Under the pieces are notes generated by a model. That model had not been told where the DNA came from and searched no databases. It saw nothing but the letters and a program-made list of their open reading frames with translations. From contig CAKTWW010000019.1 of NCBI GenBank assembly GCA_934630855.1, positions 1 to 36,462 on the forward strand: 36,462 bases of DNA, read 5' to 3'. Of this stretch, positions 1-36,462 are shown in pieces. Source of the DNA: an uncultured Collinsella sp. Lineage in GTDB: Bacteria > Actinomycetota > Coriobacteriia > Coriobacteriales > Coriobacteriaceae. The position numbers and the translations under genes are program-made. How positions within the stretch are numbered: position 1 is the stretch's first letter; each line of letters starts with the position of its first letter.

Positions 1-578
1 CCGAAAATCTCGACCATGGGCTCGACGGTGTAGATGCCAATGTCCATGAGGGACCCCGATGCCATGTCGCAGTCGAAGATATTGGTGGCACGTCCCGCGA
101 GAACCTCGTTGTAGCGCGAAGAATATTTGCCAAAGCGCAGCGAAGCGCGGCGGATGGGGGCGATCTCGCCCAGGGCGTCCTCGATGGCGTGGAAGGCGGG
201 ATCGTGGAGGGGGCGCATGGCCTCGAGGGCCACAACGCCCGCTGCCTCGGCGGCGCGGAAGACTTCCAGCGCCTGTGCTTCGGTGGCGCAGAAGGGCTTC
301 TCGACGATGACGTGCTTGCCGCCGGCGATACAGGCAAGGGCCTGCTTGTAGTGAAGCGCGTTGGGGCTGCCGATATAGACGGCGTCGACGTCGGCGGCTG
401 CCGCGAGCTCGTCGAGCGAGGTAAAGTTTCGCTCGCCACCGCGCTCAGCGGTAAAGGCAGCGCCGCGATTGGCATTACGCGAGAGCGTGCCCACAAACGT
501 TGCTTGGTCGTTGGCGTTGACGACCTGGATAAAGTCGACGGTGATCATGGATGTGCCGATGGTCGCGATGCGCAGCAT
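1..578 (-). CDS. Gfo/Idh/MocA family oxidoreductase (C-terminus outside window)
   Basis: This reading frame runs off the left edge of the window, so only about 192 N-terminal residues are visible. It begins MLRIATIGTS, a Rossmann-type nucleotide-binding start, and contains GSPNALHY followed by GKHVIVEKPF, the EKP motif typical of NAD(P)-dependent sugar or polyol dehydrogenases of the Gfo/Idh/MocA family. A conserved D-M-x-x-G-x-L-x-D-I-G-x-Y segment near the window edge also fits the family. The ATG at 578 is preceded by AAGGGGG a few bases upstream. The gene lies 74 bases downstream of rnhA on the same strand and could be co-transcribed with it. The substrate cannot be inferred. A second, divergent family member is at 8564-9583. 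Confidence 0.85.
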   Translation of the reverse strand, partial: MLRIATIGTSMITVDFIQVVNANDQATFVGTLSRNANRGAAFTAERGGERNFTSLDELAAAADVDAVYIGSPNALHYKQALACIAGGKHVIVEKPFCATEAQALEVFRAAEAAGVVALEAMRPLHDPAFHAIEDALGEIAPIRRASLRFGKYSSRYNEVLAGRATNIFDCDMASGSLMDIGIYTVEPMVEIF

Positions 579-652
579 ACGTCCCCCTTGCGTTGTTTGG
601 TCTACACGAATGAGTGTAGCGCGCAGGGGGCCAAAAACGTGCGAAAACGCCG

Positions 653-1138
653 CTAGAGGTCGCTTTCGTTAAAGCCGGTGTCGATATCGAGGTTACTGCC
701 GTCTGCCGCCGTGGTGGCAAGTTCGTCGCAGCGCTCGTTGAGCTCGTGACCGGCGTGGCCCTTAACCCAGATGAACTCAACCTTGTGCTTGCTTTTGGCG
801 GTGAGCAGGCGCTCCCACAGGTCGCGGTTCTTGACGGGCTGCTTGTTGGCGGTTTTCCAGCCGCGCTTTTTCCAGCCGTCGATCCAGTGCTTGTTAAAGG
901 CGTTGACGACGTACTGCGAGTCAGAATGGACTTCGACCTCGCAGGGGCGGTTGAGCGCCTCGAGCGCCACGATGACGGCCATGAGCTCCATGCGGTTGTT
1001 GGTCGTCTTGGCGTAGCCGCGCGAAAGCTCGGAGGTAAAGGTCTTGCCGGCGGGGTTGGTGTATTTGAGCACGGCGCCATAGCCGCCGCGTCCCGGGTTT
1101 GATCGTGCCGAGCCGTCGGTATAGATGATGACCTTCAC
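653..1138 (-). CDS. rnhA: Ribonuclease HI
   Basis: The 161-residue product hydrolyses the RNA strand of RNA:DNA hybrids in the cytoplasm. The four acidic metal-binding positions are visible: Asp in YTDGSA at the N-terminus, Glu in NNRMELMA, Asp in SDSQYV and Asp in ERCDELA. The catalytic-loop histidine is in [12 protein letters not shown]. Length matches the usual 150-160 residues. I chose the GTG at 1138 because AAAGGA lies about six bases upstream and the protein then starts directly at the first beta strand (VKVIIYTDG). An upstream in-frame ATG at 1189 would add 17 residues without homology to the fold. It sits between lysR and the Gfo/Idh gene on the same strand. Confidence 0.95.
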
Positions 1139-1201
1139 ATGGTTCCTTTCGCTGGGTACTTCTCTCGTGGGTGTCCATTGTAGCGCCACGTTCGTTGCGG
1201 G

Positions 1202-2140
1202 CTAGTGCTCCATCGCTTCTGCCTCGTTGCCTGAGGGCTGGCTTTCGCGGATGATGCGATCGAGCTCGTCGAGGTATTGCTGCAGCAGGGGAGAGGGCTT
1301 GCGCTCGTCGTGCATGATGTAGCCTACATGCATCGTCGGGGCGTCTGCCAGCGGAATCGATGCCATGCCCCATTGCATTTCGTTAGAGAGGACACCGGTC
1401 GACAGCGTGTAGCCGTTTGAGGTGATGAGTAGGTTGGTGAGCGTACCACGGTCCGATACGCGGATATTGCGGTCGCAGGGGATGTAGCTAAACGGCTCCT
1501 CGGCGTAATAGAAGGAGTTCGAGGTGCCTTGCTCAAAGCTGTAGCGGGTGTAGGGCGTAAGGTCGGCAAGGGACAGCTGCGGGCGGCGTGCGAGCGGGTG
1601 GCGCTCGCTGACGAATACGTGGACCTTTGCGTCAAAGAGGGGGTGGAAGCTCGCGCGCGCGTCGGCAAAAGCCTTCTGCAGGACGCGCGAATTAAAGTCG
1701 TCCAGATAGAGAATACCGATGTCGCTGCGAAACGCGCGGACGTCATCGATGATCTGCGATGTGGTGGTCTCGCGCATGATGAACTCGAACTTGCTGTCGC
1801 GGCAGCGCTCGACCACGTTGACGAAGGCCTCGACCGAAAAGGCGTAGTGCTGGGCCGAGATGGCGAGGCGGGCTTGCGGGGTGCCGCCGTCCTCGTAGCG
1901 GGCCTCGAGCATGTCGGCCTGCTCTACAACCTGGCGTGCATAGCCCAAAAGCTCGGTGCCGTCGTTGGTGAGCGTGACGCCGCGGCTGGAGCGCGTAAAG
2001 ATTTCCAAGTGGAGTTCCTGTTCCAGGCTTTTGACGGCGTTTGAGATGTTGGACTGAGCGGTATAGAGGCGCTGAGCTGCGGCGTTGATTGAGCCGGATT
2101 CTGCCACGGCGATCAGAAAACGAAGCTGCTGAAGGGTCAT
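1202..2140 (-). CDS. LysR family transcriptional regulator
   Basis: The 312-residue protein has an N-terminal winged helix-turn-helix (MTLQQLRFLIAVAESGSINA, then AAQRLYTAQSNISNAVKSLE), diagnostic of LysR-type regulators. A periplasmic-binding-like effector domain follows from about residue 90. The ATG has AAAGGA upstream. The gene is transcribed divergently from the O-acetylhomoserine sulfhydrylase at 2415. LysR regulators commonly control the divergent neighbour, and CysB/MetR-type members sense sulfur or methionine status, so it may regulate that gene; this is inference. The shared intergenic region carries an inverted repeat between the -35 and -10 elements of the sulfhydrylase promoter, a candidate operator. 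The effector is unknown. Confidence 0.93.
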   Translation of the reverse strand: MTLQQLRFLIAVAESGSINAAAQRLYTAQSNISNAVKSLEQELHLEIFTRSSRGVTLTNDGTELLGYARQVVEQADMLEARYEDGGTPQARLAISAQHYAFSVEAFVNVVERCRDSKFEFIMRETTTSQIIDDVRAFRSDIGILYLDDFNSRVLQKAFADARASFHPLFDAKVHVFVSERHPLARRPQLSLADLTPYTRYSFEQGTSNSFYYAEEPFSYIPCDRNIRVSDRGTLTNLLITSNGYTLSTGVLSNEMQWGMASIPLADAPTMHVGYIMHDERKPSPLLQQYLDELDRIIRESQPSGNEAEAMEH

Positions 2141-2201
2141 CGGTGCCCGTCCTTTCGATTGCTATCTGCAAAACCGATAACAGGTTAGCGCTTTTAAGTG
2201 A

Positions 2202-2230
2202 TTGACCGAGCGAAACAATGCTCGTACTAT
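2202..2230 (+). promoter_or_regulatory. Sigma70-type promoter with embedded operator-like dyad
   Basis: TTGACC (2202-2207) and TACTAT (2225-2230) are separated by exactly 17 bases, a near-consensus housekeeping promoter pointing toward the sulfhydrylase. The spacer contains a perfect 5-bp inverted repeat, CGAGC (2207-2211) and GCTCG (2220-2224), eight bases apart. A protein bound there would sit on the promoter. The divergent LysR protein is the obvious candidate, although activation by LysR usually uses a site upstream of -35. Confidence 0.7.
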
Positions 2231-2298
2231 TCAAAACACACAAAGGCGGTAGGTAATTAAGCCGACCACGGAACCGGGATGCGAAAGGAGACCCACAT

Positions 2299-2352
2299 AT
2301 GAATTGCTTGCCAAGACGAATGCCGGGCTCCTGTTTGCGCCCGTCGGCGTGA
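2299..2352 (+). CDS. Putative 17-residue leader peptide upstream of sulfhydrylase
   Basis: A short ORF reads MNCLPRRMPGSCLRPSA and stops at TGA (2350-2352). It starts with ATG eight bases after a strong AAAGGAG (2284-2290), so its initiation signal is as good as that of the real gene. It contains two Cys and two Met codons and precedes a pyrimidine-rich stretch (about 2371-2396) and then the ribosome site of the sulfhydrylase. Cysteine-responsive leader ORFs are known in mycobacteria. Here the link to Cys/Met supply is inference, because only two cysteines are present and they are not adjacent. Confidence 0.5.
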   Translation: MNCLPRRMPGSCLRPSA

Positions 2353-2414
2353 TCAGGAGACAGCGACTTACTTCTCTCTTATTTATTTACTTTTGTTCGA
2401 TCAAGGAGATCATC

Positions 2415-3725
2415 ATGAGCCAGTTCATCAACAACCCCGAGCACACCTTTGGTTTCGATACCCTGCAGCTGCACGTTGGCCAGGAGAGCGCCGATCCCGC
2501 ATCCGATGCCCGCGCCGTGCCTATCTATCAGACCACGAGCTACGTGTTCCGCAACGCCCGGCATGCCGCCGATCGCTTTGGCCTCGCCGACGCCGGTAAT
2601 ATCTACGGCCGTCTGACCAACTCCACCCAGGGCGTCTTTGAGGATCGTATCGCCGCACTCGAGGGCGGCGTGGCCGGTCTCGCCGTCGCTTCCGGCGCTG
2701 CCGCTATCACCTATACCCTGCAGGCACTTGCCCAGGCCGGTGACCACGTGGTGGCCCAGAAGACCATCTACGGCGGTTCCTACAACCTGCTGGAGCATAC
2801 GCTTTCCCAGTTTGGCGTCGAGACCACGTTTGTCGATGCCCACAACCTGGACGAGGTCGAGGGCGCCATCAAGGACAACACCACGGTCATCTACCTCGAG
2901 ACGCTCGGCAACCCCAACTCCGACATCCCCAACATCGACGCCATCTCCGAGATCGCCAAGAAGCACGGTCTGCCGGTTGTCGTCGACAACACCTTCGGCA
3001 CCCCGTATCTGTTCCGTCCGCTGGAGCATGGTGCCAACATCGTCGTCCACTCCGCAACCAAGTTCATCGGCGGCCACGGCACCTCGCTGGGCGGTGTGAT
3101 CGTCGACGGCGGTAACTTCGATTGGAAGGCGAGCGGAAAGTACGCCCAGATTGCTGAGCCCAACCCCTCCTACCATGGTGTTTCGTTTGCCGAGGCTGCC
3201 GGTCCCGCCGCCTTCGCAACCTATGTTCGCGCCATCCTGCTGCGTGACGAGGGTGCCTGCATCAGCCCGTTCAACGCCTGGGTCCTGCTCCAGGGCACCG
3301 AGACTCTGTCGCTGCGCGTCGACCGCCATGTCGAGAACACCAAGAAGGTCGTTGAGTTCCTGGCTGGTGACAGCCACGTCGCCAAGGTGAACCACCCGAG
3401 CCTGCCTGAGCACCCCGATCACGAGCTCTATCAGAAGTACTTCCCCAACGGCGGCGCTTCGATCTTCACCTTTGAGATTAAGGGTGGCCAGGAGGCAGCT
3501 TGGAAGTTCATCGATCATCTGCAGGTGTTCTCGCTGCTCGCCAACGTGGCCGACGTCAAGTCGCTCGTCGTGCACCCGGCTACCACCACGCACTCCCAGC
3601 TCTCTGCCGAGGAGCTCGCCGAGCAGAACATCACGCCCTCCACGATCCGTCTTTCCATCGGTACCGAGAACGCCGAGGATATCATTTGGGATCTGAAGCA
3701 GGCCTTCGCCGCGCTGGACGAGTAA
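2415..3725 (+). CDS. metY: O-acetylhomoserine aminocarboxypropyltransferase (sulfhydrylase)
   Basis: This 436-residue PLP enzyme of the Cys/Met metabolism family is expected to convert O-acetylhomoserine plus sulfide (or methanethiol) to homocysteine (or methionine). The PLP lysine lies in VHSATKFIGGHGTSLGG (about residues 210-226), preceded by VVDNTFGTPYL, both typical of the family. N-terminal FGFDTLQLHVGQESADP is characteristic of the long MetY type rather than cystathionine gamma-synthase. I chose the ATG at 2415 because AAGGAG lies just upstream; an in-frame TTG at 2304 would add 37 non-homologous residues. A strong terminator follows at 3786-3826, so the gene is probably transcribed alone. 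Related enzymes using O-succinylhomoserine cannot be excluded. Confidence 0.92.
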   Translation: MSQFINNPEHTFGFDTLQLHVGQESADPASDARAVPIYQTTSYVFRNARHAADRFGLADAGNIYGRLTNSTQGVFEDRIAALEGGVAGLAVASGAAAITYTLQALAQAGDHVVAQKTIYGGSYNLLEHTLSQFGVETTFVDAHNLDEVEGAIKDNTTVIYLETLGNPNSDIPNIDAISEIAKKHGLPVVVDNTFGTPYLFRPLEHGANIVVHSATKFIGGHGTSLGGVIVDGGNFDWKASGKYAQIAEPNPSYHGVSFAEAAGPAAFATYVRAILLRDEGACISPFNAWVLLQGTETLSLRVDRHVENTKKVVEFLAGDSHVAKVNHPSLPEHPDHELYQKYFPNGGASIFTFEIKGGQEAAWKFIDHLQVFSLLANVADVKSLVVHPATTTHSQLSAEELAEQNITPSTIRLSIGTENAEDIIWDLKQAFAALDE

Positions 3726-3785
3726 GGCGACTTGTGCAAGGGCCCCTTGCGACTCGATAGGTATAACTGCATAAAATGCCTGATC

Positions 3786-3826
3786 AAGGCGCCTGTGCGA
3801 ACAATGGTTGCACAGGCGCCTTTTTT
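3786..3826 (+). terminator. Rho-independent terminator after metY
   Basis: An 11-bp GC-rich perfect stem, GGCGCCTGTGC (3788-3798) with GCACAGGCGCC (3810-3820), encloses an 11-base loop and is followed by six T residues. Confidence 0.92.
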
Positions 3827-4037
3827 GCATAGAGAGGGTGCAAAAACAGGGTTTTTGGCATGCTTTATGCATTTGAGTTGTGGAAAACTCCTGTTGAGAG
3901 GATGTGAGTTTTACGCAATTGACGTGCACCTTTTGAGTAAAACCGCAGGTCGCGATTTGCTCGGGGTACTATGCAGCGCGATCGAATCACACGCAGCTCA
4001 AACGCAGCAAAAACGCACTACGGAGGTTTCCAGCTAC
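3827..4037 (+). other. Gene-free leader region upstream of the secreted protein
   Basis: Together with the terminator before it, this makes a gap of about 310 bases with no supported gene. The upstream in-frame extension of the next gene through this stretch has no ribosome site and no family-like sequence. The DNA is somewhat A/T-richer than its surroundings. No confident promoter hexamer pair was found, so the long leader is unexplained. Confidence 0.5.
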
Positions 4038-4814
4038 ATGAGGATTGATTCACGAAAACCGAAAGCCGCCGCCCTTTCCGCCGCTCTGACCGTGGCACTT
4101 TTGGCGGGCGCCGGCGCAACTGATGCCCACGCGGCAACACTATCCGATACGGTCGGATCAACGCCGTCCGAGGCGACGCTGGTGCAGCCCGTCGACTACC
4201 GCGGCGACGGTTATAGCTCCATGCAGGAGTGGAACGCCTCGATGGAGGCCAAGCGCGATTCCCTGGAGATGCGCGCACAGATCATCATGAACATGTATGG
4301 CGACTATGCCACCGATGACGAGCGAGCCGTGTTGCAGGGTTGCATCGACGGTGCAGGTAACCTTTTGACGATGGGGGAGGTCGACGCCAAGTCGACCGAG
4401 CTCGACGAGCTTCGCTCCACGCTTGAGGACGCCAAGCGCGAGGCGCTCGAGGCTGCCGCAGCCGAAGCCGAGGCCGCTGAGGCCGTTCAGGCTTCGTATT
4501 ACAACGCCGGCTCCGGCTCGTCTTACGCGTCCGCTGCGTATTACGCCAACGGCTCGGGTCTGACACGTTCGAGCGGCGTCAATAACTATAACGGCCGCCG
4601 CGAGACCTATTACAGCAGCAATGTGCTCTATCATCACCGCACGGGCGAGTGGACGCAGGATTCTGAGGGCTTTTGGCGCGATTCCGATGGCTACTACGTT
4701 GTTGCTGCGGGCGATAAGGCCCAGGGCTCCACGTTTACCGGATCCAAGGGCGAGTGCAAGGTCTATGACTCCGGCTGCGCTGCCGGAACCACCGACTACT
4801 ACACCGGCTGGTAA
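4038..4814 (+). CDS. Secreted Tyr/Gly/Ser-rich protein with coiled-coil segment
   Basis: The 258-residue product starts at an ATG with CGGAGG upstream. It has a signal peptide: basic MRIDSRKPK, a hydrophobic alanine/leucine core to about residue 27, and AHA-A as a likely cleavage site. An acidic, alanine-rich segment around residues 115-150 (EDAKREALEAAAAEAEAAEA) is predicted to be helical or coiled coil. The C-terminal 110 residues are rich in Tyr, Gly and Ser and end in a compact region (about 195-258) with two Cys (ECKVYDSGC) and a terminal DYYTGW, which looks like a small folded surface or cell-wall domain. I do not recognise a catalytic motif. Export and a cell-envelope role are inferred. 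Confidence 0.75.
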   Translation: MRIDSRKPKAAALSAALTVALLAGAGATDAHAATLSDTVGSTPSEATLVQPVDYRGDGYSSMQEWNASMEAKRDSLEMRAQIIMNMYGDYATDDERAVLQGCIDGAGNLLTMGEVDAKSTELDELRSTLEDAKREALEAAAAEAEAAEAVQASYYNAGSGSSYASAAYYANGSGLTRSSGVNNYNGRRETYYSSNVLYHHRTGEWTQDSEGFWRDSDGYYVVAAGDKAQGSTFTGSKGECKVYDSGCAAGTTDYYTGW

Positions 4815-4842
4815 TCTTTTCGGCATCACAGATATTTGGCGG

Positions 4843-4886
4843 ACGGGCGTCTTTACCGAGCTTTTGGGCAACGTAAAGACGCCCGT
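4843..4886 (+). terminator. Long perfect inverted repeat, probable terminator
   Basis: A perfect 14-bp inverted repeat, ACGGGCGTCTTTAC (4843-4856) and its complement (4873-4886), encloses a 16-base loop 28 bases after the secreted-protein stop codon. The T-tract after it is poor (TCTATGTG), so it may end transcription inefficiently or protect the mRNA 3' end. Confidence 0.6.
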
Positions 4887-5001
4887 TCTATGTGTGCGCT
4901 TGAGTTAACAGAGCCCTTACCGTGGCGGTACGCCGCGCAAATGGACGCGGGGCACACTAGTTCATGAGAAATAAGGTCTTTCTCGTGGAGGAAGTGGTCT
5001 T

Positions 5002-5208
5002 GTGAACGCTCGAGATATCGCCGCCGTCGCCGTCGCATTGATGCTTGGCTGTCTTGGCCCTACCGCCGCGCTCGTCGCGGGCATGCAGGGGTCATGCGGG
5101 GCTGCTCCTATCGTGGTCGGTGCGCTGATCGCGGCCGCGCTGCTGGGAAGCGCGGGCGTGGTCCTTTGTCGCGATGACGAGGACGAGGCTCCGGAGTCGC
5201 AGCTCTAA
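5002..5208 (+). CDS. Small two-helix membrane protein, unknown function
   Basis: A 68-residue protein starts with GTG seven bases after GGAGGAAG (4987-4994). Two hydrophobic segments (about residues 6-28 and 35-56) are followed by a strongly acidic cytosolic-type tail, RDDEDEAPESQL. Two cysteines lie in or near the membrane segments (GCLGP and GSCGA). I recognise no family. It could be a membrane stress or accessory protein; no neighbour suggests a specific job. The strong ribosome site and the terminator just downstream support it as a real gene. Confidence 0.6.
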   Translation: MNARDIAAVAVALMLGCLGPTAALVAGMQGSCGAAPIVVGALIAAALLGSAGVVLCRDDEDEAPESQL

Positions 5209-5245
5209 CCGTCGGAACGCCGACTACTGGTTATAGATGAAGATG

Positions 5246-5283
5246 AAAGCCGCCGCAAGAGGAGTGCTCCTTGCGGCGGCTTT
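5246..5283. terminator. Bidirectional terminator between convergent genes
   Basis: A perfect 14-bp stem, AAAGCCGCCGCAAG (5246-5259) with CTTGCGGCGGCTTT (5270-5283), has a 10-base loop. A/T ends on both sides let it work for the small membrane gene (plus) and the ketopantoate reductase-like gene (minus). Confidence 0.85.
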
Positions 5284-5316
5284 GCTGTCGAGTCTGTTGA
5301 CGAGGCGAGTCGGGCG

Positions 5317-6231
5317 CTACCAGCTTGCCTCGATTTCGCGAATACGCTGATAGAGCCATTCGTTCTGCGGCGCCTGGATATCGTGTTTGGCTGCCAGACG
5401 GCAAATGGTGCCCGCGAACTCCTCGACCTCGGTCTTGCGCCGTGCGATGCGGTCCTGCGCCATCGACGGCATGCCGGCGGGGTCGAGCCCCTCGATGAGG
5501 CGCACCATCTGCGCCAGGTCTGCCTCGGTCAGCTCGATGCCCTCGGCATTGGCGACCGCAAGCGTTTCGCGCATGGCGGAAACAAAGCAACGACGCTGCT
5601 CGGAGCCCTGCTCCGTGGCGCTTCCGTACGTGCCACCGTAGGCCATACAGGTCTGGTTGATGCCGTCGTTGAGCATGAGCTTGGCCCACATGCGGTGTGC
5701 GATGTCTGTCTCGACGGTATGGGCGATGCCGCAGCGCGTGTAGAGCCCGTCGATAGCGGTGACGATCGCGGGGTCGGTGCCCGCTGCCGCACCAAAGCGG
5801 ATCTCGCCGGCATTGGTATAGGTGAGCTCCCCGTTGAGGAATACGGCGTCCATGCCCTGGCAGATACCAAGGACGGTGTGCTCCCAGCCAAAGCGCTCGG
5901 CAATCTTCTGCTCGCTCGTGATGCCGTTGCACAGCGACGCGATCAGTGTGTCGGGTCCCACGACGCTTTCCAGGGTTTTGAGCGCCACATCGAGCCCGGT
6001 TGTCTTGACCGTGAGGATGACCAGGTCGACGGGCGTCGCCTCGCTCGCGCGGACGGACTTGAGCGCGCAGGGCTTACCGTTGACGGCGAGCGCGTCGTTT
6101 GCGTGACGATCGAAGCGTGCGTCGTCCATAACGTATTCGACGGCGTCGTTGCCGAGCGCCTGGGCGATCATGCTGCCGTAGAGCAGGCCGACACCGCCTT
6201 TGCCGATAAAGGCGACCTTGTTGATCTGCAT
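5317..6231 (-). CDS. panE: 2-dehydropantoate 2-reductase (ketopantoate reductase) family
   Basis: The 304-residue enzyme has an N-terminal Rossmann GKGGVGLLYG motif for NADP, a VDLVILTVKTTG segment, and a C-terminal domain containing MWAKLMLNDGINQTC with the expected catalytic lysine. It also has PSMAQDRIARRKTEVEEFAG, the conserved Ser/Asp/Glu region of ketopantoate reductases. It would reduce 2-dehydropantoate to pantoate for pantothenate and CoA synthesis. I set the start at 6231 because GGGGAG then lies nine bases upstream; the ATG at 6240 directly abuts that site. The family includes enzymes with other 2-oxoacid substrates, and no panB/panC lies nearby, so the exact substrate is not certain. 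A terminator sits only a few bases upstream of its ribosome site. Confidence 0.85.
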   Translation of the reverse strand: MQINKVAFIGKGGVGLLYGSMIAQALGNDAVEYVMDDARFDRHANDALAVNGKPCALKSVRASEATPVDLVILTVKTTGLDVALKTLESVVGPDTLIASLCNGITSEQKIAERFGWEHTVLGICQGMDAVFLNGELTYTNAGEIRFGAAAGTDPAIVTAIDGLYTRCGIAHTVETDIAHRMWAKLMLNDGINQTCMAYGGTYGSATEQGSEQRRCFVSAMRETLAVANAEGIELTEADLAQMVRLIEGLDPAGMPSMAQDRIARRKTEVEEFAGTICRLAAKHDIQAPQNEWLYQRIREIEASW

Positions 6232-6248
6232 GTGAATCATCTCCCCAT

Positions 6249-6275
6249 AAAAAGGCGCCCGCGTGCGGGGCGCCT
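6249..6275 (-). terminator. Rho-independent terminator or attenuator between cyclase and panE
   Basis: On the minus strand, AGGCGCCC (6275-6268) pairs with GGGCGCCT (6260-6253) around a seven-base loop, then a T run (to 6249). Transcription from the upstream cyclase gene would end here, only about four bases before the panE ribosome site. A further segment upstream (AAGGCGC on the minus strand, near 6300) could pair with the 3' arm and act as an antiterminator. Confidence 0.75.
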
Positions 6276-6348
6276 GATGGATTGTAAGCCGCCGGAGCGC
6301 CTTGTATGTGCGGGACGGCGGATATATAGAAGAACGGATGCGCTGGAC

Positions 6349-7119
6349 TTATACCGCGGGGCAGACCGCAAAGACGCGCGCGGGGTACCCGACGCCATCG
6401 CGAACCTTGGGGAAGGTGCAGAAGATAACGGCGCCCGTGGCGGGGAGCTCATCCAGATGGTCCATGACCTCGATCTGATAACGGTCAACCGAGAGGATGT
6501 ACTGCTCGCCGGGGTAGGGGTAGGCGTCCTCGCGCGTGGTGATGGTCGCCGGGTCGGTATCTGCCGGTTCGTGGCCGATGGCGCCGATGTTGCGCTCTTC
6601 GACAAGCCACCTGATGGCGTCGAGGTCCCAGCCGGGGTAGTGGGGCTGGCCGTCCTCGTCCTTGTTCTCGAGGTCTGTCAGCTTGGACCAATCGGAGCGG
6701 AAGGCGACAAAGGCGTCCTCGGGAATACGGCCGTGCTCGTCCTCCCAGGCTTTAAGGTCCTCGACGGTCAGGATAAAGTCGGGGTTTGCGGCGCACTCCT
6801 CGTGCTTGTCAATCACGCAGAGCGGATGCATAAACTCGATGGGCTCGATCTCGCCGAGGGAGCGCCCGTCGACATGAAAGTGGCGCGGCGCGTCGACGTG
6901 AGTACCGTACTGCGAAGCGACCGAATACTGAAAGCAGCGCATGGGTGCGAGCATGTCCTCGGGCGTGCCGGGCAGGTAGTCGAAAAGCTTGGTGGACTCG
7001 AACGGCTTAAAGCCAAACCAGTGCGGGGTGTCGCACGAGAGCGTGTGGGTGAGGTCGACCCAGCGATAATCGGTGCTTTTGAGCTGGGAGGCGAGGTTCC
7101 AAAGGTCGAGCGCGGGCAT
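6349..7119 (-). CDS. Cyclase/kynurenine formamidase-like metal-dependent hydrolase
   Basis: This 256-residue protein belongs to the cyclase family that includes bacterial kynurenine formamidases and isatin hydrolases. The signature is QYGTHVDAPRHFHVDGRSLG around residues 70-90, giving the metal-binding His-x3-Asp-x3-His pattern. VDLTHTLSCDTPHWFG near the N-terminus is also typical. A further acidic/His region, IGAIGHEPADTDPA near residue 186, completes the active site. The ATG at 7119 has AAAGGAG six bases upstream. It is divergent from the Fe-S aldo/keto reductase and precedes panE, separated by a terminator. Substrates of the family are amides or lactams; the one here is unknown, and there are no tryptophan-degradation genes nearby. 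Confidence 0.85.
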   Translation of the reverse strand: MPALDLWNLASQLKSTDYRWVDLTHTLSCDTPHWFGFKPFESTKLFDYLPGTPEDMLAPMRCFQYSVASQYGTHVDAPRHFHVDGRSLGEIEPIEFMHPLCVIDKHEECAANPDFILTVEDLKAWEDEHGRIPEDAFVAFRSDWSKLTDLENKDEDGQPHYPGWDLDAIRWLVEERNIGAIGHEPADTDPATITTREDAYPYPGEQYILSVDRYQIEVMDHLDELPATGAVIFCTFPKVRDGVGYPARVFAVCPAV

Positions 7120-7282
7120 GGTTGGCTCCTTTCATCGGGCTTTTTGCTGATGTTAAAGCGGCGCCGTGACGGCTCGATTTCTGCTGCGTTACGATACGTT
7201 CTCAGTTGCGATTCCAAATTGTTTCGGCGGCGTGACCGTTGTGTTTCGCGTGGCCGGGGCACCGATGGCGAAGGGAGGGGCC

Positions 7283-8473
7283 GTGCAATATCGCGTTGAC
7301 CCCAAAAGCGGCAGCCACATCTCGGCGTTGGGGCTGGGATGCATGAGGTTTCCCGGCGCGCCGGGACGCCCGGATCCGAAGACGGCCGATGCCATCATTG
7401 CACGTGCGGTGGAGCAGGGGATTAACTACCTGGACACGGCCTATCTCTATCCCGGCAACGAGACGTGCGTTGGGGCATCGCTTGAGCGCTTGGGCCTGCG
7501 CGATCAGGTTTTGCTCGCGACTAAGCTGCCGCATGCTTCGTGCAAATGCGCGGAGGATTTCGACCGCTTTTTTGACGAGCAGCTGCGCCGCCTGCGGACT
7601 GACCATATCGACTACTACCTCATGCACAACATTACCTCGCCGGCGCAGTGGGAGCGTGTAGCGGCGTTGGGTATCAAGAATTGGATTGCGCGCCAAAAGG
7701 CTGCGGGGCGCATTCGCCAGATTGGTTTTTCGTATCACGGCAGCGCGGCGGACTTCCTTACGATGCTCGATGCGTATGACTGGGACTTCTGCCAGATTCA
7801 GTACAACTATGCCGGCGAACGCTATCAGGCGGGAACGGCGGGGCTCATGGCTGCCGCCGAGCGCGGGCTTGCGGTGTTTGTGATGGAGCCGCTTTTGGGC
7901 GGACGTCTGGCGGGCAAGCTGCCGCCGCGGGCCCGCGCCGTGCTCGATAGCGCGAGCGATCCGCATCTGAAGACGCCGGCTGCTTGGGGGCTTTCGTGGG
8001 TGTGGAATCATCCGCAGGTAACCATGCTGCTTTCGGGTATGACCGATACCGCGCAGGTGGACGAGAACGTGGCGCTGGCAGATCGTGCGCTACCGGATTC
8101 GATGACGACGGAGCAGCTCGAAACCATCGCACGCGTGCTGACGGAGTTTGAGAAATCGAATCGCGTGCCCTGTACGGGGTGCGGCTACTGCATGCCGTGC
8201 CCCAAGGGCATCAATATTCCCGGCTGCTTTGGCGCCTACAACGCGAGCTACGCGCACAGCTGGTTTACGGGCCTGTCGCAGTATTTTACGGCGAGCGCGG
8301 TGCGGACGAACGAGCCCAAGCTGGTGAGCAATTGCGTCAAGTGCGGCAAATGCGCACGTCACTGCCCGCAGCACATCGATATCCCCGGGCGCTTGGACGA
8401 AGTACGCCGCCGTTTTCAGCCTGGTCCCGTGACGGCTGCGCTTAAAGCCTTTTGCAAAACGCGCTCCTCATGA
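7283..8473 (+). CDS. Aldo/keto reductase with C-terminal 2x[4Fe-4S] ferredoxin domain
   Basis: The 396-residue protein combines an aldo/keto reductase barrel with a ferredoxin-like tail. The catalytic residues are visible: Asp in NYLDTAYLYPGNE, the nearby Tyr, Lys in LATKLPH and His in DYYLMHNIT. The tail has CTGCGYCMPCPKGINIPGCF and CVKCGKCARHCPQHIDIPG, two clusters of the CxxCxxCxxxCP kind. Such proteins are common in anaerobes and are thought to be ferredoxin-linked oxidoreductases. I chose the GTG at 7283 because AAGGGAGG lies just upstream and the protein then starts VQYRVDPKSG, matching the usual family start. An in-frame ATG at 7265 is possible. Its substrate is unknown. A large hairpin begins 13 bases after the stop. 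Confidence 0.9.
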   Translation: MQYRVDPKSGSHISALGLGCMRFPGAPGRPDPKTADAIIARAVEQGINYLDTAYLYPGNETCVGASLERLGLRDQVLLATKLPHASCKCAEDFDRFFDEQLRRLRTDHIDYYLMHNITSPAQWERVAALGIKNWIARQKAAGRIRQIGFSYHGSAADFLTMLDAYDWDFCQIQYNYAGERYQAGTAGLMAAAERGLAVFVMEPLLGGRLAGKLPPRARAVLDSASDPHLKTPAAWGLSWVWNHPQVTMLLSGMTDTAQVDENVALADRALPDSMTTEQLETIARVLTEFEKSNRVPCTGCGYCMPCPKGINIPGCFGAYNASYAHSWFTGLSQYFTASAVRTNEPKLVSNCVKCGKCARHCPQHIDIPGRLDEVRRRFQPGPVTAALKAFCKTRSS

Positions 8474-8485
8474 CCCTTTTATAAC

Positions 8486-8548
8486 TTGCGGTGGAATAGT
8501 TCCTGTTTGCGGCAGAATGGGGCTTAAACAGGAACTATTCCACCGCAA
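8486..8548 (+). repeat. Hairpin repeat family 1, copy A
   Basis: A perfect 23-bp inverted repeat (8486-8508 with 8526-8548) encloses a 17-base loop. It starts TTGCGGTGGAATA and ends with the complement. It lies between the aldo/keto reductase stop and the ribosome site of the next gene. A related copy with a different inner stem lies at 9645-9707. Flanks are also shared: CCCTTTTATA before and CAACTGA then a G run after, so the repeat unit is about 80 bases. Confidence 0.9.
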
Positions 8549-8563
8549 CTGAAGGGGGCCGTC

Positions 8564-9583
8564 GTGGGCCATCGGGATTCATGTGATGATTTGCGCGAGG
8601 TTCGTTGGGGCGTTTTGGGCGCTGGGCACATTTCGCATCGATTTGCATCGTCGCTCAAGGAGGTGGACGGGGCACGGCTTGTGGCTGCCGCCGGTCGCAC
8701 CCCTTCGCATGTTGAGGAGTTTTGCAGGGCGTTTTCGATTGATGCCGCGCACAGTTATGCCACGGCTGACGATAGCGGCGATGCGGCTTATGACGCGCTG
8801 ATTGCCGACCCCGATGTCGACGCAATCTACTTGGCTCTTCCGCATGGCATGCATACGCGTTGGGCCTGTCGCGCGCTGCGCGCCGGAAAGGCCGTGCTGT
8901 GCGAAAAGCCGGCCGTTTTGAGTGAGGAAGAGGCTCTCTCGATTTCCTCCGCCTCTCGCGAGCACGGCGTGCTGTTTATGGAGGCGATGAAGAATCGGTT
9001 TTGCCCGATGCGCACTCGCGTGAAGGGTTTGCTTGCGTCGGGCGAGCTCGGCTGTATCGTCTCGATCGAAAGCGTGCAAAAACTCGATTATGGTGAGCCG
9101 CCTTCGAGTTATCTGCTCGATCCGTTACAGGGTGGCTGTCTATATGACATGGGCTGCTATGCGGTCGGGTGGTTTGAGGATCTGCTTGCGGGTGCGTGCG
9201 ATGTTTCGTCTCGTGAAGTTCGCTGGCGTGACGTATCGGGTGGCCGCGTGGATTGGGCCGATGAGATCCATATGAGTGTCGGCGGTATACCCATTCATAT
9301 GGTGTACGACGGCAAAGCAGCATATGAAAGCCGCTTAACGATTGCCTGCGAGCGGGGCTCGTTGGAAATCGAGCGCCTCCATCGCCCCGAGCTCGCCCAT
9401 GTGAAGTACTCCGACGGTCGAGTGCTCGAAATCGACGCCCCATTTGAGGTCGATGATTTTTACGGCGAAGCTTCGCATGCGACCCAGCTCATCCGGGCGG
9501 GGAAACTCGAGAGTCCCGTCATGCCCCTTGCCGCCACACAGCGCTGCGCGCAGATCATCGATGCGATTCGCTTGACGCTCTAG
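8564..9583 (+). CDS. Gfo/Idh/MocA family oxidoreductase
   Basis: This 339-residue NAD(P)-dependent dehydrogenase has a Rossmann motif WGVLGAGHISHRF near residue 15, YLALPHGMHTRWA and then VLCEKPAVLSEEE with the family EKP motif. The C-terminal half carries GGCLYDMGCYAVGWFEDLL, containing the conserved Asp-x-Gly-x-Tyr substrate-domain element. The GTG at 8564 has AAGGGGG five bases upstream. It resembles trans-1,2-dihydrobenzenediol dehydrogenase or glucose-fructose oxidoreductase-like sugar enzymes, but I cannot assign a substrate. The gene is bracketed by two copies of the same hairpin repeat. It is a distant relative of the partial gene at the left window edge. Confidence 0.9.
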   Translation: MGHRDSCDDLREVRWGVLGAGHISHRFASSLKEVDGARLVAAAGRTPSHVEEFCRAFSIDAAHSYATADDSGDAAYDALIADPDVDAIYLALPHGMHTRWACRALRAGKAVLCEKPAVLSEEEALSISSASREHGVLFMEAMKNRFCPMRTRVKGLLASGELGCIVSIESVQKLDYGEPPSSYLLDPLQGGCLYDMGCYAVGWFEDLLAGACDVSSREVRWRDVSGGRVDWADEIHMSVGGIPIHMVYDGKAAYESRLTIACERGSLEIERLHRPELAHVKYSDGRVLEIDAPFEVDDFYGEASHATQLIRAGKLESPVMPLAATQRCAQIIDAIRLTL

Positions 9584-9644
9584 GCTGCGGTGCTGGTGCT
9601 CAAGGGGGCTCGGCGGACCGTGCCCCCGATGCCCCTTTTATATC

Positions 9645-9707
9645 TTGCGGTGGAATACGGTCTGTTTGCGCCAAAATAAGGCACCAATAGACCGTATTTC
9701 ACCGCAA
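9645..9707 (+). repeat. Hairpin repeat family 1, copy B
   Basis: A 22-bp inverted repeat (9645-9666 with 9686-9707) has two G-T positions that remain G·U pairs in plus-strand RNA. The outer stem matches copy A, while the inner five base pairs are entirely different but still complementary. It lies between the Gfo/Idh stop and the endonuclease IV ribosome site. Confidence 0.88.
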
Positions 9708-9727
9708 CTGATGAGGGGGAGTTGGAG

Positions 9728-10594
9728 ATGCTAACGATCGGGTGTCATCTTTCGACGACGAAGGGCTATCGGGCAATGGGGGAGACGGCGTTGTCCATTG
9801 GTGCCAATACCTTTGCGTTCTTTACGCGCAACCCGCGCGGTGGCAAGGCAAAAGACCTTGACATGGATGACGTGGCGGCTCTGCGCGAGCTTATGGCGCA
9901 AAACGACTTTGGACCGCTGGTGGCGCATGCCCCGTATACCTATAACCCCTGCTCCGCTAAGGAGCGGGCGCGGGAGTTTGCCTTGGAGGCTATGGCGGAA
10001 GATTTGCAGCGTCTGGAAGCGCTGCCCGGCAATTACTACAACTTCCATCCCGGTGCGCATGTGGGACAGGGGGCAGACGCCGGCATTCAGATGATTGTCG
10101 ACACGCTGTGCCAGGTGATGTTTGAGGGACAGCAGACGACGGTATTGCTCGAGACCATGGCGGGCAAGGGCACCGAGGTGGGCCGTAGCTTTGAAGAGCT
10201 GGCGCGCATTATCGAGGGCGTTGCCGCCAAGTGCCCAGAGCTGTCCGATAAGCTGGGCGTTTGTTTGGACACCTGCCATGTGAGCGATGCTGGCTACGAC
10301 ATCATCCATGATCTGGACGGCGTGCTCGACGAGTTCGACCGCGTGGTGGGTATCGATCGCCTGCATGCCGTACACATCAACGATTCGAAGAACCCTTGTG
10401 GCGCCCATAAAGATCGCCACGAGCGCATCGGCAAGGGATACCTTGGCAGTGAGGAATTTGGCGGCGGTATGCAGGTTATGCAGAAAATTGTATCGAATCG
10501 CCGTTTGCGTGCACTGCCGTTCATTTTGGAGACACCGAACGAACTTGCAGGTTATGCAGCTGAAATCAAACTATTAAAGTCATTGCAACAGTAA
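9728..10594 (+). CDS. nfo: Endonuclease IV (AP endonuclease)
   Basis: The 288-residue product is a TIM-barrel AP endonuclease family 2 enzyme that incises DNA 5' to abasic sites in base excision repair. Zinc-ligand motifs are all present: [60 protein letters not shown] and FILETP. Length is usual for bacterial Nfo. I chose the ATG at 9728 with the GAGGGGG eight bases upstream; a TTG at 9722 would be too close to that site. The hairpin repeat copy B lies immediately upstream, so translation or transcription start could be influenced by it. No terminator is evident before the next promoter. Confidence 0.95.
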
Positions 10595-10655
10595 TAACTG
10601 TCACAAAGCGGAATACTTCATTCACGTTATAGGTTTGTTTCAATCAGTTTTCTAA

Positions 10656-10684
10656 TTGCAGATTCTTACAAGCGGGTGCATAAT
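10656..10684 (+). promoter_or_regulatory. Sigma70-type promoter of the amino acid ABC operon
   Basis: TTGCAG (10656-10661) and CATAAT (10679-10684) are separated by 17 bases, and the start codon of the binding protein lies 58 bases downstream. The region around it is A/T-rich compared with the genes. Confidence 0.75.
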
Positions 10685-10741
10685 AGCCCTCAGTTTTTGC
10701 AGACCTCTGAATCACGTGGGGTCATTGGAAGGAGACTGATC

Positions 10742-11602
10742 ATGAAGCTTAAGAAGCTTGGCGCATTTGCCGCCACGGGTGCCATGGCACTCGCTCTTGC
10801 ACTGACGGGTTGCGGCTCGTCCAACGCCACCTCTGGTTCCGATGCCGGTTCCAGCAGCTCTGACGACGCGAAGGTCGAGAAGGTCGACGGCTCCAAGGAG
10901 TACGCGCTCGTCAAGGACGGTACGCTGACCGTCGGCACCTCTGCCGAGTACGCTCCGTTTGAGTACAAGGACGACAACGGCGACTACCAGGGCTTTGACC
11001 TTGAGCTCATCAAGGCTATCGGTGACAAGCTGGGTCTGGATGTCGAGTACGTCAACAACGACTTCGACACGCTCGTCCCCGGCGTTGCTTCGGGCGCCAA
11101 GTATGACGTTTCCATCGCGGCTATCACCGACACGCCCGAGCGTGAGAAGGAAGTCACTTTCTCCGATTCCTACTACATGGACGATCAGGCTATCGTGACC
11201 AAGGTCGATAACACCGACATCACGGCCGACAACTACAGCGAGAAGCTCAACAACGCCGACGCTACCATCATCGTCCAGTCTGGATCGACCGCCGAGGCCT
11301 TTGCCCAGGAGAACTTCCCTAAGGCCAAGATCGTCCCCTACAAGGACGCCACCGAGTGCTTCAGCGCCCTGCAGTCCGATAAGGGCGATGCCGTAGTCAC
11401 CAACCGCTCCGTTGCCAGCCAGCTGACCGCCGAGCAGTTCAACACCTGCCAGACCATCAAGCAGATCAGCACCGGCGAGGAGTACGCTATCGCCATCAAC
11501 CAGGGCAACACCAAGCTCAAGGACGACATCAACCAGGCCATCAAGGACCTGACCGACGACGGTACCGTTGACGCCCTCATGGCTAAGTACAACATCAAGT
11601 AA
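10742..11602 (+). CDS. Polar amino acid ABC transporter substrate-binding lipoprotein
   Basis: The 286-residue product is a family 3 solute-binding protein. It starts MKLKKLGAFAATGAMALALA and has the lipobox LTGC, so it is anchored to the membrane outer face through Cys24. Typical family motifs follow: GTLTVGTSAEYAPFEY, GFDLELIKAIGDKLGL and YDVSIAAITDTPERE. The ATG at 10742 has AAGGAG seven bases upstream. It is followed by a hairpin and then permease and ATPase genes, forming a complete importer. Family members bind polar amino acids such as Gln, Glu, Arg, His or Cys; the ligand here is unknown. Confidence 0.95.
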   Translation: MKLKKLGAFAATGAMALALALTGCGSSNATSGSDAGSSSSDDAKVEKVDGSKEYALVKDGTLTVGTSAEYAPFEYKDDNGDYQGFDLELIKAIGDKLGLDVEYVNNDFDTLVPGVASGAKYDVSIAAITDTPEREKEVTFSDSYYMDDQAIVTKVDNTDITADNYSEKLNNADATIIVQSGSTAEAFAQENFPKAKIVPYKDATECFSALQSDKGDAVVTNRSVASQLTAEQFNTCQTIKQISTGEEYAIAINQGNTKLKDDINQAIKDLTDDGTVDALMAKYNIK

Positions 11603-11624
11603 AATAGTCACTTGATTGCGCGCG

Positions 11625-11665
11625 GGCCCTTTCCGTTTTGCGGAGAGGGCCTTTGCGCTTTTCTT
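11625..11665 (+). terminator. Intercistronic hairpin, probable partial terminator
   Basis: An 11-bp stem with one G·U pair (11625-11635 with 11641-11651) is followed by a weak T-tract (TTTGCGCTTTTC). Its position after the binding-protein gene and before the permease fits the common arrangement in which most transcripts stop here, so that the binding protein is made in excess. Confidence 0.65.
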
Positions 11666-11719
11666 GACGGAGAGCGTTTCCGTCTTGTTTTGCCGGCAAC
11701 TTCTACGATAGGAGCCATC

Positions 11720-13081
11720 TTGTCTCGACTGAACAAAGGAGCCGCGGAGCAGCGTTTTCCACTGCCCGCCTTGCTCCAAAAGCTAGCCTGCGTCATGGCC
11801 GTGGCGCTCGCGCTGGTGTGCGCGGGGGCATATGCGCCCACGACCGCCCAGGCGCTTGAGACCGCAAAGATTACCGCCCGACCCAACACCGGTTCGGGCA
11901 GCACTGTGGTCGGCGGCACCGAGACGCGCATTACCTGGGAAGTTCAGGCCGATGCCGACGAGGAGCTGAGCGGTCTTTCGCTGACGTTTGTCGACGGCAC
12001 GACGTTTGGTACCGATGACACGCGATTGACGATGCTCTCGGGCGAGGACCTCATGGATCGTACGCCCATGAAGCCCACGTGCAAGGCTGACGGCCAGACG
12101 CTCAAGATCGACTTTGGCGAGACGGCACCTGCCGGTGGTTTTTTCCGTGTCGAGGTTTACGGCGTGACCTTCCCCGTTGAGGGCGGCGATGAGGCTTTTA
12201 GCGGAACCTATACCCTGGCCGACGGCTCGACCAAGAAGATTTCCAAGATGCCCTCGGTGGAGATCAAGGGCGTTACGGCCTTTGATAATTTCCTGGCCGA
12301 CCTTAAAGAGCAGCCGTGGGTCGAGACGTGGAACTCCAATATGTTCCTGCGTCTGTTCCTGAACCCGGTCATTTTGGTCCAGAGCCTGCCGATCGTCTTT
12401 AAGGGCTTCCTTATGTCGCTCTCGATCGTGCTTGTGGCGTTTCCGCTGGCAATTCCCTTTGGCTTCGCCCTGTCGCTCATGCGTATCTCCAAGTCGCGCA
12501 TCCTGCGCTGCCTTGCCGGCATCTACGTGAATATCATCCGCGGCACGCCGGCGTTCCTGCAGATTTACATCGCGTTCTTTGGCCTGCCGCTGGCCGGCGT
12601 CAAGGTGGATGATTATGTCCTGGGCGTCATCGTCATGTCCATGAACTCGTCTGCGTATCTGTGCGAGATTTTCCGTGCCGGTATTCAGTCGATTCCTAAG
12701 GGCCAAAACGAGGCTGCTCGCTCGCTGGGCATGAATGCCTTCCAGACACTACTCTACGTTATGATTCCGCAGACGTTCCGCAATGTTCTGCCTACGCTGA
12801 CCAGCGAGTTTATCCTGCTCTACAAGGATACGTCGCTGCTCGCTGCCGTGGGCGTGGTCGAGATCGTCATGAACGCCCGTACCATCGTGGCCACGACGGG
12901 CTCCATCACGCCGTATGTGGTTGCCGCCCTCTTCTACCTGGTCATCACCCTGCCGCTTGCGCGCTTGGTGAGCGGTCTTGAGGCGAAGCTGCTGGGTACG
13001 GCCGAGACCAAGAAGAAGCGTCCCGCCAAGAGCGCCGGACAGGTCGTCGCGACGCCCGCCGATCACATCGCCGGTCTGTAA
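11720..13081 (+). CDS. Amino acid ABC permease with N-terminal extracytoplasmic domain
   Basis: The 453-residue protein begins at TTG five bases after AGGAG. It opens with a signal-like hydrophobic segment (about residues 20-40, ending AQALE), then about 150 residues of beta-rich sequence without membrane helices (VVGGTETRITWEVQADADEE onward). It then has a HisM/GlnP-type permease of about 230 residues. The EAA loop reads EAARSLGMNAFQTLLYVMIP. Ordinary polar amino acid permeases are about 220-250 residues, so the N-terminal domain is an addition that must face outward. It could help capture substrate or touch the binding protein; this is inference. The C-terminal tail is Lys/Ala-rich. An ATPase gene follows 12 bases later. 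Confidence 0.9.
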   Translation: MSRLNKGAAEQRFPLPALLQKLACVMAVALALVCAGAYAPTTAQALETAKITARPNTGSGSTVVGGTETRITWEVQADADEELSGLSLTFVDGTTFGTDDTRLTMLSGEDLMDRTPMKPTCKADGQTLKIDFGETAPAGGFFRVEVYGVTFPVEGGDEAFSGTYTLADGSTKKISKMPSVEIKGVTAFDNFLADLKEQPWVETWNSNMFLRLFLNPVILVQSLPIVFKGFLMSLSIVLVAFPLAIPFGFALSLMRISKSRILRCLAGIYVNIIRGTPAFLQIYIAFFGLPLAGVKVDDYVLGVIVMSMNSSAYLCEIFRAGIQSIPKGQNEAARSLGMNAFQTLLYVMIPQTFRNVLPTLTSEFILLYKDTSLLAAVGVVEIVMNARTIVATTGSITPYVVAALFYLVITLPLARLVSGLEAKLLGTAETKKKRPAKSAGQVVATPADHIAGL

Positions 13082-13093
13082 GGAGGTCCTATC

Positions 13094-13846
13094 ATGAGCG
13101 AAACCAATAACTCGAACGAGGTCGTTGTCAGCATCAAGAACCTCCAGAAGGCCTTTGGCGATAACGTGGTCCTGCGCGACATCGATCTTGATGTGCATAA
13201 GGGCGAGGTCGTCGTAGTCCTAGGCCCTTCGGGCTCGGGCAAGTCGACGATGCTTCGCTGCATCAACCGCCTGGAGCATCCCACGAGTGGCTCGATTGTC
13301 GTTGAGGGTGTGGACGTGTGCGCCAAGGGCGTCGACCTTAACAAGGTGCGCACGCATCTGGGTATGGTGTTCCAGCAGTTCAATTTGTTCCCGCACCTGT
13401 CAGTCAAAAAGAACGTCATGCTTGCTCAGCAGAAGGTGCTCAAGCGCAGCAAGGAAGAGGCCGAGAAGATTGCCGTCGAGGAGCTGACCAAGGTCGGTCT
13501 GGCCGAGCGCATCGACTTTATGCCGAGTCAGCTTTCGGGCGGCCAGCAGCAGCGTGTGGCCATTGCCCGTGCTCTATCGATGAATCCGCACGTCATGCTC
13601 TTTGACGAGGCCACGTCGGCACTCGATCCCGAGCTCGTGCGCGACGTTCTGGGTGTCATGCGTGACCTGGCGCGCGACGGTATGACCATGATCGTCGTGA
13701 CGCACGAGATGGGCTTTGCCCGCGACGTCGCCGACCGCGTCGTCTTTATGGACGGCGGCGTTATCGTGGAAGAGGGCACGCCGAGCGAAGTTTTCGACCA
13801 TCCCAAGAGTGAGCGCACCAAGGCGTTTTTGGGCAATATTTCGTAG
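13094..13846 (+). CDS. glnQ: Polar amino acid ABC transporter ATP-binding protein
   Basis: This 250-residue ATPase energises the importer encoded just upstream. Walker A is GPSGSGKST, the Q-loop lies in [11 protein letters not shown], the signature is [15 protein letters not shown] and Walker B is [14 protein letters not shown], followed by the switch His in VVTHEMGFA. The length and the FNLFPH segment are typical of the GlnQ/HisP subgroup. The ATG has AAGGAGG upstream. It is the third and last gene of the operon and is closed by a perfect terminator. The symbol denotes the subgroup; the substrate is unproven. Confidence 0.93.
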
Positions 13847-13871
13847 CCGCTTTATATGACTGACATAACAG

Positions 13872-13907
13872 AAAACGGGAGCCGGATGTGATCCGGCTCC
13901 CGTTTTT
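13872..13907 (+). terminator. Rho-independent terminator after the amino acid ABC operon
   Basis: A perfect 16-bp stem (13872-13887 with 13891-13906) has a three-base loop and ends in five T residues. The A-run on the other side means it may also serve the convergent flavodoxin gene. Confidence 0.93.
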
Positions 13908-13963
13908 GTTGGGATGCGAATGTGTTTTGGTGCAGAGCGCGTTACGGGCGGAGCTCATTGCCG

Positions 13964-14383
13964 CTAGGCGAGCTCGGCTCCAAGGGCGCGGCAGGCCGCC
14001 TCGCCCTCATCGTCGGGGGCGTCGTAGCAAATGACGGAATCGACGACGTTGACACCTGCCTCGTCGGCGTCGGCCTTCCAGTTGTCCATCCACTCGCCCT
14101 CGGCCCACGAATAGGAGCCAAAGAGGACGACCTTCTTGTCGCCGAGGTTCTCCTTGACCTCGTCCCACATCGGCTGGAACTCATCGTACTCGAGCTCCTC
14201 GGAGCCCATGGCGGGGCAGCCGAAAGCGAAGGCATCGTAGCCGGCTGCCTTATCTGCAGAGAAGTCGGCACAGGGGATAACTTCGACCTCGGCGCCTGCG
14301 GACGTGGCGCCCTCGGCGACGAGATTTGCCATGGCCTCGGTGTTGCCCGTGCCGCTCCAGTAGACGACGGCGATCTTGCTCAT
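13964..14383 (-). CDS. Flavodoxin (short-chain)
   Basis: The 139-residue product is an FMN electron carrier that can replace ferredoxin. The phosphate-binding loop is YWSGTGNTEAMA at residues 8-19, and the FMN-flanking loops are GCPAMGSEELE and FGSYSWAEGEWMD, like the clostridial short-chain flavodoxins. The start at 14383 has GAAAGGA upstream; longer frames extending to 14566 overlap the upstream gene and have no family similarity. It lies 46 bases downstream of the DUF3793 gene on the same strand, a pairing seen in other anaerobes. Flavodoxins are often iron-regulated, though no clear Fur box is visible. Confidence 0.95.
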   Translation of the reverse strand: MSKIAVVYWSGTGNTEAMANLVAEGATSAGAEVEVIPCADFSADKAAGYDAFAFGCPAMGSEELEYDEFQPMWDEVKENLGDKKVVLFGSYSWAEGEWMDNWKADADEAGVNVVDSVICYDAPDDEGEAACRALGAELA

Positions 14384-14429
14384 GTTTTGTCCTTTCGGTT
14401 GTGCGGCGCGTAACCGCGGCTTGTATGCT

Positions 14430-15134
14430 CTATCGGGTTGCCTGGGCAAGTTGCGCCAGGCTGCAGCCCTGCTGATAGACGAAGGTGAGGTATTGGGTAC
14501 AGGCGCGGTAGGCATCAAACGTCGCAAGCGCCTGTTCGACGTTGGTGTAGACCTTCCAGGCCCCAAAGACCTTGTAGTTCTCGCCGCGCTGGGCGATAAA
14601 CTCGTGCACGTCGTCGTAGGGGTATCCCAGGAAATAGCCTATTTCGTGCGGAAACTCGCAGGTGCAGTCGTTGCTGCAGCTGGCTTGCTGGGCCAGCGCG
14701 CATCGAGCCTGACTACAGGCACATTCCGCGGCGTTATTGCTCGCGAGTGTGATGCGCGATGCCAGATGCACGAGGCATGTCGCGAGGTCGCCCGTGTCGT
14801 AGCCTTCCTTGGCGAGCGCCGTCTGGGCGCGCGGGTCCGCGAAGTAGGCGGCGAGGCTTTTGGGTCGGTACACGTAAACGAGCGCTCCGCAGGGCCGCCA
14901 CACCAAAACGCTCAGGTGGATGCCGAGTGGGTCAAGTTCACGATTGCACTGGGCGATAACGTTGAGCAGACGTGTTCGGCGATCTTCAATTGCCGCGGTT
15001 GCGCTCGAGCCATCACCGTGGGCGTAGGTGCCTGGATAGGTAAAGAGCGATGCCGGCTTAATGCCCGCGAGCGTGGGGGAGCAGTTGCGCACGACTGCCG
15101 CCTGAAACGTGGGGATGTCTATGGTTCGAGTCAT
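14430..15134 (-). CDS. DUF3793 family protein
   Basis: The 234-residue protein matches the DUF3793 family of Clostridia and Coriobacteriia. Recognisable parts are FPHEIGYFLGYPYDDVHEFI and ENYKVFGAWKVY near residues 165-195, and a C-terminal CSLAQL. It also has a cysteine-rich patch (ECACSQARC, then CSNDCTC) around residues 135-160, which could bind metal. The biochemical role of the family is unknown; its members often sit beside flavodoxin or metal transport genes. It is first in a two-gene unit with flavodoxin. The ribosome site AAAGGA is about a dozen bases from the ATG, somewhat far. Confidence 0.75.
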   Translation of the reverse strand: MTRTIDIPTFQAAVVRNCSPTLAGIKPASLFTYPGTYAHGDGSSATAAIEDRRTRLLNVIAQCNRELDPLGIHLSVLVWRPCGALVYVYRPKSLAAYFADPRAQTALAKEGYDTGDLATCLVHLASRITLASNNAAECACSQARCALAQQASCSNDCTCEFPHEIGYFLGYPYDDVHEFIAQRGENYKVFGAWKVYTNVEQALATFDAYRACTQYLTFVYQQGCSLAQLAQATR

Positions 15135-15172
15135 AGCGCCGCTGCCCGTCCTTTCGTGTTAGCCTAGGAAAA

Positions 15173-15200
15173 CTTATACACGAAAGTAAGCCATGGTCAA
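15173..15200 (-). promoter_or_regulatory. Promoter for the DUF3793-flavodoxin unit
   Basis: On the minus strand TTGACC (15200-15195) and TATAAG (15178-15173) are 16 bases apart. A short inverted repeat, AGTTT/AAACT (15207-15211 and 15220-15224), lies just upstream in the shared divergent region. Confidence 0.65.
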
Positions 15201-15261
15201 CAGAAAAGTTTGAGTAGGGAAACTAATTGACCGAACGGACATGATTTTGAGTTAAGATGGG

Positions 15262-15280
15262 GATACCCCATGGGGGTATC
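15262..15280 (+). promoter_or_regulatory. CsoR-type copper operator
   Basis: GATACCCCATGGGGGTATC is an 8-bp perfect dyad around a three-base centre. It closely resembles the known CsoR operator form (ATACCC, G/C-rich centre, GGGTAT). A -35-like TTGACC lies at 15227-15232, so the palindrome falls at or just past the -10 region, suited to repression. The gene that follows encodes a heavy-metal-associated domain, which agrees with copper control. No csoR gene is in the window. Confidence 0.75.
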
Positions 15281-15309
15281 TAGATAAGACTGCTTGGAAA
15301 GGGGAGCGC

Positions 15310-15693
15310 ATGAGTGACTTGCTCAACCCTGCGAACCTCATCGTGCTGGCCGTCATTGCCATCGGCATGTTTTTTGGACTGCGTCGCATTGCCGCCTCGA
15401 CGCGCGGGAAAAGCTGCTGCAGCGATGGTGCGTGCGGCAAGAAGGCCAAAAAGGTCGTTGTGGCGGATACCGATGCGTCGCACTATCCCTATAGCGATGA
15501 GCTGCTCATCGGCGGCATGAGCTGCGACGGCTGCGCTCAGAACGTGGCCAATGCCCTCAATGCGCTGGACGGCGTGTGGGCAACGGTGACGTATGCGGAC
15601 CACACGGCACGCGTGCGCGCTAAACAGCCGATCAATCGTGACGTCCTCGAGACGGCCGTGAAGGATGCGGGCTACTACGTCATGAAACTGTAG
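15310..15693 (+). CDS. Membrane-anchored heavy-metal-associated (copper chaperone-like) protein
   Basis: The 127-residue protein has one N-terminal transmembrane helix (about residues 8-24), then a basic linker with CCSDGAC, and a C-terminal HMA domain. The metal motif is GGMSCDGCAQNV (MxCxxC) near residues 70-80, followed by the typical VTYADHTARV strand and a helix ending AGYYVMKL. It probably binds Cu(I) at the membrane; CopZ proteins are normally soluble and about 70 residues. The linker cysteines could form a second metal site. A CsoR-type palindrome lies 30 bases upstream. It stands alone, with no copper ATPase next to it. Confidence 0.85.
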   Translation: MSDLLNPANLIVLAVIAIGMFFGLRRIAASTRGKSCCSDGACGKKAKKVVVADTDASHYPYSDELLIGGMSCDGCAQNVANALNALDGVWATVTYADHTARVRAKQPINRDVLETAVKDAGYYVMKL

Positions 15694-15720
15694 GGCGCGT
15701 GTCTAGCGCGGAAAACGTCG

Positions 15721-16158
15721 CTAGGCTCGTCCGCGCAGCTCAACGTCTTGGATATCGTCGAAGTCGATGGCGATGTCTTTGAGCTTGAGTAGCTTGAAGG
15801 TGGGGAGCACCTCGTCGAGGATGCCGGTACGGGCACGATAGCCGTACGTATCGTAATAGGTGACTCGAACCAAATCGCCGCGTTTGAGACCCTCGAGCTT
15901 ATGCGAAAGCTCGAGGGCTTTTTCTTCCGTCAATTCGCACTTGGGCTCAACGGTGATCTCCTGCTTGCGAACGAGTTCGTAGTATCCCGTCAACGCCGCA
16001 AAGGGCATAAACTGTGCGGCGCGGTTGGCGCGCACGGCGCCGTTGGCAGTGAGGTTGGGGTCGGCGGCGCGGCGTCTTCCCTCGGGGTCCGCCAAGCGCT
16101 CGAAGGCGGTCGGTGGCTTTATGGGCTGCTGTTTGGGCTTAGGCACGATGCCCTCCAA
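15721..16158 (-). CDS. YolD-like protein
   Basis: The 145-residue protein belongs to the YolD-like family, small proteins that are almost always encoded with a Y-family polymerase. Typical features are RAAQFMPFAALTGYYELVRKQE and a C-terminal beta-rich half ending IDFDDIQDVELRG. It overlaps the 3' end of the polymerase gene by 20 bases, so the two are translationally coupled and share the SOS promoter upstream of the polymerase. Family members are proposed to modulate the polymerase (functional replacement for UmuD); this is not proven. Confidence 0.88.
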   Translation of the reverse strand: MEGIVPKPKQQPIKPPTAFERLADPEGRRRAADPNLTANGAVRANRAAQFMPFAALTGYYELVRKQEITVEPKCELTEEKALELSHKLEGLKRGDLVRVTYYDTYGYRARTGILDEVLPTFKLLKLKDIAIDFDDIQDVELRGRA

Positions 16159-17644
16159 CTTGATCGTTGCGTTCGCGCGCGGTGGCGCCGGCGGTAAAGC
16201 TCAATCCCTTGACCAGGGCGTTCTTGCCATATTTGCCTTTAACGGCCAACACGGCGCGCGCCAGGTCGCGCTCGCGCTCATCGGCCTCGACATCGCTAAA
16301 CAGATTGATGGTGGCAAATTCCTCGGGCATGAGGTTGCCGAAGCCCAGATTGATGCGCTTGACCGGTCGCTTGGGGTCGACCGTTTGCGCCCACAGGTCA
16401 TCGAAATACCCCATGATCTTCTTAAATGAATTGGTGCGCTCGGGCAGCTTGCGCGAGGCGTTGGAGTGTGCAAAGAGCGCGGCATAGCCGCCGCGCGGTT
16501 TGCCGCCGTGCTCTCCCACGAAGACGCCGTCGATCGCCTGTGCCGCTCGCACCAAGCGCCTGCGCTCGTCGTCGCACTGGACGGGCTTGGGCGCGCGGGG
16601 CGCGAGCTTGGGACCGTCGGTCGCTGCGGGCTCGATGCCCGAGGTGCTCGATCGAAGATGCCCGCAGCCGTCTATATACTGCGCCGTGCCGCTGGCATCG
16701 AGTCGGCGTATGTCGGCGCGTTCGCTCGCATAGCCTACAAAGAGCGAGATGCTGTCGCACACTACGTGCTTGTCGATCAGGTCCAGCACGGCGGCATCGA
16801 CCATCTCACGCAAGACGGTATAAGCCTGTTCGTAGGCATAGCCCTTCGAGAGCACCTGTCCCGTGGTGGTCGAGGTCGCCTGCGGACGATAGGCCTGGAT
16901 ATCGGCGATGGTTGTCGGCTCGCGACCAAAGGCATGGTCGATGAGATACTCGGCATTGACGCCGAGCTCGTCGTAGAGCAGGTTTTCGTCGAGTGCCGCA
17001 ACGCCCATCAGGTCATAGACGCCGTACTTCTCGAGCCGCGCCGCCACGCCGGGGCCGATGCCCCAGATATCGGTGATGGGGCGGTGGGGCCAGATCTCCT
17101 TGCGGAAAGTCTCGTCGTCGAGTACGCCGATGCGGCTGGGTACGTGCTTGGCGGTTATGTCGAGCGCCACCTTGGCCTGGAATAGGTTGGGGCCGATGCC
17201 GACCGTTGCTGTGATGCCGGTGCGCCCCAGAACTTCGTCGCGAAGCATGCAAGCGAAGCCTTTCGCATCGGTGTGATAGAGGTCCAGGTAGGGCGTCACG
17301 TCGATAAAGCACTCGTCGATCGAGTAGACGTGAACGTCTTGCGGACTCACGTATTCCAGATAGATGCCGTAGATTCGTGCCGACACTTCCATGTAGTGCT
17401 GCATGCGTGGCACGGCCTTGATGTAGTTGATACCATCGGGAATCTCGAACAGTCGACAGCGGTTATGTATCCCGAGGTCCTTCATGGCCTGCGTGATGGC
17501 GAGACAGATGGTCGTGCGTCCGCGTGATTCGTCGGCAACGACCAAGTTGGTGGTGAGCGGATCGAGTCCACGGTCGACGCACTCGACGCTGGCATAAAAC
17601 GTCTTGAGGTCGATGCAGATATAGGTGTGCTGCCCGTGCGCCAT
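16139..17644 (-). CDS. Y-family translesion DNA polymerase (UmuC/UvrX-like)
   Basis: The 501-residue protein carries the Y-family catalytic motifs. Metal-binding Asp is in CIDLKTFYASVECVDRGLDP at the N-terminus, and the SIDECFIDVT motif with Asp-Glu is near residue 110. The helix-hairpin-helix is DIWGIGPGVAARLEKYGV, followed by a little-finger region. It replicates past DNA lesions with low fidelity. I chose the ATG at 17644 because GGAAGG lies six bases upstream; an in-frame GTG at 17665 would add seven residues and has only a weaker site. Length exceeds DinB (about 350-400) and includes an insertion of about 60 residues around 335-395 rich in Pro and Arg. It heads a two-gene SOS operon with YolD. 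Confidence 0.92.
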   Translation of the reverse strand: MAHGQHTYICIDLKTFYASVECVDRGLDPLTTNLVVADESRGRTTICLAITQAMKDLGIHNRCRLFEIPDGINYIKAVPRMQHYMEVSARIYGIYLEYVSPQDVHVYSIDECFIDVTPYLDLYHTDAKGFACMLRDEVLGRTGITATVGIGPNLFQAKVALDITAKHVPSRIGVLDDETFRKEIWPHRPITDIWGIGPGVAARLEKYGVYDLMGVAALDENLLYDELGVNAEYLIDHAFGREPTTIADIQAYRPQATSTTTGQVLSKGYAYEQAYTVLREMVDAAVLDLIDKHVVCDSISLFVGYASERADIRRLDASGTAQYIDGCGHLRSSTSGIEPAATDGPKLAPRAPKPVQCDDERRRLVRAAQAIDGVFVGEHGGKPRGGYAALFAHSNASRKLPERTNSFKKIMGYFDDLWAQTVDPKRPVKRINLGFGNLMPEEFATINLFSDVEADERERDLARAVLAVKGKYGKNALVKGLSFTAGATARERNDQVGGHRA

Positions 17645-17675
17645 CCGTACCCTTCCATCAAACACATGTTCCTAT

Positions 17676-17718
17676 CGAATACCTGTTCGATAATACCCGC
17701 TCACGCGAACACCGTCAA
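17676..17718 (-). promoter_or_regulatory. Promoter with LexA (SOS) box for the Y-polymerase operon
   Basis: On the minus strand TTGACG (17718-17713) and TATTAT (17695-17690) are 17 bases apart. Directly downstream, 17689-17676 reads CGAACAGGTATTCG, which matches the Gram-positive/actinobacterial LexA consensus CGAACRNRYGTTYG at all but one position. A repressor there would cover the start point. The -35 element touches the edge of repeat family 2, copy 1. Confidence 0.85.
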
Positions 17719-17801
17719 AACCGACCAAAAAGGGACAGGTTTATTTTGGTCGGTAAAACGCTTGACCTGCCAAAACAAACCTGTCCCTTTTTGGTCGGTT
17801 T
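17718..17801. repeat. Hairpin repeat family 2, copy 1
   Basis: Two 32-base arms (17718-17749 and 17770-17801) are complementary except for one A/C position, and pairing extends inward to 17754/17765 with imperfections. The outer part reads AAACCGACCAAAAAGGGACA and the centre AAAACGCTTG. It lies between the divergent polymerase and PAP2 genes. A second copy is at 30154-30225. Confidence 0.9.
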
Positions 17802-17860
17802 ACATCGTGCTTACGGTGGGTCGGTAGCCTTGATGTGTTGAATACGCTGAGGGGATATGG

Positions 17861-18484
17861 ATGACCGTCGATATGGGTGATCTTGCGCTTTTGGTGCTGG
17901 CCGCGCTCTGCCTTCTTGTTTTTGTTTGCCTCCTGACCAAGGTGCTTAAAGGCCAGACTATGAGAATCGATGAGTTGGGCTACTTGCTGTTTGTTGAGAG
18001 GCTTCGGTCGCCGGCGCTGACGGTTGTGATGAAGGGCATCTCGAACTTGGCGTCGTGGCCATGTATCGCCGCCGTATTGATCGTTGCGTTTATTTGGGTG
18101 CCCTGCCGGTTTTGGGTTATTTGCGCAGCTGTTAATGTCGGCGCCATCAGCGTTGTCGATCAGCTCCTTAAGGTGTTGGTCCGTCGGCCGCGTCCCCAGG
18201 GGTTTCGCCTCGTTGAAGCTCCGGGGCTGAGCTTTCCCTCGGGACACTCGATGGCGGCCATGGCGTTTTATGGCTATGGGGTATGGTTGGTGCGATGCGG
18301 CGCGTGTGGCCTTCCGTTTGGCGCCGCCATCGAGGTCGCGCTCGCGTTTGTCATCTTTGCGGTGGGCGTTAGCCGCATCTATCTGGGCGTGCACTATGCC
18401 TCGGATGTACTGGGCGGTTTCTGCCTTTCGTTTGCTTGGCTCGTTCTGTTTGTGCATCTTGTCGCCGGGCTTTTGACGCCTTGA
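17861..18484 (+). CDS. PAP2 family membrane phosphatase
   Basis: The 207-residue integral membrane protein shows the three PAP2 motifs: KVLVRRPRP (KxxxxxxRP), FPSGHSM (PSGH) and SRIYLGVHYASD (SRxxxxxHxxxD) near residues 105, 125 and 168-180. About five or six hydrophobic helices surround them. Family members dephosphorylate undecaprenyl pyrophosphate or phosphatidylglycerol phosphate on the outer face of the membrane, and this length suits a BacA-independent undecaprenyl pyrophosphatase. The ATG at 17861 has GAGGGGAT upstream. The repeat element lies about 60 bases before it and no clear promoter is seen. No neighbour narrows the substrate. Confidence 0.9.
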   Translation: MTVDMGDLALLVLAALCLLVFVCLLTKVLKGQTMRIDELGYLLFVERLRSPALTVVMKGISNLASWPCIAAVLIVAFIWVPCRFWVICAAVNVGAISVVDQLLKVLVRRPRPQGFRLVEAPGLSFPSGHSMAAMAFYGYGVWLVRCGACGLPFGAAIEVALAFVIFAVGVSRIYLGVHYASDVLGGFCLSFAWLVLFVHLVAGLLTP

Positions 18485-18619
18485 TCGCTCGGTTGCCCCC
18501 CGTAAAGTCCCATCGGTTTTTAACGCAGCCCTAAAGAGCGCGAAACAGCTCGGAAAAGCTCGCTTCGTAGCATGGGCCTAACGATCGATACCACCATAAA
18601 GCACGGAAGGGTTGTGGGG

Positions 18620-19147
18620 ATGATGGTCAACTACGGGTTTGGTATGCCGACACGCTTGGTTGCGGACGGGGACGTGGCTCGCTGGTGCGGGCGTCTGGTT
18701 GCTCACTACGGCGGTACCAAGGTGCTGGTCGTGCTGGGCGGTGATAAGCATACGAGCGATGAGCTCGTTTCGGCGGCGCTTGGCTCGCTCGATCGGGCCC
18801 TGCTCGAGCGTGTGCTCTTTCGCTGCGGCTCGGTCGGGGGCGACGGTGGAGACGAACTGGTCGATGAGGCCGTAGCCCTGGCGACCGATGAGGGTGTCGA
18901 CTTTGTTCTGGCGATCGGCGATGCCGATACCGCCGGCTTTGCGCGTGAACTCGCCCGTCGCATGGCCGTGCTCGATGCCGGCGAGGACGGCTTCGTTCCC
19001 TACGGCTGCATTGTCTCGGAGGGAAAGGTGCCCGAGGTCGTAGGCGCTGGCGAGGTCCCTGTTTTTGCCATCATCGCCCCCGAACTGCTGGAGGGCATCG
19101 GCTCTCCCTTGCGCGAGCTGCTCGGTAGCGTGTGTGCTGCAGCGTAG
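18620..19147 (+). CDS. Stand-alone N-terminal half of an iron-type alcohol dehydrogenase, degenerate
   Basis: The 175-residue protein aligns from its first residue with the N-terminal nucleotide domain of the Fe-alcohol dehydrogenase at 28964. Shared stretches include GRLVAHYGGTKVLV, SLDRALLE and then VDFVLAIGD, against VDFILALGG in the full enzyme. The cofactor-binding GGGS of the full enzyme has become GDAD, and the whole C-terminal metal domain is missing. It therefore cannot be an active dehydrogenase. I chose the ATG pair at 18620/18623, which matches the paralogue start and follows GGAAGG; an ATG at 18572 would add 16 residues. An SMR transporter gene follows 9 bases later. It may be a decayed gene or a repurposed binding domain. 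Confidence 0.7.
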   Translation: MMVNYGFGMPTRLVADGDVARWCGRLVAHYGGTKVLVVLGGDKHTSDELVSAALGSLDRALLERVLFRCGSVGGDGGDELVDEAVALATDEGVDFVLAIGDADTAGFARELARRMAVLDAGEDGFVPYGCIVSEGKVPEVVGAGEVPVFAIIAPELLEGIGSPLRELLGSVCAAA

Positions 19148-19156
19148 GAGGACAAT

Positions 19157-19477
19157 ATGCCATATGTGCAGTTGGCGGTAGCCATTGCCTGCGAAATCGG
19201 CGCATCGTCGGCGCTCAAGGCCACGCATGGCTTTACCGTGCTGGCGCCCAGTGTGGCGACAATTGTGCTGTACGGTCTGAGCTTCTACCTGTTTTCGCTC
19301 GTGCTTAACGTGCTCGACCTCGCGAGCGCCTATGCCACATGGTGCGCTGCGGGTATCGTCGCCACCTCGGTCATTTCGGTGCTGGTCTTTGGAGACCACC
19401 TGAGCCCCATGATGCTCGTGGGTCTTGGCCTGTGCGTCGCGGGCGTGGTTATCGTGAACCTCGCAAGCGCATCGTAG
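19157..19477 (+). CDS. Small multidrug resistance (SMR) family transporter
   Basis: The 106-residue protein has four hydrophobic helices. The essential glutamate lies in IACEIGASSALKATHGFT near residue 13, and the third helix has AYATWCAAGIVATSVISVLV with the conserved Trp, close to EmrE/QacE types. It would act as a dimer exporting cationic compounds in exchange for protons. AGGAGG precedes the ATG. Just upstream is the half dehydrogenase gene, probably co-transcribed. The sequence favours the Qac subgroup over guanidinium exporters (Gdx), but this needs a phylogeny. A terminator follows. Confidence 0.92.
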   Translation: MPYVQLAVAIACEIGASSALKATHGFTVLAPSVATIVLYGLSFYLFSLVLNVLDLASAYATWCAAGIVATSVISVLVFGDHLSPMMLVGLGLCVAGVVIVNLASAS

Positions 19478-19512
19478 GTCGCTGGGCAAGCGCCCCATTC
19501 ATGCAATTAAAG

Positions 19513-19557
19513 AACGCCGGTCGTGCGGACAGACCCCGCGCGACCGGCGTTTCGTTT
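19513..19557 (+). terminator. Rho-independent terminator after the SMR gene
   Basis: An 11-bp perfect stem, AACGCCGGTCG (19513-19523) with its complement (19541-19551), has a 17-base loop and a short T-rich tail (TCGTTT). Confidence 0.75.
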
Positions 19558-19621
19558 GCATTTCGAGCATATTGCCAGCTTGCGACCTATGTTGCACAGG
19601 CGTAAACGCTCAGCGTCACCC

Positions 19622-19671
19622 GTGTTTCAAAACACTCCGTTAATAAAACGGGCGATTTTGGCTCGCATAAT
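19622..19671 (+). promoter_or_regulatory. Putative control region of the PII-pot operon
   Basis: GTGTTTCAAAACAC (19622-19635) is a perfect 6-bp dyad with a two-base centre. A -10-like CATAAT lies at 19666-19671 without a good -35. Both lie in the gene-free stretch before the PII gene, so the dyad may be an operator; the binding protein is unknown. Confidence 0.4.
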
Positions 19672-19727
19672 CCCCAACAACGAACGCGCACAGGCGCGCT
19701 CACCGCCACCGAAGAGGGGAGAAAACC

Positions 19728-20078
19728 ATGAAGGAACTGGTACTCATCATTCGCCCGGAGATGCTCGAGAGCCTGAAGGCCATTCTTGACGAGGTGCATT
19801 GCGGCGGTATGACCGTTTCGTCCGTTATGGGCTGTGGCACGCAGAAGGGCGCCTCGACCGATGGCGTCAACGAGATTCGCGGCTTCAAGATCAACATCAA
19901 CCTGCTGCCCAAGATCCAGGCGAGTGTGGTCGTGCGCGACCAGGATGTCGAGACCATTATCTCGGCCGTTCGCGAGCGCATGGCCGACGGTCGTGTGGGC
20001 GACGGCAAGATCTTTATCCGCGATATTGCCGATGCCGTGCGAATCCGTACCGGCGAGCGTGGCAACGCCGCTCTGTAG
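19728..20078 (+). CDS. glnK: PII family nitrogen regulatory protein
   Basis: This 116-residue trimeric signal protein has the PII fold signatures: the start MKELVLIIRP, GDGKIFIRDI (ATP and 2-oxoglutarate site) and VRIRTGERGNAAL at the C-terminus. The T-loop (about residues 36-57) begins TQKGASTDGVNEIRGFK; compared with E. coli GlnB it is about four residues longer and has no tyrosine, so uridylylation at Tyr51 is impossible. It is the first gene before a complete PotABCD transporter rather than amtB. This suggests nitrogen- or energy-dependent control of that transporter. The symbol is by family only. The ATG has GAGGGGAG upstream. Confidence 0.9.
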   Translation: MKELVLIIRPEMLESLKAILDEVHCGGMTVSSVMGCGTQKGASTDGVNEIRGFKININLLPKIQASVVVRDQDVETIISAVRERMADGRVGDGKIFIRDIADAVRIRTGERGNAAL

Positions 20079-20106
20079 GTAGATGGATCGAGAGAAGGCG
20101 ATTGCC

Positions 20107-21219
20107 ATGCCTGGTACCAAACCACTCGTTCAGATTAAGAGCATCAACAAGTTCTACGGCGAGAACCATGTGGTCAAAGACCTGTCCATCGATGTGCAGG
20201 AGGGCGAGTTCCTGACGATTCTGGGCTCGTCCGGCTCGGGCAAGTCGACGACGCTGCGCATGGTCGCCGGCTTTGAACAGCCCACGACGGGCGAGATTTT
20301 GCTTGCCGGCACCAATGTGGCCGATAAGGAGCCGTTCGAGCGCGACGTGAACACCGTGTTCCAGAGCTACGCGCTGTTTCCGCACATGACCATCTTCGAC
20401 AACGTCGCCTATGGCCTGAGGATGAAGAAGGTTCCCAAGGACGAGATTCGCGAGCGTGTGATGGAAATGCTCGACCTGGTGCAGCTCGGCGGCTTTGAGG
20501 GCCGCAAACCCGATCAGCTGTCCGGCGGCCAAAAGCAGCGCGTTGCCATTGCCCGCGCCCTGGTCAACCGACCCAAGATCTTGCTGCTCGACGAGCCGCT
20601 GGGTGCGCTCGATCTCAAGCTGCGTAAGCAGATGCAGCTCGAGCTCAAGCGCCTCCAGCGCAAGCTCAACATCACGTTCCTCTACGTCACGCACGACCAG
20701 GAGGAAGCGCTTACCATGAGCGACCGCATCGCTATCATGCATGACGGCGTACTGGAGCAGATCGGTACGCCCAAGGAGATCTACGAGGCACCGGCCAGCA
20801 AGTTCGTCGCCACGTTCATTGGCGAGACCAACCTGTTTGAGGGCATGGTCTCGGCCGATACGCCCGATGGGCTCGAGATCTCGCTCGAGTCCGGCACGAT
20901 TCGCTCCGATGCCAAGGGCTTTCACTTTGGCGAGCTCGTGGCCGTGTCGGTGCGTCCGGAGCGCATGCAGTTTGCGCTCGAGCCGCGCGACGGCTTCTCG
21001 CTTATGGGCACGGTGCGCGAGCAGGTGTACGTGGGCTCCATGATTAAGGCGATCGTGGTGCTGCCTGATGGCCAGGAAGTGCGCCTGGAGCGTCTGGCCG
21101 GTGACGAGCTGCCCGAGAACGGCCCGGTCTATCTGTACTGGGATCCGGCGGATGCCCGCACCATTAAGACGCTCGACCAGGTCTTTTTCTCGGCACTCGA
21201 GAATGCCGAGATGCGTTAG
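20107..21219 (+). CDS. potA: Polyamine-type ABC transporter ATP-binding protein
   Basis: The 370-residue ATPase has Walker A GSSGSGKST, Q-loop VFQSYALFPHMTIFDNV, signature [16 protein letters not shown], Walker B ILLLDEPLGALD and switch THDQEEAL. A C-terminal regulatory TOBE domain covers about residues 255-360. This long form is typical of spermidine/putrescine (PotA) and related importers. I chose the ATG at 20107 with AGAAGG upstream; the ATG at 20083 has a poorer site and adds eight residues. It follows the PII gene by 28 bases and precedes potB by 12 bases. PotA-type importers also carry opines such as mannopine, so a polyamine substrate is not assured. Confidence 0.93.
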   Translation: MPGTKPLVQIKSINKFYGENHVVKDLSIDVQEGEFLTILGSSGSGKSTTLRMVAGFEQPTTGEILLAGTNVADKEPFERDVNTVFQSYALFPHMTIFDNVAYGLRMKKVPKDEIRERVMEMLDLVQLGGFEGRKPDQLSGGQKQRVAIARALVNRPKILLLDEPLGALDLKLRKQMQLELKRLQRKLNITFLYVTHDQEEALTMSDRIAIMHDGVLEQIGTPKEIYEAPASKFVATFIGETNLFEGMVSADTPDGLEISLESGTIRSDAKGFHFGELVAVSVRPERMQFALEPRDGFSLMGTVREQVYVGSMIKAIVVLPDGQEVRLERLAGDELPENGPVYLYWDPADARTIKTLDQVFFSALENAEMR

Positions 21220-21231
21220 GGGGCGACAGCT

Positions 21232-22167
21232 ATGTCCGATACCGCAACTATGGCGGCGACCGTTGCCGCCACCGAGCACGACGTCGAGGCCGCCCGTATC
21301 GAGCGTCATCGTCGTTTTCGCTCCAACACGCTGCCGGCGCTGGTCACCGTGGGCCCCGTCACCCTGTGGCTGCTCGCGTTTATCGCGGTGCCGCTGCTCT
21401 ACATCCTGATCATGGGCTTTTGCTCCACCGATCAGTACTACAACGTGGTCTACAGCTTTACGCTCGATAACTTCCAGGCCATGCTGGACCCCGAGTACCT
21501 CAAGATCTACGGGCAGTCCATCCTGATCGCTGCCATCTCCACCGCCATCTGCCTGGTGTTGGCCTATCCGTTTAGCTACCTGATCAGCCGCACGTTTAAG
21601 TCCAAAAAGACGCTGCTGTACATGATGATCATCATCCCGTTTTGGACGAACTCGCTGGTGCGCATCTACGGTTGGCGAACGTTTCTTTCGGCGACCGGCC
21701 AGCTCAATACGTTTTTGATGGCGATCGGTGCGACGAGCGAGCCCATCCAGTTCCTGTACAACCAGGCCTGCACGGTCTTTGGCATGGCCTACGACATGTT
21801 TCCGTTTATGGTGCTGCCGCTCTACGCCGCTATCGAAAAGCTCGACGAGTCGCAGATCGAGGCGAGCTTCGATCTGGGCGCCAACATGCTGACCACGATC
21901 TTTAAGGTCGTGATTCCGCAGACCATGAGCGGCATCTTCTCGGGCTGCATCATGGTGTTCATCCCTAGCCTGGGCGCGTTCTATATCTCGGACATCCTGG
22001 GCGGCGGCAATGCCGACGTTATCGGCAACCTCATTCAGCGCCAGTTCCAAAGCGCCAACGACTGGCCCCTGGGAGCCGCGCTTTCGATTCTGCTCATCGC
22101 TATTACGCTGCTGCTGGTCAAGATCTACCAAAAGGCCGGCGGCGATATGGAAAGCCTGGGGGTGTAG
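21232..22167 (+). CDS. potB: Polyamine-type ABC transporter permease, PotB-like
   Basis: The 311-residue inner membrane protein has about six transmembrane helices and an N-terminal cytosolic extension of roughly 40 residues rich in Ala, Glu and Arg. The EAA loop that contacts the ATPase reads EASFDLGANMLTTIFKVVIP near residues 210-229. LVRIYGWRTFLSATGQLN is a characteristic PotB segment. The gene follows potA by 12 bases and its stop lies three bases before potC, indicating tight coupling. Confidence 0.93.
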   Translation: MSDTATMAATVAATEHDVEAARIERHRRFRSNTLPALVTVGPVTLWLLAFIAVPLLYILIMGFCSTDQYYNVVYSFTLDNFQAMLDPEYLKIYGQSILIAAISTAICLVLAYPFSYLISRTFKSKKTLLYMMIIIPFWTNSLVRIYGWRTFLSATGQLNTFLMAIGATSEPIQFLYNQACTVFGMAYDMFPFMVLPLYAAIEKLDESQIEASFDLGANMLTTIFKVVIPQTMSGIFSGCIMVFIPSLGAFYISDILGGGNADVIGNLIQRQFQSANDWPLGAALSILLIAITLLLVKIYQKAGGDMESLGV

Positions 22168-22170
22168 ACC

Positions 22171-23016
22171 ATGGCGATCAAGCGTCAAACGAAGCATAAG
22201 CTGAGCCGTGGAACGGGCATCGTCTTTTGCGCCCTGATCTATGCGATTCTGTTTTTGCCCATTGTGATCGTGGTTGCCAACTCGTTTAACGGCAACACCG
22301 AGAAGCCGTATCTGAGCTGGGGTGGCTTTAGCCTGCGCTGGTACGTGCATCTGTTCCAGAACGGTCCGCTGCTGGCAAGCTTTGGAAACACCATGCTGCT
22401 CGCTATCACCACGACGGTGCTGGCGACGGCACTGGGCACGCTGAGTGCTGTGGGCCTGTACCGCTATAAGTTTCCCGGGCGCAACCTGATCGACAGCTTG
22501 CTGTACATCCCGGTCGTTATCCCCGAGATCGTCATGGGCATCTCGCTGCTGCTGGTCTACGTAAAGGTCGGTGTACCCCGCGGCATGGTGGGCCTAATCA
22601 TCGCGCACGTCACCTTTTGCGTGAGCTTTGTGATCTTTAACGTCCGCGCCCGTCTGGATGGTTACGACCCGTCGCTCGAGGAGGCGTCCATGGACCTGGG
22701 TGCCAACCGCCTGGTCACGTTCTTTAAGGTGACGCTTCCCATGCTGGCCCCGGGCATTGCCGGCGGCGCGCTGCTGTCCTTTACGCTTTCGATTGACGAC
22801 GTCGTGGTGTCCTACTTTGTCTACGGCCAGGACCTGACCTTCCCGCTCAAGGTGATGCAGTCCATTAAGGGCGGCGTGGTGCCCGATGTGAACGCGCTGT
22901 CCACGCTGATTTTACTGGGAACGGTCGCCATCGTGGTGATTACCCAGAGCGGCATGATCGACAAATGGCGCGAGCGCCGCGCCGCAGCCAAGCTGAGCCA
23001 GGAAAGGGGGCGCTAG
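22171..23016 (+). CDS. potC: Polyamine-type ABC transporter permease, PotC-like
   Basis: The 281-residue protein has about six membrane helices and the EAA motif EEASMDLGANRLVTFFKVTLP near residues 170-190. LSIDDVVVSYFVYG and the preceding GGALLSFT stretch match the PotC family, which pairs with PotB. The start is three bases after the potB stop; the gene ends four bases before the binding-protein gene. Confidence 0.93.
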   Translation: MAIKRQTKHKLSRGTGIVFCALIYAILFLPIVIVVANSFNGNTEKPYLSWGGFSLRWYVHLFQNGPLLASFGNTMLLAITTTVLATALGTLSAVGLYRYKFPGRNLIDSLLYIPVVIPEIVMGISLLLVYVKVGVPRGMVGLIIAHVTFCVSFVIFNVRARLDGYDPSLEEASMDLGANRLVTFFKVTLPMLAPGIAGGALLSFTLSIDDVVVSYFVYGQDLTFPLKVMQSIKGGVVPDVNALSTLILLGTVAIVVITQSGMIDKWRERRAAAKLSQERGR

Positions 23017-23019
23017 AAC

Positions 23020-24126
23020 ATGGGCGACTTCGATGTGATGGAGGCCTTCCACAGGCAGCGGATTTCGCGCCGACAGTTTCTGCGCGGGGCGCTGGGCCTG
23101 GCCGCTGCCGGCCTTGCGGCTGGCACCGCGGGTGGTCTGACGGGTTGCGGAAAGTCCGACAACCCCAACGAGCTCAACATCTTCATTTGGACCGAATATG
23201 TGCCCGACTCGGTGCTCGAGGGCTTTGAGAAAGAGACGGGCATCCACATCAACCAGTATTTGTACTCGTCTAACGAGGACATGCTGGCCAAGGTGAGGAC
23301 CGAAAACGAAGGCACCTACGATATCCTGCAGCCGACGGACTACATGGTGAAGAGCCTGATTGCACAGGGGCTGCTGGAGCCGCTCGACCTTTCGGTGCTC
23401 ACCAACAGGGGCAATATCGGCACGCAGTACATGGACCAGGAGTTCGATCCCGGCAACAAGTATTCCATCCCGTTTATGGGCAGCTGCACCGCCATTGCCT
23501 ACAACGAGGATGAGGTCGATAAGCCCGAGAGCTTTACCGATATGCTCGACGAGAAGTTTCGCAGCAATATCGTGACGCTGAACGACTTTCGCGAGGTGTT
23601 GGCCGTCGCTGGCATGACGGTGGGGCTCACCGGCAACGAGGAAGACGACGAGAGTATCGCCAAGATTGCCGAGCAGGCGGCTATATTTAAACCGAACTTT
23701 AAGCTGTACGACTCCGACAGTCCCCGTAACGCGCTGGTGTCGGGCGACTGCATCGCCGGCATTATCTGGACGGCCGAGATTGCCCTGGCACAGCGCGATA
23801 ACCCGGCGATTCAGGTGGCGTTTCCCAGCGAGGGCTGCGGTATTGGCACCGACAACTGGTGTATCCCCAAGGGTGCCAAGCACTACGACAACGCGCTGCA
23901 GTTTATCAATTACATGCTGCGCCCCGAGGTGGCCAAGGTGGTCTCGGAGGACTACCCCTACGTGCAGCCCAACACCGAGGCCATCAAGCTGCTCGACGAG
24001 GATTTCCAAAACAACCCGGTCGAGAACGTGCCTTCCGATGTGTTTAAGCACGGTCGCCGCACCGAGGCGCTGCCGCCCAAGGTGCTGCGCAAGTACGACA
24101 AGATCTGGACGAATCTGAAGGGATAG
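23020..24126 (+). CDS. potD: PotD-like substrate-binding protein, Tat-type lipoprotein
   Basis: The 368-residue solute-binding protein starts with a twin-arginine signal, ISRRQFLRGALG (about residues 15-26), followed by a hydrophobic alanine-rich segment and lipobox LTGC (Cys43). It is therefore probably folded before export and then lipid-anchored, an uncommon route for PotD proteins. The mature part has LNIFIWTEYVPDSVLEGFEK and IPFMGSCTAIAYNED, typical of the spermidine/putrescine-binding family. The canonical polyamine-binding carboxylates could not be confirmed by eye. Its place before an ornithine-cyclodeaminase-like gene suggests an amino-acid-derived amine ligand. Confidence 0.92.
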   Translation: MGDFDVMEAFHRQRISRRQFLRGALGLAAAGLAAGTAGGLTGCGKSDNPNELNIFIWTEYVPDSVLEGFEKETGIHINQYLYSSNEDMLAKVRTENEGTYDILQPTDYMVKSLIAQGLLEPLDLSVLTNRGNIGTQYMDQEFDPGNKYSIPFMGSCTAIAYNEDEVDKPESFTDMLDEKFRSNIVTLNDFREVLAVAGMTVGLTGNEEDDESIAKIAEQAAIFKPNFKLYDSDSPRNALVSGDCIAGIIWTAEIALAQRDNPAIQVAFPSEGCGIGTDNWCIPKGAKHYDNALQFINYMLRPEVAKVVSEDYPYVQPNTEAIKLLDEDFQNNPVENVPSDVFKHGRRTEALPPKVLRKYDKIWTNLKG

Positions 24127-24132
24127 ATCGAT

Positions 24133-25266
24133 ATGAGTAATTCGACCGAAGTCGATTTTAGGTTTCTTTCGGAGCCCGATATCATCAAGGCGGGCGCGAC
24201 CGACATGGCGCACTGCATCGATGTGATGGAGGACCAGTTTAAGCTGTTGAGCTTGGGCGACTATCGCATGAGCGGCAAGAACAAGAACAGTCACGGCGCC
24301 TTTTTGGACTTCCCCGAGAGCTCGCCGTTTCCCAACATGCCCGTTGCCGGTCCCGACCGCCGCTTTATGGCCATGTGTTCCTACCTGGGCGGCAGCTACA
24401 ACATGTGCGGCCTTAAGTGGTACGGCTCCAACGTCAACAACCGCGAGAAGGGTCTGCCGCGCTCGATTCTGACGCTCATGCTCAACGATCCCGATACGGG
24501 TGCGCCGTTGGCGCTGATGAGCGCAAACCTTATCAGCAGTTATCGTACGGCGGCCGTTCCTGCCGTGGGTGTGCGCTATCTGGCGCGCAAGGACGTGCAC
24601 ACAGTGGGCATTATCGGCCCGGGCGTGATGAACAAAACCACGCTGCGCTCGTTTTTGATGGAGCGTCCCGACATCGAGACTGTCAAGGTCAAGGGTCGTG
24701 GGCGTCGCTCGCTGGAGTCCTACGTCGATTACGTGCATCAGAACTTCCCGAGCATTAAAAACGTGCAGATCGTCGATACCGAGGAAGAGGCTATTCGCGA
24801 CAGCGACCTGGTGAGCGTCGCCACCAACGAGAATGGCGGCATCGAGACGTATCCGCGCGTCAAGCGCGAGTGGGTCAAGCCCGGTGCGCTCATTTGCGCC
24901 CCGAGCGATCTGTATGCTGACCGCGAGCCGTTTATCGAGGGCGAGTGGAAGTGCGTGACCGACCTGTATCCCATGTACGAGGACTGGCGCGACGAGATCG
25001 GCCGCTTTGACGTGTGCGGCACGCTCGGCAACGAGTGGGTCGATATGGTCGACTACGGCATGCTGCCGCGTGAGCGCGTGGTGGATCTGGGCGACATCGT
25101 GCGCGGCGTCGACCCTGGCCGCACGAGCGAGGACGACATCTACTTCTTTAGCATCGGCGGCATCAACACCGAGGACGTGAGCTGGGGCACCACGATCTAC
25201 CGCAAGGCAGTCGAGATGGGTCTGGGCCAGGAACTCATGCTTTGGGATACGCCCGCGCTGGCGTAA
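24133..25266 (+). CDS. Ornithine cyclodeaminase/mu-crystallin family NAD(P)-binding protein
   Basis: The 377-residue protein has the family's Rossmann signature HTVGIIGPGVMNKTTLRSF near residue 157, preceded by LMSANLISSYRTAAVPAVGV, which resembles the substrate-binding region with the conserved Arg. Members catalyse deamination of ornithine to proline or reversible reduction of cyclic imines; this sequence belongs to a longer, divergent branch found near amine oxidases. It begins six bases after the potD stop, so it is the last gene of the PII-pot unit, and a strong terminator follows. Reaction and substrate are unassigned. Confidence 0.85.
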   Translation: MSNSTEVDFRFLSEPDIIKAGATDMAHCIDVMEDQFKLLSLGDYRMSGKNKNSHGAFLDFPESSPFPNMPVAGPDRRFMAMCSYLGGSYNMCGLKWYGSNVNNREKGLPRSILTLMLNDPDTGAPLALMSANLISSYRTAAVPAVGVRYLARKDVHTVGIIGPGVMNKTTLRSFLMERPDIETVKVKGRGRRSLESYVDYVHQNFPSIKNVQIVDTEEEAIRDSDLVSVATNENGGIETYPRVKREWVKPGALICAPSDLYADREPFIEGEWKCVTDLYPMYEDWRDEIGRFDVCGTLGNEWVDMVDYGMLPRERVVDLGDIVRGVDPGRTSEDDIYFFSIGGINTEDVSWGTTIYRKAVEMGLGQELMLWDTPALA

Positions 25267-25304
25267 CTTGTCATGCGACATATGCGGTGCGATGGCGCCG
25301 TCGA

Positions 25305-25337
25305 AAAGGCAAGGGGATGGTCCCCCTTGCCTTTTTT
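25305..25337 (+). terminator. Rho-independent terminator ending the PII-pot-OCD unit
   Basis: A 12-bp perfect stem, AAAGGCAAGGGG (25305-25316) with CCCCTTGCCTTT (25323-25334), is followed by a T-run (to about 25338). The oxidase subunits downstream must therefore have their own promoter in 25338-25456, where none is obvious. Confidence 0.9.
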
Positions 25338-25456
25338 TATTGCCGTCCCCATTGTTTCGGTTTGAATGGTAATCGACCGGAAACCGCTCGTTAACAGGGT
25401 GAATCGTAGGATAGGCGCTGTTGGTAACCGATAGACGAGAGGGGTTTGGTGGTGCC

Positions 25457-25840
25457 ATGTCCAGGATTGTCGAACATCCCATTTTGGGTGCTCCCAGCAA
25501 GGGGAGTCGAGTCGTTTTTACCTATGACGGCGTTGAGATGGAAGGGTACGAGGGCGAACCGATCGCCATGGCGCTCAAGGCCGCCGGCGTCGAGGTCCAT
25601 CGTTTTACCGCCAAGCGTCATGAGCCGCGCGGCATCTTTTGCGCTATCGGCCGTTGCACCGACTGCGTCATGGTCGTGGACGGCAAGCCCAACGTGCGTA
25701 CGTGCATGACGCCGCTCGTCGCCGGTATGGACGTACGCACGCAGGACGGCGTCGCCCCGCTCGATTTGGATGACCCGCGTGCCGAGGCTCTGGTTGCCGA
25801 GGCCGCCGCAAGCCCTGCTGCCGTAAAGGAGGCTGAGTAG
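25457..25840 (+). CDS. (2Fe-2S) small subunit, HcnA/opine-oxidase type
   Basis: The 127-residue protein has the ferredoxin-like fold of the small gamma subunit of multi-subunit amine or cyanide-forming dehydrogenases. The cluster ligands lie in GIFCAIGRCTDCVMVVDG and a later Cys in VRTCMTPL, giving the C-x4-C-x2-C...C pattern of a plant-type 2Fe-2S site. I chose the ATG at 25457 since the preceding frame (to a TTG at 25421) has no family-like residues. It ends just before the large flavoprotein gene, within one unit. It would shuttle electrons between the flavin subunits. Confidence 0.85.
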   Translation: MSRIVEHPILGAPSKGSRVVFTYDGVEMEGYEGEPIAMALKAAGVEVHRFTAKRHEPRGIFCAIGRCTDCVMVVDGKPNVRTCMTPLVAGMDVRTQDGVAPLDLDDPRAEALVAEAAASPAAVKEAE

Positions 25841-25841
25841 C

Positions 25842-27449
25842 ATGGAGCGTCATGATCTGGTCGTGGTCGGCGCCGGCCCCAGTGGCCTTTCCGCTGCCAT
25901 CGAGGCTGCCAAGCGTGGGCTCGATGTTGTCGTATTTGATGAGAATGCCCGTCCCGGCGGTCAACTGTTCAAGCAGATTCACAAGTTCTTTGGCTCTAAG
26001 GAGCATCGCGCTAAGGTTCGCGGTTTTCGCATTGGCGATGAGCTGCTTGCCGAGGCCGATGCGGCAGGCGTCAATGTGGTGCTCGATGCTACGGTAATTG
26101 GCCTGTACGAGGGCCGCGAGGTCGTGGTGCGCGTGGGCGATGTCGTGCGCCATGTGAAGGGCGACGCCGTCCTGGTCGCCACGGGTGCGGCCGAGAACAC
26201 GCTCAACTTTCCCGGTTGGACGCTGCCCGGCGTGATCGGTGCCGGCGCCGCACAGACCATGATGAACCTGCATGGCGTAAAGCCGGGCGACCGCGTGCTC
26301 ATGGTCGGCTCGGGCAACGTTGGCCTGGTCGTGTCGTTCCAGCTGCTGCAGGCTGGCTGCGACGTGGTCGCGCTCGTCGATGCGGCACCGCGCGTGGGCG
26401 GCTATGGCGTGCATGCGGCCAAGGTGGCCCGCTGCGGCGTGCCGTTCTACCTGTCACATACTGTGGTGGCCGCCGAGGGCGACGACCGCGTGACCGGTGT
26501 GACGATCGGCGAGGTCGATGCACACTGGCAGGTTATTCCCGGTACCGAAAAGCACTTTGACGTGGACACGATCTGCGTGGCCGTGGGCCTGTCTCCCATG
26601 AGCCAGCTGCTCTCGATGGCCGGATGCGAGATGGTCGATGACCCCAAGCGCGGCGGCTATGTCCCGGTGTGCGACGAGAAGGGCGCAACGAGTGTGCCCG
26701 GCGTGTATGTCTCGGGCGATGTCGCGGGTATTGAAGAGGCAAGCTCTGCCATGATCGAGGGCCGTATCTCGGGCGTGGCGATTGCCGAGTATCTGGGTTA
26801 CACCGACGCGGTGGATGCCGACGAGTCCGAGGACAAGCTCGAGGCTTCGCTCGACACGCTGCGCCAGGGCATGTTTGCACCCAAGAATCGTGGCAAGAAG
26901 ATCGAGACCACGGAGGAGGGCTGTCCGGTCTCGCAGCATCTGCTGCGCCATGGCTACCTTGCCGACGAGGAGCTCGACAGCTATCCCGGCGTGACGCATA
27001 TGGCAGGCGTGCATCCGGTGATCGAGTGCACGCAGAACATCCCCTGTAATCCGTGCCAGGATGCCTGCAAAAAGGGCTGCATCTCCATTGGCGAGCACAT
27101 TACATCGCTGCCGATCGTGGTCGAGGATTCGCATTGTATCGACTGCGGCATGTGCGTGGCCAGCTGCCCCGGTCAGTCGATCTTTTTGGTCAATGAGGAC
27201 TGCGGCGACGGCACCGCGACGGTCACTTTGCCCTACGAGTTCTATCCGCTGCCGCAGGTGGGCGATTGCGGATGTGCGCTGAGCCGCTCGGGCGAGCCGG
27301 TGTGCGATGCCCAGGTGGTGCGCGTGCGCAGCGTCAAGGCGTTTGACAAGACGGCGCTTGTGACCATGAGCGTGCCCAAGGAGTTTGCCATGACGGCGCG
27401 CATGTTCAAGCCTGCTGAGGAGACCGAGGAGGTGGCCTGCCATGAGTGA
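25842..27449 (+). CDS. FAD/NAD(P)-dependent amine oxidoreductase, large subunit with ferredoxin-like C-terminus
   Basis: The 535-residue protein has an FAD motif VVVGAGPSGLSAAIEAAKRG at its start, a second Rossmann motif VLMVGSGNVGLVVSFQLLQ near residue 150, and a C-terminal iron-sulfur region. That region has CTQNIPCNPCQDACKKGC (about 396-413) and CIDCGMCVASCPG (about 432-444), typical of two 4Fe-4S sites. HcnB/OoxA-type subunits normally carry a BFD-like 2Fe-2S site at this end; here that module is the separate gene at 27442. It begins right after the small subunit, with AAGGAGG upstream, and overlaps the next gene by eight bases. Likely role: oxidising an amine and passing electrons to a low-potential carrier. 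Confidence 0.9.
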   Translation: MERHDLVVVGAGPSGLSAAIEAAKRGLDVVVFDENARPGGQLFKQIHKFFGSKEHRAKVRGFRIGDELLAEADAAGVNVVLDATVIGLYEGREVVVRVGDVVRHVKGDAVLVATGAAENTLNFPGWTLPGVIGAGAAQTMMNLHGVKPGDRVLMVGSGNVGLVVSFQLLQAGCDVVALVDAAPRVGGYGVHAAKVARCGVPFYLSHTVVAAEGDDRVTGVTIGEVDAHWQVIPGTEKHFDVDTICVAVGLSPMSQLLSMAGCEMVDDPKRGGYVPVCDEKGATSVPGVYVSGDVAGIEEASSAMIEGRISGVAIAEYLGYTDAVDADESEDKLEASLDTLRQGMFAPKNRGKKIETTEEGCPVSQHLLRHGYLADEELDSYPGVTHMAGVHPVIECTQNIPCNPCQDACKKGCISIGEHITSLPIVVEDSHCIDCGMCVASCPGQSIFLVNEDCGDGTATVTLPYEFYPLPQVGDCGCALSRSGEPVCDAQVVRVRSVKAFDKTALVTMSVPKEFAMTARMFKPAEETEEVACHE

Positions 27450-27810
27450 GGCCGTGAACTTTTACAAGGAACCGGGCGAGCCGCTCGACCGTGCTGCGAT
27501 TGACTTGGGGCCCTACGTGCCCGCGCCCGATGACGACGTGCTCGTGTGCCGTTGCGAAGAGGTGACCAAGGGCGATATTCGCCGCGCCATCCACGACGGC
27601 ATGTACACCATGACTGAGATCCGTCGTTATTTACGTCAAGGCATGGGGCTGTGCCAGGGACAGAGCTGCACCAAGCTCGTGCGCCGCATTATGGCCACGG
27701 AGCTTACAGGCACACCGGCGGTAGCGCTTTTGGAGCCCGAGACCTCGCGAGCGCCCATGCGCCCGATCGAGATGAGCGTGCTAGGCAACGGTGAAGAGGG
27801 GAGAGCGTAG
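27442..27810 (+). CDS. (2Fe-2S) BFD-like protein
   Basis: The 122-residue protein contains the BFD-type four-Cys pattern VCRCEEVTKGDI (Cys36 and Cys38) and MGLCQGQSC (about Cys70 and Cys75), which binds a 2Fe-2S cluster. In relatives this domain is fused to the large oxidase subunit; here it is a separate polypeptide. Its start overlaps the large-subunit stop (ATGAGTGA), so translation is coupled. It probably forms part of the same complex with the subunits on both sides. N- and C-terminal tails of 30-40 residues are not assigned. Confidence 0.88.
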   Translation: MSEAVNFYKEPGEPLDRAAIDLGPYVPAPDDDVLVCRCEEVTKGDIRRAIHDGMYTMTEIRRYLRQGMGLCQGQSCTKLVRRIMATELTGTPAVALLEPETSRAPMRPIEMSVLGNGEEGRA

Positions 27811-27812
27811 CC

Positions 27813-28964
27813 ATGGCGGGAACTTATGCAGATATCACCGACGTCGCCTGCGATGTCGTCATTATCGGCGCCGGCGTGATCGGATGCGCGGCGGCGTACA
27901 ACCTGGCCAAGAAGGGCCGCTGCGTCACGGTGCTCGACCGCGAGCCCAATGTGGGCGAGGGCGCGAGCTCGCGCAACGGCGGCGGCGTTCGCCAGAGCGG
28001 CCGCGATGGTCGCGAGCTGCCGCTTGCCATGTATGCCGTCGAGAACATTTGGCCTTCGCTGTCCGACGAGCTGGGCGCCGACGTCGAGTACGTCAAACGC
28101 GGCAACCTGCGCCTGGGCAAGACCGAGGAGCACCTGCAGACGCTTCGTAAGCTGGCGAGCATGTCGCAGGGCCTGGGGCTCGATATGAAGATGATCGGAC
28201 CCGAGGAGGTGCGCGAGATCAACCCGTACCTGTCCGACCAGGTCATCGGCGCCTCGTGGTGCCCTACGGATGGACATGCCAACCCCATGCGCACCACGCT
28301 CGCGTATTATCGCGCGGCCAAGGCGCTCGGCGTGCGCTTCGTGACGGGCGTCGAGGTCAAGCGCCTGCGCAAGGTGCGCGGCCGCGTCGCGGGCGTCGAG
28401 TGCAACATTGGCACCTTTACGGCTAACGACGTGCTGCTGGCGGCGGGCCTGGGCAGCCGCGGTATCGCCGCGAGCGTGGGCATCGACATCCCCATGACGG
28501 GATCGCTTATCGAGTGCCTGGTCACCGAGGCCGAGCCCACGATGTTTCCGCAGATGCTCGGCGTTGCCACAGGTGACTTTTACGGACATCAGACGACGCA
28601 TGGCTCGTTTGTCTTTGGCGGCAGCTCGGGTCTGGAGGAGTCGAACGGCGCGTTTGGCGGCCGTCCCACCTCGAGCATAACGGCACCGGCTGAGTGCCGC
28701 GCTATCATGGGCTACATTCCGCGTCTGGCCGATGCCAAGATCGTGCGAACCTGGGCCGGCTGGGAGGACGAGAGCGCCGATGGCGTGCCGGTGATCTCGA
28801 AGATTGACGAGGTTCCGGGCTTGACCATCGCCTGTGCCTTTACCGGGCACGGATTTGGCATCTCGCCGATTGTGGGCCTACTGCTGTCCGAGCTGGTGTG
28901 CGACGAGCCCACGACGCTCGATGTCTCGGCGTTTCGCTACGACCGCTTTAAGGCGTGGTTGTGA
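27813..28964 (+). CDS. DAO-family FAD-dependent oxidoreductase (beta subunit)
   Basis: The 383-residue protein has the FAD motif DVVIIGAGVIGCAAAYNLAKKG (starting about residue 14) and NGGGVRQSGRDGRELPLAM, typical of the D-amino acid/sarcosine oxidase family subgroup (SoxB, HcnC, OoxB). The C-terminal ITCAFTGHG-like segment (TIACAFTGHGFGISPIVG) closes the FAD site. It would hold the substrate-oxidising flavin and cleave a C-N bond of a secondary or N-substituted amino acid, with electrons passed to the Fe-S subunits. It starts two bases after the BFD gene and its stop codon overlaps the start of the next gene. Substrate is unknown. Confidence 0.9.
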   Translation: MAGTYADITDVACDVVIIGAGVIGCAAAYNLAKKGRCVTVLDREPNVGEGASSRNGGGVRQSGRDGRELPLAMYAVENIWPSLSDELGADVEYVKRGNLRLGKTEEHLQTLRKLASMSQGLGLDMKMIGPEEVREINPYLSDQVIGASWCPTDGHANPMRTTLAYYRAAKALGVRFVTGVEVKRLRKVRGRVAGVECNIGTFTANDVLLAAGLGSRGIAASVGIDIPMTGSLIECLVTEAEPTMFPQMLGVATGDFYGHQTTHGSFVFGGSSGLEESNGAFGGRPTSSITAPAECRAIMGYIPRLADAKIVRTWAGWEDESADGVPVISKIDEVPGLTIACAFTGHGFGISPIVGLLLSELVCDEPTTLDVSAFRYDRFKAWL

Positions 28965-30148
28965 TGGAGGATTTCTCGTACCGCCTGCCCACACACTTCG
29001 TGTTCGGTTTTGGTTCCGAGCGCGAGGCGGGCCGGCTTGTCGCGCACTACGGCGGCACCAAGGTGCTCGTGCTGTTTGGCGGCGGCTCGGTCGAGCGGTC
29101 GGGCCTGCTGGAGCGCGTGCTCAACTCGCTCGATCGGGCGCTGCTCGATCACGTTGAGCTTAAGGGCGTCAAACCCAACCCGCTGCTGAGCACGGTCTAC
29201 GAGGGCATATCGCTTGTGCGCGATGAGCGCGTGGACTTTATTCTCGCGCTTGGCGGCGGCAGCGTTATCGATACCGCGAAGGCCATTGCTGCCGGCGCGC
29301 GTTATCCGGGTGACGTGTGGGACTTTTACGGCGGCGACCGTACGCCCGATCGGGCCTTGCCGGTCGGTTGCGTGCTTACCATCGCGGCTTCCGGTTCCGA
29401 GGCCTCGCCCGATTCGGTGATCACGCAGGATGGCTCGATGCTCAAACGCGAGACATCCTCGTCGGTGCTGCTGCCGACGTTTAGCATCTTAAATCCCGAG
29501 CTGACCGAAACTCTGCCGGCATATCAGACAGCATGCGGTATCACCGATATGTATTCGCATCTGCTGGAGCGATACATGAGCAGAAGTACCGCCGTCGGGG
29601 TGTCCGACCGCATGATCGAGGGCCTGATGCTATCGATTATCGACGAGGCGGCGCCCGTTGCGGAAGATCCACGAGACTACGATGCGCGCGCCAACCTTAT
29701 GTGGGCAGCAACGCTGGCGCACTGCGGCATCGCCGGCGCCGATCGTAAGCACGACTGGGCGAGTCACGATATCGAGTACGCCCTGTCGTCGCGCTACGGT
29801 GTGGCGCACGGCGCGGGACTCGCCGTGGTGATTCCGGCGGTGCTCACGTATTACCTGGATGTCGATGCTGCCGCGGTGCCGCGCTTGGCTCAGTTGGCGC
29901 GCCGCGTTTGGGGCGTGGACGAGACCGACGATATGGCTGCTGCTCGTGCCGGCGTTGAGGCCCAGCGTTCGTTCTTTGCTTCACTGGGTATGCCGACGAC
30001 ACTCGAGGAGGTGGACGGCAAGCTCGAGGATATTCCCTCGCTGGCGAGCGAGACGTGCTTTGCCGGCGGTCGCGCCGGCACCGTGGGAGGCTATCTCCCG
30101 CTCGACGAGCATGCCGTCGCACGCATCTTCAGCCTGATGCTCGCCTAA
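28964..30148 (+). CDS. Iron-containing alcohol dehydrogenase
   Basis: The 394-residue enzyme belongs to the butanol dehydrogenase-type Fe-ADH family. The nucleotide motif is GGGSVIDTAKAIA near residue 95. The expected metal ligands are seen as Asp and His in ITDMYSHLLE (about 193 and 197), His in KHDWASHDIEYAL (about 267) and His in GVAHGAGL (about 281). Its ATG overlaps the stop codon of the preceding oxidase (TGATG), so it is part of that unit. It could reduce an aldehyde released by oxidative amine cleavage to recycle NAD(P)H; this is inference. A shortened paralogue lies at 18620. Confidence 0.93.
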   Translation: MEDFSYRLPTHFVFGFGSEREAGRLVAHYGGTKVLVLFGGGSVERSGLLERVLNSLDRALLDHVELKGVKPNPLLSTVYEGISLVRDERVDFILALGGGSVIDTAKAIAAGARYPGDVWDFYGGDRTPDRALPVGCVLTIAASGSEASPDSVITQDGSMLKRETSSSVLLPTFSILNPELTETLPAYQTACGITDMYSHLLERYMSRSTAVGVSDRMIEGLMLSIIDEAAPVAEDPRDYDARANLMWAATLAHCGIAGADRKHDWASHDIEYALSSRYGVAHGAGLAVVIPAVLTYYLDVDAAAVPRLAQLARRVWGVDETDDMAAARAGVEAQRSFFASLGMPTTLEEVDGKLEDIPSLASETCFAGGRAGTVGGYLPLDEHAVARIFSLMLA

Positions 30149-30153
30149 TACCT

Positions 30154-30225
30154 GCCAGGAAGGGGCAGGTTTATTTTGGTAGGTAAAGCGTTTGACCTGC
30201 CAAAATAAACCTGCCCCTTTTTGGT
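30154..30225. repeat. Hairpin repeat family 2, copy 2
   Basis: The arms 30154-30184 and 30195-30225 form a long stem with a few G·U positions. It resembles copy 1 at 17718-17801, but the outer stem has GGGGCAGG/CCTGCCCC in place of GGGACAGG/CCTGTCCC. It starts six bases after the Fe-ADH stop. The T-run after the stem (CCCCTTTTTGG) allows it to act as a terminator for the oxidase unit. Confidence 0.88.
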
Positions 30226-30306
30226 CAGTCGCCGTCTGTGGGCAGATTGGCAACGCTCGCTGATTACGGTCTTGACCTGCGTTAGAATAAGGGCATCTGA
30301 TTATCC

Positions 30307-30328
30307 GGGCGCATGGAGGAGTGCGCCC
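30307..30328 (+). promoter_or_regulatory. Short leader hairpin upstream of pgi
   Basis: GGGCGCA (30307-30313) and TGCGCCC (30322-30328) form a 7-bp stem with an eight-base loop containing GGAGGAG. It sits just before the real ribosome site AGGAGG (30336-30342). A weak promoter-like pair (CTGATT, 17 bases, TAGAAT) lies upstream near 30258-30287. Confidence 0.45.
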
Positions 30329-30347
30329 GTATGCTGAGGAGGACTTT

Positions 30348-32042
30348 ATGGCAACTGTTGCCGCACCTATCGACGCTACGTCGACCGCCGCTTGGAAGGC
30401 GCTCGAGGCCCATCAGGAGAAGCTCGAGGCCGAGGGCATCGATCTTAAGGCCTGGTTCGCTGCTGACGCCGACCGCGTGAACAAGCTGAGCTTTGACGCC
30501 GGCGACCTTCACTTCGATCTATCCAAGAACCTGGTGACCGATGAGACCGTCAAGCTGCTGTGCGATCTTGCCCGCGAGGTGAAGCTCGAGGAGCGCCGCG
30601 ACGCCATGTTCTCCGGCGAGCACATCAACACCACCGAGGACCGCGCCGTCCTGCACACCGCGCTTCGCCGTCCGGCAAGCGAGAAGGGCCAGCTCATCGT
30701 TGACGGCCAGGATGTCGTCGCCGACGTGCACGAGGTCCTCGACCGCATGTATGCCTTCGCCGAGCGCGTGCGCTCCGGTGAGTGGAAGGGCGTTACCGGT
30801 AAGAAGATCGAGCACCTGGTGTCCATCGGCATCGGCGGCTCCGATCTGGGCCCGGTCATGGCCTACGAGGCCCTGCGTCCCTATGCCGACGCCGGTATCG
30901 ACTGCCGCTACATCTCCAACATCGACCCCAACGATCAGGCCGAGAAGCTCAAGGGTCTGGACCCCGAGACCACGCTCGTGATCATCGTCTCCAAGACCTT
31001 CACCACGCTCGAGACCCTCACCAACGCCCGCGAGGTCAAGACCTGGATGCTCGAGCAGCTCAAGGCCCAGGGTGCCATCGATGGCTCCGATGAGCAGAAC
31101 GCCGAGGCCGTGACCAAGCACTTCGTCGCCGTCTCCACCGCGCTCGACAAGGTCGAGGCCTTCGGTATCGATCCGGCCAACGCCTTCGGTTTCTGGAACT
31201 GGGTCGGCGGCCGCTACTCTGTTGACTCCGCCGTGGGTCTGTCTCTGATCGTCGTGCTCGGCCCCGAGCGCTTCCAGCAGTTCCTCGAGGGCTTCCACGC
31301 CATCGACGAGTACTTCTGCAACACGCCGCTCGAGAACAACGCCGTCGCGCTGATGGGCCTGCTCAACGTCTGGTACGTCAACTTCTTCGGTTCCAAGAGC
31401 CACGCCGTGCTGCCGTACTGCCAGTACCTGCACCGTTTCCCGGCCTACCTGCAGCAGCTCACCATGGAGTCCAACGGCAAGCATGTCCGCTGGGATGGCA
31501 GCGCCGTGACCTCCGATACCGGTGAGATCTTCTGGGGCGAGCCCGGCACCAACGGTCAGCACGCCTTCTACCAGCTGCTGCACCAGGGCACCGTGGTGGT
31601 TCCGGCCGACTTTATCGCTTTCGCCAACACCGCCAATCCCGCAACCGACAGCGGTCAGGACGTGCATGAGCTGTTCCTGGGCAACTTCCTGGCCCAGACC
31701 AAGGCGCTCGCCTTTGGTAAGACGGCCGATGAGGTGCGCGCCGAGGGCACGCCCGAGCAGATCGTCCCGGCCCGCTGCTTTGAGGGTAACCGTCCGACGA
31801 CCTCGATCTTTGGCGACACGCTGACCCCGTTCGCACTCGGCGAGCTCATCGCCCTGTACGAGCACATCACGTTTGTCGAGGGCACGGTCTGGGGCATCGA
31901 CTCCTACGACCAGTGGGGCGTCGAGCTGGGCAAGCAGCTTGCCAAGCAGATCACCCCGGCCTTCCATGACGACGCCGCCAAGGCCGAGCAGGACGCTTCG
32001 ACCCAGGCGCTCATCGAGTTCTACCGCGCTCATCGCAAGTAG
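30348..32042 (+). CDS. pgi: Glucose-6-phosphate isomerase
   Basis: The 564-residue cytosolic enzyme interconverts glucose 6-phosphate and fructose 6-phosphate in glycolysis. Motifs include [18 protein letters not shown] (sugar-phosphate binding), [26 protein letters not shown] and the catalytic [11 protein letters not shown] and [17 protein letters not shown]. The length matches the long bacterial/eukaryotic type. I chose the ATG at 30348 because AGGAGGAC lies just upstream; the frame opens 9 codons earlier without a ribosome site. Codon use is strongly biased, as expected for a highly expressed gene. A terminator follows at 32073. Confidence 0.98.
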
Positions 32043-32072
32043 GATTCGCTGCGATAAGTTACGCATAGCTGA

Positions 32073-32110
32073 CAAGGGCCCGTATCCGTTGGGATGCGGG
32101 CCCTTGCTGT
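32073..32110 (+). terminator. Terminator between convergent pgi and the VirD4-like gene
   Basis: A 15-bp stem with one G·U pair (32073-32087 with 32092-32106) and a four-base loop is followed by a modest T-rich stretch (CTGTTTG). Confidence 0.75.
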
Positions 32111-32143
32111 TTGCGGTCGAGCGTGGCGGACTGCACGGCGTTG

Positions 32144-33454
32144 TTAATGGGCGAATTCGACCCGGGTGGTGTCTCGCTGCGCTTCGGGCAGTTCCCCGTA
32201 CAGCGGATGGTCTTCGAGCCTAAAGCGTTCGACCTGCTCGGGGGCGCGACCGCGCACAAAGAGCCATGAGCGATCGATCGGCGTCGCCATAAGCGTGCTG
32301 GGCAATGCGTCGGCTCGGTCGGAAAACACTCGGGCGCTCTCGGGGTCTTGGAACGCCAGCACCAGATGCGCGTCGCAGTTGCCCATGATGGAGCGTGCAC
32401 GCGCCTCCCCGTAGAGCGCATCGAGTTGATTGGTCGACTGCAGCAGCAGCGTTGCCCAGATGTTGCGGCTTCGGATAATCGAGAGCACGTTGTCGATCTG
32501 GGGAATCTGCAGGTTTGCAAAGTCGTCGAGCATAAAGCGTACGGGCACGGGCAGGCTGCCATCGGGCTGCTTGTCGGCCTCGCGTATGAGGCCCATAAAC
32601 GCCTGCGTAATAAAGAGGCTGGTTAGCGGGTCGAGATTGCGGTCGATATCGCTCACGGTTACAAACAGGGCACAAGGGGCGTGTCCCATGGAGGCGAAGT
32701 CCGCCTGGTGGCATTCCTGATAGAGCTGCGCCGCGCCGTCGAACCCCAGGCACATGACCTTTTCGGCAAGAATGCCGATGATACTCGCATGCATGCGCTC
32801 GGCGCTTTGCGTAATTGCGTAGCGGCGCCAGAGCGATAGGGCATAGCTTTGGGGGTCGGTCGTGATCAGGTCGTCAAGCAGTCGACCCGTGGCGCCATCC
32901 TCCAGGTGCTCGATGAGCTTGATGACCGAGCAGATTGTCTGCTCGTCGGCGGGCAGCTGCTCTGTGACGTAGGCGATGAAGCACGACAACAGGTTTGCTG
33001 CCGCATGGTCCCAAAATGGCTGGTTGTTGTCCTCGATGGGGCAGATTGCCTTTGCCACCGAGAGGATGTCCTGCTGGTTGGGCCTGCCGTCCGCCTTGCG
33101 GCGAATATGCCTCAGGGGGTTGTAGCCACAGCGCTCGATGCCATGCGCAAGGGTTGGGGCGTTGTTGAGGTCGGCAAAGTTGAGACATTGCACAAGGTAG
33201 CCGTGGGCCGCCAGCACGGGACCCACTTCGCGACAGAGCGTGCCCTTGGTATCGAGCACGATATAGCTTGCGTTCATCTGCAGCAAGTTGGGCTTGAGGA
33301 CGTTTCAGGTCTTGCCGGCTCCCGAGGGGCCGATCACGAGTGCGTTGTTGTTGAGCCCCGTTTGGCGGGTGTCGCAGGACAGCGAGCGATTTTTGGCGAG
33401 GATGGTGGTCGATGCGGACTCGGATGCGGCGAATCGGTTGGCGAGGTTAGACAT
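32144..33454 (-). pseudogene. VirD4/TraG-like ATPase gene interrupted by an in-frame TGA
   Basis: The full frame would encode about 436 residues. Its first part starts at ATG 33454 (AAGGAG upstream) and reads to GPSGAGKT, the Walker A motif, then meets TGA at 33307-33305. The same frame continues without break with NVLKPNLLQMNASYIVLDTK, and Walker B follows as RFMLDDFANL. Relatives have Arg straight after GKT, so a CGA-to-TGA change is the simplest explanation. The family couples DNA substrates to type IV secretion in conjugation. There is no N-terminal transmembrane region, unlike most VirD4 proteins (about 600 residues). It overlaps the ClpP-like gene by eight bases. Restart at the ATG at 33286 would give a protein lacking Walker A. 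Confidence 0.8.
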
Positions 33455-34064
33455 GGGCGATCTCCTTGGTGGTCGAGAGGATTCCGTGGGCAAAGCCGAG
33501 CTCGACGGCGCGCTCGGCCGAAAGGTAGGTGTCTTTTGCGCTGAGGGACTGGATGCGCTTGAGCGGAAGACCACTGCGATCAGAGAGGACCTGCGTGAGG
33601 GTCTTGCGGGTCTGCATAAGGCGCCGGCTGGTCTGCTGCATCGCAAGCGCCGAGCCGCCTGCCCCCTGGGGGATCAGTGGGTCGTGAATCATGAGCTCTG
33701 CATGGGGAGCCATGCGGCGATCGTCGCCGCCCATAAAGATCACGGCACCCATGGATGCAGCGAATTCGAGGCAGACGGTGTGGACGGGGCACGATACGAG
33801 CTGCATGGTGTCATAGATCGCAAGACCCGCTCGCACACATCCTCCGGTGCTGGCGACGAATATGGTGATGGGAAGGGAGGGGTCGGTGGCATCGAGCAGG
33901 CGGATCTGCTGGCAAAGGTCGTGGGCCATCGGGGTTTCGATGTTTCCCATGACGGAGAGCTCGCGGCGGGCGAGCATCTCGTCATAGATGCTGGTGAGCG
34001 TGATGCCTCGGGCGGATTCGCGCATGGTGAGGGGGCTGATGATGGGGGATTGACAAGTGTCCAT
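33447..34064 (-). CDS. ClpP-family serine protease
   Basis: The 205-residue protein carries the ClpP-fold catalytic triad: Ser104 in EFAASMGAVIF, His127 in ELMIHDPLI and Asp178 in SAKDTYLSAERAVELGFA. An oxyanion-type ASTGG (about 71-75) replaces the usual SPGG. The N-terminal propeptide region differs from housekeeping ClpP. No Clp ATPase gene lies nearby; it is instead paired with a VirD4-like ATPase whose start overlaps its stop by eight bases. The ATG has AAAGGAG upstream. It may process structural or coupling proteins of a mobile element, like phage-type ClpP paralogues; this is inference. Confidence 0.88.
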   Translation of the reverse strand: MDTCQSPIISPLTMRESARGITLTSIYDEMLARRELSVMGNIETPMAHDLCQQIRLLDATDPSLPITIFVASTGGCVRAGLAIYDTMQLVSCPVHTVCLEFAASMGAVIFMGGDDRRMAPHAELMIHDPLIPQGAGGSALAMQQTSRRLMQTRKTLTQVLSDRSGLPLKRIQSLSAKDTYLSAERAVELGFAHGILSTTKEIAHV

Positions 34065-34126
34065 GAGGACTCCTTTCTGGTTGGTTGGGTTGTGGGATGG
34101 GTTGCTGCCCGCCGAGAGCGGGCGAG

Positions 34127-35023
34127 CTATCGGGTTCGTCCGAGCCTGCGATCGAGCTCGGTTTCGGGACAGGCCGCCTGTTCGTGCGGCTCTCGGATGT
34201 CAAGGGCTCCAAAGCGATGGAGCGTTGCGATGGGCGTGGTGTATGCGAGTCGTAGCTGATGCTCCACTGGGGCGCGTTCGCCGTTTGTGTAATGGGCCTT
34301 GTAGTACCGCACGATGCTGGCGTTCATTTCCTCGTCGTTGCGATGGCGCCCAAACTGGTGCCTGCAGGTCTCGATGATTTTTGCCACCGACTTGGGTGCC
34401 GTCGCGGGGACAAGGGCGAGATAGCCCTCGAACAGTTCGTTGACGCTCAGGAGGCACAATGTGTCGACCAAGGCTCTAACGGCTGCCTCATCGATGGAAA
34501 ACTGCGCGGTCAACTGGTTATGGCGGTTGCGGTCGATAACGGTCGCGCGGGGCCTTGGGGTCTTCTGCCTCGCGGTGCCGGGCATTTGCATTTGCCGGGT
34601 CTGCGCATCGAGCTCGACGTTGCCGCGCTTGAGGTCGTTCAGCGGAAGGAACAATGCAGTGCACAGGGCGTCCCGCTTGATTTCGAGCTTGCAACGTTCG
34701 TCGGGTGTCCATTCGAGCTTGAGTTTCGTGTCGAGTGCCGTGAGCATATGGGCTAAGCAGCCCATAGTAAGGACGCGAGGCTCGTTATCTCGATTTGGGG
34801 CATAGGGATCTGTCAACCTGCGAATGTTGGGATCGCCCATGATTTTGATGCAGCGCTTCAGCAGTTGAGGCTTGCCGGCCAAGACCGTCGCGAGCGATAG
34901 CGACGCGAAGTTCTTGATGGTTGCGGCGGCAAAGGCGGCGTCGTATTTGTTTGCGGATGCTCGCTCAATGCGGGCATCCAGGACGCTTCCTTTATTGCCG
35001 TCTTCAATACGGTAGGTTGTCAT
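34127..35023 (-). CDS. Hypothetical protein, first gene of the ClpP/VirD4-like module
   Basis: The 298-residue protein is of unknown family. It has no signal peptide or membrane segment and is rich in Arg, Lys and Ala, with the N-terminal half predominantly helical. Segments such as IKIMGDPNIRRLTDPYAP and RKTPRPR-like basic stretches near the middle suggest nucleic acid contact, but no motif confirms it. I chose the ATG at 35023 with GGAGA upstream; the frame continues open for 52 codons beyond it without a ribosome site. It is followed by the ClpP-like and VirD4-like genes on the same strand and probably heads their transcript. Confidence 0.6.
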   Translation of the reverse strand: MTTYRIEDGNKGSVLDARIERASANKYDAAFAAATIKNFASLSLATVLAGKPQLLKRCIKIMGDPNIRRLTDPYAPNRDNEPRVLTMGCLAHMLTALDTKLKLEWTPDERCKLEIKRDALCTALFLPLNDLKRGNVELDAQTRQMQMPGTARQKTPRPRATVIDRNRHNQLTAQFSIDEAAVRALVDTLCLLSVNELFEGYLALVPATAPKSVAKIIETCRHQFGRHRNDEEMNASIVRYYKAHYTNGERAPVEHQLRLAYTTPIATLHRFGALDIREPHEQAACPETELDRRLGRTR

Positions 35024-35509
35024 AGCTTCTCCAATCGGTTGATGTTCGTGCTGTTTGTTGATGTGTCGGTTGTCAGGTGTGATGTGCTTGCCGTAGGTGA
35101 TGTGCTGACGTTGGGGTGCTATGCGGTTTTCAATGAGCCCGTGAGGCGGTTGCTGCAGGGGCGGGGTAGGACTGCCCATGCAAGGCGGAGCGCACTGTGC
35201 TCAAAATCGAGACAGCAATGCCCAGGATGCCTCACATATGGCAGTTACCTCATTAAGTTGTCATTACGCTTGGGGTTGTACTTTGCCGATCTTCCTTCTC
35301 TTACACGCTAAAACTCAAACTGCATATGCTCGATCTACTTAAAACCGCAACGACGGTCCTTTTTAACTTAAATGTCGGGATGCGTCTTTGCAAGCACTTT
35401 TTTACTTCTTTCAAATGGGGTGGTTTTGCAACCGTCATGCGCTGCGCCGTGCGAACGTGCCCCGGCTCGGATAAGATGGTGCACGGAAAAACGATGCAAG
35501 GAGGCGCAT
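35024..35509. other. Gene-free divergent intergenic region, partly A/T-rich
   Basis: About 486 bases lie between the hypothetical gene (minus) and the HAD gene (plus). I found no supported gene, tRNA or direct repeat here. The stretch from about 35225 to 35415 is clearly richer in A and T than the flanking genes, which may mark a promoter zone or the edge of an inserted segment. Confidence 0.5.
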
Positions 35510-36352
35510 ATGGCAATCAAGGCCATCGCAATGGATATCGACGGTACGCTCACCAACGACCAGAAGGTGATTAGCCCGCGCACGCGCGAGAAGCTGCTCG
35601 CGGCGCAGGAGTCGGGCATTAAGCTCATTCTGGCTTCGGGCCGTCCCGCATGGGGCCTTCATGCCCTGGCACAGGAGCTCGATCTTCAGAACCACGATGG
35701 CCTGCTGGTGGCTTTTAATGGTGCGCACGTGGTCGATGCTCAGACCGACGAGGTGCTGTTTGACCAGGCTATGCCGGTCGACGAGCTGCGCCGCCTGCTC
35801 GATCACCTGCGCAACTTTGACGTGATTCCCATGATCTCGCTCGGTCGCGATCTGCATGTCGTGGACTCGTATCGCTGCATGATTACGCTGCCCGACGGCT
35901 CGCAGAAGAACATCGTCAAGTATGAGCGCGATGCGTGCGACCTTAAGATTCGCGAGGTCGAGAGCCTTCATGAGGTCGCGGATGCCTATCCGGTGGACAA
36001 GCTGCTCACCGCGGGCGATCCGGCCTACCTGCAGGCGCATTACGAGGAGATGTACGCACCCTTTACCGAGACGCTTTCGGGTATGTTTACGGCCGACTGG
36101 TACTTTGAGTTTACGGCGCCCGGTATCGATAAGGCACGTGCGCTTCAGGGCGCTCTGCCCAAGCTTGGCATCGATGCCAGCGAGGTCGTATCGTTTGGCG
36201 ACGGCCAGAACGATAAGTCCATGATCGAGTGGGCGGGCACGGGTGTTGCCATGGGTAACGCCGTCGATGAGGTCAAGGCCGTGGCTCAGATGGTGACCGC
36301 CAATAACAACGAAGACGGCATCGCGGTGGCACTCGACAAGCTGCTGGGTTAG
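35510..36352 (+). CDS. Cof-type HAD family phosphatase
   Basis: The 280-residue cytosolic hydrolase has motif I IAMDIDGTLTND at the N-terminus, motif II LILASGRPAWG, a C2-type cap domain in the middle and motifs III/IV with KARALQGALP and VSFGDGQNDKSMIEWAG near the C-terminus. Cof-type members dephosphorylate sugar phosphates, FMN or PLP. I chose the ATG at 35510 because AAGGAGG lies just upstream; the frame extends upstream without a ribosome site. A terminator and a second HAD gene follow, the latter of a different subgroup. Confidence 0.95.
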   Translation: MAIKAIAMDIDGTLTNDQKVISPRTREKLLAAQESGIKLILASGRPAWGLHALAQELDLQNHDGLLVAFNGAHVVDAQTDEVLFDQAMPVDELRRLLDHLRNFDVIPMISLGRDLHVVDSYRCMITLPDGSQKNIVKYERDACDLKIREVESLHEVADAYPVDKLLTAGDPAYLQAHYEEMYAPFTETLSGMFTADWYFEFTAPGIDKARALQGALPKLGIDASEVVSFGDGQNDKSMIEWAGTGVAMGNAVDEVKAVAQMVTANNNEDGIAVALDKLLG

Positions 36353-36374
36353 AATCGCCGATAGTGCATGGTTC

Positions 36375-36400
36375 GGGCGTCCGCTTGCGGGCGCCTTTTT
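36375..36400 (+). terminator. Rho-independent terminator between the two HAD genes
   Basis: GGGCGTCC and GGGCGCC form a short GC-rich stem with one G·U pair and a six-base loop, followed by five T residues. Confidence 0.75.
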
Positions 36401-36415
36401 GTTAGGGAGGGTGCC

Positions 36416-36462
36416 GTGTCCGCATTTCCGTTCGACGCCGTTATCTTTGACATGGACGGCGT
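36416..36462 (+). CDS. HAD family hydrolase, N-terminus only
   Basis: A reading frame starting GTG reads VSAFPFDAVIFDMDGV and runs off the right edge. VIFDMDG is the HAD motif I with the nucleophilic Asp, in the form common to beta-phosphoglucomutase and phosphoglycolate phosphatase-like enzymes. GGGAGG lies five bases upstream. Confidence 0.8.
   Translation, partial: MSAFPFDAVIFDMDG

Follow-up and report, generated by a model that had tools for sequence, protein, structure and literature searches.

Which compound enters the cell through the importer encoded in a gene row of an uncultured Collinsella sp., and what becomes of it in the oxidation machinery encoded behind that importer? The row lies in the window, the stretch of 36,462 nucleotides analysed here (contig CAKTWW010000019.1, positions 1-36,462, forward strand), to which all coordinates refer. 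Eleven co-directional open reading frames on the + strand encode, in order, a PII protein, PotABCD, an enzyme of the ornithine cyclodeaminase (OCD) fold, a 2Fe-2S subunit, an Fe-S flavoprotein, a BFD protein, a DAO-family flavoprotein and an Fe-containing alcohol dehydrogenase (Fe-ADH; Table 1). The frames abut or overlap, the sole exception being a 154-bp gap between the OCD and 2Fe-2S genes. An earlier note, made from the sequence alone, had counted ten genes at 19728..30148; place, strand and families are borne out, with Pfam cut-offs exceeded (P-II, ABC_tran plus TOBE_2, two BPD_transp_1, SBP_bac_8, OCD_Mu_crystall, Fer2_4, Pyr_redox_2, Fer2_BFD, DAO and Fe-ADH), and the count has to be corrected to eleven. 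The anatomy also agrees with its assignment to a gut actinobacterium, with C-N bond oxidation by a multi-flavin Fe-S complex and with an aldehyde-reducing partner. Terminator-like hairpins bracket the operon (19512-19552 and 30150-30170), but these are weak signals, as 13 such sites were found in the region versus 8.4 expected. Sigma-70 promoter-like sites were no commoner than chance (2 found, 3.1 expected by shuffling), and no riboswitch or other known RNA reached the Rfam gathering threshold within the window.

Table 1. Features of the Collinsella window, with the evidence for each assignment.
Feature	Position	Strand	Evidence
PII-family regulator, long T-loop, importer-linked subgroup	19728..20078	+	PF00543; T-loop alignment
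PotA-type ATPase	20083..21219	+	TIGR01187; ABC_tran+TOBE_2
PotB-type permease	21232..22167	+	PF00528 (BPD_transp_1)
PotC-type permease	22171..23016	+	PF00528 (BPD_transp_1)
PotD-type binding lipoprotein	23020..24126	+	SBP_bac_8; twin-arginine signal and lipobox by eye
OCD/mu-crystallin-fold enzyme; proposed NADP(H) imine reductase/opine-forming enzyme	24133..25266	+	OCD_Mu_crystall; NCBIfam NF004848
2Fe-2S subunit, SoxA N-terminal-like	25421..25840	+	PF13510 (Fer2_4)
FAD flavoprotein, SoxA-like, two C-terminal [4Fe-4S]-type Cys motifs	25842..27449	+	PF07992 (Pyr_redox_2)
BFD-type [2Fe-2S] subunit	27442..27810	+	PF04324 (Fer2_BFD), PF17806
Catalytic DAO-family flavoprotein, sarcosine oxidase-beta/proline dehydrogenase-beta-like	27813..28964	+	PF01266; 1y56_B
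YqhD-like Fe-containing alcohol dehydrogenase, proposed aldehyde reductase	28955..30148	+	PF00465
Terminator-like hairpin 3' of operon	30150..30170	+	
Presence/absence island: SMR exporter gene and eleven-gene operon	19148..30167	.	alignment to G172

The layout recurs in seven Lachnospiraceae loci at ~36-76% protein identity, and is thus not a product of chance. PotA exceeds the cut-off of the potA model TIGR01187 (381.6 versus 355.6 bits) and falls below that of the equivalog PRK09452 (437.7 versus 482), and PotB, PotC and PotD have their best NCBIfam matches in the models of the same names, yet below the equivalog cut-offs (285 versus 348, 254 versus 326 and 212 versus 582, respectively). 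PotD matches the E. coli PotD chain 8y5h_E at 7e-61. Of the 13 residues, acidic and aromatic ones among them, that we take to line the polyamine site, a list whose numbering agrees with the E. coli PotD structure match, 11 are as in E. coli, including D168, E171 and D257, the differences being S83T and W255G. Among 18 relatives, 17 agree at all 13 positions regardless of the module behind the importer; these 17 proteins belong to the seven complete oxidase operons, to locus L162 and to nine loci linked to an aminotransferase or an aldehyde dehydrogenase (ALDH). In L162, the contig breaks off behind a single OCD gene and the beginning of a second PotD. From the Lachnospiraceae proteins the window PotD departs at three of the 13 sites (T83, E171 and G255), so that spermidine or another cation is possible as ligand.

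In eight sister loci (L153, L156, L161, L164, L165, L166, L168 and L184) the PII-PotABCD block is followed by a putrescine aminotransferase instead. These enzymes score 654-690 bits with NF008570, above the cut-off of 612, as does the aminotransferase beside PII and PotA in L172 (668 bits); all nine fall below the cut-off of a second putrescine aminotransferase model, TIGR03372 (469-501 versus 659), and the ALDHs are under every cut-off shown. The agmatine-to-putrescine genes AguA/AguB flank three of the seven oxidase operons; neither is among the genes of the window operon. In the importer tree (21 loci with at least four of the five genes, plus the window), the importers linked to an oxidase module group in a single clade (100/99), adjoining an ALDH-linked locus, inside an otherwise aminotransferase-linked set, a topology that indicates a swap of oxidase and aminotransferase modules, in either direction. 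On the basis of the shared importer block, the kept PotD site and the AguA/AguB neighbours, we propose that the operon serves nitrogen-controlled uptake and anaerobic deamination of putrescine or a close aliphatic diamine, a reading of the sequence to which we give a probability of about 0.57. E. coli combines the polyamine importer PotABCD with the putrescine aminotransferase PatA in a transaminase route. The importer is of the same class, the block in the sister operons feeds a PatA-like enzyme and the expected product is likewise 4-aminobutanal, whereas the Collinsella operon carries the OCD enzyme, a four-subunit Fe-S flavin complex and a proposed aldehyde reductase in place of the aminotransferase, and co-encodes PII.

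The PII protein reaches 81.5 bits with PF00543 and stays below two NCBIfam P-II equivalog cut-offs (84 versus 181 and 80 versus 202). It carries the motifs QKG, LLPK and RIRTGE, and the residues that presumably contact 2-oxoglutarate and ATP (Q39, K58, R101 and R103) are present. It is 59-71% identical to the PIIs of the seven oxidase operons. PIIs occur in 10 of 24 related loci, and three of ten coriobacterial stretches contain a gene of the ammonium transporter family. Together with the position of PII in one gene row with the importer, these occurrences uphold the nitrogen link drawn in the earlier note. Of 32 PII places, the analysis covered 26 fetched neighbourhoods and that of L060.

The oxidation module resembles heterotetrameric sarcosine oxidase and archaeal PDH1 (1y56) in its DAO subunit (1y56_B, 2gag_B), its SoxA-like flavoprotein and its BFD and SO_alpha_A3 domains. 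It differs in being built from four polypeptides, in the 4Fe-4S motifs of the flavoprotein and in that oxygen is not expected as acceptor; both flavoproteins are below the respective cut-offs (139 versus 1164 bits for SoxA and 145 versus 529 for SoxB). Two [4Fe-4S]-type Cys motifs can be read at the flavoprotein C terminus, where Pfam Fer4_7 remains below its cut-off (21.4 versus 27). The nearest solved relative of the DAO subunit among the PDB matches is 1y56_B (4e-47), filed as sarcosine oxidase, which we take to be the beta subunit of the proline dehydrogenase PDH1, an oxidiser of pyrrolidine rings. The sarcosine-oxidase-type substrate arginine R60 is found in 7/7 PotABCD-linked, 32/32 other anaerobe-type and 37/38 distant DAO proteins. 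Of two carboxylate ligands, presumably R52 and K348 in MSOX, the DAO subunit keeps the Arg as R60, and the Lys is replaced by Gly (Met in 1y56_B). The best NCBIfam match of the Fe-ADH is PRK15138, which we assume to be the YqhD model, at 274 bits, below the cut-off of 645.

The OCD-fold enzyme belongs to NF004848, 'tyramine oxidase subunit B' (513 bits versus a cut-off of 362). Its assignment in the earlier note to the ornithine cyclodeaminase family is right as to the OCD_Mu_crystall domain, but NCBIfam does not make the protein an ornithine cyclodeaminase proper, the models for which are far from reached (PRK08618, 105 versus 417; PRK07589, 53 versus 350). At least 7,875 OCD-fold relatives were counted among 7,998 scored candidates, and the fold includes imine reductases and cyclodeaminases. 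SbnB and archaeal AlaDH tie as nearest to the model of the enzyme; the enzyme scores below the SbnB cut-off (TIGR03944, 155 versus 327 bits), and the SbnB structure entry 4m54 holds an N-alkyl glutamate. Compared with SbnB, the staphyloferrin B precursor enzyme, the Collinsella protein is ~30% identical, has basic residues of NADP type and is linked to an amine oxidation complex. Across 81 homologues from 71 loci within set length and identity limits, K95, R110 and R138 are invariant, R110 being common to SbnB and absent from AlaDH and P2C reductase. Basic residues K187 and R189 follow the second Rossmann strand in 73/81 each, with R189 replaced by Ser in 8/81, which suggests that the enzyme uses NADP(H).

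In the proposed mechanism, PotABCD would import putrescine, gated by PII, a 2-oxoglutarate/ATP sensor by homology. The OCD enzyme and the four-subunit complex would convert the primary amine to 4-aminobutanal, the electrons probably passing to an acceptor other than oxygen, and the YqhD-like enzyme is predicted to reduce the aldehyde to the alcohol, so that nitrogen would be retained and carbon mostly thrown away. In the chemistry that we rank first, although taken by itself the odds are against it, the OCD enzyme would couple the amine with a keto acid, probably 2-oxoglutarate, and NADPH to an N-alkyl amino acid, which the complex would cleave to aldehyde and glutamate; the net reaction would be a transamination via a self-made opine. 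This step is suggested by SbnB and AlaDH as nearest structures, by the N-alkyl glutamate in the SbnB entry and by K95/R110/R138, K187/R189 and DAO R60; the tie of AlaDH with SbnB counts against it, and the arginines of DAO and OCD may be kept for structural rather than functional reasons. An opine may still be an internal intermediate instead of an imported food. In the N-methylglutamate and saccharopine pathways, amine nitrogen passes through a secondary-amine amino acid that is then dehydrogenated. The proposed route would take nitrogen along the same path, except that the coupling enzyme would be of OCD fold and the amine a diamine. A shade more doubtful is its extension to a general scheme, in which OCD-fold NADPH enzymes would combine a keto acid with a primary amine, which would be putrescine in this operon and an amine of the tyramine type in relatives, and sarcosine-oxidase-like complexes would release aldehyde and amino acid.

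The gut is rich in putrescine and agmatine, both of which affect the host, and to our knowledge the extraction of their nitrogen by strict anaerobes is poorly mapped. The operon predicts one such route for amine nitrogen, together with an ABC importer for an amine under PII control, and it suggests what the large group of OCD-fold proteins that databases annotate as ornithine cyclodeaminase or as tyramine oxidase subunit B may do. Should the opine step prove right, it would explain why this group stands beside sarcosine-oxidase-like enzymes; if the general scheme holds, it would amount to a widespread, two-enzyme, oxygen-free alternative to the transaminases and oxidases of amines, with PII sensing the very keto acid that serves as co-substrate.

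The genomic evidence for putrescine applies identically to direct oxidation, a reading that we consider doubtful. Here the DAO complex would turn putrescine into 4-aminobutanal/1-pyrroline and ammonia with the OCD enzyme as 1-pyrroline reductase, or the latter would act as putrescine cyclodeaminase and yield pyrrolidine for the complex to oxidise. Both activities have relatives within the OCD fold and 1y56_B is the nearest solved DAO protein, but the carboxylate-type Arg is kept in DAO, and OCD-DAO linkage also occurs in proteobacterial loci where NCBI names the OCD protein for tyramine, an unproven name for a protein whose supposed substrate is unable to cyclise. A tyn cluster has reportedly been described in Pseudomonas putida U. 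A literature search, with most subscription papers outside its range, found no paper on 'tyramine oxidase subunit B' or on tyramine oxidase with ornithine cyclodeaminase. A passage in a study of a plant bacterium lists tynA and tynB as tyramine oxidase genes and gives no fold for them (PMC10850344).

That another primary amine (tyramine, phenethylamine, cadaverine or agmatine) is the substrate of a promiscuous importer is unlikely. It would fit the subfamily name and the amino-acid-permease-like carriers and AraC regulators found with related cores; these carriers accompany the core more often than PotABCD does and, with the NCBI tyramine name, suggest a core that may not be confined to diamines. 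The putrescine-specific partners in the swapped operons speak against it. Import and oxidation of an opine, an N-alkyl or a glycated amino acid, as the earlier note had proposed, appears improbable. Judged by their names, the PDB relatives of the DAO and OCD proteins have amino or imino acids as substrates, and the agropine permease chain 6hly (9e-10) and MotA 5l9g (4e-5) are weak relatives of PotD, but PotD is far nearer to polyamine binders, its acidic site residues are kept and the same importer precedes putrescine aminotransferases and, in three of seven oxidase operons, neighbours AguA/AguB. Agrobacterium opine oxidases OoxAB/NoxAB likewise combine DAO and a second flavoprotein beside an importer and an OCD-family gene. 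The gene layout is alike by description only, and the Collinsella importer context points instead to putrescine; among the matches listed in a plasmid search for such oxidases (40 of 1378 records), none was so labelled and many were unlabelled. Inversion of amino acids between D and L forms, in which DAO would make an imino acid for the OCD enzyme to reduce, follows the logic of DauA/DauB and draws on D-arginine dehydrogenase 3nyc among the DAO relatives (1e-7), RidA-like genes in 11 of 24 related loci and a class I/II aminotransferase adjoining the core in L049, but is very improbable given the aldehyde-processing genes that travel with the module (Fe-ADH in the seven Lachnospiraceae operons and the window, ALDH in Sagittula and L042).

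The earlier note had staked its reading partly on linkage of the oxidase genes in relatives; they are linked in Lachnospiraceae and unlinked in the sampled Coriobacteriia, where the core is present in 9 of 396 genomes and none of the ten stretches fetched has PotABCD beside it. A family-level search around L059 yielded three genomes, and a Pfam scan of ten selected neighbour genes revealed no amino-acid decarboxylase. A single clade of the window and the Lachnospiraceae operons, named after the identities were known and before the trees were seen, is rejected for the oxidase core (p-AU 3e-6; 36 loci in which all four genes reached the identity set, plus the window), the importer (9e-4) and the ADH (0.0037), which indicates that the layout arose twice or that blocks were exchanged. 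In the importer tree the branch leading to the window is long, and many forks of the Fe-ADH tree are weak. No recent transfer from the Lachnospiraceae sampled is evident, as operon GC and GC3 are within the flank range and the trees refuse a single clade. A search of 43 genomes of the genus, run without a known positive and so no demonstration of absence, returned the OCD gene in none. The close Collinsella relative G172 (PGI protein 99% identical) lacks the island, with 18 bases between the flanks that align to window positions 18511-19147 and 30168-32997. Among the matches listed, the best OCD homologue carries the name C. aerofaciens and has 98% identity.

The operon consists of 11 ORFs, assigned by ORF calling and family assignment, which abut or overlap throughout with the sole exception of a 154-bp gap 5′ of the 2Fe-2S gene. 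The earlier note had described a row of ten genes; its gene families and its placement hold, its count falls one ORF short, and the layout it proposed is real and recurs in other genomes. Two hairpins bracket the operon and are consistent with a single transcription unit, hairpin matches being no proof of one. A further terminator-like hairpin lies inside the 154-bp gap and might act as an attenuation point. Among the matches listed, the top homologue of the ornithine cyclodeaminase/mu-crystallin-fold (OCD) protein is 98% identical and named Collinsella aerofaciens. In alignment, the PII protein keeps Gln and Lys of the 2-oxoglutarate site, together with RIRTGE.

Features of the operon and its surroundings in the window
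Feature	Position	Strand
Inverted 75-bp match to the G172 empty-site stretch behind the operon position	17719-17793	
Flank aligned with G172, 86%	18511-19147	
N-terminal Fe-ADH fragment, 191 aa	18572-19147	
Segment replaced by 18 bases in G172	19148-30167	
Small multidrug resistance (SMR) family exporter gene	19157-19477	
Upstream hairpin	19512-19552	
Operon: PII, PotA, PotB, PotC, PotD, OCD-fold enzyme, 2Fe-2S protein, Fe-S flavoprotein, BFD protein, DAO flavoprotein, Fe-ADH	19728-30148	+
Terminator-like hairpin, OCD/2Fe-2S gap	25313-25328	
Downstream hairpin	30150-30170	
Flank aligned with G172, 93%	30168-32997	

The entire PII-PotABCD-oxidase-FeADH order is found in Acetatifactor (locus L060). 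Searching 397 genomes of its family, the Lachnospiraceae, with the window PII (E 1e-28) yielded 32 places in 28 genomes, and 26 neighbourhoods were examined. Six display the complete oxidase layout (L154, L155, L157, L158, L160 and L169), giving seven with L060; all seven carry two tandem OCD genes versus one in the window. In eight others (L153, L156, L161, L164, L165, L166, L168 and L184) the same PII-PotABCD block is followed by a putrescine aminotransferase gene, sometimes with an ALDH or divergent gene intervening, and in L172 the aminotransferase follows PII-PotA. All aminotransferases score above the cut-off of NF008570 and below that of TIGR03372, both NCBIfam models for this enzyme; the scanned ALDHs fall below every cut-off shown. 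L163 has an ALDH without an aminotransferase, L162 stops at the contig end after one OCD gene and the beginning of a second PotD, L159 stops after PotA, and eight neighbourhoods (L167, L170, L171, L183 and L185-L188) hold other contents. In L171 and L172, PII lies between two ATPase genes (PotC-PotA-PII-PotA), and Amidohydrolase_3-type genes, checked on L165, repeatedly adjoin PII-Pot importers (L165, L166, L167 and L170). Importer-linked PIIs share a T-loop with a NEIKGFKTTINLLPK-like end, whereas those beside amino-acid permease modules have a different T-loop, EYEV...LLPK.

For the ligand we considered the 13 positions that form the polyamine-binding pocket in E. coli PotD, their numbering matching a structure alignment. 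They read WTEYSYDASWFDY in the PotDs of 17 of 18 relatives, oxidase- and aminotransferase-linked alike; the exception, L167, has neither oxidase nor aminotransferase genes within its stretch. The window PotD reads WTEYTYDESWGDY. Genes for agmatine deiminase and carbamoylputrescine amidase adjoin the oxidase operons of L158 and L160 and, on the opposite strand, that of L155, making three of seven; the L155 amidase ORF scores below its cut-off (385 versus 410). Because the PotD site is the same in oxidase- and aminotransferase-linked relatives and agmatine-to-putrescine genes adjoin three oxidase operons, putrescine is the most economical substrate, and a putrescine-class diamine is likely. Given residues 83, 171 (Glu, as in E. 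coli) and 255 of the window PotD, the ligand may instead be spermidine or another cation. An imported opine, as formerly envisaged, is unlikely. We favour nitrogen-controlled import and anaerobic deamination of a putrescine-class diamine, with a probability of roughly 0.57, slightly reduced because the aminotransferases miss the TIGR03372 cut-off. Interest in the operon centres on what reaction the OCD enzyme may carry out. In literature covered partially and largely at title level, we recognized no published description of the layout.

Among the best 80 of 577 loci retrieved by OCD alignment, the block of OCD, 2Fe-2S, flavoprotein, BFD and DAO genes recurs in anaerobes. In 38 of the 80, mainly proteobacterial, a RidA-like gene (assignment checked on L036) lies shortly 3′ of the OCD gene, usually followed by a more distant DAO. 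Among 24 anaerobe-type loci compared, several interrupted by contig ends, an AraC-type regulator is encoded in 21, an amino-acid permease-like carrier in 13 and another carrier in four more, a RidA-like gene in 11 and PII in 10; one representative per neighbour family was checked. In L038, PotABCD genes of greater divergence (27-49%) lie behind the core on the opposite strand. The 24 loci include L039 (Photobacterium), whose DAO is window-like (54%) and whose 2Fe-2S and flavoprotein partners are distant (31% and 28%). In L046 (Anaerostipes sp. 992a), near-identical pairs of recombinase-like and TnpB-like genes (by our reading) at 224-1853 and 14847-16464 flank the oxidase module, which looks mobile. 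An OCD homologue (P0007, 73%) and an Fe-ADH homologue (P0179, 62%), whose assemblies agree in contig number (6) and longest contig (11759), probably represent another species with a window-type operon. The core occurs in 9 of 396 Coriobacteriia genomes sampled, and the gene order for which the earlier note suggested searching there was not conserved: PotABCD accompanies none of 10 core stretches from these nine genomes (three on short contigs). Three of the 10 carry a putative ammonium transporter gene, judged from the L177 member.

The core tree of concatenated proteins groups the window (100/100) with L001 from a Clostridia bacterium, whose 21-kb stretch includes an amino-acid permease-like gene and lacks PotABCD. 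The seven PotABCD-linked Lachnospiraceae form a separate clade (100/100), and their union with the window is rejected (p-AU 3e-6). In the importer tree the oxidase-linked Lachnospiraceae group together (100/99), and placing the window, whose branch is long, among them is rejected (p-AU 9e-4). The FeADH tree likewise rejects a joint clade (p-AU 0.0037); many of its forks are weak, and it contains long rows. The window FeADH is ~53-57% identical to many Fe-ADHs versus 36-39% to operon FeADHs. Importer, core and reductase were therefore combined at least twice, or a single ancestral operon underwent block exchange; their joint function is supported under either history.

G172, a close Collinsella relative sharing 99% identity with the window in phosphoglucose isomerase, aligns with both operon flanks and has 18 bases in place of the SMR gene and operon. 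An OCD search of 43 genomes of its genus (E 1e-60) returned nothing, an empty answer of weak weight, and the island is not distinct from its surroundings in base composition. The SMR gene lies within the island, 5′ of the operon. The Fe-ADH fragment, whose frame is also open in G172, shares 66% DNA identity with the operon Fe-ADH over 240 aligned positions. We read the inverted 75-bp match as a repeated terminator-like element close to the island edge.
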